52,487 nucleotides of DNA from Gammaproteobacteria bacterium (GTDB taxonomy: Bacteria; Pseudomonadota; Gammaproteobacteria; SZUA-152), in the NCBI GenBank assembly GCA_029882975.1, contig JAOUJW010000036.1, positions 1 through 52,487 of the forward strand, read 5' to 3'. Position 1 is the stretch's first letter. Each line of letters starts with the position of its first letter. Below, in pieces: positions 1 through 52,487 of this stretch. A model generated the notes under the pieces. It had not been told where the DNA came from, ran no database searches, and saw nothing but the letters and a program-made list of their open reading frames with translations. Position numbers and translations under genes: made by a program.

Positions 1-75
1 CAGCGGGCGGGCGAACAGCGGGCGGGCGAACAGCGGGCGGGCGAACAGCGGGCGGGCGAACAGCGGGCGGGCGGA
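1..75. repeat. Tandem 15-bp GC-rich direct repeats
   Basis: Five consecutive copies of the 15-mer cagcgggcgggcgaa fill the first 75 bases; four are identical and the fifth differs at one base. Related GC-rich units occur at the far right end of the window, so the two ends probably form one array in a circular molecule. The function is not evident; arrays near oriT or an origin can be protein-binding iterons or slippage-prone spacers. Confidence 0.9.
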
Positions 76-97
76 TTACCGTGAACTGGTATCCGCC
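70..97. other. Hairpin closing the end-repeat array
   Basis: The arms ggcggattacc (70-80) and ggtatccgcc (88-97) pair over ten bases with one bulged T and a 7-nt loop. The hairpin lies between the repeat array and the stop codon of the minus-strand gene ending at 104, so it may end that transcript, although no T-run follows. Confidence 0.5.
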
Positions 98-103
98 CTT
101 TGG

Positions 104-334
104 TTAGTTGAGACTAAGACGCTCACTTTTTAACCGCTCTAATTGTTCCCATGGTAATTTCAAATGGGCTTCAATCGACCACTTAAGCCGGTTAGGTATT
201 GCCTGTTTTTTGTTCTTCATTGCGGACCAATGACCGCAATCATAACCAAACAACAGTGAACAATCCGAGCCAGACAAACCGAGCGCCCGCTCGACGCTGG
301 CCAGATCAATTAAATTAACGTTCTGGGTTCGCAT
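104..334 (-). CDS. Small putative DNA-binding protein
   Basis: This encodes 76 residues when started at the ATG at 334. That ATG has a strong Shine-Dalgarno sequence (ggagggg) immediately upstream, whereas the longer frame up to 394 has none. The stretch LGLSGSDCSLLFGYD followed by a basic segment looks like a helix-turn-helix of a small plasmid regulator, but this is only suggestive. Its start overlaps the end of the 57-codon gene at 315-488, so the two are probably translationally coupled. No family was recognised. Confidence 0.6.
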   Translation of the reverse strand: MRTQNVNLIDLASVERALGLSGSDCSLLFGYDCGHWSAMKNKKQAIPNRLKWSIEAHLKLPWEQLERLKSERLSLN

Positions 335-488
335 CCACTCCCCTCCTTCGCTCGTTATCGTAGATTTCCAATAGTTCGTCGGCGGTGTAGGCAAAATCCG
401 TTTTCGCTAACACATAATCCACTTTGCAGTGGACATCATTATCAAAGGCGTCACTTTCAAATAATTCTAATATTTCGTCCATCGTCAT
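315..488 (-). CDS. Small acidic protein, 57 aa
   Basis: A short reading frame beginning MTMDEILELFESDAF and ending in DANPER runs into the next gene, overlapping it by 20 bases in another frame. An aagggga ribosome-binding site lies about ten bases before its ATG. The composition is acidic and helical. Function is unknown; it may be an accessory or antirestriction-like small plasmid protein, but nothing specific supports this. Confidence 0.55.
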   Translation of the reverse strand: MTMDEILELFESDAFDNDVHCKVDYVLAKTDFAYTADELLEIYDNERRRGVDANPER

Positions 489-531
489 GGCATTGTCCCC
501 TTATCGGGTTTGGCCCGCGCGGCCTGAGCAC

Positions 532-558
532 AACCGGGCGGCTAGAGTCCGCCCGGTT
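532..558 (-). terminator. Hairpin downstream of the DUF932 gene
   Basis: The arms aaccgggcgg (532-541) and ccgcccggtt (549-558) form a perfect 10-bp stem with a 7-nt loop, 11 bases past the stop codon of the DUF932 gene. On the minus strand it is followed only by TTG, so termination may be weak or factor-assisted. Confidence 0.5.
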
Positions 559-568
559 CCCATGTTTG

Positions 569-1633
569 TTAGGCGGCCTCCGCGATCCGCTTCCAGGCGC
601 TCGGCGGCAAATCCAACAAACGCCCTCCAATGCTCTCCAGTTCTGTGGACCGCTCATAGCTGGAGTTTGTATTGGCTACCTCAGTGACCGCATTAAGCGC
701 GCCCCATCGGCTATAGTCCTGGCCTTTGATCAAGTTTTCCAACACGCTACCTTTCTCCGATTCATTCAGGCCGCAGGTTTTTCCCAGCGTTTCGACGGCT
801 TTGGTCGGTATTTGTATTTTTGGGCCGCCGGTAGACTCGCGCATTTTGCCCAGTAAGATGTTGAAAATATCCTGACTGAACGCCGCCCGGACCGTGTCTT
901 GCAGTTTCAGTAATACCGCCCTGTCATCGGCTTGCATGGTTTCGTCCCGGAATATTTCATAATTGGTGCTGTCTGCCGCCACATTGCGGCCTACGTGGTA
1001 TTTGTTTAGCGAATAATCCCCGCTCGCATCGGCCACCATGCCATTGGTACACACTAAGCGGTAGATCAGCGGGGAGACTTTCAAAGCGCCGCACCCTACC
1101 TCACTGTTAGAGATCACCACACCGGCCTGGACCAAATCCCCGGCTTGTACTTCGCCCTCTAGCCTGGGAAATAGCGCCTTGATATACAAATGCGTGTCGG
1201 TCACGTCACTGGATATCACGCGCAAATCGTCCAGCTCGGCCAGGATAGGCAACGCCGCTTCGGCCACTTCCAGGTTATCAATGCGTCGGTATCGATTCGA
1301 CAAAAACGCTCGGGCGTCTCCGTCTAATGTGCGCACCATGCGCCGGGTTGGTTTCTTCGGGTTATGCAACCAGTGGTTAACATTACCGGCCAACAAAGCC
1401 GCGCTATTATCCTGCATCTTTTCATAATATTTGTACGGAATATCCGCCCAGGTGGCCAGCTGGCGGTGCGCCAGGTCCGTAACTGGATAAGCCTGGTCTT
1501 GCCCTTCTAAAACTAACCTGTTTTGCTCTGGCTCCATTGTGAGCTGGGTGGTTTCCACTAAATAATCGGATTTCTCCTGGTCGCGTCGTCGCAGCTCTTG
1601 CGCAAGTTCCATAATCGTTTTACCGTTATTCAT
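569..1633 (-). CDS. DUF932-family plasmid protein
   Basis: The 354-aa protein has the hallmarks of the DUF932 family (phage/plasmid-like protein), including RTLDGDARAFLSNRYRRIDN in the middle and a basic C-terminal region. Family members are common on conjugative plasmids next to ssb and other DNA-metabolism genes; their biochemical role is not established. A ggaggcgg ribosome-binding site precedes the ATG, and the ATG overlaps the stop of the upstream 123-aa gene (ATGA), so both are translated from one message. Length is normal for the family. Confidence 0.85.
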   Translation of the reverse strand: MNNGKTIMELAQELRRRDQEKSDYLVETTQLTMEPEQNRLVLEGQDQAYPVTDLAHRQLATWADIPYKYYEKMQDNSAALLAGNVNHWLHNPKKPTRRMVRTLDGDARAFLSNRYRRIDNLEVAEAALPILAELDDLRVISSDVTDTHLYIKALFPRLEGEVQAGDLVQAGVVISNSEVGCGALKVSPLIYRLVCTNGMVADASGDYSLNKYHVGRNVAADSTNYEIFRDETMQADDRAVLLKLQDTVRAAFSQDIFNILLGKMRESTGGPKIQIPTKAVETLGKTCGLNESEKGSVLENLIKGQDYSRWGALNAVTEVANTNSSYERSTELESIGGRLLDLPPSAWKRIAEAA

Positions 1634-2001
1634 TGGGCCGCCTCCGTTTTGCTATGCACAACAGGTGGTAAGCCGCGAATCATTGCGATCTCTTTCGGCG
1701 TGTTCAAAGGCCCAGTTTTGTCCGTGAGTAGCATGAGTAATTGTTCAAAATAACGTATTGTCAATGCCAGCGTTCTCGTGGTGTTTTCTTCATCATCAAT
1801 CGACAAAGAGTCGCAACGCATGGAAAACAATTCTTGCGCAACGTCCAAAGCGCGTTTCGCGTTGTGAATATGCTGTTCTTTTGTTTTACACGCTCGACGA
1901 TCTGTGAATATCACTTTGAATAAATAGTGTTGCTGCTCGGTGTATGTCGCGTGTGAAACTTGCTTGACGTACTGCTTAATGGGTATATTGATACCAGACA
2001 T
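1630..2001 (-). CDS. Hypothetical protein, 123 aa
   Basis: An unrecognised 123-aa soluble protein, largely helical, with two cysteines at unrelated positions. An aaggag ribosome-binding site sits seven bases before its ATG. It lies between ssb and the DUF932 gene, sharing a four-base ATGA overlap with the latter, which suggests a role in the same plasmid-maintenance or establishment operon. No motif was identified. Confidence 0.7.
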   Translation of the reverse strand: MSGINIPIKQYVKQVSHATYTEQQHYLFKVIFTDRRACKTKEQHIHNAKRALDVAQELFSMRCDSLSIDDEENTTRTLALTIRYFEQLLMLLTDKTGPLNTPKEIAMIRGLPPVVHSKTEAAQ

Positions 2002-2033
2002 AATTAAACTCCTTCCAGGGTTTTTTGTGTTTA

Positions 2034-2068
2034 GCCCTCGCTGGCGGCTCCAACCACCAGCTAAGGGC
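2034..2068 (-). promoter_or_regulatory. Stem-loop between ssb and the next gene
   Basis: gccctcgctgg (2034-2044) pairs with ccagctaagggc (2057-2068) with a small internal mismatch. On the minus-strand transcript it lies in the ssb-downstream spacer before the next ribosome-binding site, and no T-run follows, so it more likely tunes expression or mRNA stability than terminates. Confidence 0.4.
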
Positions 2069-2074
2069 GCTTGA

Positions 2075-2443
2075 TTAACCGTGATTCACGGCTTGATTAG
2101 TTTGTGGCTTGGCGTCCAGCATGACCAATTCTTTGACCACTACGGATGTTGAATAACGATCATTGCCGTTATTGTCTTGCCATTTGCTGTTTTTCAATTC
2201 ACCTTCAATATAGACTTTGGAACCTTTCTTTAAATACTCCCCGGCCACGTCCGCCAAACCTCTGAAAAACGCCAACTGGTGCCACTCGGTCGCCTCTACT
2301 AATTCGCCAGAATTTTTATCGGTCCAGCTTTTGCTGGTCGCGATGGAGACATTCACCACTGAATCCCCGCTCGGCATTTTTTCCAGCGCCGGACGTTTGC
2401 CCAGATGACCGACCAAAATAACTTTATTCACTGACTTAGACAT
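2075..2443 (-). CDS. ssb: Single-stranded DNA-binding protein
   Basis: This is a 122-aa SSB with the complete OB-fold signature: NKVILVGHLGKRPALE at the start, then TEWHQLAFFRGLADVAGEYL and SKVYIEGELKNSKWQD. Plasmid SSBs protect single-stranded DNA during conjugative entry and replication. Compared with chromosomal SSBs (about 170-180 aa), the glycine/glutamine-rich linker and the acidic C-terminal tip (DDDIPF type) that recruits partner enzymes are missing; the protein ends in NQAVNHG. It is first in a minus-strand operon behind a palindromic operator at 2481-2496. Confidence 0.93.
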   Translation of the reverse strand: MSKSVNKVILVGHLGKRPALEKMPSGDSVVNVSIATSKSWTDKNSGELVEATEWHQLAFFRGLADVAGEYLKKGSKVYIEGELKNSKWQDNNGNDRYSTSVVVKELVMLDAKPQTNQAVNHG

Positions 2444-2480
2444 GTTTAAAACTCCTGTAGTTGTTTGAGAAAATGTAGTA

Positions 2481-2496
2481 TTGAGTAATTACTCAA
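2481..2496. promoter_or_regulatory. Palindromic operator upstream of ssb
   Basis: TTGAGTAATTACTCAA is a perfect 16-bp palindrome in the ssb promoter region. A near-identical palindrome lies at 4556-4571 before the next minus-strand operon, so both are probably bound by one plasmid repressor. The protein that binds it is not identified. Confidence 0.6.
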
Positions 2497-2890
2497 CTAT
2501 TATAATTATAGTTGGATTATCCAATAATACAAGCAAAAAAGACTAAAATTACGTGAAATATTAAAGACTTACAGAGTAATTCTGGCACAAACAATGAAAT
2601 TCCTTTCTTGTCCAACCTGGCGGACCTGGAAACGAACCCCCTTACTCAGCGGCGTTAGCCACGACAGACTATGGAACGAGCACGACTGCGGACGGGTAAT
2701 GATGTAAGACGCGACCGGCGGCAAGGTCAGTGGTGCGAGCACCCAAGCGCCCGATCGACAAATAGGGTTAAACCAAACCGGGAGAAATGAACAACTGGAA
2801 CGACCTGGCAGGAAAAAAAACAAAGGGCCTATCCAAGGGACGTTAAAACCAACCCTCTTCCAGGTTCAACGAAACGAATAATCAGAAAGA
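2497..2890. other. Intergenic region upstream of ssb
   Basis: About 390 bases without a convincing gene. Next to the operator it is AT-rich, suiting promoters; the remainder has balanced composition, and the only open frame (minus strand, 2569-2823) lacks coding character. No clear repeat or hairpin was found. Confidence 0.4.
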
Positions 2891-4069
2891 TTATGTCTCT
2901 TTCATTTCAGCGGACTTTTCCATTGCTTTGATCATCCGAAGAATCTTAGTGGCTCTTCCACTACCAATACCCAGATAAATTTTGATCGAATCCCGAGACA
3001 ACGATTTCAACTCACTTTCGCTGTCATATTTTTGCAGTTCCATCAAGACCTTTTGCGCCAACGCCTCGTTGGATGGAGGTTTCACCGGGAGCGTTTTCTT
3101 ACCAAAAGGCACCACCACCTGGTCAGAGGTTGTTTTAGAAGGACGCTGAAATGTCAATGTACTGCGTTTCACGGGTTTAGACGGCGTAACAGCGTCTTCC
3201 GCCCTATGCGGATCTGGCGGCTCAGACGCCGCCAGACCAGGGTCATTGGCAGTCATAGGCGCAACAGGCTCTGAAACCGGTTCTACGGGCGCTGTAGACG
3301 GTTTCAGAGCGGCCATAGGCGCTGAAGGAGCCGTCTGAGCATCAAACACCCGTTGATTAGCTTTGGACACCTGTTGTGACGATTGTAGAGCCGCTTGCCG
3401 TAAATAGCCGCCAAAAGACAAAATCAAAATACTCCCCAATTCCAGCAAAAACGAGCGCAGCAAATAAAAATGATATCCGGTAATGGACACGCCGATGGCG
3501 CTGCCTGCCTGACCGAACAAATCAGAGGACGTCGTTTTGCGTTGCTGCGTCAGTGCAAACAACTCCTGACTCAATTGATTTTTCTGATCCTCCAAACGCT
3601 GCGCCTCTTTCAGCGCTTCCATTCCCAACGCCCTGCTCTGGGCAAACTTTGATTGACTTTGTTTTTCAGCGTTTAAACGATAACCGGCGATGGTCGTATC
3701 TAAGCTGGCGATTTGATCCCTCAATTGCGTTGCTCGCATATCAACAGACTGGGCCTGGCGCTCGCCATCTTCCAACGAAGACATTTGTGCAATCGTCATG
3801 AAGAAAACAGACACCGCAAACAACGGGATACCGAAGGCAATAAGCGCAAAACGCCAAGCCATGTTTCGTGTCACCGTCGCACCAAAAAAACAAACCGCTT
3901 CCATACATTGAATAAATACGCCAAACAGCACAAACATCGTTTTACTGTCTTGCGCCACGTCGATCTGCGAAAACCCCAAAACAAGGTAATAGCCCGCGTA
4001 CACCATGATTAATGCACCCAGTGCAATCACCCAATTGTGGAACGCGACAAAACGACTCAACCCATTCAT
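2891..4069 (-). CDS. Membrane protein with coiled coil and C-terminal HTH-like segment
   Basis: The 392-aa protein begins with three hydrophobic segments in the first 100 residues, followed by a coiled coil (about 105-180: repeated AEKQSQ, EAQRLEDQKNQLSQEL patterns) and a fourth hydrophobic segment near 195-220. A Pro/Ala-rich linker then leads to a C-terminal helical domain with SLSRDSIKIYLGIGSGRATK, resembling a small winged-helix. It overlaps the stop-start of the upstream membrane gene by four bases, so the two are made together. A membrane-anchored DNA-binding or transfer-accessory protein is possible, but no family was recognised. Confidence 0.7.
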   Translation of the reverse strand: MNGLSRFVAFHNWVIALGALIMVYAGYYLVLGFSQIDVAQDSKTMFVLFGVFIQCMEAVCFFGATVTRNMAWRFALIAFGIPLFAVSVFFMTIAQMSSLEDGERQAQSVDMRATQLRDQIASLDTTIAGYRLNAEKQSQSKFAQSRALGMEALKEAQRLEDQKNQLSQELFALTQQRKTTSSDLFGQAGSAIGVSITGYHFYLLRSFLLELGSILILSFGGYLRQAALQSSQQVSKANQRVFDAQTAPSAPMAALKPSTAPVEPVSEPVAPMTANDPGLAASEPPDPHRAEDAVTPSKPVKRSTLTFQRPSKTTSDQVVVPFGKKTLPVKPPSNEALAQKVLMELQKYDSESELKSLSRDSIKIYLGIGSGRATKILRMIKAMEKSAEMKET

Positions 4070-4470
4070 TCAACAACCTCCAGACGTTTGGATGCAACGG
4101 TTAGGTACACCATCGAATACAGCGATAGCTTAAGAACACAGAAAAAGGCAATGGTATAAACGATTTGCATCCCCTCATCCTCAATAAAACTGAACAGAGA
4201 ATAATTGCCAATAGACATGGAAAGTGCCGAATAAAGACCCGTCATAATCAACGCTACAAACATCCCTGCGCGCCAATATGGCTGTCTGATTAGAAACATA
4301 TCGAGAACACAAATCAGCTCGGCCAGCTGGAGCACCAACGCGATCCAATAGCTCTGGCCCCCTCGCAACAAGAAATCGGCATTCAGAAGAAAATAGAAGT
4401 TAGCGCCAAAAAGGAACACGGCACAAGCAAAAAGCGCCTGGTGAGCTGAGCGATACAGATGAATGACCAT
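4066..4470 (-). CDS. Integral membrane protein, 134 aa
   Basis: About four transmembrane segments fill the protein (around 10-30, 40-60, 70-90 and 105-130). It precedes and overlaps the 392-aa membrane protein by ATGA, indicating translational coupling and probably a shared complex. The upstream region contains the TTGAGTAAATACTCAA palindrome. No family was recognised. Confidence 0.7.
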   Translation of the reverse strand: MVIHLYRSAHQALFACAVFLFGANFYFLLNADFLLRGGQSYWIALVLQLAELICVLDMFLIRQPYWRAGMFVALIMTGLYSALSMSIGNYSLFSFIEDEGMQIVYTIAFFCVLKLSLYSMVYLTVASKRLEVVE

Positions 4471-4555
4471 TACCCCCCCTTCCTTCCTGATTCCTTCTTA
4501 TCCGTGAAGAACGGTAACACCGCAACTGAGGAAACCAGTATACACTATTTTAAAT

Positions 4556-4571
4556 TTGAGTAAATACTCAA
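4556..4571. promoter_or_regulatory. Palindromic operator before the membrane-protein operon
   Basis: TTGAGTAAATACTCAA differs from the ssb operator at one central position. It lies about 85 bases before the ATG at 4470, in a position suited to promoter control, and just past the stop of the small RHH gene. Confidence 0.6.
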
Positions 4572-4581
4572 TCGATACAAA

Positions 4582-4755
4582 TTACAAATTTGTTTTTAAG
4601 TGACTAATCCACAGCTCTCGGGTGGCTTCGCTGATAGACTTTCTTTCAAGCGCGCATCGCGCTTTAATCTGAGCGTATATTGCCGACTCTATTTCAACAT
4701 TCAAACGCGTCATATCGTCAGTTGATTGTTTCGTCGTTTTCTTCTTAACAGCCAC
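4582..4755 (-). CDS. Small ribbon-helix-helix protein, third gene of the parAB locus
   Basis: The 57-aa frame starts at a GTG with an aagggg ribosome-binding site. Its sequence, with RLNVEIESAIYAQIKARCAL then ERKSISEATRELW, matches the beta-strand plus two-helix ribbon-helix-helix fold found in ParG- and Arc-like regulators, with a basic N-terminal tail. It lies just downstream of parB. It could autoregulate the locus or act as a centromere-binding accessory factor. The RHH fold is well supported; the partition role is inference. Confidence 0.75.
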   Translation of the reverse strand: MAVKKKTTKQSTDDMTRLNVEIESAIYAQIKARCALERKSISEATRELWISHLKTNL

Positions 4756-4805
4756 AAATAACCCCTTCCCTATTCACATCAATGAAAAACACTAAAATCC
4801 ACCAA

Positions 4806-4823
4806 ATTTGCGCATGCGCAAAT
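4806..4823. promoter_or_regulatory. 18-bp perfect palindrome, candidate parS/ParB operator (copy 1)
   Basis: ATTTGCGCATGCGCAAAT is a perfect palindrome five bases beyond the parB stop codon. An identical copy lies upstream of parA at 6456-6473. Two identical palindromes bracketing parAB are what a ParB- or KorB-type binding site would look like. Confidence 0.65.
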
Positions 4824-4828
4824 AGCGA

Positions 4829-5752
4829 TTACTTTAACGATTTTTTTGCCGCAGCCAGCTCTTTAGTCAACCGTGCCAAATCCGCTTTATCCAGCGTATA
4901 ACGTTGTTCTTCTTTGCCATTAAAACTGATCGATAAAATCGGTTTCTTACCTAGCAACTTGACTGCGGCCTCGCGCCCAGGTTTTGGGGTGAGCATTTTT
5001 TTGCTTTTGGTCTTAGTCTTGGTTTTCTCTTTTGTTTCCTTCAAAACTTCCTGTACAGACGTCCTTAACGACCCAGGAACCTTATCGGCGCGAGCATCCT
5101 TCATCCAGGATCGGGCCGACTTTTTATTTTTCTCGTACAAACGTTTGAGATAAACAATCGTATTAATATCTCTGGTTACATCCTCATCCGCAAATTCAAG
5201 GACTTCATCATCCGCTTTCAGAATCATCAACCGATTGGAAACATAAGAGTCTGAAACGCCTAGATCCTCTGCGGCCTTCGTCTGATCGCCACCGAAGAAA
5301 TTGTTGACATAATTCAAGTGCCAGGTGGCATCTTCCAAAGGCGTTAACGATTCCCTGTCTCTGTTTTCAGCCATTTGCAAACGAGTAATTTTCTGCAATT
5401 CAGCGCTGGAGAAATCACGAACAATGGCTTCGACAGCATCGAAACCGGCGATTTGCGCTGCTCGCCAACGACGTTCCCCAGCAACAATAATAAAACGACC
5501 CAAATTAACTGCATCTTTTCGTAATACAATGGGCTGTATCTGGCCATTTTTAGTCAGCGAATCGGCTAATTTCTCCAAGTTCACCATTTTCTTTCGTGGT
5601 TGTTGCGGATCTGGATTAATCATCTCAACAGAAATTTTGCTGTGTTCACCCTCCACCAACATTTTTTCCAGCTCACTATCTAATTCCGATTGACGCGTCG
5701 GCTTATTACCTAAACCGCCACCAACCTTAAAATTCGTCATACTGGTTCCCAT
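4829..5752 (-). CDS. parB: ParB/Spo0J-family partition protein
   Basis: The 307-aa protein has the ParB N-terminal domain with IVAGERRWRAAQIAGF (about 90-107), which binds CTP and nucleates spreading, followed by a helix-turn-helix at about 158-178 (EDLGVSDSYVSNRLMILK) for parS recognition and a lysine-rich linker to a C-terminal dimerisation segment. It follows parA by two bases and precedes a small RHH gene. It is expected to load on the flanking 18-bp palindromes and stimulate ParA to segregate the plasmid; KorB-like global repression is an alternative role. Confidence 0.9.
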   Translation of the reverse strand: MGTSMTNFKVGGGLGNKPTRQSELDSELEKMLVEGEHSKISVEMINPDPQQPRKKMVNLEKLADSLTKNGQIQPIVLRKDAVNLGRFIIVAGERRWRAAQIAGFDAVEAIVRDFSSAELQKITRLQMAENRDRESLTPLEDATWHLNYVNNFFGGDQTKAAEDLGVSDSYVSNRLMILKADDEVLEFADEDVTRDINTIVYLKRLYEKNKKSARSWMKDARADKVPGSLRTSVQEVLKETKEKTKTKTKSKKMLTPKPGREAAVKLLGKKPILSISFNGKEEQRYTLDKADLARLTKELAAAKKSLK

Positions 5753-5754
5753 GT

Positions 5755-6399
5755 TTATAGAGTCCTTATCGTGTCCACAATTTCATCGATAATAAGATCC
5801 AATTCCGCTTTAGCATTTTTATTCGAGCTTTCATAAACACTTTCACCGCGAGCAGCGGTTTGTTTATAAATCTCTCGATCATAAGTGCAACCTTCAAAAA
5901 ATTGCATATCCTGATCGCTTAACGCCGAACGAACTTCCTCCGATAAAGACGCATTGGGCTTTTGCCGTGTAATAACAAACTTAGAGTAAGGATGCCCATC
6001 GGTCACGCTCTGGCGCGTCTTAACCAGATCCACCAATCCACCGCAAGCCCATATATCGTATGGAGAAGGATTTACGGGAATCATAACCACATCAGCGATT
6101 TTCACAGCCTCTGCATTGATCGACATATCGGTCGCTGGGCCGTCTATGATAACAAAATCTTTGTCGGCGCTAACCTTGGCGATACCATTGACCAATTGCG
6201 GCCTATCGATGCCGTACACAGGCGCATAGTCGCTATCTTCACCGGTCATCGCAAACCAATCTCGCGCAGAGCCTTGCGGATCACAATCGCCAATAATGAC
6301 CGAAAAGTTACGTTTTTGCAGACCTCTCGAAATATTGGTGGATAGGGTGGTTTTTCCACACCCACCTTTTGGGTTAATAATCGAAATGATTTTAGCCAT
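5755..6399 (-). CDS. parA: ParA-family partition ATPase
   Basis: A short type ParA of 214 aa with the deviant Walker A NPKGGCGKTTLS (residues 9-20), a GDCDPQGSARDW motif and IIDGPATD as Walker B. It lacks the N-terminal HTH of type Ia ParAs, so autoregulation must come from ParB or the RHH protein. It positions ParB-bound plasmid copies on the nucleoid. The gene directly precedes parB. The upstream palindrome at 6456-6473 lies about 57 bases before its ATG. Confidence 0.92.
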   Translation of the reverse strand: MAKIISIINPKGGCGKTTLSTNISRGLQKRNFSVIIGDCDPQGSARDWFAMTGEDSDYAPVYGIDRPQLVNGIAKVSADKDFVIIDGPATDMSINAEAVKIADVVMIPVNPSPYDIWACGGLVDLVKTRQSVTDGHPYSKFVITRQKPNASLSEEVRSALSDQDMQFFEGCTYDREIYKQTAARGESVYESSNKNAKAELDLIIDEIVDTIRTL

Positions 6400-6455
6400 C
6401 GTTTTATACCTTAAAGTCCAAGGAAATAGGGGCAGGGGAGGTCAATCCCAGTCTC

Positions 6456-6473
6456 ATTTGCGCATGCGCAAAT
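6456..6473. promoter_or_regulatory. 18-bp perfect palindrome, candidate parS/ParB operator (copy 2)
   Basis: This is the second identical copy of ATTTGCGCATGCGCAAAT. It lies upstream of parA and abuts the stop codon of the VapC-like toxin gene, so binding could both seed partition and repress the parA promoter. Confidence 0.65.
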
Positions 6474-6854
6474 TCAAACTAAAATGACGTTCCCCCCGTA
6501 ATTTTTCATTACTTTATTGCGTGTTAATAATCGCATCGGTTCAACTGCGCTTTGAGCTAATAACAAGCGATCAAACAAATCGTCGTGGTACTCTGGCAAT
6601 AAATCCACCTGGGCCGTGTGCGCCGCCGACAACGGTAACATCTCAAAACCACTCTTTTTGATCGCGCCGGTTAAATCGTCCATATCAATATCAATGGCAC
6701 CGTCTCTTTTCTTTCGGGAAATTTCCCAAACGTTGGCTGCGCTAACAAAAATGTCGTTATCCGCATCCGAAATAATCTCAGTCACTTTCTTTGGCAACTT
6801 CTTATCATCTCGCAGCCACATCAACAAAATCGAGGTATCCAGCAATACTTGCAT
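6474..6854 (-). CDS. PIN-domain (VapC-like) toxin
   Basis: The 126-aa PIN-domain protein has the acidic metal-binding residues at D6 (LLDTSILL), E44 (NVWEISRKK) and D95 (DLFDRLLLA), typical of VapC-type RNases that cleave tRNA or rRNA. The fourth position, usually Asp in the TRD motif, is Asn here (LLTRNKVM). It directly follows a Phd-like antitoxin gene with a TAATG stop-start overlap. It should act in plasmid maintenance by post-segregational killing. Confidence 0.88.
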   Translation of the reverse strand: MQVLLDTSILLMWLRDDKKLPKKVTEIISDADNDIFVSAANVWEISRKKRDGAIDIDMDDLTGAIKKSGFEMLPLSAAHTAQVDLLPEYHDDLFDRLLLAQSAVEPMRLLTRNKVMKNYGGNVILV

Positions 6855-7054
6855 TACAACGTGTCCAAATCCTGTTTGATTTTAATTTTTCCTTTCAGCA
6901 AACCCTTAGGCCGATGCACCATTTTTTTAACCGGTGCGATCCGAGCGCAGGGGATACCACGCCTTGCAATGAAGACTTCTTCTTTCTCGCTTTCCACGTG
7001 CTCGACGATTTTTGAAAGCGTATTTTTTGCGTCACGCATGTTAAATGATTTCAT
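6854..7054 (-). CDS. Phd/YefM-type antitoxin
   Basis: The 66-aa product starts at MKSFNMRDAKNTLSK, the N-terminal DNA-binding region of the prevent-host-death family, and ends in a lysine-rich tail expected to wrap the toxin. The frame is open further upstream but that extension has no protein character. The stop overlaps the toxin ATG, giving antitoxin-first coupled translation. The pair probably autoregulates through the antitoxin. Confidence 0.85.
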   Translation of the reverse strand: MKSFNMRDAKNTLSKIVEHVESEKEEVFIARRGIPCARIAPVKKMVHRPKGLLKGKIKIKQDLDTL

Positions 7055-7085
7055 TTGTACACCGAATAGTGAACCATTGTAGCCA

Positions 7086-7265
7086 ATGGTAGCCACTAAT
7101 ATTGTAGGCGTCAATGAATTAAGTAAGTTCATGCAATTAAAATCAGATCCAGGTCGAATTGGATTAGATAAAGTACTACAGTTTCGATCGAACAATGTTC
7201 TACATCGCCCGGTGTTAGACGCATTAGAGTGGATCACTAGAAATAGAGGAAACTCTCAGCGTTAA
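7086..7265 (+). pseudogene. Small coding remnant, 59 codons
   Basis: An open frame with protein-like composition (VNELSKFMQLKSDPGRIGLD, then RPVLDALEWITRNRG) ends at a TAA. It lacks a clear ribosome-binding site and a stop lies just upstream of its ATG, so it looks like the tail of a larger disrupted gene. No family was recognised. It lies in a stretch of debris between the toxin-antitoxin module and the replication region. Confidence 0.35.
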
Positions 7266-7448
7266 CATCCTCGCAAGTGATGGTAACCAAGTTAGTATGG
7301 TGGATTATCCAATTTCGTTTTGTTTACCAACCAAAGCACCAAAGTCTGTACATAGCGCATCAACTGTAAGTTACTAAGCGACTGAAAAGATAAAGAAAAC
7401 AAGTGAATTTGGAAAGTCAGATTTCCGTTATATTTGGCGGTTGTATCG

Positions 7449-7543
7449 CACCTATGTGGTGGAATTGGTAGACAGGTCTTCGAAACTGGTGGTCAAGGCA
7501 CATAGCGTTTCTCCAATTAAGGAAGTTCAGACATCCGCAACCT
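7449..7543 (+). other. Degenerate tRNA-Leu-like sequence
   Basis: The segment tggtggaattggtagaca (7457-7474) matches the D-arm of bacterial tRNA-Leu, and a ttca-containing T-arm-like element follows near 7526. The anticodon, T and acceptor stems do not pair properly, so this is not a working tRNA. It may be a decayed tRNA gene or the trace of an element that used a tRNA-Leu gene as attachment site. Confidence 0.35.
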
Positions 7544-7579
7544 ACTGAAAACACTATACATAATAGTACTTGATTCTAG

Positions 7580-7733
7580 CTATCAGCGATTCAATTGATT
7601 TTTTTGCCCGGTACAGTTAAGCTTCCAGCCCGCTTTTTACAGCACTTAAACGCTAAGGGGGATAAGGATGCGTTAACCGCTGGTAGCCGGAAATTGGAAG
7701 TTAAATGGCTCAAACGTGAGTAACGGAAACGCG
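7580..7733 (+). pseudogene. C-terminal remnant of an unknown gene
   Basis: A frame without a start codon reads convincingly as protein: LPGTVKLPARFLQHLN, then AKGDKDALTAGSRKLEVKWL ending KRE and stop. It is open only from a TAG at 7577-7579. A strong hairpin at 7754-7785 follows and could be its original terminator. The family was not identified. Confidence 0.35.
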
Positions 7734-7753
7734 GTATGAAGTAGATCGAAGGC

Positions 7754-7785
7754 GAGAAGGACTTTGCACCACCAAAGTCCTTCTC
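7754..7785 (+). terminator. Perfect 13-bp stem-loop
   Basis: gagaaggactttg (7754-7766) and caaagtccttctc (7773-7785) form a perfect stem with a 6-nt loop. It lies 20 bases after the stop of the gene remnant at 7580-7733. The T-run is poor, so a transposon or regulatory hairpin is an alternative. Confidence 0.45.
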
Positions 7786-7982
7786 TATTGACTTAGAGAA
7801 TCGACGAAAATAAGCACAAAGCTTAACAATTGACCAAGTCGCTTGACGTAAAATCAAGGCAGCGCATTATGTAACAAAGCGATCTGTTGATCAACCATCC
7901 AATGCTTATTTTCTTGTCGGTTCATTTGTAATCCGAGCGACACACTCGGAGAAATGCTGTTGACTTTAAAAAGGGGCGAACA

Positions 7983-8168
7983 GTGGATAAAAATGAACTC
8001 ATAAGTGCGTTAGGCAAAGTGTGGCCCATATTGGAACGCTTTGATTTTGTTCAATTAACTCTAATAGTGTGTTTGGCGATTATTGTTTATTTGATCAGAA
8101 TTAATAGTAAAAACCAGCAGGAATTGTTCAACATAGTAAAGATATACGTAGAACGAAGCCAGCGTTAA
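7983..8168 (+). CDS. Small single-pass membrane protein, 61 aa
   Basis: The 61-aa protein starts at GTG with an aagggg ribosome-binding site about seven bases upstream. One hydrophobic helix (about 24-41, FVQLTLIVCLAIIVYLI) is followed by a polar C-terminal segment with NQQELFNIVKIYVE. The size and topology fit a small plasmid membrane peptide such as a toxin or holin-like factor, but no family was recognised. It stands alone between remnant DNA and the region near the RepFII-like gene. Confidence 0.5.
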   Translation: MDKNELISALGKVWPILERFDFVQLTLIVCLAIIVYLIRINSKNQQELFNIVKIYVERSQR

Positions 8169-8576
8169 AAAGTAGAACGAATGCATAGCCCGGAACGAGT
8201 ATAAGAACAAAATAAAGCGCCATACAATATTCGTTAACCCACACCTTTATTGGACAACCAAAAACGTTTTGGCACGATGGTTGAACGAGTGGAAGTGCTG
8301 TATTTCCATTGAATGTATTCGAACGGTTTGTAGAATATAGCAGGGTGGATGTGTCGAGTGATGTAGTTGCAGTTATAGATGTTGTGGCGCGGGTAATGTA
8401 AAAAGGGGTTTACCGGTGCGATAGCACCAGTATCCAATTATTGGTGTAAATCTACTGAATTAGTTAAACAGATAAATACGAATCCGATTTATTTCAAATA
8501 ATGCTCTAAAAAGAATGCGATTTATATTGATCATTACACACACACTTATCCGCAATGCGATTTAATTTACTATATT
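8169..8576. other. Intergenic stretch without a convincing gene
   Basis: About 400 bases in which frames are interrupted. A small hairpin, ggtgc/gcacc with loop gata (8415-8428), is visible. The composition hints at decayed coding sequence, but no protein could be recognised. Confidence 0.35.
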
Positions 8577-8740
8577 CCAGGGAGATGGAACCCTGGTAGG
8601 CCTCGGAAAGGGGTTTGGTCAGAGCAAGTCCGGAAAAAGACGCTTACAGTGCTTGTATAAAGCGTAATAAAGTGACGGAAGCAAATGGAAGAGTAATAGC
8701 GACCGCTAACGAAAACTCGTTAGAACAAGAGTAGGGGAGG
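8577..8740. ncRNA. Candidate structured RNA or origin element
   Basis: Three clean stem-loops follow one another in about 150 bases: ccaggg/ccctgg (8577-8582 with 8591-8596), acgctt/aagcgt (starting near 8640), and ctaacga/tcgttag with loop aaac (8706-8723). The segment has no open frame and ends 14 bases before the stop of the minus-strand RepFII-like gene. RepFII-type plasmids keep their origin downstream of repA, so this could be an origin-associated structure; a standalone RNA is equally possible. The strand is unknown. Confidence 0.35.
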
Positions 8741-8753
8741 GAGGCGGTACTCA

Positions 8754-9557
8754 TCAAGGCGGGTCAGCTGAACCCAGTAACCCGCGTATCTCATTGAGCG
8801 AATTCGATGCTGTTTTCTCAGTGTGTGATTTTCTCGGCTTGTTGAACTGACTCGGTGTCTTCGCCTGACCACGGTGTGACTTGGATTGCTCGACCCGGCT
8901 ACTCAGATTCTTTTTAATTTTCTTCTTCATCCCTAGCAAATCAAATAATTTCCACGTGAGCCATTTTTTCGATTTACTTTCACGATAATAAATCGCTCCG
9001 GATTCATCGCGTTTTTTGATTTTAATGGGTTGTGAGCGATAGAGTCCCAGCAATTTGAGTTTATCAATGCAATCGTTCACCGTGGTCAACGATAAGCCGG
9101 TCCAATGGGCAATATCCACCAACGCCAGGTCGTTTACTTCCAGATTGGTTAAACGGTGGTTTGGCTGGATATTGCATTTAAACACCAAGCAACGAATAAC
9201 ACGCTCCATTGACAATAGAAACTGATCTCGCACCTTCCTGCGGCGACCGTCTTTATTGTGTTTGTCATCATGGTATCGAAACCGATCCCACAACTTCGTC
9301 GAATACGACTTCGTGTGCCAACCAACACCAGAACAGAACAACCGTTCGATACGATTGATCGTCTCTTGGACGTAGTGAGGATATTTATCCAGAGGAGGCA
9401 ATCGGTACACCGTTTCACGGTGTTGTTTGAAACGGTCCAGATTTTTCGAAAAAGCAGCGCGCATAGTCTCGCTGTCGTGAGCAAAACCACGAGAATTTGA
9501 CGTGTTGATGGTAGAATAGCCAATAGTCTCCGAAAAATAATCAGAAACATGCGCCAT
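8754..9557 (-). CDS. RepFII-like replication protein
   Basis: Started at MAHVSDYFSETIG, this is a 267-aa protein. The centre carries a winged-helix-like segment, LVDIAHWTGLSLTTVNDCID (about 165-185), followed by a YYRESKSKKWLTWKLFDLLG region resembling the C-terminal part of RepFII-family RepA initiators. This points to a replication initiator or a decayed/regulatory relative. It is transcribed away from the trfA replicon. The long frame extends upstream to 9653 without better start support. Confidence in the exact family is moderate. Confidence 0.55.
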   Translation of the reverse strand: MAHVSDYFSETIGYSTINTSNSRGFAHDSETMRAAFSKNLDRFKQHRETVYRLPPLDKYPHYVQETINRIERLFCSGVGWHTKSYSTKLWDRFRYHDDKHNKDGRRRKVRDQFLLSMERVIRCLVFKCNIQPNHRLTNLEVNDLALVDIAHWTGLSLTTVNDCIDKLKLLGLYRSQPIKIKKRDESGAIYYRESKSKKWLTWKLFDLLGMKKKIKKNLSSRVEQSKSHRGQAKTPSQFNKPRKSHTEKTASNSLNEIRGLLGSADPP

Positions 9558-9717
9558 ACGCTCGCATTGTATTGACTTTATTTTCTTGTTAATTAAACTA
9601 TTCCCTATTGCTATCCATCGCGTGATAGTGGGGCACAAAAAAGCCCTCACCACTTTAGGTGATTGTTTTGAGTGTTCTTGTTTAGAAAACCCGGAAAAAG
9701 TTAACTAAACGATATTT

Positions 9718-9751
9718 AAAAAACCCGCTGCGCTTACAGCGGGTTTTTTTT
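9718..9751. terminator. Bidirectional rho-independent terminator
   Basis: cccgctg/cagcggg (9724-9730 with 9737-9743) is flanked by an A-run on the left and eight Ts on the right, so it works as a terminator in both directions. It lies upstream of the RepFII-like gene and before the iterons, isolating the two replication units. Confidence 0.85.
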
Positions 9752-9866
9752 CAGCTCTTACAAATTCTTCGTATTCTGTCCTCTGACTAAAAAATAATCA
9801 ATATATAGTGCTGCTATAACTAATTTGACACAAGATATACGGTGGGCGCAAAGCAAGTCAAGCGAA

Positions 9867-10298
9867 ATGTGATAGGTCAGTACTCACGTTATCATCAAGT
9901 ATGACAGGGATGTGATAAGTCAGTAAGCAACATTCGGGGTTTTAAATACACATCGGCTTAATTCGCTGGAGTAAAAACCGCTTAGAGTAATTAGTCAGAA
10001 ACGACAAATTGGGATATATATCTTTTGTGTCAGTACTTATTATGACTACAAAAAAGGACATGCCACATAAAGTATTGAAATACCTATCAATAAAGAAATG
10101 GAAACAACTACATTTCACCGGGATAACGGAATGAAATACGATAAACAACGACAGAATGGGATCATGTTAAACACAAAAGTATCTATCTATTTGAATAGAT
10201 TAGCAATATCTTTTAATACGGAAAGGGATGTAATAAGTCAGTAGAGAATCGACCGCCAAATGGACTAAAAACCGCTTCTGGGATGTAATCGGTCAGCA
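9867..10298 (+). repeat. oriV: Four iterons upstream of trfA: candidate oriV
   Basis: Four same-strand 16-mers of the form ATGTRATARGTCAGTA lie at 9867-9882, 9910-9925, 10228-10243 and 10283-10298 (the last is the most divergent, ATGTAATCGGTCAGCA). The intervening 300 bases are AT-rich and contain the inverted repeat atctatttgaatagat at 10185-10200. Iterons before a TrfA-family gene are the expected origin of replication and copy-control site. No convincing DnaA box was found within the array. Confidence 0.8.
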
Positions 10299-10334
10299 GG
10301 TTAGGTGAAACATTGCTTGACTATGATACAAAAC

Positions 10335-10346
10335 GCAATATATTGC
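10335..10346. promoter_or_regulatory. Palindrome in the trfA promoter
   Basis: gcaatatattgc is a perfect 12-bp palindrome 29 bases before the trfA ATG, in the position of a promoter-overlapping operator. The core resembles the caatatatattg palindrome before the transfer operon at 47184-47195. Confidence 0.5.
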
Positions 10347-10374
10347 TCATAACACATAACTAAGGGGTAGGACG

Positions 10375-11205
10375 ATGACCGATAGCTCTACAGAGCTTTT
10401 GGAACGCAGTACGGAATCTGATAAACCTATCAAAAATGTGCACACAGACAACACCGTTGTCTTACAGTTACCAATCTGGCCAGAACCTTCACGCGGTATC
10501 CCTAACACCATAGCACGATCGGCATTGTTCAACGTACGGTTTAAGAAAACGCTTAGGCGACAACTAAAAAATCACATTGTCACCGCAATAAAAGGAACGA
10601 ATATCCTATATACCGGTGAAGAGCTACGCCAGGATGATGAAACGGTATTTCTCCAACTGCTACATTATGCCAGGCTAAAGCCCTGGGGCGAATACATCAC
10701 TTTTAAACCCTCAGATTTTTTAAAAAATATTGGATGGCCTGTCAGTGGCCAAAACCATTACAAAAGACTCATCGAATGCATGGATCGGTTAAACGCAAAT
10801 GGGCTCAAAATACAATCCTCGAAACCGAAGATAAACTACAACGGTTCATTGATAAGGAAATTCGTATACTTCGATGAAGAAAAAGAGAAAAATCTGCGCG
10901 AGTGGATCGTATGGATTGAGCCGGAAGTCATCAAACTGTTCGATTCTGAGGATTACAGCCAGCTACACTGGGAGCAAAGGCTAAAACTGAAAAAACCTGT
11001 TGCCCAATGGCTTCATTCATTTTATACAAGTTATGAAGAACCAATGGAAGTAAAGAGTATTATGAAAATGAGCGAAGCGGCCACCAAGAAACTGAGTGTG
11101 TTCAGAGCAACATTGAAAAAGTCGCTCGATGATCTTGTGAAAGTCGGGTTTATTAAAGGGTATGAAATAGATGCAAATGACAAAGTGCATGTAAAAAAAG
11201 CGTAG
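10375..11205 (+). CDS. trfA: TrfA-family plasmid replication initiator
   Basis: The 276-aa protein carries the TrfA signature LPIWPEPSRGIPNTIARSAL at about residues 51-70, followed by the winged-helix initiator fold (ILYTGEELRQDDETVFLQLL, later RLKLKKPVAQWLHSFYTSY). TrfA proteins of IncP-like broad-host plasmids bind iterons and recruit the host helicase. A ggggtagg ribosome-binding site precedes the ATG. It stands alone behind four iterons and a 12-bp palindrome. Length is near that of the short TrfA form, so it should be intact. Confidence 0.9.
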   Translation: MTDSSTELLERSTESDKPIKNVHTDNTVVLQLPIWPEPSRGIPNTIARSALFNVRFKKTLRRQLKNHIVTAIKGTNILYTGEELRQDDETVFLQLLHYARLKPWGEYITFKPSDFLKNIGWPVSGQNHYKRLIECMDRLNANGLKIQSSKPKINYNGSLIRKFVYFDEEKEKNLREWIVWIEPEVIKLFDSEDYSQLHWEQRLKLKKPVAQWLHSFYTSYEEPMEVKSIMKMSEAATKKLSVFRATLKKSLDDLVKVGFIKGYEIDANDKVHVKKA

Positions 11206-11271
11206 AGATCCCTCTAAACCACAGAATATCGAATACAAAGTGTGAAAATCCTCAACCCAAGCAGAAACGGT

Positions 11272-11302
11272 TCATCGATCCGTTATGGCCTTTCTCAAGC
11301 AA
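11272..11302. repeat. 31-bp duplicated fragment of the 112-aa gene
   Basis: The core catcgatccg-(t/c)-tatggcctttctcaagcaa is shared with the inside of the 112-aa gene at about 16944-16974. Only this short block is repeated, so it looks like a scar of a larger duplication, recombination or deletion between the two places. The surrounding 11206-11469 holds no gene that could be recognised. Confidence 0.6.
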
Positions 11303-11469
11303 GCATGAAAATAAATCCAGATCCGCCCCGTATTATTGTTAATAGGGGGTTCGGCCACGATTCGCGTAGAATGCAGCCACTTCTCACGTAACTTTATGAT
11401 ATTTAATAAATATAATTGACGGTGTATTTTTCGATTTACTTATTTTCAGTGCAGCAAAAACAATGCGTT

Positions 11470-11508
11470 AGGGGTTCTAGGGAATTTCCCTCCAAATATT
11501 GCATAGCC
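11470..11508 (+). repeat. Possible Tn3-family terminal inverted repeat
   Basis: A ggggttctagggaatttccc element begins about 130 bases upstream of the transposase-like frame at 11602. Tn3-family ends start with GGGG and are about 38 bp, so both position and start fit. No matching partner end was found. Confidence 0.35.
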
Positions 11509-11601
11509 CTCTGAAACGCCCGTCGTTATTGGGCTGTAGCGATGGAATTGTTTTCATTTTACACCAGATAGGGTATCTTCTCCGGCCTTTTAGGCCGATA
11601 A

Positions 11602-12087
11602 ATGAACAAAAATAAACGAATTTCAATTCTGAACCAGGCGGAAATTGAAGACCTATATGGTGTACCGGATTTTAATCAGAGTTATCAACAGTTCTATTTT
11701 GCTCTGAACGATCGAGAGTGGCATAAAATCAGCCAGTTGCGAGATAAAAAGCTTCAATGTGTCGCTGTTGCTTTGCTCGGATATTTCAAGTGTAAACCGA
11801 TCCTTTTAAGTCCCAATTACCTGCAAATGCATCCCGACTTAAGGTTTATTGCAGAACAGCACTTTGGAGGCTTTAAGTTCCGCCGATTCAAGCTGAAGCC
11901 TGATCAGAAGTCTCGGGTCTATGATCGTGTTCTTAAGATATTGGGCTATGCCAATTGGAAGGATAAACTGCATCAATCCCAACTTGTCGATCATCTGCTA
12001 AATCAAGCAACGAGTTGGGCGCATCCTCGTTTCCTGTTTGACGCTTCGATCGAATATTTGTCCACTCACAAAATCGCGATTCAGTGA
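11602..12087 (+). pseudogene. tnpA: Tn3-family transposase, N-terminal fragment
   Basis: The 161-codon frame corresponds to the N-terminal DUF4158 domain of Tn3-family transposases: ILNQAEIEDLYGVPDFNQSY, then VALLGYFKCKPILLSPNYL. Complete transposases are about 950-1,000 aa, so the catalytic DDE part is missing. The frame runs out just as the second parA begins (12084), showing a deletion or recombination that joined the two. It cannot be active. Confidence 0.85.
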
Positions 12088-12755
12088 TATCACAGAAAGG
12101 TGGTGCAGGGAAAACCACGATGACGATCAATCTGGCGGTAGCAGCTGGGATGGATGGAAAAACCTCGGCAATAATAGATATAGATCCGCAGGCATCCGCC
12201 GCAGAATGGGGCGACCAAAGGGATGCAGAAAACCCAGTTATTATTTCATCGCAGCCATCCCGACTGCCACATGTTATGCAGGAAGCCAAAGAACAAGGTG
12301 TCGAGGTTTTATTTATTGATACTGCGCCGCATTCAGAAAAATCCGCCTTAGATGCTGCAAGAGCAGCCGATACTGTCATTATTCCAACTAGGGCCGCGAT
12401 TCTCGATTTATTGGCAATCAGTAAAACCATTGATTTAATCAAAATAGCCAAAGCAGATGCCTTTGTCGCCCTTAATGCAGTGCCACCCCGAGGAAGCCTA
12501 AGTGGAGAAGCCAAAGAAGTCGTAAACGCTCAGGGGTTGGAGATCGCGCCAGTCCTAAGCTACCGCCACGCATTTTTTCATTCGCTGACAGCAGGGCAGG
12601 GTGTTATCGAGTATGAACCGGAAGGTAAGGCAGCAGAAGAGGTCGCACAGCTTTACCTGTATACATGTCAACATGTTGGCATACCAACCGATTTAGAAGC
12701 AATAATTAGGAGTACGGAAAATGCCGAAGAAAACCTCATTAGCGTCGGCGCTTAG
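12084..12755 (+). CDS. parA: ParA-family ATPase, 5' end clipped
   Basis: A 223-aa ParA-like protein starting at GTG with ISQKGGAGKTTMTINLA at its very start, so the first beta-strand that normally precedes the Walker A motif is reduced to two residues. The rest is intact: IDIDPQASAAEWGDQ, LFIDTAPHSE (Walker B) and IPTRAAILDLLAI. No ribosome-binding site precedes it and no upstream in-frame start exists before a TGA at 12039. It overlaps a downstream RHH gene by 35 bases. The protein may be poorly made, or be rescued by translation through the transposase fragment. Confidence 0.8.
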   Translation: MISQKGGAGKTTMTINLAVAAGMDGKTSAIIDIDPQASAAEWGDQRDAENPVIISSQPSRLPHVMQEAKEQGVEVLFIDTAPHSEKSALDAARAADTVIIPTRAAILDLLAISKTIDLIKIAKADAFVALNAVPPRGSLSGEAKEVVNAQGLEIAPVLSYRHAFFHSLTAGQGVIEYEPEGKAAEEVAQLYLYTCQHVGIPTDLEAIIRSTENAEENLISVGA

Positions 12756-13023
12756 CGGGGCTGCTAAAAATCGTCCGGCTCCAAAAGAACAAATCGTGGA
12801 GCCGGTGAAAGAGAAAACAGTCAGAGAACAGGTCGTCGTTGTAAATAAACTGCCTGTCCCTCCAAGCAGGGTAGGAAAAAAGGCGGTGACAGGATATATC
12901 GAGCCGGAAGCACAGAAACAGCTTAAACAGATCGCCCTGGAAGAAGATACGACAGTCCAGGAACTATTTAGAGAAGCGATAAATGATTTGTTTGTAAAAA
13001 AAGGGCGAACGCCATTGGCCTAA
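12721..13023 (+). CDS. RHH partner of the second ParA
   Basis: The 100-aa protein has an unstructured basic N-terminus and a C-terminal ribbon-helix-helix segment (GYIEPEAQKQLKQIALEEDT, then VQELFREAINDLFV). ParA plus small RHH protein is the type Ib partition arrangement, in which the RHH protein binds the centromere and represses the operon. An aggag ribosome-binding site lies inside the end of parA. This is a second partition cassette on the molecule. Confidence 0.8.
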   Translation: MPKKTSLASALSGAAKNRPAPKEQIVEPVKEKTVREQVVVVNKLPVPPSRVGKKAVTGYIEPEAQKQLKQIALEEDTTVQELFREAINDLFVKKGRTPLA

Positions 13024-13032
13024 AAAGCCAAC

Positions 13033-13086
13033 ATGACAACAAAACAACATGATGCCATTGAAACGGCGAATGAAGTCATAAAGTAA
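13033..13086 (+). pseudogene. 17-codon frame after the RHH gene
   Basis: An ATG ten bases after the RHH stop opens MTTKQHDAIETANEVIK and then stops. It reads like the first residues of a protein whose remainder has been lost, in keeping with the patchwork nature of 11.4-13.8 kb. It is too short for any assignment. Confidence 0.25.
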
Positions 13087-13109
13087 ATCGAAAAATGATA
13101 TCATATCAG

Positions 13110-13682
13110 TTAGGTTGGGGAGTCAGACAAAAATAGTGGCAATAAAGTATTGTGAAAACTCGCTTTGTCATCTTCAAACGTAATCATATCTTGTATATCG
13201 ATCGATGCGTCTATTTTCGTTAATAATACCATTTCATCGTTTTCTGGTCTCGCTCGAAGATTGACCTTTACTGCGCTGTTATCACTATAGTTGGTTTCGA
13301 TATATTCTAATATAAGATCTAAAGCTTGGCTTGATACGGTTAATCCAAATGCTTTAACAAATGAATATTTCTCGGCACATTTTCTTACGAGTATATTTTG
13401 TACTTTTTTTGTGGCGTTACTACCGTCATCGTATATCAATAGATCTTCTAATGCAGAGTAATACTCTATGCACTCTGCTCTGCGTTTAATGAAATGCGTT
13501 TGTTTTAAATCAAGCAGTCGTATGATGTTGAATTTTACGCGTTCCATTTGATCCCCTTTTCGTGCGCCTAATTCACCATTATTTTTCAATATGAACATAC
13601 GCAAAACATCGTGAGAATGATCCGACCAATCTATTATTGAGTTGCCGCGGTTGTAACGGTGCCAAATCCGATTACCATCCAA
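13110..13682 (-). pseudogene. Hypothetical protein, probably 5'-truncated
   Basis: About 190 codons of good protein character (KRRAECIEYYSALEDLLIYD; VKAFGLTVSSQALDLILEYI) with a TTG as the first listed start at 13682. The same frame stays open and protein-like up to 13775 (RSRPLVCRSLENLDYRFSPY) without any ATG or GTG, ending at a TAA. The natural N-terminus therefore appears to be missing. No family was recognised. It may still be translated from TTG. Confidence 0.5.
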
Positions 13683-13806
13683 ACTATCCTGGACGTCATA
13701 GGGAGAAAACCGATAGTCGAGGTTTTCCAGTGATCGACATACGAGTGGACGACTTCGAAGACTTGCAAACCGACATTAATAAGTTAATCGAGTAAGCATT
13801 TCACTT

Positions 13807-14553
13807 TTAACTTACCAACTCCATATCACAATCTGTACAAGCTAAATTGAGACCGGTTTTCCCCCAAACATTGATACCGCAATCAATACAAGAATATTTC
13901 ACTTTGTTTTTAGCAACGGGCGGGGGAGTATCATTCTCAACGCTTGGTATCAAGACAGTGAAATCGGCGAACAAAATATTCTCCACATCACTTTGGATAT
14001 TATTATCGTTCTCACCATCAGTGCTCGACTCTCTAACCTGGCATGACTCTCGATATGCCGGGAACCGATCTACCCAGGGCAGTACATTGTCAGACCTGGC
14101 CAGCTCTTTACAAGCCTTCAGAAACAGTCCGTCCGGATCTGGATAGTCCGACATGCGTTGGCCCGTCGTTTTACCGCCTGGCGCTCCTGTGTCGCTTGGG
14201 ACGAGACCGATAGCCAGCATACGTTCGGCGAATTGTTTGTTGTGGTACCCACCTCTCGATGGCTTAGCAAACTCATGCTGCCAAAGGTGACACTGCTCAT
14301 GGACGAGAGTCTGAAACACCTCGATTATTTTGTGATTGCCAAAATACGAGGGGTTAAGCGCGATCTCATGTACAACATCACCGGCACCATTATTCCAGCG
14401 GTTCTTAGAGAAATAGCCCATAACATTACGTTGCCGTTGAGCCGTTATTAGGCACGCTGGTAACTGTCCATTGAACAAGCGTTTATTGAAATGCGCGTAA
14501 GCGCGAGTTAAAGCGCCGTAGAATTCATCCGTGGGTTTGCTGGCAACAGTCAC
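13807..14553 (-). CDS. SprT-like zinc metalloprotease
   Basis: The 248-aa protein has a zincin motif HEQCH (H85, E86, H89) in LVHEQCHLWQHEF, preceded by an SprT-type N-terminal helix (ALTRAYAHFNKRLFNGQLP). A C-terminal zinc ribbon, CIDCG through ACTDC, spans about 222-243. SprT/Spartan relatives act on DNA-bound proteins, but the plasmid versions are uncharacterised. The upstream region includes the half-site aattactcaa (14616-14625), matching one arm of the ssb operator, so it may share that regulation. Confidence 0.85.
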   Translation of the reverse strand: MTVASKPTDEFYGALTRAYAHFNKRLFNGQLPACLITAQRQRNVMGYFSKNRWNNGAGDVVHEIALNPSYFGNHKIIEVFQTLVHEQCHLWQHEFAKPSRGGYHNKQFAERMLAIGLVPSDTGAPGGKTTGQRMSDYPDPDGLFLKACKELARSDNVLPWVDRFPAYRESCQVRESSTDGENDNNIQSDVENILFADFTVLIPSVENDTPPPVAKNKVKYSCIDCGINVWGKTGLNLACTDCDMELVS

Positions 14554-14742
14554 TTATATAGCCCTCCAAATTTGTATCGTACGAAACAACTATAACAGAA
14601 TCAATAAATATACACAATTACTCAATTACACACTGATAAGATTCTGGAACTCTAAGAAAGGACTAAAGAAAAAATGAGTTTATCGCGTAGTTAGCTAAAT
14701 ACCTTTAGCCCACAAAAAACACGGGTGAAAAAGGAGAAAAGT

Positions 14743-14808
14743 ATGAAAAGATTAAAAATAATCTTAATAATAATAAAACTTATACTGCTAATAATGCGGG
14801 AACTGTAA
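14743..14808 (+). CDS. 21-aa hydrophobic peptide, type I toxin-like
   Basis: A perfect aggag ribosome-binding site lies six bases before an ATG that opens a 21-codon frame beginning MKRLKIILIIIKLILLI and ending MREL. A short Lys/Arg head followed by an Ile/Leu run is typical of Ibs-like type I toxins, which insert in the inner membrane. Three strong hairpins start ten bases downstream. The assignment rests on composition and ribosome-binding site only; a leader peptide is the alternative. Confidence 0.45.
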   Translation: MKRLKIILIIIKLILLIMREL

Positions 14809-14818
14809 GGAAAATGAA

Positions 14819-14971
14819 GCGGCATTGAAAGCAATGCCGCATTCCGCCGGAGTCCAGGATTATGAAAAGAGCGTACCGGGTTAAAAGGCGTGGATTGTTT
14901 CACACCTATCCACTGAAATTGTGGATAGGTAGAGGTAGAACCGAGTGGAAAGCCTGGTACAAAAGGCTTTC
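14819..14971. ncRNA. Three consecutive perfect hairpins
   Basis: gcggcattg/caatgccgc (14819-14840, 9-bp stem), acctatccac/gtggataggt (14904-14930, 10-bp stem) and gaaagcct/aggctttc (14948-14971, 8-bp stem) are all perfect. Three exact stems in 153 bases suggest a selected RNA or DNA structure, on either strand. It follows the 21-aa peptide and overlaps a possible 51-aa frame. Confidence 0.5.
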
Positions 14972-15017
14972 GTTAAAAAGTATAAAAAATAGGCGGTGTA
15001 TCCGAAACCCCGAATGA
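14862..15017 (+). CDS. Possible basic 51-aa protein
   Basis: An ATG preceded by ccaggatt, with ggag further upstream, opens a 51-codon frame rich in Lys, Arg and Trp (MKRAYRVKRRGLFHTYPLKL; TEWKAWYKRLSLKSIKNRR). Two of the perfect hairpins lie inside it, so the coding character may be accidental and the sequence may work as RNA. No family was recognised. Confidence 0.3.
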   Translation: MKRAYRVKRRGLFHTYPLKLWIGRGRTEWKAWYKRLSLKSIKNRRCIRNPE

Positions 15018-15027
15018 TACATACCTA

Positions 15028-15243
15028 TCAAACCAACTGACTCAATTCCCTAACAATCGCAGTACGAAAATGCCGTGGCAGATCAAACCAAGCTTTGTCG
15101 GTCAGTCCATCGTGCGGAATACCAGCAATGCTCAAAAATATCTGACGAGTACGCACTGGAAGATGCGGCCAGACAATCGCAATGGGTACTGATTCAGTCG
15201 GCTGAATCGCCCTTTGTAGTGGTGGTATATATTCCTGTTCCAT
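15028..15243 (-). CDS. Hypothetical protein, 71 aa
   Basis: Started at the ATG at 15243 (an in-frame TTG lies five codons upstream), the protein reads MEQEYIPPLQRAIQPTESVP, then IVWPHLPVRTRQIFLSIAGI. The composition is protein-like, with no motif recognised. It is followed by 60 bases to the SprT-like gene upstream on the same strand and probably belongs to that operon. Confidence 0.5.
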   Translation of the reverse strand: MEQEYIPPLQRAIQPTESVPIAIVWPHLPVRTRQIFLSIAGIPHDGLTDKAWFDLPRHFRTAIVRELSQLV

Positions 15244-15318
15244 TATCCTATCGCTCAACTTATTATGAGGGCTGAGAGAATCCAGACTGGCACGGCTGGA
15301 TACACTCAGCGCGTAACC

Positions 15319-15825
15319 CTAACCCACAAATACCAATGGCAACCGGCATGCTACGCAGCGATAAACCGTTCCACGCAGTGAACGATTGTGCCGAGTAGTT
15401 GTAATCTGATGCTCTCTACAATGACACCGATACAAAAACCGCCGTTGGCTTTTCACTTTGACCCCTGACATATCGTATCGATGACACCGATTGATATCCG
15501 TTGCACCCAACATCCGCATGACGGACCGCCACTCCCGCCCATGGGCACGCACTCTGCGAGAATACACCTGGCGAACCACATGGTGAGCAACTTCGTGTAC
15601 CACGGTACGACCAACAAATTCATCAAACTGATTAGCCGCGATATGTGGGTTATAACGAATACGCAATTCCAATGGCCTATATTCACCGGCTTTTGTGCCT
15701 CGAATATCAAACGTCACATCGACCGGCTCAATGCGTTGATCCGGCAATAACAAATTGGCTTTGTCGATACAATCGACAGTCGCTTTAACCAATTGATCCT
15801 TTTGTTGCTGACTTAAATATTTCAT
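15319..15825 (-). CDS. Second SprT-like zinc metalloprotease
   Basis: The 168-aa protein carries HEVAHH (H77, E78, H81) in VVHEVAHHVVRQVYSRRVRA and a C-terminal zinc ribbon with CHCREH and CVAC. This is the compact SprT architecture. An aggtga ribosome-binding site precedes the ATG at 15825. It differs clearly from the 248-aa SprT-like protein 800 bases away, so the plasmid carries two non-identical members, possibly for DNA-protein crosslinks such as relaxase-DNA adducts; that link is speculative. Confidence 0.85.
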   Translation of the reverse strand: MKYLSQQQKDQLVKATVDCIDKANLLLPDQRIEPVDVTFDIRGTKAGEYRPLELRIRYNPHIAANQFDEFVGRTVVHEVAHHVVRQVYSRRVRAHGREWRSVMRMLGATDINRCHRYDMSGVKVKSQRRFLYRCHCREHQITTTRHNRSLRGTVYRCVACRLPLVFVG

Positions 15826-15842
15826 GATTCTTATCACCTGTT

Positions 15843-15870
15843 AAAAAAAAGAGCGCCTAACATGGCGCTC
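15843..15870 (-). terminator. Rho-independent terminator of the DUF3768 gene
   Basis: On the minus strand, gagcgcc/ggcgctc (15851-15870) is followed by a run of eight Ts (15843-15850), 12 bases after the stop codon at 15883. Confidence 0.85.
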
Positions 15871-15882
15871 AAAGAGGGTTCA

Positions 15883-16233
15883 CTAGTATTCCTCTGCGCG
15901 CATAATCGTTAACACACGATTCGTCACACGGGCATTGGCTGGATCTTCAGACCGATGTTTCATGTCCTCGGCGTAATAATCGATTTTAAAAAAATATTTT
16001 CGCCCCAAATGCTCAACACAACCAAAATCGTGTTCACCGTAGGGATCGTTATCCTCATTAAAATCACCGAACGTCATCACCTTTTGAAATATTTCGTCCT
16101 GTACTTTTTGATCCAAGGCATAAACGCCCTGGGTTAACACCACACGACCACCAATAAACGAACGACGAAACGCATCATTCAATTGGGCAATTCGTTCTAA
16201 CTTAAAAGTCTGCAAATTTGTCACTGTACTCAT
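15883..16233 (-). CDS. DUF3768 family protein
   Basis: The 116-aa protein matches DUF3768: QLNDAFRRSFIGGRVVLTQG, then DNDPYGEHDFG, FFKIDYYA and NARVTNRVLTIM. This family is widespread on proteobacterial plasmids and integrative elements and has no assigned activity. A terminator directly follows. Normal length and intact. Confidence 0.88.
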   Translation of the reverse strand: MSTVTNLQTFKLERIAQLNDAFRRSFIGGRVVLTQGVYALDQKVQDEIFQKVMTFGDFNEDNDPYGEHDFGCVEHLGRKYFFKIDYYAEDMKHRSEDPANARVTNRVLTIMRAEEY

Positions 16234-16283
16234 GCTCTAACCCTCCATTGTTTCCATCTTTTATTGATCTTTAAAAAAACATC

Positions 16284-16453
16284 GCCCCTGGGGCTTAAAG
16301 GGAAAAAGGGGTTTTAGGCATAGGTTCTGGCGTAGGCCAGGCCTGAAACGGTGTCTGCACAAGCGGAATGGGTTTTATGTAGCGCGGAAGATAACGGAGC
16401 AGGCCTTGCCGAAGCCAGGTTCTATGCTACCCTTTAGTCCCGCCCCAGGGGTG
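16284..16453. repeat. Long imperfect inverted repeat, about 170 bp
   Basis: The left arm (16284-16345: cgcccctggggcttaaaggg, then taggcataggttctggcg) is matched in reverse complement by the right arm (16400-16453: caggccttgccgaagccagg, then ctatgctaccctttag and cgccccagggg). The whole interval could fold into one extended stem-loop. No gene is present. Confidence 0.6.
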
Positions 16454-16564
16454 ATAGGTAAATAAACTGCGCGCAGCGCAACCGAAAGAGTGTTTTGAAC
16501 TTAGGCTTTGATTTTGATCTAGGATTTAATCTTGAGCGCTTTCACACGGACGTGGAAGCGCAAT

Positions 16565-16662
16565 GGACAGGGAAGGGCAGGCTTTGCCGGTGAGGTGGCG
16601 AGATACAAATAGTGAAACAACGAACCAAGCTCCACCGCACCGGCAGAGCCTGCCCGCTGTCC
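16565..16662. repeat. Second long inverted repeat, about 100 bp
   Basis: gggcaggctttgccggtgag (from 16575) pairs with the reverse complement of the block at 16632-16655 with two mismatches in 24 bases. An outer ggacag/ctgtcc pair extends the stem. It stands 110 bases after the first long inverted repeat. Confidence 0.65.
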
Positions 16663-16800
16663 TAAGCGGCACGAGCGAGCGCAGTCTGCGAGCTGGTAGA
16701 GCGACCAACAAAAAGACGCCGCTGGCATTGGGCCACAAGACCAATGACAGCAGCGACATTAACCCGAGAAATATTCCACACCTACACCACCACTCAGCAC

Positions 16801-16824
16801 ACTCCCAGCTATCAAACTGGGAGT
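16801..16824 (-). terminator. Hairpin downstream of the 112-aa gene
   Basis: actcccag/ctgggagt is a perfect 8-bp stem with an 8-nt loop, 20 bases past the stop codon at 16844. There is no T-run, so termination strength is uncertain. Confidence 0.45.
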
Positions 16825-16843
16825 GCACCAAATAGATCAAACG

Positions 16844-17182
16844 CTATTCCTTCAAAACACCCAACGCTTTACGAATCCAGAAATACAAATGCACCTGGCC
16901 CGTTGCAGTTACCATGTCCATGAATTGGTCCAACTGGCCTGGGTCCATCGATCCGCTATGGCCTTTCTCAAGCAAATCATCAAATAGACCCGAATCCACA
17001 CCAGGGCGTGGTTCCCATTGATAATCACCGAACACCTCCAAGGCATCGGATGATTCACCATCGAGGGGCGCACTGTAAACCAACGCCGACAAAATGTGTT
17101 TTAAATAAACGTTTTGTTGCTGCACTGACAAAACACGATAGATGTGATCTGCTAAATCAAAGAGTGGTAATTCATTATCCAT
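16844..17182 (-). CDS. Hypothetical protein, 112 aa
   Basis: An acidic helical protein (LFDLADHIYRVLSVQQQNVY; DPGQLDQFMDMVTATG) with a ggagcg ribosome-binding site. No family was recognised. A 31-bp block from its middle (LLEKGHSGSMD region) also occurs at 11272-11302. It follows the ParB-like gene but is separated from it by a hairpin at 17211-17230, so it may need its own promoter. Confidence 0.65.
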   Translation of the reverse strand: MDNELPLFDLADHIYRVLSVQQQNVYLKHILSALVYSAPLDGESSDALEVFGDYQWEPRPGVDSGLFDDLLEKGHSGSMDPGQLDQFMDMVTATGQVHLYFWIRKALGVLKE

Positions 17183-17210
17183 TTATTTCGCTCCAAATCA
17201 GAGAAAGAAA

Positions 17211-17230
17211 CTCCCGCTCCAAAGCGGGAG
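17211..17230 (-). terminator. Terminator after the 610-aa ParB-like gene
   Basis: ctcccgct/agcgggag forms an 8-bp stem with a short loop, followed on the minus strand by tttctttctc. It lies 14 bases from the stop codon of the ParB-like gene. Confidence 0.7.
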
Positions 17231-17243
17231 CCGTTTGTCATAT

Positions 17244-19076
17244 CTAGAATTCAACAGGCAACCAAGTGTCTCGAATATGAACCAAATCATCGGACAAACT
17301 CTTATCCTGGCCACCGTTGAAAAAATCGTGGAAGTGTTGAACCAACTCTGTTTTCTTATTCTTCTTGTGATCATCAACCCACTGATCACCAAACCAGTCT
17401 TTTGCAAGTGCCAACAAGGCATCAATGGTCAGGCGTTTAAAAAAATTATCACTGGCTGGACGCCAATACGCAGCGTAATCAATCTCCATTGATTCACTCA
17501 CATACTGGCCATTAGCAGAGCGACCATTAGCAAACACTCGCGCCGTACAGTAAGCCACCAGACTTGCCTTTGCCTTAGCGCTTAACTGTCGGAATAATTC
17601 AAATCGCTCGGTATCATCATCCACACTCAACCAAGCCGTATCCAACTTAGCAAACTGCTCATTGAGTTTGACCGCCGCCACCGTGTTATCCAGATCCATC
17701 AGCGTGGTATTCTCACTCGTGACTGTGGCACGAACATCAATAGCGGAATCCAAATAACCTAACTCATCAAGCACTTGAGCGCACAAGCTAAAATGCAACA
17801 GATCCAAGGCCAGTTTAGTATCACGCGCTAACTCAGCTTGCACAATTTGACGTTTGTACAAAGCCAGATCGGACAACAAAGTTCGCGGCAATGGGCTGGT
17901 TTCATTAAGCTCATCATCACCCTGGTCAACACCTTGCCCACTGCTGCTATTTTGTAGTTTTTTGTTGTCGGCTTTACTCAACAAACCTCGCAAAACAAGC
18001 AATTCACCCTTGTGATCGAATGTCACAATACAATGGCCCTTGGATTTTTGTTCCTCCGTGTATTGCTGATAACTCTCTTTTTTTAACTCGCACTCATCCA
18101 ATTGCTTTTCCAAGTCGTCAAACTTTTTGTTTTTCTCGTCAGTCCAATCCTCATCATCATCTTCCATTTTGGCTATTGCCGAATCCAATGATTTGATTTT
18201 CTTCTCCAAAGCCGCAGGCACTCCGACCAGCTCCGGCTCAGCCCGACAATACGTAGAACCTGCACTAAAACCGTCCAGGCTACACTCAAGCGAATTCCAA
18301 CCTTCTTTTTCAATCGTCGCCGCACTTTTTTTAAGCTTCTGCATGGCCAAATCCTGCAACAAATCCATATCGTGCAAATGCGTCTGAGATTCGAACAAAT
18401 CCGTACTAACAGAACCACCGGCTTTTTTGTACGCCGCCAAACCCACAAACTGACAAAGGCGCGAATCACTGGCCTCAGACGAATGCAATAAAAAGTTACG
18501 TATACTGTGCGGATACAAATGATTGCCCAGCTCCTTATAACAATGCAATTGATTGTCCTGGTCGGTCTCTACCGTAAACGCCATCACTTCCTCAATACCT
18601 AATTTACCCTTGCGAAAATCCTGAACGATTTTAGGAGCCACCGAAGCAAGGCGAAGCCGTTTTTTAACGTGTGCAGACGAAACGCCAAATTCCAACGCAA
18701 TCGTTTTTTCCGACAAGCCATTGTTGGCCATGGCCTGATAGGACATGAACTCATCGGCAGGGTGCATGGCTTCGTGCAAGTTTTCAGACAAAGAAACCGC
18801 CGTGGTATCGTCATCCTCATTAATTCGACACGGCAACTCAACGTCCTCATCCCAAACACCTTTTTTAACCAAAACACCGGCAGCCGCAAAGCGGCGACCA
18901 CCGGCAATGACCTCATACCGATCCGGCGACTCCGTCCTGTTAACCACCAGATTCTGCAAAATCCCCCTGGCCTGCATCGAGGCAATCAATTGTTTGTCAC
19001 TATTTTTTGCCGTAGACACAACTCTCACATTGTCCCCAGAAATTGATAACTGCTCAAATGGAATATTCGTAATCAT
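17244..19076 (-). CDS. Large ParB/RepB/Spo0J-like protein, 610 aa
   Basis: The N-terminal third is ParB-like: IPFEQLSISGDNVRV, VIAGGRRFAAAGVLVKKG (about 57-74), SLSENLHEAMHPADEF and an HTH NGLSEKTIALEFGVSSAHVK. The remaining 400 residues form an acidic helical extension with a coiled coil (about 290-345) and no known domain. Such long ParB-like proteins accompany DUF932, DUF3768 and SprT-like genes on plasmids and integrative elements. They lack a cognate ParA, so a regulatory, nuclease or anti-restriction role is as likely as partition. A gagggg ribosome-binding site precedes the ATG. Confidence 0.8.
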   Translation of the reverse strand: MITNIPFEQLSISGDNVRVVSTAKNSDKQLIASMQARGILQNLVVNRTESPDRYEVIAGGRRFAAAGVLVKKGVWDEDVELPCRINEDDDTTAVSLSENLHEAMHPADEFMSYQAMANNGLSEKTIALEFGVSSAHVKKRLRLASVAPKIVQDFRKGKLGIEEVMAFTVETDQDNQLHCYKELGNHLYPHSIRNFLLHSSEASDSRLCQFVGLAAYKKAGGSVSTDLFESQTHLHDMDLLQDLAMQKLKKSAATIEKEGWNSLECSLDGFSAGSTYCRAEPELVGVPAALEKKIKSLDSAIAKMEDDDEDWTDEKNKKFDDLEKQLDECELKKESYQQYTEEQKSKGHCIVTFDHKGELLVLRGLLSKADNKKLQNSSSGQGVDQGDDELNETSPLPRTLLSDLALYKRQIVQAELARDTKLALDLLHFSLCAQVLDELGYLDSAIDVRATVTSENTTLMDLDNTVAAVKLNEQFAKLDTAWLSVDDDTERFELFRQLSAKAKASLVAYCTARVFANGRSANGQYVSESMEIDYAAYWRPASDNFFKRLTIDALLALAKDWFGDQWVDDHKKNKKTELVQHFHDFFNGGQDKSLSDDLVHIRDTWLPVEF

Positions 19077-19438
19077 TAATAAAACCCCTCATCGTTAATA
19101 GATATAAAAATACGGCGCTGAGCGCGTCGCGCTCCTGCCCGACTGGCGAAGTACGGGGAGGCAACTGTCAATTAAAAATAGGGGAGGGGAATCACCCATT
19201 CTGCACAAGTGAACGAAGAGAACGCGGAAGAATGGGGAAACCCCAATTTTTTGTTGACAGGCGCCAGGGGCAGCGCCCCTTAGCACCAGGCAGTGATGGA
19301 AGCCCGCAGGGCCAAGACAAGTATTCACCTGGCTTGGTTTACGACAGCGCGTTGCGTAGCAGCCTGCAAAACTCAACTTTGGCTCCTGACAACAAACAAC
19401 TATAATAAAGGCAAAACACCAAAGCGAAGAACAAAACG
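19077..19438. other. Intergenic region between divergent units
   Basis: About 360 bases without a convincing gene; the minus-strand frame 19095-19376 has no coding character. It contains the hairpins gagcgcg/cgcgctc (19120-19134) and aggggc/gcccct (19266-19280) and separates the minus-strand ParB-like gene from the plus-strand 123-aa gene, so promoters in both directions are expected here. Confidence 0.45.
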
Positions 19439-19810
19439 ATGCCCAAAAAGAAAACTATAAAGAAAACCATAAAACCAAAAGCAACGATCAAACAACACAG
19501 CACCATCAATACTTATGGTTACTTAATGTCTGCCGCACACCACGCCAAAGGCCGCTTGAAAGAAGAAGAGGGGCAGTTCTACCAAGCCATGACTACAATG
19601 ATCCTATCAGCATTCACACTAGAGGCGTACCTCAACCACGTAGGCGAGAAGCTGTTCCCCTACTGGGACGACATGGCGGAATTCAAAAAGCTGATGAATG
19701 CTGGATACATTGACCAGCTGGCCAACAAATACGATGGTCTCTATCACTATACAAAAATACTGGAACGATTGGCCGAAGGCCTGGAATCAGGCGCAATACA
19801 AGCGCCGTAA
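19439..19810 (+). CDS. Hypothetical protein, 123 aa, lysine-rich N-terminus
   Basis: A strongly basic start (MPKKKTIKKTIKPK) leads into a helical domain, AHHAKGRLKEEEGQFYQAMT, then LSAFTLEAYLNHVGE, resembling HEPN-type helical bundles. The usual RxxxxH catalytic motif was not seen, so no RNase function is claimed. It lies 23 bases upstream of the thermonuclease gene. Confidence 0.55.
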   Translation: MPKKKTIKKTIKPKATIKQHSTINTYGYLMSAAHHAKGRLKEEEGQFYQAMTTMILSAFTLEAYLNHVGEKLFPYWDDMAEFKKLMNAGYIDQLANKYDGLYHYTKILERLAEGLESGAIQAP

Positions 19811-19833
19811 AACCATAGCGACGGACCCATCCA

Positions 19834-20259
19834 ATGAGAACAATACTATTAATCATCAGTCTACTGGTTTCATTATCTGCAAACGCAAAACAACTGTATG
19901 GCCCTTACCAAGCCGAAGTCGTAAGAGTCGTCGATGGTGACACCATTGAACTTAACGTCCATGTCTGGCCAGGCCTGGTCCAAAACATCAAACTACGCTT
20001 AAGCGGAGTCAACACACCAGAGAAACGCGGAAGAAACGTCTCCCAGTGCGAAAAGAAAGCCGCTCAAAAAGCCACGAACTTCACTCAACGCTGGGTTAAA
20101 GGTATCAATCGAATCATAGTCACCGAAGTCAAGTTAGGTAAATACGCTGGCCGTGCCCTGGGCAAAATAAAAAAGGGCGAACTGGATCTGGGCGAGGAAC
20201 TAATTAGGGCAGGACATGCTAAACCGTACAGCGGAGGGAGAAGACAAGCGTGGTGTTAA
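19834..20259 (+). CDS. Thermonuclease-like (SNase) protein with signal peptide
   Basis: The 141-aa protein starts with a signal peptide (ILLIISLLVSLSANA, cleavage near 18), so it acts outside the cytoplasm. The SNase domain shows VVDGDTIEL (D34/D36), RLSGVNTPE (R55, E63) and AGRALG (R107). The position of Asp40 of staphylococcal nuclease appears to be Asn60, so activity may be altered. Such nucleases are common on conjugative plasmids. It follows the 123-aa gene on the same strand. Confidence 0.85.
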   Translation: MRTILLIISLLVSLSANAKQLYGPYQAEVVRVVDGDTIELNVHVWPGLVQNIKLRLSGVNTPEKRGRNVSQCEKKAAQKATNFTQRWVKGINRIIVTEVKLGKYAGRALGKIKKGELDLGEELIRAGHAKPYSGGRRQAWC

Positions 20260-20329
20260 ACAGAAATATCTCAGTAGGGGTGCACAACCAATGAAACACT
20301 ACTTACTACACATAATGGATTACAAATCT

Positions 20330-20671
20330 CTAGCCTATAGATGTGTCTGAATTCTTGTTAAGGTCTCTATTACAAAACCGGCATATCTTAGCTTCATATT
20401 TTATGGTTTCAGCACAATATGGGCACTTCTTTGTATCCTCCGTGCCAACCGGTTCAGTGTGTATTTCTTTCTCTTGTCTTACACTAGTGAGCGCCCATAT
20501 AAGGGATGCGACCCACCCCAAGAATGTCCACCCAAGTAATAGATTGGTAAATAGTATCGCATTTTCGTTGTGATGCTTCCGGGCAGAAGCAACCCATGTT
20601 GGTATGAAATACACAACAACCAATATAGCTAGGATGACTAACATTAAAATAGGATTAGAGTCACCAAACAT
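20330..20671 (-). CDS. Superinfection-immunity-like membrane protein with zinc ribbon
   Basis: The 113-aa product starts at an ATG with an aagggg ribosome-binding site; longer in-frame starts lack one. Two transmembrane helices (about 9-28 and 42-63, ILFTNLLLGWTFLGWVASL) match the superinfection immunity (Imm) domain known from phage T4, which blocks DNA injection by related phages. A C-terminal zinc ribbon CPYC...CRFC follows. An entry-exclusion or antiphage function is plausible. It is followed by the thermonuclease gene on the opposite strand. Confidence 0.75.
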   Translation of the reverse strand: MFGDSNPILMLVILAILVVVYFIPTWVASARKHHNENAILFTNLLLGWTFLGWVASLIWALTSVRQEKEIHTEPVGTEDTKKCPYCAETIKYEAKICRFCNRDLNKNSDTSIG

Positions 20672-20714
20672 ATCACTTAACCCCTTGCATTGTTTATGTT
20701 CATATGGAAAACGT

Positions 20715-21065
20715 TCATGGCCAAAAAGGATCAGCAATCCATTCACGTATTAATTCACGCTCCGGATCATCGAGCGATGATACCGCATCAACCAGGTCGA
20801 ACCCATACCGTTTGTTGCTGTGAAACCAAACTGACGCAAAAAACTTTGCTATGTGCACCTCTCCTGGCGACATGACAGCAATTTCACGTTCAAACAATTC
20901 TACATCCAAACTCTTAGATTTAACATCCCACAAGTGATCAATTCGTGGTACACGATAGAGCATGAGAAAAAATAACTGTTGGCCATCCGATAACTTGGAA
21001 AATGCTAGGTCATACTCTTCCTGAGCCTGTTTATCCAAACGCTTTTTCTCCAACTCATCTGTCAC
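20715..21065 (-). CDS. Hypothetical protein, 116 aa
   Basis: The best start is the GTG at 21065 with a perfect aaggagg ribosome-binding site; this trims an upstream extension that belongs to the overlapping WGR frame. The protein is soluble and mixed in charge (ELEKKRLDKQAQEEYDLAF; DDPERELIREWIADPFWP). No family was recognised. Its start overlaps the end of the WGR-domain gene by 11 bases, so they form a coupled pair. Confidence 0.65.
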   Translation of the reverse strand: MTDELEKKRLDKQAQEEYDLAFSKLSDGQQLFFLMLYRVPRIDHLWDVKSKSLDVELFEREIAVMSPGEVHIAKFFASVWFHSNKRYGFDLVDAVSSLDDPERELIREWIADPFWP

Positions 21066-21312
21066 AGCGAACCTCCTTATAATTTTTCTTGGCTCGTTGA
21101 TCCACAACAAGAGCCAGTTTTGAGACAGCTTCCTGGTAGGAATCGCAAGGCATAACCATTTTGTTACCTGTCGCTTGGTTGATGCCACCCCAACAACGAA
21201 AAACTTCCCAACCAAGCAATCCGCGTTGAAGGAAAATCTGGTAGTACCTTTTTTTCTCGGAGTGTTCGAACCTTCTCACGATCCACTGTTCTTGGGGTTT
21301 TTTGTTATCCAT
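21055..21312 (-). CDS. WGR-domain protein, 85 aa
   Basis: RYYQIFLQRGLLGWEVFRCW followed by GGINQATGNK and a conserved-looking C-terminal helix fits the WGR domain, a small nucleic-acid-binding module found alone on plasmids and fused to PARP-like proteins. The gene leads a two-gene minus-strand unit and faces the 130-aa gene across a palindrome-rich promoter region. Confidence 0.75.
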   Translation of the reverse strand: MDNKKPQEQWIVRRFEHSEKKRYYQIFLQRGLLGWEVFRCWGGINQATGNKMVMPCDSYQEAVSKLALVVDQRAKKNYKEVRCDR

Positions 21313-21347
21313 CGAAAATCACCAAAACTCTGTAATAGTAGAGTATT

Positions 21348-21373
21348 CATTATAGCACAGCCGTGCTATAATG
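21348..21373. promoter_or_regulatory. 26-bp palindrome in the divergent promoter region
   Basis: cattatagcacag meets its reverse-complement arm ccgtgctataatg with 12 of 13 positions paired. It lies 36 bases upstream of the WGR gene start and overlaps likely -10 elements, so it is a strong operator candidate. Confidence 0.6.
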
Positions 21374-21458
21374 TAACTATTGTATCCGTTTGCTATACTT
21401 TGTTTTTAAGACGGATTTTATTACACTATTTAGACCCATTTTGGACCGTTTTTAGGGT

Positions 21459-21484
21459 GTATCGTATACCATGGTATGTGATAC
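21459..21484. promoter_or_regulatory. Second 26-bp palindrome, upstream of the 130-aa gene
   Basis: gtatcgtatacca pairs with tggtatgtgatac at 11 of 13 positions. It lies about 90 bases before the ATG at 21575. It differs in sequence from the palindrome at 21348, suggesting a different regulator. Confidence 0.5.
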
Positions 21485-21574
21485 ATACGTTTTACACTAT
21501 AACACTGTACGCTAAATAACCACGCACAAATCCATCAATTACAGGAATCTTGATTTCGTAGAAAGGAGGTCAAC

Positions 21575-21967
21575 ATGACGCAACGAAATAGCACTACTAT
21601 TACAGTAACAGAGCAACAATTGCTTAACGACATGGACGTTAGCAGCTGGGTGAAACAACAAATTAGCGAAACTACACAAGCGGACATTATTGATGCCACC
21701 CACAATGTTGAGCTATTAATCATGGTACTGGAACAACGGTGCATTGCACACGGACTGAAAGATGGAAAAACCACTTTCGAGTTAAGCAACGATGTAGTCT
21801 TTACCGAGCATGAACTCATCGCAGATCCTACGGTACAATATTGGTTGCGAATCCAGATTAAAGAAACCAGACAGCGTGATCCACTGGAAGCATTGAAAGA
21901 CGCCCAATTACTGTTGGCCGTGTTGGAGCAACGTTGCATCAGAATGGGTATCATTCAACGACACTAA
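21575..21967 (+). CDS. Internally duplicated helical protein, 130 aa
   Basis: A perfect aaaggagg ribosome-binding site precedes the ATG. The protein is two related halves: DVSSWVKQQISETTQADIID with LLIMVLEQRCIAHGL, then PTVQYWLRIQIKETRQRDPL with LLLAVLEQRCIRMGI. This indicates an internal duplication of about 55 residues. No family was recognised. It starts a plus-strand series with the 198-aa protein and a serine recombinase. Confidence 0.65.
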   Translation: MTQRNSTTITVTEQQLLNDMDVSSWVKQQISETTQADIIDATHNVELLIMVLEQRCIAHGLKDGKTTFELSNDVVFTEHELIADPTVQYWLRIQIKETRQRDPLEALKDAQLLLAVLEQRCIRMGIIQRH

Positions 21968-21990
21968 AACATAGTTATGGGGAAAGCGGT

Positions 21991-22587
21991 ATGCCAACGG
22001 ATAATGTACATAGATTCTTAAACAAACTGACATTCAACCAAAAATACTTGGATAATTTAATGGACGAACCCACTCCATGTTTGTCGATTGGCATACTTCA
22101 AGAGCGAAAAAAAGAAGTCGGTTTCATTCTTTTAAGACCTGATGAAGACATTCCAGAGAACGTTACTAACCAAGGCTTTCAATTGGGTAACAGAATGGTC
22201 GGAGCCGATGCCAAAGAAAGTGTCATCCAACTGTCTTTCGCTTTTTACGATTACGGTGTTTACCACGGACTCGTTAATCCCAGCAACCCAGTCGTCAAAC
22301 GAACCGTTGAACTCATGGTTAAGAATGAAGACTATCTGTTCATAGTGATTAATCCCAGTCAAAGGGCCGTGACCTTCCGATCGGAACTGGGCAAAGGAGA
22401 TTATCTAGGGATTCACCACAATATGGATATGATCCGCAATGCCGTTACCAGCAACGAGAACTACGAATTAATATTCGACGCATTTGAGAATAATCCAAGC
22501 CCTCCGGGTAAAGTCGTACCGTGGGTCTGTCGAGAAGACAAATATTCTGATTTATCGGATGATGTCGTTGTAATCGGCCCTGCATAA
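21991..22587 (+). CDS. Hypothetical protein, 198 aa
   Basis: Started at the ATG at 21991 behind ggggaaagcgg, the protein is soluble and of mixed fold (PTPCLSIGILQERKKEVGFI; VIQLSFAFYDYGVYHGLVNP; VKNEDYLFIVINPSQRAVTF). No family was recognised. It lies 23 bases after the 130-aa gene and 24 before the recombinase gene, so the three are likely cotranscribed. Confidence 0.6.
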   Translation: MPTDNVHRFLNKLTFNQKYLDNLMDEPTPCLSIGILQERKKEVGFILLRPDEDIPENVTNQGFQLGNRMVGADAKESVIQLSFAFYDYGVYHGLVNPSNPVVKRTVELMVKNEDYLFIVINPSQRAVTFRSELGKGDYLGIHHNMDMIRNAVTSNENYELIFDAFENNPSPPGKVVPWVCREDKYSDLSDDVVVIGPA

Positions 22588-22611
22588 TCGAATAAGAAAA
22601 AGGAAACCTAT

Positions 22612-23223
22612 ATGCTTGTAGGATACGTCCGTGTTTCAAAAACTGATGGTTCCCAAGTTCTGGACATGCAATTGGACGCCATGAAGAAAGCCAAGGTGAA
22701 ACCTAAGAACATTTACCGGGACAAGGCCTCTGGCAAACTGGATAACCGGTCAGGCCTTGAGGCCTGTTTGAAGGCGCTCAGGCCCAAAGATATATTGGTG
22801 GTCTATAAGCTGGACCGACTTGGACGAAGCCTTAAGCATTTGTTGGAGACCATCGAGAATCTGACGGAACGGAAGATCGGGTTTAGGGTGTTGACCGGAC
22901 AGGGGGCTAAGATCGACACCACCACGCCAAGTGGTAAGTTGGTTTTCGGCATATTTGCGGCTCTTGCAGAGTTTGAACGAGAGTTGATTGTAGAGCGAAC
23001 CAAAGCTGGCCTGGCCGCAGCGCGTGCAAGGGGCAGGGTAGGTGGGCGTAAGTGCGAACTCAGTAAATCTCAAGTGCGTTACTTGCAAGCAGCCATGAAA
23101 CGACGGGATACGGTCGTGGCGGATCTCGCTGAGGAAATGGGTGTCACACGTGCTACACTTTATCGATACGTTGGCCCAAAAGGGCAACTGCGGGAGTATG
23201 GGAAACGGGTTTTGAAGAAATGA
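22612..23223 (+). CDS. Serine recombinase of the resolvase/invertase family
   Basis: The 203-aa protein has the resolvase catalytic domain: YVRVSKTDGSQVLDMQ with the nucleophilic Ser at residue 9, LVVYKLDRLGRSLKHL, and EFERELIVERTKAGLAAARA, followed by a C-terminal HTH (VVADLAEEMGVTRATLYRYV). It is full length for a Tn3-type resolvase or invertase and may resolve plasmid multimers. No res site was identified. An aaaggaaa ribosome-binding site precedes the ATG; the stop overlaps the next start (ATGA). Confidence 0.93.
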   Translation: MLVGYVRVSKTDGSQVLDMQLDAMKKAKVKPKNIYRDKASGKLDNRSGLEACLKALRPKDILVVYKLDRLGRSLKHLLETIENLTERKIGFRVLTGQGAKIDTTTPSGKLVFGIFAALAEFERELIVERTKAGLAAARARGRVGGRKCELSKSQVRYLQAAMKRRDTVVADLAEEMGVTRATLYRYVGPKGQLREYGKRVLKK

Positions 23224-23858
23224 ATACGCAATCAAATAAAATTATCCGCACTCCAGAACAACAGGGCCACGCAAGTCAAGTCTACGATAATTATCGTAGC
23301 GACCTCCTTAACAGGAGCCTATCGAACACGGAAAACTATGATAAAACAATTATCACATTATCTGCGGCAACCTTGGGTTTTTCAATGATTGCAATTAGAT
23401 ATGTTGTACCCTTAGAATCGGCGGAATACACATACTTGATTCAACTGGGCTGGTTTATGCTACCAACTTGTATTGCAGCTTCACTAGTCGCCTCCCTCAT
23501 CGGCAACAAAGCAATCGACGTACAATTGGAGAACGCAAGGAATTACTACATTGAGGGTGAACAAGATGCGCTAAACAGGAAAAACATATATACAACAATA
23601 AACAAGTACCTAAATATATTTACTGGCATCGCATTTTTGTCAGCTCTTTTTCTTATAATTATATTCGTAACTGTTAACATCAAAAAGGAAACCGACATGG
23701 GTAAAGATAAATTCGATACAACTGATATACAAGGAACGCCTGTAAAGAAAAGTGCAGACATACCAACGATGGAACAAGTGCCAGGAACTACTCCCAATCC
23801 TCAAGGCAACAATAATGGGAACCAAACAAACAATAGTGGTAAAAAGCCAAAAAAATAG
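23220..23858 (+). CDS. Membrane protein with a detachable C-terminal tail, 212 aa
   Basis: The start overlaps the recombinase stop. Four transmembrane segments are predicted (about 45-62, 70-90 and 125-150, with SATLGFSMIAIRYVVP and ALFLIIIFVTVNIKK), then a hydrophilic tail with IQGTPVKKSADIPTMEQVPG and an Asn/Gly-rich end. The topology recalls small membrane effectors such as SLATT-type proteins, but the family is not confirmed. The tail also appears as a separate short gene at 23971-24147. Confidence 0.6.
   Translation: MNTQSNKIIRTPEQQGHASQVYDNYRSDLLNRSLSNTENYDKTIITLSAATLGFSMIAIRYVVPLESAEYTYLIQLGWFMLPTCIAASLVASLIGNKAIDVQLENARNYYIEGEQDALNRKNIYTTINKYLNIFTGIAFLSALFLIIIFVTVNIKKETDMGKDKFDTTDIQGTPVKKSADIPTMEQVPGTTPNPQGNNNGNQTNNSGKKPKK
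23697..23858 (+). CDS. Possible internal translation start producing the tail alone
   Basis: An in-frame ATG inside the membrane-protein gene is preceded by aaaaaggaa (23683-23691), a good ribosome-binding site. It would give a 53-aa product, MGKDKFDTTDIQG then TPVKKSADIPTMEQVPG, equivalent to the neighbouring 58-aa gene. This is inferred from spacing only. Confidence 0.35.
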   Translation: MGKDKFDTTDIQGTPVKKSADIPTMEQVPGTTPNPQGNNNGNQTNNSGKKPKK

Positions 23859-23970
23859 ACATCCTAATTCGACCCGCTAGTATGTATTAGAAGATAACTA
23901 TTGGTTTTCCTTGCCACCTGACTTTTCTGTTCGGGTCAGGTGCAGTATTATCTATTTCGTTACTAATAAT

Positions 23971-24147
23971 ATGGATAACCCAATGACTAAAGAAAATATC
24001 GAAATTACAGAATTAGAAGGAACACCACTAAGAGAAAGCGCGAATATACCAACGATGGAGCAAGTACCTGGCACGTCACCAACTGATACTCAAGGTGATG
24101 ATAATACGAATAACACAAACAACAACTGTAGCGACTCAAAGAAATAG
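23971..24147 (+). CDS. 58-aa homologue of the membrane-protein tail
   Basis: This short protein contains LEGTPLRESANIPTMEQVPG and an Asn/Asp-rich end, closely matching the C-terminal tail of the upstream 212-aa protein. It has no membrane segment. The ribosome-binding site is weak. Free-standing copies of a tail peptide could be substrates, ligands or decoys; the role is unknown. Confidence 0.5.
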   Translation: MDNPMTKENIEITELEGTPLRESANIPTMEQVPGTSPTDTQGDDNTNNTNNNCSDSKK

Positions 24148-24159
24148 CCAAGGTAAAGC

Positions 24160-24618
24160 ATGGAACACAATTTTGAGCGACTAAAGGCACATATATTACC
24201 ACGCTCTAACGCCAATACATTCCAGTCAGCCAGGAACGAATGGAAACTTGTGGGCGTGGAACTACGCCAAAGCTGGAGCCATTGTCCGTGCGGACAGAAA
24301 ATAAAAGAAAGATGTTATTTGGAAAATCAACTGAATGGTGCAAAAACATATGTAGGGAATGTGTGCGTTAATCGTTTTATAGGAATAGATACCGGTAATT
24401 TATTCGCAGGACTTAAACGTATTGCAGAAAATGACACAGCTAATGCTAATGAGGATTTAATAATCCACGCATATAATCTGGGATATATCTACGAAAAAGA
24501 ATATCATTTTTTAATGCAGACAAAGCGAAAAATAAAACTTTCTGATAAGCAAAAATCTTGGAAACAAAAAATAAATCGAAGAATAGTTAATCAAACAGTG
24601 GTTCGATCAAGCGATTAG
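24160..24618 (+). CDS. Zinc-finger-like small protein, 152 aa
   Basis: A CPCG pair and a later ERCYLENQLNG...VGNVCVNRFIG block place it with a phage/plasmid family that carries a Cys-rich zinc-binding core of unknown function. An aaggtaaa ribosome-binding site precedes the ATG. Its end overlaps, on the opposite strand, the stop of the gene ending at 24615. Confidence 0.6.
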   Translation: MEHNFERLKAHILPRSNANTFQSARNEWKLVGVELRQSWSHCPCGQKIKERCYLENQLNGAKTYVGNVCVNRFIGIDTGNLFAGLKRIAENDTANANEDLIIHAYNLGYIYEKEYHFLMQTKRKIKLSDKQKSWKQKINRRIVNQTVVRSSD

Positions 24619-24926
24619 TATAATCTGTCGTCAAATACTTCGCTAATTTCTGATATGACTTTTTGATCTTGAAGAAGCTGTAAGTTTATTTTGTTAATGT
24701 CAGGTAGATTTTGACATGGACCTGATGGGTCATAAGACTTAAAGGTAAACACAATCGCGCTACCGTCAGGTGCGCTAAAGGTACAATTTAGACGCATGTA
24801 ATTCGCTTCTCCATTAATTACCAAATTCATCGCTCTCACCTTGTCCACAAGATAGCTGGAATCCTGCTTTGCAACTGACTCCGCAATATATCCCTTTATT
24901 ATCTCGTATTTCTCGCTAGACATCAT
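24615..24926 (-). CDS. Hypothetical protein, 103 aa
   Basis: Soluble protein with a beta-rich middle (MRLNCTFSAPDGSAIVFTFK) and a helical end. An aaggat ribosome-binding site precedes the tandem ATGs. No family was recognised. It lies 110 bases downstream of the PLD-like gene on the same strand, so it may be the last gene of the ubiquitin-like operon. Confidence 0.55.
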   Translation of the reverse strand: MMSSEKYEIIKGYIAESVAKQDSSYLVDKVRAMNLVINGEANYMRLNCTFSAPDGSAIVFTFKSYDPSGPCQNLPDINKINLQLLQDQKVISEISEVFDDRLY

Positions 24927-25036
24927 GTGATTAATCCTTGTTCTATATTGCTAATAGCAAAGGGTAAAACCCAACTATTTAACTCATCCCCTGACCCACT
25001 ATCACGAGTACCAGAAGTTAGTTAACTTAGCACAGA

Positions 25037-25786
25037 TCAATTAGACGGTTCTGCGTATAGTGATTTACCCGCTATATCGATATCCATGTACTCGTAAATA
25101 TTATTGTAGGACAAAAACTGGAATTCGTTGTGCAGTTTGTTTATAGCCTCTTCGTCAGTAATTTTAATTCGTGATTCATAATTTTTCCAAAAACCTGCGT
25201 TTGTAAAATTAACAGACCCTAAGTAGGCTTCATTATCATCAATAAGGAATATCTTTGCATGAACGAGAGAATGTCTGGAATTGAAGCCTTTCCCAGAATA
25301 TGGTGACATCGGTATACTTAGACAGAATTTCGAACCGTACGTGTACCAATATATTGTTAAACAATTCAGAATCCGCAATCCTACGTAGAGAAATGGGAGC
25401 AGCATCACTGAGTAGTAAAAATAGTAAAGCTTATAACTAAAACCAATCGCTAATACAATTAGGACAAGGAACACCAATCCCAGCAAAATCCAACGCCACC
25501 TGTCACGCGCAGATTTAAGATATTCCTTAGTATGCTGCGTTTGGTAGATTAATTTTCTAAGACATTTATCGACATTGCGCTCCCCTGTTAGATCCGAACT
25601 GACAATCAACCGAACATCTACGCCATCCTCTACTTTTCTGTGTAACAAATCGACGAAATCACTGGATATATACGGAGATACTATTTTGACTGAAACTTTA
25701 GCGGACTGAATACTGTTAAGTATGTCGCGGCCAGCACCACGGCCAATATAAAGGTCACCATCCGATAGTCTACAATTATCTAGCAT
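25037..25786 (-). CDS. Phospholipase-D-like protein with a membrane hairpin
   Basis: The 249-aa protein has a PLD-fold N-terminus (IQSAKVSVKIVSPYISSDFV) and one HKD motif HAKIFLIDDNEAYLGSVNFT (H176, K178, D183, G190, S191, N193). Two hydrophobic helices (about 99-116 and 122-143) interrupt the domain. A single HKD implies a dimer or a degenerate second motif. PLD-like proteins can be nucleases or phospholipases. It follows the JAMM gene by 54 bases, so it could be an effector of the conjugation system; that role is inference. Confidence 0.75.
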   Translation of the reverse strand: MLDNCRLSDGDLYIGRGAGRDILNSIQSAKVSVKIVSPYISSDFVDLLHRKVEDGVDVRLIVSSDLTGERNVDKCLRKLIYQTQHTKEYLKSARDRWRWILLGLVFLVLIVLAIGFSYKLYYFYYSVMLLPFLYVGLRILNCLTIYWYTYGSKFCLSIPMSPYSGKGFNSRHSLVHAKIFLIDDNEAYLGSVNFTNAGFWKNYESRIKITDEEAINKLHNEFQFLSYNNIYEYMDIDIAGKSLYAEPSN

Positions 25787-25840
25787 AATAACACTCGTAA
25801 TTACAGTTTAAAGACCACATAGAGGTAGGTAAAAAATGTG

Positions 25841-26395
25841 TTAACAGTCATTCAAAATAATAACTTGTTTCAACTCTTCCGATTCTTTTCCTACAAACCA
25901 TTTTTCTTCATCTCGAATATAGTCCACCACATAACCAAGACTATAGGGATGGTGGAAGAAGTGTTTTTGTGTATACCGGTCAGTACCACTAAAAAAAGCA
26001 CCGAGATTGGGGTGGCTGTGATACCAACCAACAATAGTATTGCCGTCCACTAATAATTCTCTTGCCTTATTCCATACATCGGTCCCCATTTCCAAGGAGA
26101 CATTGGTAGAGCGACATTCATCGCTTGGGACAGATTCAGTTATTTCCACCAAAACATAGTCACGTTTTAAAATGTGAGACTCATAAACCTTCCCAACAAG
26201 TAAACCACCCATTTCCATTGAATCTTGTTTTAAATGATTGTGTATCTTGTCCCTGACACTGTGGTACACGATAGGAAGCGGTGCAAATACCAACATCCGG
26301 GCAATTCGAGCAACATCTACAACAGGCAAACTGTTCAGTCTAGTGGTAACATCTATTGCTCGGAAGTCCGGTTCCATCGTTTTCCATTGGATCAT
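25841..26395 (-). CDS. JAMM/MPN-family (JAB1-like) zinc isopeptidase
   Basis: The 184-aa protein has the full JAMM motif: glutamate in SMEMGGLLVG (E61) and HSHPNLGAFFSGTD (H126, H128, D139 with ten residues between H128 and D139). Such enzymes remove ubiquitin-like proteins or trim their precursors; in bacterial Ubl systems they act as the deconjugase. The ATG overlaps the E2 stop by four bases (ATGA), showing co-translation. It is expected to process the Ubl C-terminus or reverse conjugation. Confidence 0.88.
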   Translation of the reverse strand: MIQWKTMEPDFRAIDVTTRLNSLPVVDVARIARMLVFAPLPIVYHSVRDKIHNHLKQDSMEMGGLLVGKVYESHILKRDYVLVEITESVPSDECRSTNVSLEMGTDVWNKARELLVDGNTIVGWYHSHPNLGAFFSGTDRYTQKHFFHHPYSLGYVVDYIRDEEKWFVGKESEELKQVIILNDC

Positions 26396-27024
26396 GTTGC
26401 CATCCTGAAAACCGAACCGCAGCTAGGACATGTGATATTAAGAGTTTTACCAGCGGGTACACGCAGTGAAGCGGAACACTTATCACATGACACAAGAGTT
26501 TTACCGTCATTGGTATCACTTTTCCAAACTACGGAATTATTGATTCCCTGAGTTTCCACAAAAGAAGCGGTGGGAAAATACGTAGGGTATTGCCTAATTG
26601 CTCGTTCGTACCATTTCAATGCAGGAACGTTTGCAGGCGAACTCTTATTTAATATTGTCGTATCGAATATTAGAATCTTGATTATCCTTTTTATCAACAA
26701 ATCCATACCGTGAGATGGCATCCATTTTGTTCCAAAGCATATTTTTCCAGTGCCGTAAACATTCGGATGAAATATTGGAGTTTTTATCGTCACCGCTGGT
26801 TCAACAAACGGATACCGCCCCAGAATACTAATATCCACTTCCGTTGTATCCTGAATCTTCTTGGGATAACTACTGGATGGCGCTGTCTGGTAGTCCAACC
26901 GTAGAGATATTCTGTTTATCGGGCTACCGCTAGTAGACAACAATTGAACTTTTCCATTCGTTGCACGCCCGAGATCCTCTATTTTTGAAATATCCAGTTT
27001 CAAACGATTACTTAGGCCATTCAT
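26392..27024 (-). CDS. E2-like ubiquitin-conjugating enzyme with C-terminal zinc ribbon
   Basis: The 210-aa protein has the UBC fold with YPFVEPAVTIKTPIFHPNVY, then the canonical GKICFGTKW, where C96 is the predicted thioester-forming cysteine. HPN (86-88) and the Trp downstream are conserved. A zinc ribbon follows (CDKC...CPSC, about 180-205), which is not part of standard E2s and may bind a substrate or partner. The ATG overlaps the stop of the Ubl gene (ATGA). It would receive Ubl from the E1-like protein and pass it to targets. Confidence 0.88.
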   Translation of the reverse strand: MNGLSNRLKLDISKIEDLGRATNGKVQLLSTSGSPINRISLRLDYQTAPSSSYPKKIQDTTEVDISILGRYPFVEPAVTIKTPIFHPNVYGTGKICFGTKWMPSHGMDLLIKRIIKILIFDTTILNKSSPANVPALKWYERAIRQYPTYFPTASFVETQGINNSVVWKSDTNDGKTLVSCDKCSASLRVPAGKTLNITCPSCGSVFRMAT

Positions 27025-27275
27025 GAACCAGCCACCAATACGGGCTGGATCTCAAGCACTGCTCCGTCCTTAACGCCATTCGCATTTAATGTGTTCGCAG
27101 GAACAATAGTCTTGCTTGTTGTCGTATCAACCAGACTATAATCAGTATCCGTGGGCAACTCCCACTTATCAATGATCGCCTGCAGGATATCCGCGCCGGT
27201 CAACTCATCCGCCACTACCATTCCATCTTTTTTGGTTTTATCGGCATTTTTTACTATCAGTTCTATCTCACTCAC
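27021..27275 (-). CDS. Ubiquitin-like protein
   Basis: An 84-aa beta-grasp protein starting at GTG behind an ideal ggagga ribosome-binding site. It reads IELIVKNADKTKKDGMVVAD then SKTIVPANTLNANGVKDGAV, ending VLVAGS. A small single-domain Ubl fits between an E1 and an E2 in the same operon. The end is Ala-Gly-Ser rather than Gly-Gly, so the JAMM protease may remove the last residue or the chemistry may use Gly83 directly. The fold is assigned from size, pattern and context. Confidence 0.8.
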   Translation of the reverse strand: MSEIELIVKNADKTKKDGMVVADELTGADILQAIIDKWELPTDTDYSLVDTTTSKTIVPANTLNANGVKDGAVLEIQPVLVAGS

Positions 27276-27277
27276 AA

Positions 27278-28402
27278 CTAATCCTCCAGCTCAATTATAA
27301 AGTGTATATCGTCTGCATCTAACGTCAGGTACTTACAAGGCATAATTTGTCCTCTATGATGTTGAAGCAATTCTTCCACTGAAAAACTATCCTTGATATC
27401 CACAACAACGGATGCCGTGGTACAATGTTTACAAACTAGTAGACTCGAATCATAGTCGCTTGCAAGAGACAATTGTTTAACGTCATCACCGTGCTCATTA
27501 TTGCAGTTCTCACAATAATGGCTGGTGAGAATTGGGTCGCTGGTTTGCAAATACAATTCACTATTCGAAATGTCCAAACTTCCGGTCAGGGTCTCATCAA
27601 TCGTTCGGCTTGACGTAAGATAAATAGCTTTATTGTCACGGGAACTACAGGAAAAACACGCTTTATTCCTAGTAATTTCACTGACTGACGATACGCCGGT
27701 AATACTGTCAAGTAATACACGCCTGGCCGTGGAGTTGTCGTCACCATCGCCCAAACGCAACGCTGTAGATGTTGCCAAAGCACCGGCCATACTGGACGTA
27801 ACAACAGTAGTAGGAATAGTCCGGGTCTCAAAAGACACTTTCTTCAGCCATCCGCACGAATATCGCTCGCTTTCCCTTTGATAAACACTATCCGGTAGAG
27901 TGTATTCATAACAAGCAGAATCGTCACCTTTAGAAAAAGGGTAGATTTCACAAACAGCAAAACGGCTATCTATTGCCGTGTTGACCAAATCAACAGACGC
28001 CACCATGCAAAGCTGATTCAGCCGTATTCTGGCTTCAAAATTATCGACGCAGCATATAACAACATCAAAGAAAGCAAGTTCCTTAATAGGGAGGGTATCC
28101 CAAAAATCTCCCTCATATTCCACGACAGTTACGTTAGGATCTAATTCCCGGACTCGTTGTGCAGCGACATGGACTTTACTCTGCCCAACGTCCGAGTCGC
28201 GGAATAAGACACTACGGGTTAAATTGTGTTTCTCTATCGTATCAAAGTCGAATAGAACGATTTTACCTACGCCCAGTAACGTAAGGTTTTTAGCTACCTC
28301 ATTGCCAATGGCACCACAACCCACAACGCCAACGGTCAGTGAGTGCAATTTCTCTTGTGAAAACCAATCAATAAGGTTATGCCGGTTGTACCTTTCATCC
28401 AT
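27278..28402 (-). CDS. E1-like (ThiF-fold) Ubl-activating enzyme
   Basis: Started at MDERYNRHNLIDWFSQEK, the 374-aa protein has an adenylation domain with VGVVGCGAIGNEVAKNL (GxGxxG at 28-33), FDFDTIEKHNLTR and CCVDNFEARIRLNQ. YSCGW (C183) is the likely crossover-loop catalytic Cys, by comparison with MoeB/ThiF. Zinc-binding pairs occur at CFSC (249/252), CENC (297/300) and CKHC (324/327). The start overlaps the J-domain gene end by eight bases. It should adenylate the Ubl and hand it to the E2. Confidence 0.9.
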   Translation of the reverse strand: MDERYNRHNLIDWFSQEKLHSLTVGVVGCGAIGNEVAKNLTLLGVGKIVLFDFDTIEKHNLTRSVLFRDSDVGQSKVHVAAQRVRELDPNVTVVEYEGDFWDTLPIKELAFFDVVICCVDNFEARIRLNQLCMVASVDLVNTAIDSRFAVCEIYPFSKGDDSACYEYTLPDSVYQRESERYSCGWLKKVSFETRTIPTTVVTSSMAGALATSTALRLGDGDDNSTARRVLLDSITGVSSVSEITRNKACFSCSSRDNKAIYLTSSRTIDETLTGSLDISNSELYLQTSDPILTSHYCENCNNEHGDDVKQLSLASDYDSSLLVCKHCTTASVVVDIKDSFSVEELLQHHRGQIMPCKYLTLDADDIHFIIELED

Positions 28403-28643
28403 TGTAGTAGTCCAGAAGCTTTTTATAAGCCTGATTGAGAATTTTAGAAATCTCTTCGCCATAATCCTTCATGAACTCATCACTTTTATCCGGATGGTAC
28501 AGCTTTATTTTTTTCCGATACATCCGCTTTACCTCATCTAGTGATGAATCTTTCGTCACTCCTAATAGCTCAAAAGGCGACATATTTCGCATTTTCTCAA
28601 TGTTAGATTCGTAATCCGGAGTTAATTTCTTCCATTTAATCAT
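28395..28643 (-). CDS. J-domain (DnaJ-like) protein, 82 aa
   Basis: MSPFELLGVTKDSSLDEVKR then YRKKIKLYHPDKSDEF is a full J-domain with the HPD motif at residues 50-52; nothing else is present besides a short N-terminal tail. J-domains stimulate Hsp70 ATPase, so this small protein may bring DnaK to the conjugation machinery or its substrates. The ATG overlaps the stop of the OB-fold membrane gene (TAATG), and the protein ends inside the E1 gene start. Confidence 0.88.
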   Translation of the reverse strand: MIKWKKLTPDYESNIEKMRNMSPFELLGVTKDSSLDEVKRMYRKKIKLYHPDKSDEFMKDYGEEISKILNQAYKKLLDYYNG

Positions 28644-29470
28644 TAGCTGACACCCAGAATCATAGATTTTCGATAGACAATAATTTCATACCCAAATATC
28701 TCGTGATTAACCACCAACCCACGTACTTTAACCTTTTTTGATTTGAGTGACCTAATATAATCTACACCCCCGACATGTTTTATGGATCCGGAAAAAAATA
28801 CCAACTTGAACCCTTTTGTCCACGACTTATTTTCAAACATAACAGCATAGTCACTACCTCTTTTGCTTTCCTTCACCTCATGGACCAAGCCTTCAAAGGT
28901 AACCACTGATCCAATATAGTTCTTGTAATTCCTCAAAGTGACAACATCCGGTGTAAAGTCTGTACCACCGGTGGAATTACTGCGAATAAAGCGAGCGATG
29001 TTAACGGTATTACAACAAACGCACTTGGATTCGTTCATTTCCTTTACTACGAGAAAACTTTCCTCGTGGTAGAAAACACTGCATTTCATACACTGGAAAA
29101 GGATTCGGTTTTCATCCACCGGTTCGCCCGAGAATGCGTCGTGTAATCCCTCTAATTCGTCGTCAGGGACAATAGATCCTGTGCCTGAGGACATGTCAGG
29201 TGTAGTGAAAACTATCTTCGATGCACTGTTAGAGCGCGACGAATTAGGCCGGTATACGGTGGAATTACGCTCTGTTTTACCTGTACCTTGATGTCCAGGT
29301 GGGTACGAGTGACGAGAATGCGTTTGCTGAGATACTCTTGATCGGGGATTCGGTTGCGACGGAGGGCGAGACGGTTTGAAAAACGCTACTATTTTCCCTA
29401 GTAATTCAATAAGTACAGACAACGCCCAAAATAATAGAAAAAGCCCTACTATTGATACAATAAGTTCCAT
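28643..29470 (-). CDS. Membrane-anchored zinc/OB-fold-like protein, 275 aa
   Basis: One transmembrane helix at 2-25 (IVSIVGLFLLFWALSVLIEL) is followed by a Ser/Pro/Arg-rich linker, a zinc ribbon (CMKC...CVCC, about 126-152) and a C-terminal OB-like domain (about 175-270: GSVVTFEGLVHEVKESKRGS; SKKVKVRGLVVNHEIFGYEI). The OB assignment is by pattern only (tRNA-anti-like). It heads the operon that continues into the J-domain, E1, Ubl, E2 and JAMM genes. It could anchor the machinery at the membrane. Confidence 0.65.
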   Translation of the reverse strand: MELIVSIVGLFLLFWALSVLIELLGKIVAFFKPSRPPSQPNPRSRVSQQTHSRHSYPPGHQGTGKTERNSTVYRPNSSRSNSASKIVFTTPDMSSGTGSIVPDDELEGLHDAFSGEPVDENRILFQCMKCSVFYHEESFLVVKEMNESKCVCCNTVNIARFIRSNSTGGTDFTPDVVTLRNYKNYIGSVVTFEGLVHEVKESKRGSDYAVMFENKSWTKGFKLVFFSGSIKHVGGVDYIRSLKSKKVKVRGLVVNHEIFGYEIIVYRKSMILGVS

Positions 29471-29590
29471 GTGGGTTATTCAAATGTTTTCCGGCCTTTT
29501 TTCCATTTATGGACCAGGCTCAGAGTTTCGAAAAGCGCATGTAAAGACAGAAATAGCTTTTTGAGGTTCAATTTAATGGACTCCAAGCGC

Positions 29591-30217
29591 TCACCAGTAG
29601 ACTTTCAAATCTTTAATGGCCACATTCACCACTTTACGATTATTTGCAAGGAATGATAATGGACCATAACTCAGTTTGTCCCGACCGACCGATGTTACCC
29701 GAACCCTGGCTTCCCACTGGACTGTACGGGTTCCTCTACGAATAATGTCTCTGGCCCTATCCTCCGGCATTGAAAACATATCCCACTCTTTACCGTTAAC
29801 AAAATAAATACCGTAATTCGCCGTATAATGCAAATAGCCAACTCTAGCAAAACCCGTATGGAAAGCGCCGGTCCGAAAATGATACTCACCTATATCACGT
29901 TCAAATCGCAATACATACTCTTTACGACTCGCCGCTTCATCCAAGCGTGCATCGACAACCGGAATGATTTGCCCCAGAATATCGTGTCGTCGAAATTCAT
30001 TGCGTGAACGACGATATTCCTTCGACAGATAGTAAGCGAAAGAAGTATACGCCATTGGTTTGTCGACACGTGATTCATAGGCGTACATTACCTCATCCGG
30101 AGTCAGTATTCGTATACCATTAGAATAAACCGAAGGTTCTCCAAACTGCAAAATAGGTAATGTAAAACAACCCGTTAGTACTAGTAAAATAGACATTGCT
30201 ACCACTACCCGAAACAT
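29591..30217 (-). CDS. Lipoprotein, 208 aa
   Basis: Started at MFRVVVAMSILLVLTGC with a gggaggg ribosome-binding site, the protein has a clear lipobox (LVLTGC) and a basic secreted domain (FAYYLSKEYRRSRNEFRRHD; DRARDIIRRGTRTVQWEARV). No family was recognised. It is the last gene of the transfer operon, 48 bases after the second Ig-like lipoprotein gene, and may belong to the same surface structure. Confidence 0.7.
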   Translation of the reverse strand: MFRVVVAMSILLVLTGCFTLPILQFGEPSVYSNGIRILTPDEVMYAYESRVDKPMAYTSFAYYLSKEYRRSRNEFRRHDILGQIIPVVDARLDEAASRKEYVLRFERDIGEYHFRTGAFHTGFARVGYLHYTANYGIYFVNGKEWDMFSMPEDRARDIIRRGTRTVQWEARVRVTSVGRDKLSYGPLSFLANNRKVVNVAIKDLKVYW

Positions 30218-30265
30218 AGAAACCCTCCCGAATAGGCAGGGTGTAAAACACCCTGCCAAGAAAAG

Positions 30266-33196
30266 TTAAGGAATAATAACTGAGCCGTCTTGCGGCGGTA
30301 GAATGTAACAGTCGATTCTACCGCTGTTATTGGAGGAACCGGACATCCAGTACGCCGGTGAGAAAGTCACATCGTTCGCATAGTTATATATTCTAAAGTA
30401 GATCTGAGAACCTACCGCGAATACTGGGTCACGTTCTGACGTGGACGCTATAGTCTGAATATCAAAGGCAGCATTACTCGAAGCGTTATCAGACAGTGAT
30501 GTTGTAATATCGCCCAGCAACTGGTTTGGACCTGGAAGAACCGTTGTACGCCAAACCTCGACTTTCGATATCCGACTCAAGCTGCCAGAAAACTCTCCAG
30601 TAACACGACAGGTTGTCGTATTAACGTAAGTAAATGTGAAATCTGCAATACCAGGCGCTGGGTTAGATATCACAAAAGGTACAATTAACTCTGTCGTCAA
30701 ACCGGACGTGTCGGTTGCCACTGCACGTAGCGTGTGATCACCATCATCGTACGATGTTGTAAATATGGTGGATATTGGATCAGTGAAATTAATAATGGTG
30801 TCGTGTAGGTTACCATCAATAAATAATGCCAAAGACTCGACGCCTAATGAATCCGACACAGTAGGTATCAAATCAAACAACTCTGAAATAGATTGCCCAG
30901 ACGTCAAATTCAAACTCAGTTCGGGCGGTGTTGTATCAGAGATAAACGAAACCTCTGCCACGGTCTCAAAGCCCATGGAGTCAACCGCAACGACTTTGGC
31001 CAAGTGAGGGCCGTCTGTTAACGGCTGGACATTCACCAATGCGGTCGGAAGCACCGTGTCATCAACCATATACGTAGTGGAAACAATAGGTGTGGTGTCT
31101 GTGATATCAGCAGCTATCAACAGATCCAGTGTATGAATCGAATCGACAACCGGGTTCGTGATGTTCACTGCGGGTCGAGTGGTATCAACTGTGATACTCA
31201 CTGCCGCACTATCCTGATGGCCTGCGAAATCTGTTGCAGCCACGGAAATGGAATGCACACCATCTGTCACTCCACCTAATGCAATAGTATTCGATGACTG
31301 TAATTCTCCATCGACAAAATACTCCGTAGTTTCAACACCAATTGCATCGGTAATTGTCGCCAGTATGTCGAAATCCGCTGAGTGATAACTGTTAGCCTCC
31401 GGAGAGTCAATAACGACCGTGGGTGGATTATTATCGATGCTAATATCCAACGAATGCACCGTATTATTACCCGCCGAGTCGGTCGCGCTCAAAGCCAAAG
31501 TAGCTGCCGAATCGCTTTCCGCCGTTGTATTGAAATTATACGGTGGCAATGGTGAACTGAAATCCGTATACGTGTTTAGCGCTGAACCATTGAGTAATAG
31601 CTGAACTCGATTTAGCTGCATATTGTCGAAGACATCTAACTGGATAGAGGCCTGGCCGCTTAAATAGGCACCGTTTGCCACATTCGGGATACTAGCGGTC
31701 GGGTTGGTATTATCGACCGTGTAATTGACCGCGCTTGGCGTGTCAAAACCAACGCCATTAGTAGCCAATACCCGGAAATTATGCACACCATCAGTGAATG
31801 CACTGCTGTTCACCTCAAATAATGGTGAAGTCGCACTGGTCGCGGTCGAATGTAGGGAATCATCAACATACAACGATGTATTGTTAATGCCCAACGGGTC
31901 GTTGACATCGGCAGTGAGATTGAAAGTGCCGCGCACATAGGCACCGTCAACAGGATTAATGTTCGAAATCGTTGTTCGACGATTAGCGAACGTCACATTA
32001 ATATCGACAGTAAATTCACCATTAAACGCATTCGTAGCAACGATAGACAACGTATGACCACCATCTTGATACGAAGTGGTGTCTAATGTATGCGACACAG
32101 GATCGCCGTTGGTGAACACCTGTAAGTCATTGTTGTCGATTTGCAGTACGACGCTATTGAGGCCAAATACATCGGATACGTCCGCACTGAACACAACCGC
32201 ATCACCTGATAGCACCTGGTCTGCGTTAATGGAAATATTCGTAATCGTTGGTTCTGTTGTATTAAGAGCGACCGGAGGTGTCCCGCCAAACATAGTGTCA
32301 CCAGAATTGTTCCAGGCTTGCCCAATATTAAACAAGTCTGAGGAATCCAGTCCGGTCAAATTGCGAGTAGAGTTAGCAATAGTAAACATATTTTCCACAA
32401 GAACATGTCGGTATGTTTCTGTAGTCATCGAGATCGAACCCATATTTAACATACCGGATTCGGCTTGTCCGTTCAAAACACCATCATACCTAATGTCTTC
32501 ATACGCTTTTTGTGCAAAAAGAATGCTATTGAAAAAATCATGAGGACTAGGCTCAGAGTTCATTTCGCTTATATACATGGTATATTGCGAGATTGATGCT
32601 GTTGCAAAACCGTAAAGGTGTCCAGGAGTGGTGAACGGCGTAGCATTCTGTATTGCAGTAATATCAATCGGTGTAGTTCTCAGAATATCTAACTCTAGTA
32701 AAGTACCAGCCCTAGTATTAGCTCTGTTAATCGCTTCTTCTACGCCCATACCAGTACTAATCAGATATTCTGCTAAACCACGTGCTATATTTGTAAAATA
32801 TGTAATACTACTGGTGATTGGTTCGCCAGCGTACATCTGAACCACACATAATTCATCATTTTGACCCAAAAATACATTAGCATCTGATGCTTCTTCAATG
32901 TAATGAGCACCACTATTCCCGTCTGTACCACTAATACAAATCATAATAGGACCGTTAGGCGATTGCACATCTAGACTATACAATCCTGCCTGATCCGTAG
33001 TACCAGATCCTATAAGGTCCCCACGAATACCACCATCAAACGCATAAACAGAAACCTCTCCATCAAGTATCAGACCATCAAAAGCTGTACCGGATAGCGT
33101 TACAACAGGTCTCTCTGGTGACACATTACCATCCCCACCACTATCGCAACCGGCGATTAATAGAATGACTGCACTAAGAAAAACTAACCATTTCAT
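30266..33196 (-). CDS. Large Ig-like-repeat lipoprotein, 976 aa
   Basis: The start at 33196 has a ggggga ribosome-binding site; MKWLVFLSAVILLIAGC carries a lipobox. A unique N-terminal domain is followed by several Big-like repeats of about 85-95 residues, visible as recurring DNTNPTASIPNVANGAYLSG, DNNPPTVVIDSPEANSYHSA and DTTRPAVNITNPVVDSIHTL. Large Big lipoproteins on IncHI plasmids are surface-exposed and affect conjugation. It is paralogous to the neighbouring 853-aa protein and belongs to the transfer operon. Confidence 0.85.
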   Translation of the reverse strand: MKWLVFLSAVILLIAGCDSGGDGNVSPERPVVTLSGTAFDGLILDGEVSVYAFDGGIRGDLIGSGTTDQAGLYSLDVQSPNGPIMICISGTDGNSGAHYIEEASDANVFLGQNDELCVVQMYAGEPITSSITYFTNIARGLAEYLISTGMGVEEAINRANTRAGTLLELDILRTTPIDITAIQNATPFTTPGHLYGFATASISQYTMYISEMNSEPSPHDFFNSILFAQKAYEDIRYDGVLNGQAESGMLNMGSISMTTETYRHVLVENMFTIANSTRNLTGLDSSDLFNIGQAWNNSGDTMFGGTPPVALNTTEPTITNISINADQVLSGDAVVFSADVSDVFGLNSVVLQIDNNDLQVFTNGDPVSHTLDTTSYQDGGHTLSIVATNAFNGEFTVDINVTFANRRTTISNINPVDGAYVRGTFNLTADVNDPLGINNTSLYVDDSLHSTATSATSPLFEVNSSAFTDGVHNFRVLATNGVGFDTPSAVNYTVDNTNPTASIPNVANGAYLSGQASIQLDVFDNMQLNRVQLLLNGSALNTYTDFSSPLPPYNFNTTAESDSAATLALSATDSAGNNTVHSLDISIDNNPPTVVIDSPEANSYHSADFDILATITDAIGVETTEYFVDGELQSSNTIALGGVTDGVHSISVAATDFAGHQDSAAVSITVDTTRPAVNITNPVVDSIHTLDLLIAADITDTTPIVSTTYMVDDTVLPTALVNVQPLTDGPHLAKVVAVDSMGFETVAEVSFISDTTPPELSLNLTSGQSISELFDLIPTVSDSLGVESLALFIDGNLHDTIINFTDPISTIFTTSYDDGDHTLRAVATDTSGLTTELIVPFVISNPAPGIADFTFTYVNTTTCRVTGEFSGSLSRISKVEVWRTTVLPGPNQLLGDITTSLSDNASSNAAFDIQTIASTSERDPVFAVGSQIYFRIYNYANDVTFSPAYWMSGSSNNSGRIDCYILPPQDGSVIIP

Positions 33197-33260
33197 TGTT
33201 ATTCCCCCACTATTATTGAAATCATCATCCATGAATCAAATCCTTTTACGTATATTGAAA

Positions 33261-35822
33261 TCAGTTACTAATCGTTACATTCACATCTGCGGAATTGACT
33301 AAATCCGAGTTATCCCATACTTTTACCGTAAATACATGTGGCCCGTTAAAAAATGAGTCGCTAGTAAAGCACATGAAAGGGATATCTTTGTTCGGCGGAT
33401 AACTCAGATGTAGATCGTCTATCAAATACTCGACTATTCGGATTCCAGCAAGATCAGAAACAGCAGCTCTAATACAAAGAGTACCGCTGATAACACTACC
33501 TTCGGTTGGCGCTGTGACTTCAACCGACGGCAAAGTATTGTCGATAAACACCGTCACCGAATCACTGTTTTGCAAACCGGAAGTATCGGTCGCTTGAACC
33601 TCGATGTTGTAATTACCATCCGCGTAATCCGTCAACACAATGTCTGGAGACGCTAAGGCCTGGCCATCAATGGTCATCGATGATGAAGCGATACCTTGTG
33701 AGTCCGAGATATCGGCGGTAATGGTAAAATTACTGGTTAAAAAGCTGGCATCCGTCGGATTAGTAATCGACACAGTAGGAAGCGTGGTATCAAATGTTAC
33801 CGCAATGCTGTCGTTACCCTCATGCCCAGCATCATCGAAGGCCTTGACCGTCACGTTATGTCCACCGTCTGCAAACAGAGACGGATCAACCGTCGCACTG
33901 GACAGTAAAGTGGTATCCACGTAGTACTCGGTAGAAACCACGCCCACGGTATCACTCGTGTTCGCAGTAACAGTGAAACCGGCAGTGGCCACGCTGTTAG
34001 TCACTGGATTAGTGATATTCACCACCGGCGGATTATTATCGATTACTACATTGGCAGATGCGATGCGGTTATTTCCCGCCAGATCATTGGCCGTAACCGC
34101 CAACACATGCTCGCCATCGGGAAACGCCGTTGTATCCAATGAATACGCCATAGGATCACTAAAAGTAGTAAAGCTTTGCTGGATTTCACCATCCAATAAA
34201 ACGCTCGCCTGGCTCAAATACGTGTCACTGACAGCAAATTGAATACTTGGCGAACCAATCAACGTATCCATATTATTAACATTGATCAATGAAGCATCAG
34301 GCAAGGTATTGTCGATGGTGTAAGTCACCTCATGGTCTGACGTAAAGTCCAGTCCATTCACTACCCGAAATCCGAATAGATACGAGCCATCAGCATTCAA
34401 CGTGCTATCAAACGGAACCGATGGGCTGGTCGTACCGATATTAGGATAGCGCACGGAATTGTTTATGATTCCATGCACGTTATTGATACCAAATGGATCG
34501 GAAACAGTCGCCGAAAAATCAAACGTCCCTCTCACATGAGTACCGTTCATGGGTAAGATGTTGGTCACGACGGTTTGTTCGTTATCAAACACCAGGTTAA
34601 TCGTCTGGTTGGTTTCATCCCCGAACTGGCTGACAGCGCGAACCACCAACGTGTGATCGCCCTCGGCGTATTGGGTGGTATCCAGGTCGTACGATAACGG
34701 TTCACCTGGCAGCAGACCATCCAGTAGCGCACCGTCCAAGCGAAACTCAACACGATCCAAACCGTAAATTGCGGTCACATCGGCACTGATTGTGGTCGTC
34801 TGAAATACCGTTTGTCCGTCTGAGACTGAGACATTGGTAATAATCGGTTCTGTACCACTAAAAGGCACTACCGGCGCACCGCCAAAGATGTCATCGGTTG
34901 CACTATTAATTCGCTCACCAAATCCCTTATAGTCAATCGCATCCAGGCCCGACACATTGCGGTCCGATGATACAAACACAAACAAATGCATGGCGATATG
35001 GTGCCGGTAAGAACTCACATCAATCGGCACCTGGCCGAAGCTCAACAAACCGGATTCACCTTGACCATTAAGCACGCCGTCGTAACGAATATCCTCAAAT
35101 GCCGTTTGTGAATAACGTAGCGAGTGGTAGTTTTGGTGAACTGGCGATTCTTGGTTTTGTTCGCTGACCGTTTGCGTGTATTGCGAAACAGCGGCCAAGG
35201 CCTGGCCGTAATATAATCCCTGGCTGTGCCGACTGGTTGCATTGGCAATATCGGTTGGATCCAAAGGTGGCGTCTCAACCGGGTTGGTGTTTATGACGCG
35301 GTAAACCGATTGTAATGAATTGGACAAAGCAATATTGGGCTGCATGCCGGTCCCGATCAAGTAAGCAGCTCGACTGTAAGCCAGGTGGGTAAAATGTGTA
35401 ATCTGTGCGGTATGAGAGGTTTCTCCGGAGGCCTCGACCATCGCGCACAGTTCGTCATTTGCGCTGACTACTACGTCTACACCGCTCGACTCTTCTGTAT
35501 AAGCAATATTGCTATTACCAGCCTCACCACTGGCGCAAACCAAAACCATCTGATCACTATCTACGTCACTCAAAGTGTAAGTACCCTGGAGATCCGAGCG
35601 CCCAGTAGCCAGCACATCTCCCCGGCTACCATTATCGAACGAATATGCGGTAACAACGGCATTACGAATGGCACCCAAATAAACGCCACCGGAAATTGTC
35701 GTTTTAACCACAGGCGGTGGATCGACGGGCGGCGGTGGTTGGTACGGTTCGTCGTTGTCGCAAGCAACCAACGCTGCTAGTACTAGCAGCCAACAACAAT
35801 ACTTAGCCTTAATAAGACTCAC
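33261..35822 (-). CDS. Large Ig-like-repeat lipoprotein, 853 aa
   Basis: The GTG start has a perfect ggaggtg ribosome-binding site inside the end of virD4 and overlaps its stop (GTGA), so translation is coupled to the coupling-protein gene. The lipobox LVAC is followed by a Pro-rich linker (PYQPPPPVDPPPVVK). Ig-like repeats with DNNPPVVNITNPVTNSVATA and DTTLPTVSITNPTDASFLTS fill the C-terminal half. The N-terminal domain is clearly related to that of the 976-aa protein (both share AFEDIRYDGVLNGQ-like stretches). A role in mating-pair contact is likely. Confidence 0.85.
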   Translation of the reverse strand: MSLIKAKYCCWLLVLAALVACDNDEPYQPPPPVDPPPVVKTTISGGVYLGAIRNAVVTAYSFDNGSRGDVLATGRSDLQGTYTLSDVDSDQMVLVCASGEAGNSNIAYTEESSGVDVVVSANDELCAMVEASGETSHTAQITHFTHLAYSRAAYLIGTGMQPNIALSNSLQSVYRVINTNPVETPPLDPTDIANATSRHSQGLYYGQALAAVSQYTQTVSEQNQESPVHQNYHSLRYSQTAFEDIRYDGVLNGQGESGLLSFGQVPIDVSSYRHHIAMHLFVFVSSDRNVSGLDAIDYKGFGERINSATDDIFGGAPVVPFSGTEPIITNVSVSDGQTVFQTTTISADVTAIYGLDRVEFRLDGALLDGLLPGEPLSYDLDTTQYAEGDHTLVVRAVSQFGDETNQTINLVFDNEQTVVTNILPMNGTHVRGTFDFSATVSDPFGINNVHGIINNSVRYPNIGTTSPSVPFDSTLNADGSYLFGFRVVNGLDFTSDHEVTYTIDNTLPDASLINVNNMDTLIGSPSIQFAVSDTYLSQASVLLDGEIQQSFTTFSDPMAYSLDTTAFPDGEHVLAVTANDLAGNNRIASANVVIDNNPPVVNITNPVTNSVATAGFTVTANTSDTVGVVSTEYYVDTTLLSSATVDPSLFADGGHNVTVKAFDDAGHEGNDSIAVTFDTTLPTVSITNPTDASFLTSNFTITADISDSQGIASSSMTIDGQALASPDIVLTDYADGNYNIEVQATDTSGLQNSDSVTVFIDNTLPSVEVTAPTEGSVISGTLCIRAAVSDLAGIRIVEYLIDDLHLSYPPNKDIPFMCFTSDSFFNGPHVFTVKVWDNSDLVNSADVNVTISN

Positions 35823-37549
35823 TGAAACACCTCCATGGCTTCTTCTATTTCCGCGTCACTGGCCTCATTGGTTGTACCAGCGTCACCGGGATACTGTTCT
35901 TCCAATCGAGTACGCCGATCAGATAACGTGCGTAAACTGACGGTCGGAATGGATACGGGATCTAATAAACGTTGTTTAAATATCCGACTTTTGTAATAAA
36001 CGATTTTGTCCGCCAACACCGGGGAACTGGCTTCTATAAACACAATCGCTTTCTTGGCTTTCAACTGCATCACTTCATGCGGCAGCATGAGCTCACGTTT
36101 GGCCAAACTGGTGGACACACTGCTATGGCCGCTGGGATACTGCCGACTTTTATTGGTCGTGCGCATGGTTTTGAACCCCAACATACCGCTGACTTCTCGT
36201 GCGGTCTCCAGGTCATTGGGTGCCGATATGTACTTAATCTTAAAATTCTGCCGAAAGCTTTTCGCAGCGGCTACACCATATTTATCATCCAACTGTGTAA
36301 TTCCTTGGATGATCGGCATAACTCGCACTTGATAGGATCGCAGGTAAGCAATACCTTTCTCAACAATGCTCAGGCGACCCAGTGAAGTGAATTCATCCAA
36401 CAACATCAGTACCGAGTGTGGTTCATTATCACCAGGCTCTTTGCGTGTCAGCAAATCAATAACCTGCTGGAAGAACATATTCAACAACGGTTCCATGCGC
36501 TCAATGTTATCGGGTGTCACACCGACGTAAACCGACATAGGGTTTGTGCGTAGCTGCGTTAAATCAAAATCACTTCGAGACGTGGCCGCATCCACCAACG
36601 GATTTTCCCATAATTCCAGCCCAGCTCGCAGTGATGAGAGAACACCGGATCGTTCTTTCTCAGATTTCTGCAGGAATCCACGGAATCCACGCAAACACGA
36701 CGAATCCAGATCGTGATCGACATCGACGATTTCTTCAATGGTGCCAACGATGTCGGTCGCTGAATTGAAGAAACGCAGAACATCACCGATACAGGTGTCA
36801 CCGGGCACTCGATCAAACTGGAGAAGCACGGTAGCGATAAACAAAGATCGAGCGCTTGGGTTCCAAATATCACCCTTATCGTTGTGGCGTGGCCATAGAA
36901 TATATGCGATTTTCTGAACGTCATTAATGCGGGTTGGACTACCCGGATCAATGACGTCCAATGGATTGTAAGAGAACGTCCTTCCCTCTGGATCGGACGG
37001 ATTAAATAAGATGCATTGTTGTCCATGTTGTTGGCGAAACCCGGACGTTTTATTAAAATTCTCGTTCTTTATATCCAGACATACGACAGATCCAGGCCAA
37101 TTCAATAAATTCGGTATAACCAGTCCGACGCCTTTACCGGAACCAGGCGGACAGTACGCAAGCACATGACCGTCGCCGTCATGGCTTAAAAAGCGCCATC
37201 GGTATTTACCCAACAAAATACCTTGCTTGGCACGAAGTCCGGCGGTTTGTATTTCGTTTTCTCGCGCAAAATGCGCATCACCGTATAAGTTTCGTTGTGA
37301 TTTAGCATGCAAGGCTGAAATAACGATAACGGCCATAGACAATAATGTGATTAGACCTGTGTTAAACAGTGGGATCTTACTGCTATCGTTACCTTCAAAA
37401 AGTACTTGTAGTATGAACCAAGGTGCTTGCTCGAACGCCTCCAGTGAATGGGTAAACCAGCCATAATAGACAACACCCCACAAATACAGATAAATCCCTA
37501 TTCCGAGAAATACCAATATCAGCCACTTTCTAACATCAGGCATAGGCAT
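35819..37549 (-). CDS. virD4: VirD4/TraG-type type IV coupling protein
   Basis: Started at MPMPDVRKWLILVFLGIG, the protein has two N-terminal transmembrane segments and a cytosolic ATPase with Walker A YCPPGSGKGVGLVIPNLLNW (about 130-150) and Walker B LMLLDEFTSLG. It docks the relaxase-DNA complex to the secretion channel. Size (about 575 aa) is typical for TraG-type proteins. It overlaps virB11 at its start and the first Ig-like lipoprotein at its end, so all are one transcription unit. Confidence 0.92.
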   Translation of the reverse strand: MPMPDVRKWLILVFLGIGIYLYLWGVVYYGWFTHSLEAFEQAPWFILQVLFEGNDSSKIPLFNTGLITLLSMAVIVISALHAKSQRNLYGDAHFARENEIQTAGLRAKQGILLGKYRWRFLSHDGDGHVLAYCPPGSGKGVGLVIPNLLNWPGSVVCLDIKNENFNKTSGFRQQHGQQCILFNPSDPEGRTFSYNPLDVIDPGSPTRINDVQKIAYILWPRHNDKGDIWNPSARSLFIATVLLQFDRVPGDTCIGDVLRFFNSATDIVGTIEEIVDVDHDLDSSCLRGFRGFLQKSEKERSGVLSSLRAGLELWENPLVDAATSRSDFDLTQLRTNPMSVYVGVTPDNIERMEPLLNMFFQQVIDLLTRKEPGDNEPHSVLMLLDEFTSLGRLSIVEKGIAYLRSYQVRVMPIIQGITQLDDKYGVAAAKSFRQNFKIKYISAPNDLETAREVSGMLGFKTMRTTNKSRQYPSGHSSVSTSLAKRELMLPHEVMQLKAKKAIVFIEASSPVLADKIVYYKSRIFKQRLLDPVSIPTVSLRTLSDRRTRLEEQYPGDAGTTNEASDAEIEEAMEVFQ

Positions 37550-38510
37550 GATATATATCCTGCACATACAGACGGTCATCTTCGCGATCCCACTGGATCA
37601 CCACGGGGATGATATTTTTTACGTACTCGATGATTTCAGCTTTACTCATGAGCATTCCCGACTGCATCACGAGCTGGGCAACCTTGTCATACGCCATATA
37701 AGGATTGTCTGCATGGACACTGGTTATGGAACCGGAATGCCCTGAATTGATCGCACTCAAATACGCTGCGGCCTCGTTGCCGCGCAGCTCACCGAGTATA
37801 ATCCGATCAGGACGTAAACGTAGTGATGCCTCAAGCAACTGCTGTGGAGTCACATTGGCCACACCCTGGTCATTGCGCGAGTACAATAAACTGGCCACAT
37901 TATCATGCTCAATAAATATCTCGGGCACGTCCTCTATTAAGACCAAACGCTCTTTAGACGGAATCAATGACAAGCAGGTGCGTAGAAAGGTCGTTTTACC
38001 CGTGCTTGTGCCGCCCGAAATGAGACAAGAGACCCGATTTTCAATAGCACATCGAATAAAGCCACTGATATTACCGGCCTTGTATAACGTACTCAGATGG
38101 CCATGTACGTCGTTTTCTTTGGCAGTGCGTTTACCCACAGAATCAAACGCACCCGCCGCTTCGTAATCTTCCAAAGTAAAGTTCAATGGTCGGTGTCGGC
38201 GCACCGCCATGACAAACGCATCCGATGGGCACGCCGGCGGTAACACGAACTGCGCCCGGCAACCGTCGGGCAACGTGGCCGACAACAACGGTGTGGATTC
38301 GTCCACGGTTTGATGAGTACTGCTGGCCACCAGGTCGGCCAGGGTGCGTAAATGTTCCGCAGAGAACTCATCGCTGTCTATTCGTTCAAACTTGCGATCC
38401 CACTCCACCCACACCTCACCCGGTCGATTCACAATGATTTCATTAACCGACTCATCCGTTAACAAATGCCGGATCGGTTCCAGATAAACATTGAGAACGT
38501 CGTGGTTCAT
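37536..38510 (-). CDS. virB11: VirB11-type ATPase
   Basis: Started at MNHDVLNVYLEPIRHLL, about 324 aa, with an N-terminal domain and a RecA-like domain: Walker A SGGTSTGKTTFLRTC (about 166-180), Asp box VLIEDVPEIFI, and RPDRIILGELRGNEAA and SGHSGSITSVHAD. It powers pilus biogenesis and substrate transfer from the inner-membrane base. Its start overlaps virB10 by ATGA. Confidence 0.93.
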   Translation of the reverse strand: MNHDVLNVYLEPIRHLLTDESVNEIIVNRPGEVWVEWDRKFERIDSDEFSAEHLRTLADLVASSTHQTVDESTPLLSATLPDGCRAQFVLPPACPSDAFVMAVRRHRPLNFTLEDYEAAGAFDSVGKRTAKENDVHGHLSTLYKAGNISGFIRCAIENRVSCLISGGTSTGKTTFLRTCLSLIPSKERLVLIEDVPEIFIEHDNVASLLYSRNDQGVANVTPQQLLEASLRLRPDRIILGELRGNEAAAYLSAINSGHSGSITSVHADNPYMAYDKVAQLVMQSGMLMSKAEIIEYVKNIIPVVIQWDREDDRLYVQDIYHAYA

Positions 38511-39871
38511 GAACCCAGCTCCGCATTCGCTAACGCAGAGTAAAAATCCATGTCGCGTGAACAAAACACCTTGATCAAACTCCCTTGGTCAATGAAGTTG
38601 GTGGGCTGTATATCCGTTCCTTGGGCTAAGTCGGCGGAGGCTTGATTCTGAAACGCCATGGCCATGCGTTCTTTGTACGACTCACTGGCGGTAGCCCCTT
38701 CACCCGGATTTAGGTTACTGACACCGGCACCAATCAAACTCAGTAAAGCGGCATTACTGAAACGGTCAATAAAATGCTTATCCATCTGTCCGGCCACACC
38801 GGCGCGGCCCAAACCGTCAATACCGGGCGAACCTAGCTCAATATCAATGCCATCCGGACGAATGGCTCGCTGCCAAATAACATATACCCGCGCTTGGCCG
38901 TTTTGCACATCGGAGTTGTAAACACCGATTAACCGAGAGCCGGGAGGTAACAATACATTGCGACCGGTTTCCGCGTAGACCGGATAACTCACTACGGCGC
39001 GGATCATACCCGGTAATGTGGTGTTGATACCGGTCTCTAAAGTCGCGGTAATTATTTTGCCTTGCGCGATTCGATAATCCGTATTGCCAGTGGGCATCGC
39101 TCGCACCGTCTGTACCGATTCACGTTTTTGTTGTTCAGCAAATTTAAGATTCGGGTTAGAAGGACCACTTTGTCCCATCATCTCCGCCATTAAACCAGGG
39201 ACAGCGCCTTGCTGTCCCGCCATTTGCTGCTGCATCATGGCCATCGCAAATTCATCTGAATATCCGTTAGATGCTGGCGCCGTACTTTTTGATGAATTCG
39301 AATCATAGATAACCGGCGATGCAGCCCAGCGCTCCAATTGTTCACGATCTTCGTTTGATTGGCCAGGTCGCATGGCGGGGTCAACACCGCCATAGGGCCG
39401 TGCTCGTCCATAGCTTGGCGGCCCTTGATAAGGACTACGGTGTCCGTTAACACCGGTATTATGCGCACCGTTGACGCCACCCGGCGCTCCGAAACCGGTC
39501 TTTACGGTGTTAAGACCAATAGCGCTCTGACTGCCCGACTGATCAATAGCATCCAGAGTATCGAGCTTACGTGGTTTTGCTGTTCGCTTAGGTTTGTTAC
39601 TTACTGACGCTTCCTCATCCACAACCGTATAAAACGGTACATGTATTTCTGAGTCCGGCGCTATCTTGGGCGTTGATTCAAAACCGGTTCCGTAGTTTTT
39701 AGCCTCCTTAACTTGTTCTGTTTTCTCTTCATCGAAAATAAACAGTAATACGATAGCGACAACAACAACGACGCCCAGTATGCCCACTGGCCTCGCAACA
39801 TTGTTTGCACTGTTGGACGTTACCGGCGAAATGGTGCGCTCTGTTAATATAGGGATGTCCTGTTCGTCCAT
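38507..39871 (-). CDS. virB10: VirB10-type core-complex protein
   Basis: Started at MDEQDIPILTERTISP, the 454-aa protein has one N-terminal transmembrane helix (GILGVVVVVAIVLLFIF), a Pro/Gly-rich periplasmic linker and the conserved C-terminal domain (IITATLETGINTTLPGMIRA; NVLLPPGSRLIGVYNS). It spans both membranes and gates the channel. It follows virB9 with a five-base gap and overlaps virB11. Confidence 0.93.
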   Translation of the reverse strand: MDEQDIPILTERTISPVTSNSANNVARPVGILGVVVVVAIVLLFIFDEEKTEQVKEAKNYGTGFESTPKIAPDSEIHVPFYTVVDEEASVSNKPKRTAKPRKLDTLDAIDQSGSQSAIGLNTVKTGFGAPGGVNGAHNTGVNGHRSPYQGPPSYGRARPYGGVDPAMRPGQSNEDREQLERWAASPVIYDSNSSKSTAPASNGYSDEFAMAMMQQQMAGQQGAVPGLMAEMMGQSGPSNPNLKFAEQQKRESVQTVRAMPTGNTDYRIAQGKIITATLETGINTTLPGMIRAVVSYPVYAETGRNVLLPPGSRLIGVYNSDVQNGQARVYVIWQRAIRPDGIDIELGSPGIDGLGRAGVAGQMDKHFIDRFSNAALLSLIGAGVSNLNPGEGATASESYKERMAMAFQNQASADLAQGTDIQPTNFIDQGSLIKVFCSRDMDFYSALANAELGS

Positions 39872-39876
39872 AGCGT

Positions 39877-40734
39877 TCACCAACCGGCCCACTGTTCTTG
39901 CCAAGGTTCGCCAGAAGCGGTGGACGTTTCTTTGCGCTTACGAGATACCGAAGGTGGTGGTCTCTGTGTAGACGCATCCAATTTGACAATTGACGTTTGT
40001 AAATTTCCATGACGCAACGAAAATCGATCACTTAATCGTTCGACCACCATGTAACCCCCTTCCATGCGAAAGTTAAGCACCTCTTCATTGCGTTGTTTAT
40101 CGACAGTAAGCACGGCGGGTAACGGCTTGTTCTTGGCAAATTTAAAATAGGTGAATGTACCATCATCGAATGCTTGAATCGGTGCGGTTTCTTGATCACC
40201 ACTAAAATGGTAATTGAAATTAAGATTCGTTGCGGAAAGGCCTTGCTTAGTATGTCTAACTTTCTGGCGTTTTTGCTGTTGGAGTAATAATTGTTGTTGC
40301 CTAGATGCTTTGGCCAACTGTTCTTCCGGGTAAGTGTATTTCACTGAATACGTAATGCGCTTATCACGAGGATTTGTTGTCTTGCGAGCAATAAGTTCAT
40401 AGTTGTAATTGCGTTTATTTGTTGCAACAAACATATTGGTCGTATTATCCGGTCTTGAAGGCTTAAGTGACAACCTATGGCCCAGCGGTTCGGCATGCCA
40501 ACCGGTCGAATCACCCACAGCGACCTTTGTTATCAATTCATCCGGGGCGTACTCGATAATGATGTTGTAATTGTAATGTCCTAGCAAATGGGTCACATCA
40601 GTGGGGTGATAGGGAACTATTTTCACACGGTGATCTGCCCCTCCCGCTATAGGATCACTGCCCGAGTAAACGGGTAAGGCCAAAGTAATGGAAACCAGTA
40701 ATAACAGGTATTTCCACGTTGTGTTGCTTATCAT
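39877..40734 (-). CDS. virB9: VirB9-type outer-membrane core protein
   Basis: A signal peptide (YLLLLVSITLALPVYSG) is followed by the N-terminal domain ADHRVKIVPYHPTDVTHLLG and the C-terminal beta-sandwich (FDDGTFTYFKFAKNKPLPAV), which binds VirB7 and the VirB10 crown. Length of 285 aa is normal. ATGA overlap with virB8. Confidence 0.92.
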   Translation of the reverse strand: MISNTTWKYLLLLVSITLALPVYSGSDPIAGGADHRVKIVPYHPTDVTHLLGHYNYNIIIEYAPDELITKVAVGDSTGWHAEPLGHRLSLKPSRPDNTTNMFVATNKRNYNYELIARKTTNPRDKRITYSVKYTYPEEQLAKASRQQQLLLQQQKRQKVRHTKQGLSATNLNFNYHFSGDQETAPIQAFDDGTFTYFKFAKNKPLPAVLTVDKQRNEEVLNFRMEGGYMVVERLSDRFSLRHGNLQTSIVKLDASTQRPPPSVSRKRKETSTASGEPWQEQWAGW

Positions 40735-41405
40735 TGTTCTATCTCCCTACCTTTAATTACTTTCTGATTTTTCCGATACTTGGTGACTTGAAAACCCAAA
40801 GGGTTATCAAACCGAAACTCGCTGTCGTCCGGCAAGTTCACAAATTCAAAGTCCAATACCGCGGCCCAATAGCGTTTTTTAGTGGTTTTGTGAAGATTGT
40901 CCGTTGTCTCAAACTCCACATGCACCGCTTTTTTGTTCAAATGGTTCAAGGCGGTGATATACACGGTCCGTGTTTCGCCCTGTTTATACGTTCGCAATGG
41001 GCTGCGTGGTGATTTCTTTATCCAATGTACGTATTCGTTCGATGCCTCAACGTCGCTCAACGCTTGGACTTCTTTGTGCCTGGATTCCAGGTCGCGTGCA
41101 TCCACGCGCTCGCGGGCCAGTATGTATCGAGACACAAAATATTCAATCATCGCTTCGTTTGGCGTGTACTGGGTCATGTCGAGTGGTCGCACCTCTCTTA
41201 CCATGCCAGAACTATCGCGTTCCAGAAGATACGGTTCTTTCTCTTTTAACGGTAACAAGGCGGCCACAGCCAACACAGAGGCCAAGGCAATGAGACCGAA
41301 AAGGATGGAGAGAAAATAGTATCGATTACGTGTAACCAACGCCGATTCATAAACATCATAATTCCAGTCGTTTGCTGTTTTATAATAGGGAGATGATTTA
41401 CTCAT
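40731..41405 (-). CDS. virB8: VirB8-type inner-membrane protein
   Basis: The 224-aa protein has a short cytosolic tail (NDWNYDVYESALVTRNRYYF), one transmembrane helix (about 30-50) and the periplasmic NTF2-like domain with FVSRYILARERVDARD and WAAVLDFEFVNLPDD. It nucleates the assembly in the inner membrane. Its ATG overlaps the virB6 stop (TAATG). Confidence 0.93.
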   Translation of the reverse strand: MSKSSPYYKTANDWNYDVYESALVTRNRYYFLSILFGLIALASVLAVAALLPLKEKEPYLLERDSSGMVREVRPLDMTQYTPNEAMIEYFVSRYILARERVDARDLESRHKEVQALSDVEASNEYVHWIKKSPRSPLRTYKQGETRTVYITALNHLNKKAVHVEFETTDNLHKTTKKRYWAAVLDFEFVNLPDDSEFRFDNPLGFQVTKYRKNQKVIKGREIEQ

Positions 41406-42361
41406 TAGTTATCCTTTTTTTGATCTTTTTTGGCTCTCCACCGATTGTAAGTTTTAGTAATGCCGTGAGCCGAACCGCTGGTATATTCTCTGAGGTTCAT
41501 GGAACCCATAACAAAACCGCCGCCAATAGATGAAGCAATACCCTTAATTTGTCGAATCAAACCAATAGTGATAAATGCCACAAAAACAAACCCTAACAGT
41601 GACCCAAACGTCAGTGCCGATGCATTAACATCGTTTTGAATTGCATCTAATGGACGCTCCATAAGAAGCAACGACACGGCCAGCAACGCATAAAGCAGTA
41701 TGGGAATGAATATATAGGTCATCAAATTCCGTAACCAACCCTCGAAAAATCCTCGCGTATTCTCAAATAACAAAAAAAGCATAAATATAGGTGTTGTACC
41801 CAACAGTACGGCAACAACCAATTTAGCAGACACGATCAGTAACGCCGAATACCCAACGACAACGACCGTAAAACCAGCCACCACGGCCCCCATTAACAAG
41901 GGGGTAAATCCGCTTTTTTCGAACAATATGGTAGAGGTACGAAAACCTTTTACGGCAAGAATATCGGCTCCGGCATTGATGTTGGACGTACCCTGAAAAC
42001 GAAACCCGATAGAACTTGTGATGGCAGAAATCACTTGACCAGGTCCGTTGGTGAACAACAAATACAACTCTTCGGTCCAATCTTCCCAGTATTGGAGCAC
42101 GCTAAATATCAGAATGAATTTGACAATATGTATGGTGGCTGCATTAACAGACGGCTGAATGACACCCCGCATGATACCGGCAAAGTAAAAAGCTAAATAC
42201 AATATACCGCAAGCGGTGATCACACCGTCATAGGTGTTAACAAGATTCGTAAACACGTTGAATACGTATTCGTGCAATCCTTCGTCCAGATCGTTCAACA
42301 CGGCTTGCAATGGGCCTTCGGCAGCTTTGACGTTCGCTAAATATTGACCGTCCTTGGTCAT
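41405..42361 (-). CDS. virB6: VirB6/TrbL-type polytopic channel protein
   Basis: The 318-aa protein has five or more transmembrane segments, including the family-typical central region LLIVSAKLVVAVLLGTTPIF and the C-terminal GFVFVAFITIGLIRQIKGIA. It is a component of the inner-membrane pore for DNA. ATGA overlap with the small lipoprotein gene. Confidence 0.9.
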   Translation of the reverse strand: MTKDGQYLANVKAAEGPLQAVLNDLDEGLHEYVFNVFTNLVNTYDGVITACGILYLAFYFAGIMRGVIQPSVNAATIHIVKFILIFSVLQYWEDWTEELYLLFTNGPGQVISAITSSIGFRFQGTSNINAGADILAVKGFRTSTILFEKSGFTPLLMGAVVAGFTVVVVGYSALLIVSAKLVVAVLLGTTPIFMLFLLFENTRGFFEGWLRNLMTYIFIPILLYALLAVSLLLMERPLDAIQNDVNASALTFGSLLGFVFVAFITIGLIRQIKGIASSIGGGFVMGSMNLREYTSGSAHGITKTYNRWRAKKDQKKDN

Positions 42362-42528
42362 GAGTGACCGCCCGGTTGCAAAGAATTGGGACGTTGTGGC
42401 TTATGTACCGGCTCCCAAGGATCATTGACAGGGACCAGAGGACCGCTCAACTCCGGTGATTTCAAATCCTGAAAACCGCAACCGTAGAGTACGCTCGCTA
42501 CAAGACTAATAACGATTAAACAACGCAT
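42358..42528 (-). CDS. Small VirB7/Eex-like lipoprotein
   Basis: The 56-aa precursor begins MRCLIVISLVASVLYGCGFQ with lipobox VLYGC. The mature Pro-rich peptide contains SGPLVPVNDPWEP. VirB7 stabilises VirB9 at the outer membrane; entry-exclusion lipoproteins occupy the same place between virB5 and virB6 in IncN-type plasmids, so both assignments are open. It overlaps the end of virB5 by 23 bases and has a ggag ribosome-binding site. Confidence 0.7.
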   Translation of the reverse strand: MRCLIVISLVASVLYGCGFQDLKSPELSGPLVPVNDPWEPVHKPQRPNSLQPGGHS

Positions 42529-43270
42529 CACCACGCTCCCGCTCCACTTGTCCCTGCTGTCCCGCCGACTGCATTTGCGCCAAAGTCGCTTGCAAATGCA
42601 GAATTTCAATCATGTTGCGGTTGAGTTCGGACAAAAATACGTTATTGATGTCCATCGCCTGTTTCATGGTCTCAGCGTTATCTGCCAGCTTCAATATCTC
42701 GTCAATCGCTTCTTGCCGATCTTCTATTGTTGCGTAGATTTGTCGCGCCGTCATATTCACCGCGCCGGTTTTGTAAGCGTGTTGTTCCTCTTGCCAGGCA
42801 CGGCGCGAATTTGGGTTGCGTGGATACGCTTTGTCTCTGGGGAGCACCGAGTAAGGGTTAGTGTAGGCCGGTCCATTCCAATCATTATCGGAATTACCTT
42901 TGGTAATCTTACTGTGGGTTTTACCAGTAGATAAGATACGTCGCCAATCGTTGATGTCTTTTGGTTTATAACTAGGGTCTAGCAGACGCGCTGGACCATT
43001 CAGCCATTGGCCGTAACCGTTTTTCCCAGAAAGCGCTTCATACTGGCGCTGAACCTGTTTCCACTGGCGTTCCATTTGTTCCAACTGACGTATTTTTTGG
43101 CGGATCTGTATAATTTGAGTCTGATTGTTTATTCGTGTATTCATTTGAGTTAACGTGTTCTCTAATGCGTTCAATTTGTTTTGAATCCAATTCAATGGAT
43201 CAAAAACCGGCATACCGCCCGCTTGAGCCGACATCGACATCAAACAAAATAATAAAACTAAACCACGCAT
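42506..43270 (-). CDS. virB5: VirB5-type minor pilin/adhesin
   Basis: A signal peptide (VLLFCLMSMSAQAGG) precedes DPLNWIQNKLNALENTLTQM and a long coiled-coil region (about 30-80) with repeated Gln residues; the C-terminal half is helical (ITQARQIYATIED-like). It sits at the pilus tip in model systems. It starts 13 bases before the virB4 end. Confidence 0.88.
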   Translation of the reverse strand: MRGLVLLFCLMSMSAQAGGMPVFDPLNWIQNKLNALENTLTQMNTRINNQTQIIQIRQKIRQLEQMERQWKQVQRQYEALSGKNGYGQWLNGPARLLDPSYKPKDINDWRRILSTGKTHSKITKGNSDNDWNGPAYTNPYSVLPRDKAYPRNPNSRRAWQEEQHAYKTGAVNMTARQIYATIEDRQEAIDEILKLADNAETMKQAMDINNVFLSELNRNMIEILHLQATLAQMQSAGQQGQVERERGDALFNRY

Positions 43271-45624
43271 GGGGTTTTCTCCTGTTGTTTTAACTTGCGA
43301 AGATTCTGTTCGCTGGCGCTGAGGATAGAAATCACCTCTTCCATCCCTGTTAGATCCAGCTTGGCAATCACCGAATCGTTACCGTGCTTAATCAGGAACG
43401 TGCGTTCTTCGGGGTTGAGCTGCTTAATTAACGCCACTTCGTGATCGGTCAAACCAAACGCTTTATAGGTCTGTTCGTTCGCCCGGTTATTGGGTAGAAA
43501 TATATTCGTCGCCGTCTGCTGAATGACGGTGCGTAATATCCCTGATCCGGCTGCGTCGTCCGGGTCTTGAGTCGTGAATATAATCATGCCGTTTTTTTTA
43601 CGGATGGTTTTTAAATCGTCTTCCAGATTTTGCGCGAAATACGGATCTTTCAAGTGCGCCCAACCTTCATCGATTGGAATGATCGTCGGTGAACCGTCCA
43701 AGCTGTGTTTGACTAGGTGCAGTAAATATTGATTCACCGGCAAACGCACGCTGGCGTCCTCCAATAGATAGGTCATATCAAAACCCACGCAACCATCCAT
43801 GGACACGTGGTTGGTGGCATTATCGAACAAGTAAGCTTTGGGTCCATTGCCGTACCAAGGCCGTAACCGACCGGCCAACGACTCGGCGGTGCCTGTGCCA
43901 AACAGAGGCGCGACCAAACTCAAACGCCGTTTTTCCAATGGCATTTTATAGCTGCCTTCCACGGCGTTGTGGATTCGATCCACGTCGGTTGCCCCTAATG
44001 TTTCCCCGTTGCTGGTCAAAAGGGTCGCTAACCATTGAGCTAAAAACTGCCGGTGATACGGCGTATCGGGCAATTGCAACGGATTCATAAAACCGGGTTG
44101 GTCTGGGTTGATAATATGGTAATCGCCGCCCATGGCTTCGATCAGCAATTGCACGCCTCGATCTTTATCAAAGTAAATAGTGCGAGGTTTGTATTTCTGG
44201 CTCATGGCGACCAAGAAATTCATCAACAAGGTTTTACCACCACCGGATTGCCCAAAGATATTGGTGTTCGCTTTGGGCGGGCCAATCAGGTGTTCGCCCG
44301 GTTGATACGATGAACTGCTTTTCTCGTGAAAATTAAAGTAGTACGGCGCACCGCTGATGCTTTCTAACTGGCACACTGCCGCACCCCAAAAATTACCGTC
44401 CAAGCGCCCAATGGGCTGATTATGCAAGGACACAAAACTGGAAAAGTTATTGGTAGTCACTGGATTACGTCTGGCCAGGTACGAAGCGTTGCCCGGTAAT
44501 TGCGCCCAAAACGCGGCCTCTAAATTCATATCCTCGCGCACCAACGCCAACCCAGCCAGAGACTTTTGTACCTCTGTGATCGCATCGCTCAGGCCTTGTT
44601 CGTTGTCTGCTAAGACCAGAATCGAAAATTGTTGGTATCCCAACCCCACACGGCCCGACTGTACATCGTCCATGGCCAGGGAAATTTCTTCTTTTTGGGA
44701 TTCGGAGTAATCCTCGGCTTGCTCGAAAAACGTTTGCTGCTCATCCATCATCTTTAGCGCTTTTTGGCGCTCAATGAACTGGAAGCTATGGCACAGAATG
44801 TATTCGTGCTTAATGCGCAACAATTGATCCATCATCGTTGGGAATGTCTTTTCGCTGTACTCTTTCACCGAAAGAAGTGCGCCGTAGCGATCCTGCACCG
44901 GAGAGCGAAACACCATGGTTTCACCCTGGAAGAACAATCGGGACGTAGGCAGGTATTGACTCAATGCCATGTGTGGCAGAGCCAGCGGCCAGGAATAACC
45001 GTTGATCAATGTATGCAGGAACGCCAAAGGCTCAGAGGTGTTATCGCTAATCGGATCACCAACGACTTTAAGGCGTTCAGCGCCATAACTCTGCAACCCG
45101 GAAACCAACAGTTGAGTCACGTTATCCAGCTTCTTGGCCAAGCGTTGATAGTGTTCACGTCGGCTCTTACGATCTTTACCAAAAGACAGGGCACGCGAAA
45201 CAAAGCCTCTGTCGTTTTTTATCACAATACTCAGGGTGTATTCATTGACGTAATTGGTACGATCCCTTAAGCGTTGTTGCCAATTGTCATTGAGTCGATC
45301 TGAAAAAGAGCCAGGTGTATAGTTGCCATCGGGATATTCATCCGAACGTGACCGTACACAATGACTGTAAACCGCAATAGAATCATCTGCAATGTTTTGC
45401 AGTAAGGTGCTGCGAAAATCCTTTTTCTGCTCAATCGATTCATCATCCAGGGTATCCGTAGGAATACCCTGGACTCGAATGAACTGGATCAACTGACCCC
45501 CTGTCGCCTGTATTGTGTAGGGGTCATAGTGGTGGGTATAAGGAATATGGGTCGAAGCAGTTTTCTCTGATTGGTCAATTTCGTAATTCTTAGTTTTGCT
45601 TTGACGTGTCTTGTGAAACAACAT
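43258..45624 (-). CDS. virB4: VirB4-type ATPase
   Basis: The 788-aa ATPase has the CagE/TrbE/VirB N-terminal domain and a C-terminal motor: Walker A NIFGQSGGGKTLLMNFL (around 455), a Walker B-like PTIIPIDEGWAHL, and FTTQDPDDAAGSGILRTVIQ. It energises pilin extraction and transfer. A gggggc ribosome-binding site precedes the ATG, 33 bases after virB3. Full length. Confidence 0.93.
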   Translation of the reverse strand: MLFHKTRQSKTKNYEIDQSEKTASTHIPYTHHYDPYTIQATGGQLIQFIRVQGIPTDTLDDESIEQKKDFRSTLLQNIADDSIAVYSHCVRSRSDEYPDGNYTPGSFSDRLNDNWQQRLRDRTNYVNEYTLSIVIKNDRGFVSRALSFGKDRKSRREHYQRLAKKLDNVTQLLVSGLQSYGAERLKVVGDPISDNTSEPLAFLHTLINGYSWPLALPHMALSQYLPTSRLFFQGETMVFRSPVQDRYGALLSVKEYSEKTFPTMMDQLLRIKHEYILCHSFQFIERQKALKMMDEQQTFFEQAEDYSESQKEEISLAMDDVQSGRVGLGYQQFSILVLADNEQGLSDAITEVQKSLAGLALVREDMNLEAAFWAQLPGNASYLARRNPVTTNNFSSFVSLHNQPIGRLDGNFWGAAVCQLESISGAPYYFNFHEKSSSSYQPGEHLIGPPKANTNIFGQSGGGKTLLMNFLVAMSQKYKPRTIYFDKDRGVQLLIEAMGGDYHIINPDQPGFMNPLQLPDTPYHRQFLAQWLATLLTSNGETLGATDVDRIHNAVEGSYKMPLEKRRLSLVAPLFGTGTAESLAGRLRPWYGNGPKAYLFDNATNHVSMDGCVGFDMTYLLEDASVRLPVNQYLLHLVKHSLDGSPTIIPIDEGWAHLKDPYFAQNLEDDLKTIRKKNGMIIFTTQDPDDAAGSGILRTVIQQTATNIFLPNNRANEQTYKAFGLTDHEVALIKQLNPEERTFLIKHGNDSVIAKLDLTGMEEVISILSASEQNLRKLKQQEKTPCVV

Positions 45625-45656
45625 ACAGCCCCCGTTGCAAAAAATGAAAACCCTCT

Positions 45657-45929
45657 TTAATCCGGCTTATAAGAAGAATGGCCCGAAAAAACGCCACGCT
45701 CGGTCTTGCTTATCTTGACCAACACAATATTGATCAAATCCTTATCGCGTGAACCCAAGTCTGTGCCTATCAGCCAAGTAAGTCCCAAGCCAACGGGCAG
45801 AAAAATAAGATAACCACTGATGACCCCAATCGCGATGCTTAGAAACACACCCGTAAGGGCAAACTGAAACGGCATGCCGAACAGTAGCGCCGGGCGTGTC
45901 AGACCTTTGAACAGTGGATCCGATTTCAT
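45657..45929 (-). CDS. virB3: VirB3-type inner-membrane protein
   Basis: The 90-aa product started at the ATG at 45929 overlaps the virB2 stop (ATGA); an in-frame GTG four codons earlier is the alternative. Sequence MKSDPLFKGLTRPALLFGMP followed by two transmembrane segments is the classic VirB3 pattern. Confidence 0.9.
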   Translation of the reverse strand: MKSDPLFKGLTRPALLFGMPFQFALTGVFLSIAIGVISGYLIFLPVGLGLTWLIGTDLGSRDKDLINIVLVKISKTERGVFSGHSSYKPD

Positions 45930-46198
45930 CCAACGGTCCACTTATACATTTGTGCCGAACCGATCAATCCCACCACACCAACACAAACCCACAACGCTTT
46001 GCGCCAATCCAAATGCTGAGTAAACATGGTGACAATAAACACCGCCCCCAGTGCGATGGTAGCTAAGGCCTTACCGGGTGTGCCGGTCAACCACTCCACG
46101 ATGCGATCCAAAAAACTGCTGATTACATCCGCCGCAAAAGCAAACTGCGGCAGGATCAATAGAAGGCTCAACAACAATAACTGCGACCGTACACTCAT
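45926..46198 (-). CDS. virB2: VirB2/TrbC-type pilin
   Basis: A long leader with a hydrophobic core (LLLLSLLLILPQFAFA) is followed by a mature protein with two transmembrane helices (KALATIALGAVFIVTMF and KALWVCVGVVGLIGS). This is the pilin precursor. ATGA overlap with the upstream beta-barrel gene. Confidence 0.92.
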   Translation of the reverse strand: MSVRSQLLLLSLLLILPQFAFAADVISSFLDRIVEWLTGTPGKALATIALGAVFIVTMFTQHLDWRKALWVCVGVVGLIGSAQMYKWTVG

Positions 46199-46785
46199 CG
46201 AAACATCTCCCCTTTAAACAGATAGAACATTTGTAATTGAACGCCCTCAATGCCGTCATCGAGCGGCGAATGGTATGTGATATTGAAAGCAACATGCTTG
46301 AACGATAAACCGGCATTCAACAGGATGTTGAATGAGGTCTGACTGCGATCAGCGTATTGCTGATCCAAAAAACCACCGCCATCGACCGTGTGGCGGTTTT
46401 TATAATCATTGAGACCCGCCTGAAAACCGAGACCGACCCAGGGTCGATACGTCTGCGAAACGTTAAAGGCGTGCTGAGCAATACCACTCAGTGACAAGCT
46501 GGTGACTTGCTGGCCCACGGTATTAACGCCAGGCTCTAGAGTAAAACGACGGTAGCTTAACTCGCTAAATACTCGGATGTAGGGATGGTTACGACTGAGC
46601 GGTGTAACCATCAAGCCGCTCAAATATCCCAAACTAGTATCCCCCGTGGAACCGTCAGGATCGTTAACGGTAAAATTAGCAGCACTGACACCCACGCCAA
46701 ATCGCGTGCTTTGCGGTTGCGCACTAAACGCGTTTTGCGACAACACGGCTGTGGTTAATATTGTTGTTATTATGGCCTTTTTCAT
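46195..46785 (-). CDS. Outer-membrane beta-barrel-like protein in the VirB1 slot
   Basis: The 196-aa protein has a signal peptide (ILTTAVLSQNAFSAQ) and alternating beta-strands of outer-membrane barrels (RFGVGVSAANFTVNDPDG; WVGLGFQAGLNDYKNRHTVD; VAFNITYHSPLDD), ending LQMFYLFKGEMFR. It takes the place where VirB1, a lytic transglycosylase, is normally found. It overlaps virB2 by ATGA. It could be a conjugation porin or adhesin; no enzyme motif is visible. Confidence 0.75.
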   Translation of the reverse strand: MKKAIITTILTTAVLSQNAFSAQPQSTRFGVGVSAANFTVNDPDGSTGDTSLGYLSGLMVTPLSRNHPYIRVFSELSYRRFTLEPGVNTVGQQVTSLSLSGIAQHAFNVSQTYRPWVGLGFQAGLNDYKNRHTVDGGGFLDQQYADRSQTSFNILLNAGLSFKHVAFNITYHSPLDDGIEGVQLQMFYLFKGEMFR

Positions 46786-47117
46786 TCTTCTTTCCCGTCT
46801 CCTGTTTCCATATTGCGAGGCAATTGCAACTCAATTGAGTCCGTTGTCGGAAATATCTTCATTATATGTTGGATAGCTCGATTCAAATCGAACATCATCC
46901 AGGTATCCCCTCTCATTGTGACCAACTGAGTCTGCTTGTTGTTCTTATAACGAATAGACTCAACCACAAAATGACAACAGTACCATGTTTTACTTCGTTT
47001 CTTTATTGGCTTTAAATATACCTTTATAGCCAAACCCGCTTTGGCCAATGCGGCCACTTCTCTTTGATTTAACGTTTCCATTTCGATGAGCTGCCCAAGT
47101 CTTTGATCAGCCATCAT
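46782..47117 (-). CDS. First gene of the transfer operon, 111 aa
   Basis: The ATG at 47117 is preferred over an upstream TTG. The protein is basic (LQREVAALAKAGLAIKVYLKP-like, with TWYCCHFVVESIRYKNNKQT and VTMRGDTWMMFDLNRAIQHI). No family was recognised; small DNA-binding regulators occupy this position in several transfer operons. The ATGA overlap with the beta-barrel gene couples it to the T4SS genes. Confidence 0.55.
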   Translation of the reverse strand: MMADQRLGQLIEMETLNQREVAALAKAGLAIKVYLKPIKKRSKTWYCCHFVVESIRYKNNKQTQLVTMRGDTWMMFDLNRAIQHIMKIFPTTDSIELQLPRNMETGDGKEE

Positions 47118-47157
47118 TATTTCTACAACCTCTTCAATATGCGATACGAAAAAACTC

Positions 47158-47195
47158 AATATATATTATATTGTAATACGATACAATATATATTG
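47158..47195. promoter_or_regulatory. AT-rich nested palindromes before the transfer operon
   Basis: caatatatattatattg (47158-47174) and caatatatattg (47184-47195, itself a perfect palindrome) surround taatacgata, about 40-80 bases upstream of the ATG at 47117. They are a strong operator candidate for the transfer promoter. The aatatatt core also occurs in the trfA operator at 10335-10346. Confidence 0.6.
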
Positions 47196-47353
47196 TGTTT
47201 TTTAGTACCATATTGCCTAGAGAGGTTAAGAAAACCTCAAATATACTTTAAGTGATATGTGGTTGTAGCCTGTCGATTCAGTCAGAAGTTAAATAAGGAA
47301 GGACCAATTGGCAGCAAGTAAAGAGGTTCCATTGGAACCTCCAAACATACATA

Positions 47354-48445
47354 TTAAGCAGACGACAAGTGAGTCACGCGCTCTATTCGATTTCGTGAAT
47401 CATCAAAATTCACTATTTCTTGAACAATATCCATATCTGTACATAACACATTGTAAAAGTCACTTCGGCCTAACGCGCTTCGCGTTAATATACTCTTATT
47501 TTTTCCGCCAAACACCAAAATCACCTTGCTGTTTCCATGCTTTGCAAATTCGCGCAATTGATCCATCCTTAATCCTTCAATTTTTCCAGAGTATTCGCAC
47601 AAGTCACCGTTCTCTAAAAATGGTTGGTAATTAATTTCGGCTTGTTTTTCAGAAAAAATGTTATTCTGCTTGGGTAAAATGCCCGTTCTGGTCGCAAGTT
47701 CTACGTAGTCTTTTCCTCTAGCTGACCCTACACCCAATAAGAATATATTATTGTTACTCAGCTTAGGCTCAAATACTTTGTATCCCAGATACCTCAATAG
47801 AATGCTTTTTTCATGCTCGGTAGCTGTTGCAAAATTATTTGGTAAAGCGGAAAGAAACGTTGAAACCTTATCGTTTTTCAATATTCTTTCCATACCCTTA
47901 GCTAATTTTAACGAACTGTAAATAGGCATGGCCTGGCTAACTTTAAACCCAGCAAAAATCGCTGTCGGATATATATTGATGTTTGTGTCTTTAAGAGATT
48001 TTTTCAATTTATCATCATGCTGCAAATGCATTAAAAAGCAGTCAATCAGTGCGCGTGTAGTTGATCCACAACTGACATATATATCAATTACTTCACCTTT
48101 ATCCATGTCCAGCAACGCATCTATAAACGCCTCAGCACCTACAACGGAAACATTATGCAAATTCTTGCGTATCCCAACTCCACTTGAAATTCGAACCTTC
48201 TCTACATGATAACCTAGCTTCTCCATCACCTGGTGCTCTAAATCAATACATTTGGGCGTATTTATATAAATTGTCACCATTTCATCTTGCCCAGATTTAA
48301 AGTCATTGATAATTCGATTCACCGCACTTTTAGATTTATTAACTAAGTTGGCAATTTCTTTTTGCGATTTCAGTTCCACAAAATACATTTGTGCTATTTT
48401 GGCCTTCACATAATGTATACGGTCATTTGACGATAATTTGATCAT
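47354..48445 (-). CDS. SorC/DeoR-type transcriptional regulator
   Basis: Started at MIKLSSNDRIHYVKAKIAQM, the 363-aa protein has an N-terminal HTH (KSQKEIANLVNKSKSAVNRI) and a sugar-binding-like domain (VSVVGAEAFIDALLDM; NIFLLGVGSARGKDYVELAT). Such regulators usually control carbohydrate genes near them; none is found here, so the target may be on the chromosome or this is transferred cargo. It faces the OLD-family gene with an eight-base overlap of their starts. Confidence 0.8.
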   Translation of the reverse strand: MIKLSSNDRIHYVKAKIAQMYFVELKSQKEIANLVNKSKSAVNRIINDFKSGQDEMVTIYINTPKCIDLEHQVMEKLGYHVEKVRISSGVGIRKNLHNVSVVGAEAFIDALLDMDKGEVIDIYVSCGSTTRALIDCFLMHLQHDDKLKKSLKDTNINIYPTAIFAGFKVSQAMPIYSSLKLAKGMERILKNDKVSTFLSALPNNFATATEHEKSILLRYLGYKVFEPKLSNNNIFLLGVGSARGKDYVELATRTGILPKQNNIFSEKQAEINYQPFLENGDLCEYSGKIEGLRMDQLREFAKHGNSKVILVFGGKNKSILTRSALGRSDFYNVLCTDMDIVQEIVNFDDSRNRIERVTHLSSA

Positions 48446-50060
48446 TGGTCGGAATAACTCCGGTAAATCTACCTTATTAGATCTCATCGAACGTATAACA
48501 AACAACAAATTGGATTTTCCTCAGACATTTTGGAACAACCACAAATCACCCGAAATCATTGCAGAGGGACCACTTAAAGAAGCTGAGTTGAAGAATGTAT
48601 TTGTACCAGGCCGTAATTCAGACTCAATACCAACGGGTAACGATTGGAATTACGGCAGCTGCTACATTGGGGTAAAACTAAAATGGTATTTACACACTAA
48701 TCAAGATGACCGATTTATAAATATAGGAGAACAGAACGGACGTTATCAACCTTTAATCTCCTTAAAAACCGCAGGAAATCTACTATCTAGGCTCACAGAA
48801 AATATAACAAATCCTTTTCATTCGAAAAGTTTTAAACGAATATATGCGGAACGGAATATTATACCTGAGACCGACTCCAATACATTTGATGTTGATGGTC
48901 ATGGAAATAATGCAACGAGAATAATTCAAGGATTTATCAATCTCCAGGAACAACCGCATGAATTTGTCCAAGTCCATCTGCTTAACGATCTAAATCAAAT
49001 ACTTCAACCAGATGCCAAATTTATCAACATAACCTCTCAACGATGGGGTAATGGCTCGTGGGAAGTTTTCCTTGACCAAGAGAACGGAAGAGTTCCACTA
49101 TCCCAACAGGGAAGCGGTCTAAAAACGATTATACTAGTCCTTGTGTACATTCACCTTGTCCCCGAAGTCGAAAAAAAAGATCTATCTGATTACGTTTTCG
49201 GTTTCGAAGAGCTGGAAAATAACCTCCACCCTGCTTTATTAAGGCGGCTACTCAGCTATCTCTCAAAAAAAGCAACAGAACAAGGTTGCACTATTTTCCT
49301 GACGACACATTCGAATATCGAAATCGATATGTTTAGTAAACACCAAGACGCTCAAATTCTTCACGTTACGCGTGATGGTAAACAGGCAAAGTGTAAATCT
49401 GTAAAAACGTATGTGGAAAATAAGGGCATACTCGACGATTTAGACATTCGAGCCAGCGATATACTACAGTCCAATGGCGTTATTTGGGTAGAAGGCCCTT
49501 CTGACCGAATCTACCTTAACAGATGGATAGAACAATGGTCAGACGGCCAACTGTCGGAAGGAACGCACTATCAATGTGTATTTTACGGCGGTCGATTATT
49601 ATCCCACCTGTCTAGCGATGAACCAGAATTAGCTAAAGACAGTGTGTCGATATTAAACGTGAACTCAAATGCCATTGTCATTATAGACAGTGACAAAAGA
49701 ACCGAAGCTGACGATATAAATGATACTAAGAGCCGCATTGTTGAAGAAGTCACTAAAAACAACGGTACAGCATGGGTTACGATTGGTAAAGAAATCGAAA
49801 ACTATATTCCCGCCAAAGCCGTTGAAAAGCTGCTTGGATTAGATCAGACACCCCAGCAGGTTGAACTGTACGAGAATTTCTTCGACTACTTAGATAGCAT
49901 GGAAGAGGGTAAAGGTAAGCATTACGAAAAGAAAAAACCCTTACTAGCAGAGCGAGTGATTCCCCATTTATCAAAAGATAACATCGCCGAGACATTCGAT
50001 TTATCATCGCGACTAGACGCAATATGTGCCGCCATACGTACCTGGAATAGTATGGATTAA
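48438..50060 (+). CDS. OLD-family ATPase with TOPRIM domain, N-terminally clipped
   Basis: The 540-aa protein starts at TTG with IIGRNNSGKSTLLDLIERI at its very beginning, so about 20 residues before the Walker A motif appear to be absent. Other parts are intact: LSQQGSGLKTIILVLVY (signature-like), GFEELENNLHPALLRRLL (Walker B), LTTHSN (H-loop), and a TOPRIM domain with VIWVEGPSDRIYLNRW and AIVIIDSDKR. OLD proteins are DNA nucleases used in phage exclusion. It has no UvrD-like partner next to it. It may still be made from TTG. Confidence 0.8.
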   Translation: MIIGRNNSGKSTLLDLIERITNNKLDFPQTFWNNHKSPEIIAEGPLKEAELKNVFVPGRNSDSIPTGNDWNYGSCYIGVKLKWYLHTNQDDRFINIGEQNGRYQPLISLKTAGNLLSRLTENITNPFHSKSFKRIYAERNIIPETDSNTFDVDGHGNNATRIIQGFINLQEQPHEFVQVHLLNDLNQILQPDAKFINITSQRWGNGSWEVFLDQENGRVPLSQQGSGLKTIILVLVYIHLVPEVEKKDLSDYVFGFEELENNLHPALLRRLLSYLSKKATEQGCTIFLTTHSNIEIDMFSKHQDAQILHVTRDGKQAKCKSVKTYVENKGILDDLDIRASDILQSNGVIWVEGPSDRIYLNRWIEQWSDGQLSEGTHYQCVFYGGRLLSHLSSDEPELAKDSVSILNVNSNAIVIIDSDKRTEADDINDTKSRIVEEVTKNNGTAWVTIGKEIENYIPAKAVEKLLGLDQTPQQVELYENFFDYLDSMEEGKGKHYEKKKPLLAERVIPHLSKDNIAETFDLSSRLDAICAAIRTWNSMD

Positions 50061-50079
50061 GTGACCATCTACTTCTAAA

Positions 50080-51687
50080 CTATCTTTCCAATTCAGGACC
50101 GCTATCTCTTTCCTGGCCACGGTTTTTTGTGCGCACCGTTTCGACGATTTTCTCCATTCGTGTTTTCGGCTCAGGTAATGTTCGAGCGTGTTTTTCAGAA
50201 ATCACGGCCAAGGCGATATACTCTTTTTGTTTATTCGGGTCGTCACTGTGGCCGTGGGCAAGATTTCGCAGGATTTTCGCAGCAGCCTCAAACTCCGCCT
50301 TTTCCTTGAGATTTTTTTTCACCATGGCCACTTTCCAGGGCTGGAGATTGCGCGCACTCTCGCCTTGTCCTTGTAACTCCCGTTTCACTTCCTGACGCAG
50401 CAGGCGATCCACCATAATTTCGGCTTTCTCATTCCCCTGTAGCTGCTCCTTAGGATTCACGGTTTTTACCCGGACAGGCAAACCGGGGAGCCGTTCGCGA
50501 AACAATGACTGGATCATTTTTTCGTCCGGCAAAACGCCATTGGCTTCCTGGGTACGCAAGGAAACAGTGAGTTGGTTTTGATTGCTTTTGTATTGCCCCT
50601 GATCGATCTGAACCGTGAGTTCCGGATGTTGGCGACGAAATACCCCCCGGATTAGTGTATTGAGGGTACGGTGATCGTCTCCAGGTGCCGTCTCTATATG
50701 GACTACCAACTTCGGTCGCAGCCGTCGGCGGGCCTGCACTAGCGGCGACTTTTGGGCTTTCATACCAATACCTCGCTCCGAACGATAACTGGCCTCCATC
50801 TCAATGCCATGTTCCCTGGCCAGAGCGGCGTAACGCAGTCGCCAGCGTTGAAGCTGTGCTTTTTTAGGGTCCAGTTTAATGCCTTGTTCATTGCGCAATT
50901 TCACGCACAAATGCACATGCGGGTGCGCCGTATTGGTATGCAGCGCCATCACATAACGATGGTCCTCACCAAAGGTCTCACGCGCAAATTCGCGCGCCAC
51001 AACTCTCAGCACTTCCGGATCGGTGCCCTCCGGTGTGCTCAATATCATGTTAAGGGATTCACGCAGCTCCTTGGGTTTAACGGTGGTGATCTCGGTCTTG
51101 GATTTTGGAAATCGTTCTGCAACCTGATCACCCATTGCCTTCTTATTGGGTAAGTGCCCGTCTGGCTCCCGGCAACGCACGGTGGCGTACAACGTATTTT
51201 TGGTGTTTTTGCTGCGGCCTCTATCCAGGCGAACGGCAAGATCGGGGTAATTCGCCTGCATAAATTCACGCACCTCGTCTTTTAATGCAGCAACGTTTTG
51301 GCCCAATTTGATCTTAAACGCGATCTTGTATTTCAATTGCTGATCTTCGCCAGACACCTCAAAGTCGGTAGACCACTCGTTGATAACATCCCGGACATGG
51401 CCCGGATCGGTGATGCGCTCACCCAGTTCGTTCTCAAGTTCGCCAGCGCGGCGGAAAATATAGAGTGCATGTTCAGTGACGTGCTCCCTGTTTCGACCGT
51501 ATGAGGTGATACGAAGAATGGCCTGTGGTGTCCCATTAATGGTGTGGTAAGCAGTGCGTGCTTTGTTGGTTAATCGTTGAGCACCTTCGCGAGATCGGGG
51601 AGCGCGGTCGTCCTTGCCTCGCTTGGGTTTGCGATGTTCATCAATCAGCGCTTGTTCAAGTGCAGCGAGTGATTGTTCTATTTTCAC
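50080..51687 (-). CDS. MOBP-like conjugative relaxase
   Basis: The 535-aa protein has the HUH signature in VMALHTNTAHPHVHLCVKL (about 247-265) and a Tyr in RITSYGRNREHVTEHALYI (about 60-78) for the catalytic site. It nicks oriT, stays attached to the 5' end and is delivered by VirD4. A C-terminal helical extension is basic (RQEVKRELQGQGESARNLQP). It overlaps the mobC-like gene by four bases, and candidate oriT sequences lie beyond that gene. The exact Mob family is tentative; the relaxase identity is secure. Confidence 0.9.
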   Translation of the reverse strand: MKIEQSLAALEQALIDEHRKPKRGKDDRAPRSREGAQRLTNKARTAYHTINGTPQAILRITSYGRNREHVTEHALYIFRRAGELENELGERITDPGHVRDVINEWSTDFEVSGEDQQLKYKIAFKIKLGQNVAALKDEVREFMQANYPDLAVRLDRGRSKNTKNTLYATVRCREPDGHLPNKKAMGDQVAERFPKSKTEITTVKPKELRESLNMILSTPEGTDPEVLRVVAREFARETFGEDHRYVMALHTNTAHPHVHLCVKLRNEQGIKLDPKKAQLQRWRLRYAALAREHGIEMEASYRSERGIGMKAQKSPLVQARRRLRPKLVVHIETAPGDDHRTLNTLIRGVFRRQHPELTVQIDQGQYKSNQNQLTVSLRTQEANGVLPDEKMIQSLFRERLPGLPVRVKTVNPKEQLQGNEKAEIMVDRLLRQEVKRELQGQGESARNLQPWKVAMVKKNLKEKAEFEAAAKILRNLAHGHSDDPNKQKEYIALAVISEKHARTLPEPKTRMEKIVETVRTKNRGQERDSGPELER

Positions 51688-52058
51688 GCATCATCCTTTT
51701 TGGGCACCCAACGGGTAGCAGTCGCATCCATGACCTGACGTAGCGTTTTTGATAAAGATTTGACCTCCGCCCGTAATCCTTTCCAATAACTTTCTTCGGT
51801 CATTCGTTTGGGCACCTTGCCTGAGTTCACCGCACGGGTGAGCTGGTTCAAATTGGTAGTGGCACCGGAAAGCTGACGCAGGGCGGTTTTGAATACGGCC
51901 AATTCAGCCGACACCAGGTCGGGCTGTTCGGTGATCAATTCGCGAACGATTTTGCGCAGTATGCGCGAGCGGGTTTCGCCTACGGATTCGGCGTACTGTG
52001 AAAACAGTTCGGCCTCTTCTTCGGTGATGCGCACGTAGAGGGCGCTGGATTTGTTCAA
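51684..52058 (-). CDS. mobC: MobC-like relaxosome protein
   Basis: The 124-aa protein starts at TTG with a gggagaa ribosome-binding site. It has an RHH-like N-terminus (YVRITEEEAELFSQYAESVG, TRSRILRKIVRELI) and a C-terminal region with SGATTNLNQLTRAVNSG, the MobC signature. It should bind oriT and help the relaxase melt DNA at nic. Its stop overlaps the relaxase start. Confidence 0.88.
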   Translation of the reverse strand: MNKSSALYVRITEEEAELFSQYAESVGETRSRILRKIVRELITEQPDLVSAELAVFKTALRQLSGATTNLNQLTRAVNSGKVPKRMTEESYWKGLRAEVKSLSKTLRQVMDATATRWVPKKDDA

Positions 52059-52128
52059 TGTGTTCTCCCGTCATTTGGCACCGGATCGCTGTCTGAACCG
52101 CTGCCGTTAACATCCGAGCGGAGCGAGG

Positions 52129-52216
52129 CCAGCCGTAGGCTGGGGTGTCCGCAGGACCGGGAGGGGATTGTGAGGGGAAATGCGAAGCATTTGCACGACA
52201 CGATCCCTATCCCGCC
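52129..52216. other. oriT: Candidate origin of transfer (oriT)
   Basis: This intergenic stretch beyond mobC contains the inverted repeats ccagcc/ggctgg (52129-52143) and aaatgc/gcattt (52178-52192). Sixteen bases past the second, tatcccgcc (52208-52216) resembles the tatcctgcc nick region of IncP-type oriT, with one base changed. The repeat-then-nic arrangement next to relaxosome genes is typical. The exact nick site is inference. Confidence 0.5.
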
Positions 52217-52435
52217 TTCGTTCTTTCTCTGCTCTCTTTTCGGATTTTGGCATGGGGGCGATTTTGAGGCAAGTCCTGGTTTTTTAGTTGACCATTGCTG
52301 GAAAAACGATTTACCCACTGTTACCACAGATTTCACCTCGCTTGGCCTACGCCCTTTTGTAAGGGCTTCGGTCGTCTCGGCCCGCACTGCGTGCGGATCT
52401 GTGGAAACCGTGGATAAATCTTAGCGGGGGCGGAT
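52217..52435. other. Intergenic region between oriT and the right-end repeats
   Basis: About 220 bases without a gene. It contains two DnaA-box-like words, gtggataaa (52400-52408, one mismatch from the consensus on the other strand) and ctgtggaaa. The region may be leading-region promoter DNA. Confidence 0.4.
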
Positions 52436-52487
52436 ACCAGGGGGCGGGCGGATCACCGGGCGGGACGAACACCGGGCGGGCGGATCA
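52436..52487. repeat. GC-rich 16-17-bp direct repeats at the right end
   Basis: Three related units of the type accgggcgggcggatc run to the end of the window, with variants accagggggcgggcggatc and accgggcgggacgaac. Together with the 15-bp repeats at 1-75 they form one array if the molecule is circular. Confidence 0.85.

Follow-up and report, generated by a model that had tools for sequence, protein, structure and literature searches.

A stand-alone J-domain gene in one subclade of bacterial ubiquitin-like conjugation operons

Gene Organization of the Operon

The window, by which the whole stretch of DNA analysed is meant, covers 52,487 nucleotides from a gammaproteobacterium of the SZUA-152 lineage (contig JAOUJW010000036.1, assembly GCA_029882975.1). 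It carries an operon in which the genes for a membrane protein with zinc and OB modules (TM protein), a J-domain protein (J), an E1-like enzyme, a ubiquitin-like protein (Ubl), an E2-like enzyme, and a JAB peptidase follow one another in this order. The features concerned are the following:

28643-29470, reverse strand: membrane protein of 275 aa, with a hydrophobic helix at residues 2-30, a zinc module, and an OB fold at about residues 180-275 (predicted model and profile comparison)
28395-28643, reverse strand: J-domain protein of 82 aa, with an ATG start (Pfam, predicted fold, and PDB profile search)
28623-28643, reverse strand: N-terminal tryptophan motif of J, residues 1-7, low-confidence or disordered in the model (alignment, AlphaFold2, and PSSM)
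28488-28496, reverse strand: HPD codons of J, residues 50-52 (read directly from the sequence)
27278-28402, reverse strand: E1-like adenylating enzyme of 374 aa, with a ThiF fold (ThiF, 2.2e-42) and Cys183 in an invariant YSC stretch
27021-27275, reverse strand: ubiquitin-like protein of 84 aa, with the C-terminus ...VLVAGS, weakly YukD-like (E 0.005, below the cut-off)
26392-27024, reverse strand: E2-like enzyme, with a UBC fold bearing HPN...C96 and a C-terminal zinc ribbon (UQ_con, 1.5e-10)
26515-26535, reverse strand: tryptophan-containing linker of the E2, residues 164-170, a possible copy of the shared motif (the PSSM did not pick the E2 of the window)
25841-26395, reverse strand: JAB/JAMM peptidase of 184 aa, with a tryptophan motif at residues 1-7 (Prok-JAB, 1.8e-11)
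25037-25786, reverse strand: PLD-like protein with transmembrane segments, a possible extra effector, 54 nt downstream of the JAB gene and in the same direction

The stop codon of the membrane protein gene shares 1 nt with the start codon of the J gene (TAATG), and the end of the J gene, with its stop codon, shares 8 nt (ATGGATGA) with the beginning of the E1 gene (ATG at 28402), so that the J gene is indeed wired between these two genes, as an earlier note on this DNA had proposed. Judged by its length, the Ubl consists of a single domain, and the E1 has one ThiF match. Residues C96 and N88 of the E2 are invariant in alignments of two and three sequences, and in related Ubls VLVAG either forms the very C-terminus or is followed by a few more residues, an ending that fits a putative trimming by the JAB peptidase. 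Searches of NCBIfam, PADLOC, and PHROGs gave no operon-specific model for the J protein, the membrane protein, the E2, or the Ubl of the window, and a promoter and terminator scan gave nothing informative.

The PLD-like protein resembles DrmC of DISARM and other PLD proteins, and no tblastn match to its gene was obtained in the related loci. In one of these (L030), a gene with a PLD domain also lies downstream of the operon, differing in size from that of the window. Beside four operons of the J-bearing clade an additional small protein is encoded, about 76-115 aa long (L028:6827-7057, reverse strand; L030:10612-10815; L039:6766-6999; L046:3967-4314), which by eye carries the tryptophan motif at its end in three of the four loci and has no match in the window.

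The J Protein

Residues 23-78 of the J protein match the Pfam DnaJ family (PF00226; E 1.3e-11, with 44.9 bits where 27.8 is the cut-off). An AlphaFold2 model based on an alignment of 14 J proteins from these operons (mean pLDDT 82.3) places helices at residues 8-20, 23-27, 35-48, and 56-81, which is the layout of a J domain, and the HPD tripeptide sits between the helices 35-48 and 56-81, i.e., helices II and III. Thus, the Pfam match, the model, and direct reading of the HPD at residues 50-52 all agree with the first description of this 82-aa frame as a J domain. Residues 1-7 have a pLDDT below 50, lie outside the J fold, and bear a conserved M-x(1-2)-W motif.

The best profile match of the protein among PDB sequences is DnaJ 2 (E 6.7e-10), the PDB matches being of the DnaJ type, and a Foldseek search with the model gave mostly J-domain structures among the best 50 of 177 matches, all of them weak (best E 0.02; none of the 177 at 0.001 or below). 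The protein is too short to hold G/F, zinc, or C-terminal client domains, and it scores far under the curated cut-offs of the DnaJ-type models of NCBIfam. HSP70 genes are present in the host genome, with none on the contig of the window.

The Membrane Zinc/OB Protein

The model of the membrane protein (mean pLDDT 80.5) consists of the N-terminal helix at residues 2-30, a disordered linker, a zinc module with C127, C130, C150, and C153, and a C-terminal domain. The best 50 of its 1051 Foldseek matches are OB folds, chiefly those of class-II tRNA synthetases, and they are uninformative on the zinc module. In profile-profile comparison this module matches proteins encoded near the Ubl genes of cyanobacterial relatives (E 1.7e-10), the conserved residues being only the four cysteines. 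Four of seven such cyanobacterial proteins match Prok-RING_1 at E values of 0.1 or lower, the best of them (8e-4) being below the cut-off, and a Pfam scan of five zinc proteins from the J-bearing clade returned no Prok-RING or zf-RING match. The sub-threshold Pfam matches in this clade include those to PHD (E 0.044, L045) and, on a separate zinc stretch further upstream, to IBR (E 0.0066, L046); the membrane protein of the window reaches E 0.053 with a variant PHD model and matches neither Prok-RING nor zf-RING. Its assignment as a RING-like E3 is reasonable but unproven.

Distribution and Conservation of the J Gene

Relatives of the operon were collected in GTDB genomes by an E1-alignment scan with two peptide patterns, from which the best 80 of 491 were taken. 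The close set, with the 21 closest operons found, is formed by the window, a second genome of the same class (G172), L029-L046, and L117, and the outer set (n = 63) by L047-L108 and a Crinalium plasmid. The idea put forward in the earlier note would fail if a J-domain gene rarely or never accompanied homologous operons. In this subclade the gene is present in 16 operons of the close set of 21 (the window, G172, L029, L030, L032, L033, L034, L036, L038-L041, L043, L044, L046, and L117), in the slot just before the E1 gene and mostly after the TM/zinc gene, and G172 repeats the order TM-J-E1-Ubl-E2-JAB of the window. It is missing in L031, L035, and L037, which represent one Porticoccaceae lineage and where a match to the TM protein was not found either, and in L042 and L045. 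According to record titles, the operons with J come from six phyla (Pseudomonadota, Chloroflexota, Fidelibacterota, Verrucomicrobiota, Thermodesulfobacteriota, and Bacteroidota), the records outside Pseudomonadota being metagenome-assembled genomes; the operon of L117 lies, in addition, on a prophage-type contig.

The HPD is intact in 15 of the 16 J proteins. The exception is the copy in L034 (7757-8002), in an operon otherwise open. Its reading frame is interrupted by a stop codon close behind the presumed start, and, taking into account this stop and the loss of the HPD, it looks like a decaying copy. The J protein of L046 is shortened. As regards the outer set, the J profile found no J gene in the DNA examined around any of the 63 E1 loci (from the best 80 of 491 relatives plus the Crinalium plasmid); E2 and JAB were detected beside the E1 in 50 of them, and a J gene farther off could be missed, since nine of these loci span less than 8 kb and 13 are without E2 and/or JAB.

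A tree calculated for 83 E1 proteins unites the 15 rows with J, without exception, in one clade of 20 rows (SH-aLRT 100). Four changes of J state are needed on this tree, which comes from a quick search, has several long branches, and does not contain L117, and the history of the gene may have comprised one gain and three losses.

A profile built from the operon J proteins that were later scored with it, L117 excepted, gave 117.5 bits in the window genome and 113.8 bits in G172 when run on 369 genomes of the class; the next match had 53 bits in a frame of 338 aa. The J protein of L117, from outside the training set, scored 116.8 bits. The E2 profile finds the same two of the 369 genomes, so that J and operon occur together, in what are only two cases. 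No further operon J was detected in 398 genomes of the phylum, a set that overlaps the former. Of the three genomes examined from the genus of G172 only G172 itself has the E1, which its two genus mates lack.

Two other origins of the gene can be discarded. A chance open reading frame is ruled out by the Pfam match, the fold, the conservation, and the recurrence of the gene at one position in 16 operons of the close set, and an ordinary chromosomal DnaJ copied nearby is ruled out by the scores of the two operon copies over the 369 genomes, where the five other matches above the threshold reach at most 53 bits in frames of 312-518 aa.

Plasmid and phage records were also searched. With the TM protein and with the E2 there was no match in plasmid records; with J the matches were mostly DnaJ-type or unannotated (best 40 of 82 records), and with the E1 mostly MoeB/ThiF-like (best 40 of 392 records). 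Of two plasmid E1 matches examined further, that of the Crinalium plasmid proved to be a real relative, and that of a Tenderia plasmid has no E2 or JAB match. In phage records the E1 matches were partial, MoeB/ThiF-like, or unannotated (best 10 of 49). A viral contig (L118) with a weak partial E1 match and without J was left out of the counts.

The gene overlaps are conserved as well, with the qualification that the start codons of several J genes, on which they depend, were assigned by hand: among the 13 operons measured, TM and J overlap by 1 nt or 4 nt in 12, the exception being L034, and J and E1 by 4-17 nt in 11 of 13, L036 and L038 having a 2-nt gap. The values for L117 (1 nt for TM/J and 17 nt for J/E1) are in line with the others. 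In four pairs of J genes dN/dS is 0.085, 0.115, 0.129, and 0.158, a fifth pair being saturated; the gene is under purifying selection.

Taken together, these data support J as a recurrent, position-conserved, and selectively maintained part of one subclade of Ubl operons. The idea of a J domain as a fixed component thus holds within this subclade, where 16 of the 21 operons of the close set have the gene and dN/dS is 0.085-0.158 in four pairs, but not for such operons in general, since no J was found in the DNA examined around the 63 outer E1 loci and the gene is absent from 5 of the 21 close operons.

Mobile and Defence-Related Surroundings

The contig of the window carries TrfA, ParA, a relaxase, and VirB4-, VirB11-, and VirD4-type proteins, on the basis of which it is regarded as a conjugative plasmid or a similar element. 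Defence genes were looked for among hand-picked genes beside 5 of the 21 close loci (L029, L030, L032, L039, and L117) and in the window, and they were present in four of the five flanks scanned (L029, L030, L039, and L117). Thus, L030 adjoins a QatA gene (E 3.4e-204), L039 a type III methyltransferase and a PDC-S11 candidate, and L029 HEC-04 and PDC-S28 candidates; in L032, the one flanking gene scanned is a tyrosine integrase. L117 (IMGVR_UViG_2521172724_000002) belongs to a prophage-type contig with terminase and P22-type portal genes, and its positions 1066-13503 hold a complete J-bearing Ubl operon between UmuDC-like genes and a restriction-modification pair of the BsuBI/PstI type. The third-position GC content of the L034 operon is 0.38-0.48, as against 0.60-0.76 in its flanks. 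These surroundings agree with a mobile, defence-type cargo, although they are no proof of it.

Three other regions of the window deserve mention. Positions 48438-50060 (forward strand) encode an AAA_15/AAA_21 ATPase, a further possible defence gene. Between the genes of the type IV secretion system (T4SS) and the Ubl operon, positions 30266-35822 (reverse strand) encode two very large lipoprotein-like proteins, the first with bacterial Ig-like repeats (Pfam) and the second resembling it by eye. At 23220-24147 (forward strand) there are two adjacent open reading frames with a near-identical C-terminal stretch (...GTP...SA(D/N)IPTMEQVPGT...), by eye an apparent duplicated tail.

Comparison with Known Systems

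RING-containing, YukD-like prokaryotic Ubl systems were reportedly described by Burroughs et al. in 2011. RING-type Ubl systems also appear in the available text of an eLife survey of 2020 and, separately from them, DnaJ fusions in GAP1-N2 systems (PMC7159879). The prokaryotic E1-E2-JAB-Ubl operons had been divided by Iyer et al. in 2006 into types that include 6a-6e (PMC1779556), in whose main text, in the version available, the words "DnaJ" and "chaperone" occur zero times each. These known operons share with the operon of the window the grouping of Ubl, E1, E2, and JAB, a mobile distribution, and a zinc-finger candidate for target recogniser or E3; the window adds the stand-alone J gene and the TM-zinc-OB protein, and its E2, with HPN before the catalytic cysteine, differs from that of type 6d as described in 2006.

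The anti-phage system BilABCD likewise combines a Ubl, an E1, an E2, and a JAB peptidase, the last exposing the C-terminal glycine of the Ubl; according to the available text (PMC11354881), there are two Ubl domains in BilA, a CEHH motif in BilB, and a pair of adenylation domains in BilD, unlike the operon of the window, with its one short Ubl, HPN-type E2, single ThiF domain, and additional J gene. Bub operons (Gong 2025, Ye 2026), known here only by their description in PMC13373217, are also bacterial ubiquitination-like and putatively immune. Stand-alone proteins made up only of a J domain with its HPD, as is the J protein of the window, occur in the DnaJ family, in the cold-adaptation ActJ model NF050028, and in a phage, as far as the available text of PMC3486835 describes it. 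Unlike these generic proteins, the J protein of the window is locked into an operon with E1, E2, JAB, and Ubl, and carries the N-terminal tryptophan motif. Among the papers listed in searches of the open literature, none was seen that describes bacterial Ubl operons with a J-domain component, although subscription papers could contain such a description.

A Tryptophan Motif Shared by Several Operon Proteins

With starts placed by hand, 14 J proteins of the alignment (n = 15) begin with M-x(0-1)-[KR]-W, the exception being L034, and so does the J protein of L117. The N-termini of the JAB peptidases carry [IM]-x-W in 20 of the 20 loci listed, and many E2 linkers or C-termini have a tryptophan or a phenylalanine at a similar place. 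The numbers obtained for this motif are descriptive, because it was defined after inspection, the homologues are not independent, and the start methionine adds to the scores of J and JAB. A PSSM trained only on JAB N-termini detected the motif of J in 9 of 11 representatives (p<=0.05, 500 shuffles each), the near-identical L033, L035, L037, L038, and L044 having been dropped beforehand, the divergent J of L046 lying outside the tested set, and the tested sequences possibly including up to 15 residues before the start. With the same matrix it was detected in 4 of 15 E2 proteins, in 2 of the 4 additional small proteins, and in a single membrane protein of 13, and in none of the controls (0 of 15 E1 and 0 of 15 Ubl).

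The regular expression [ILMV]xWx[DEN] was counted in 50 of the 63 outer loci, grouped by hand, with 13 omitted. In 16 cyanobacterial loci it occurs 95 times in the 21,752 residues encoded downstream of the E1 versus 50 times in 46,290 residues elsewhere; no such enrichment is seen in the 34 Chloroflexi/Planctomycetes and other loci (7 in 27,016 versus 69 in 119,648). We read it as a candidate docking motif, by which J, JAB, and E2 would bind one and the same receptor; this receptor may be the E1 or the Ubl, both of which are without the motif.

Possible Function of the J Protein

The genes, their order, overlaps, and co-occurrence, the fold of J, the conservation of its HPD, the purifying selection on the gene, a motif that recurs in several operon proteins, and a mobile setting are the data from which a function can be proposed. 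It is possible, and we put it forward tentatively, that J is a dedicated class-C co-chaperone subunit bringing the DnaK of the host to a Ubl-conjugating complex anchored in the membrane, where proteins bound by the chaperone, probably foreign ones, would be tagged. The JAB peptidase would trim the Ubl to ...VLVAG, the E1 would activate it and hand it to the HPN-type E2, and the membrane-anchored zinc/OB protein would act as a RING-like E3 or as a platform. The tryptophan motif in the disordered N-terminus of J would serve for docking on this assembly, and the HPD of J would recruit DnaK, whose non-native or assembling clients, most plausibly from a phage or another invader, would be delivered for tagging at the membrane, the JAB peptidase being able to reverse the tag. 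The HPD of 15 of the 16 J proteins favours a DnaK-dependent role, and the tryptophan motif may be taken to support docking to the conjugation machinery; the binding of DnaK, the docking and its partner, each enzymatic step, the nature of the substrate, and an anti-phage role are what this proposal would add to the data. Conjugation itself should need no J, because the gene is missing in 5 of the 21 close operons and in all 63 outer E1 loci. That J is kept by relatives in very different bacteria suggests that the Ubl machine works together with the chaperones of the cell.

Other roles have to be weighed against this one. J might be a sensor that couples the system to the DnaK cycle, a chaperone load or client state altered by a phage switching the Ubl system on and DnaK being the trigger instead of presenting clients. 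In favour of such a guard, and as a precedent for chaperones in defence, the phage sensing of bNACHT25 needs DnaJ with a functional J domain and fails with J-domain mutants that break cooperation with DnaK (PMC12169576); in addition, the J protein encoded by one phage binds DnaK (PMC3486835), in the available text of the respective papers. The defence genes in four of the five flanks scanned would also be in agreement, and so would the operons without J, if the gene is an optional regulatory part; however, no known sensor domain is paired with J in these operons, and the tryptophan motif that J and JAB share with some of the E2s points to a complex of constitutive type and not to upstream sensing alone. 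Such a sensory role is considered rather unlikely. There is still less reason to expect that J recruits DnaK in order to dismantle and recycle Ubl conjugates or E1-E2 or membrane complexes, by analogy with auxilin and clathrin: this would suit a J-domain-only protein docked to a complex with its HPD conserved, but several operons manage without it.

A role without DnaK, in which the J fold would be a small adaptor presenting the substrate or the E2 and the HPD would be kept for other reasons, appears improbable to the same degree. The J copy of L034, lacking the HPD, and the shortened one of L046 could be read in this sense, but the former looks like a decaying copy, and the HPD persists in 15 of 16 proteins across a deep divergence in which few other residues are invariant. 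As for a passenger that travels with the operon and has no role in the Ubl system, the mobile setting and the five close operons without J speak for it, but the conserved slot and overlaps, the purifying selection, and the shared motif make it very improbable. The presentation of clients by DnaK is favoured over infection sensing or the disassembly of complexes. A reading that goes further, a chaperone-coupled bacterial Ubl ligase in which J, the membrane RING-like protein, E1, E2, and JAB would be joined by an operon-wide tryptophan motif and would tag the Hsp70 clients of invaders, is rather doubtful. In its logic, such a ligase would have a eukaryotic counterpart in Hsp70-coupled ubiquitin ligation of the CHIP type.

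Significance and Related Observations

The coupling of Hsp70 to ubiquitin ligation is central to protein quality control in eukaryotes, and a Ubl operon with a J protein of its own makes it testable whether Hsp70 and ligation are coupled in bacteria and whether this has a role in immunity. A J protein of 82 residues offers clean point mutants (HPD and W4) and a defined set of partners. The shared tryptophan motif, if real, would give a handle on the assembly of these little-studied systems and could help to find missing components.

In four cyanobacterial relatives (L024:8474-12280, L079:10229-14115, L080:9896-13305, and L089:3228-6546), a further protein is encoded after the Ubl genes. That of L024 is annotated as a T4SS protein for conjugative DNA transfer (VirD4-like), and its equivalents in L079, L080, and L089 are similar in size and in the positions of the motif. 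Repeated LxWRD motifs are present at the C-terminus of this protein and in the products of the next genes in the four loci, hinting at a possible link between Ubl conjugation and DNA transfer.
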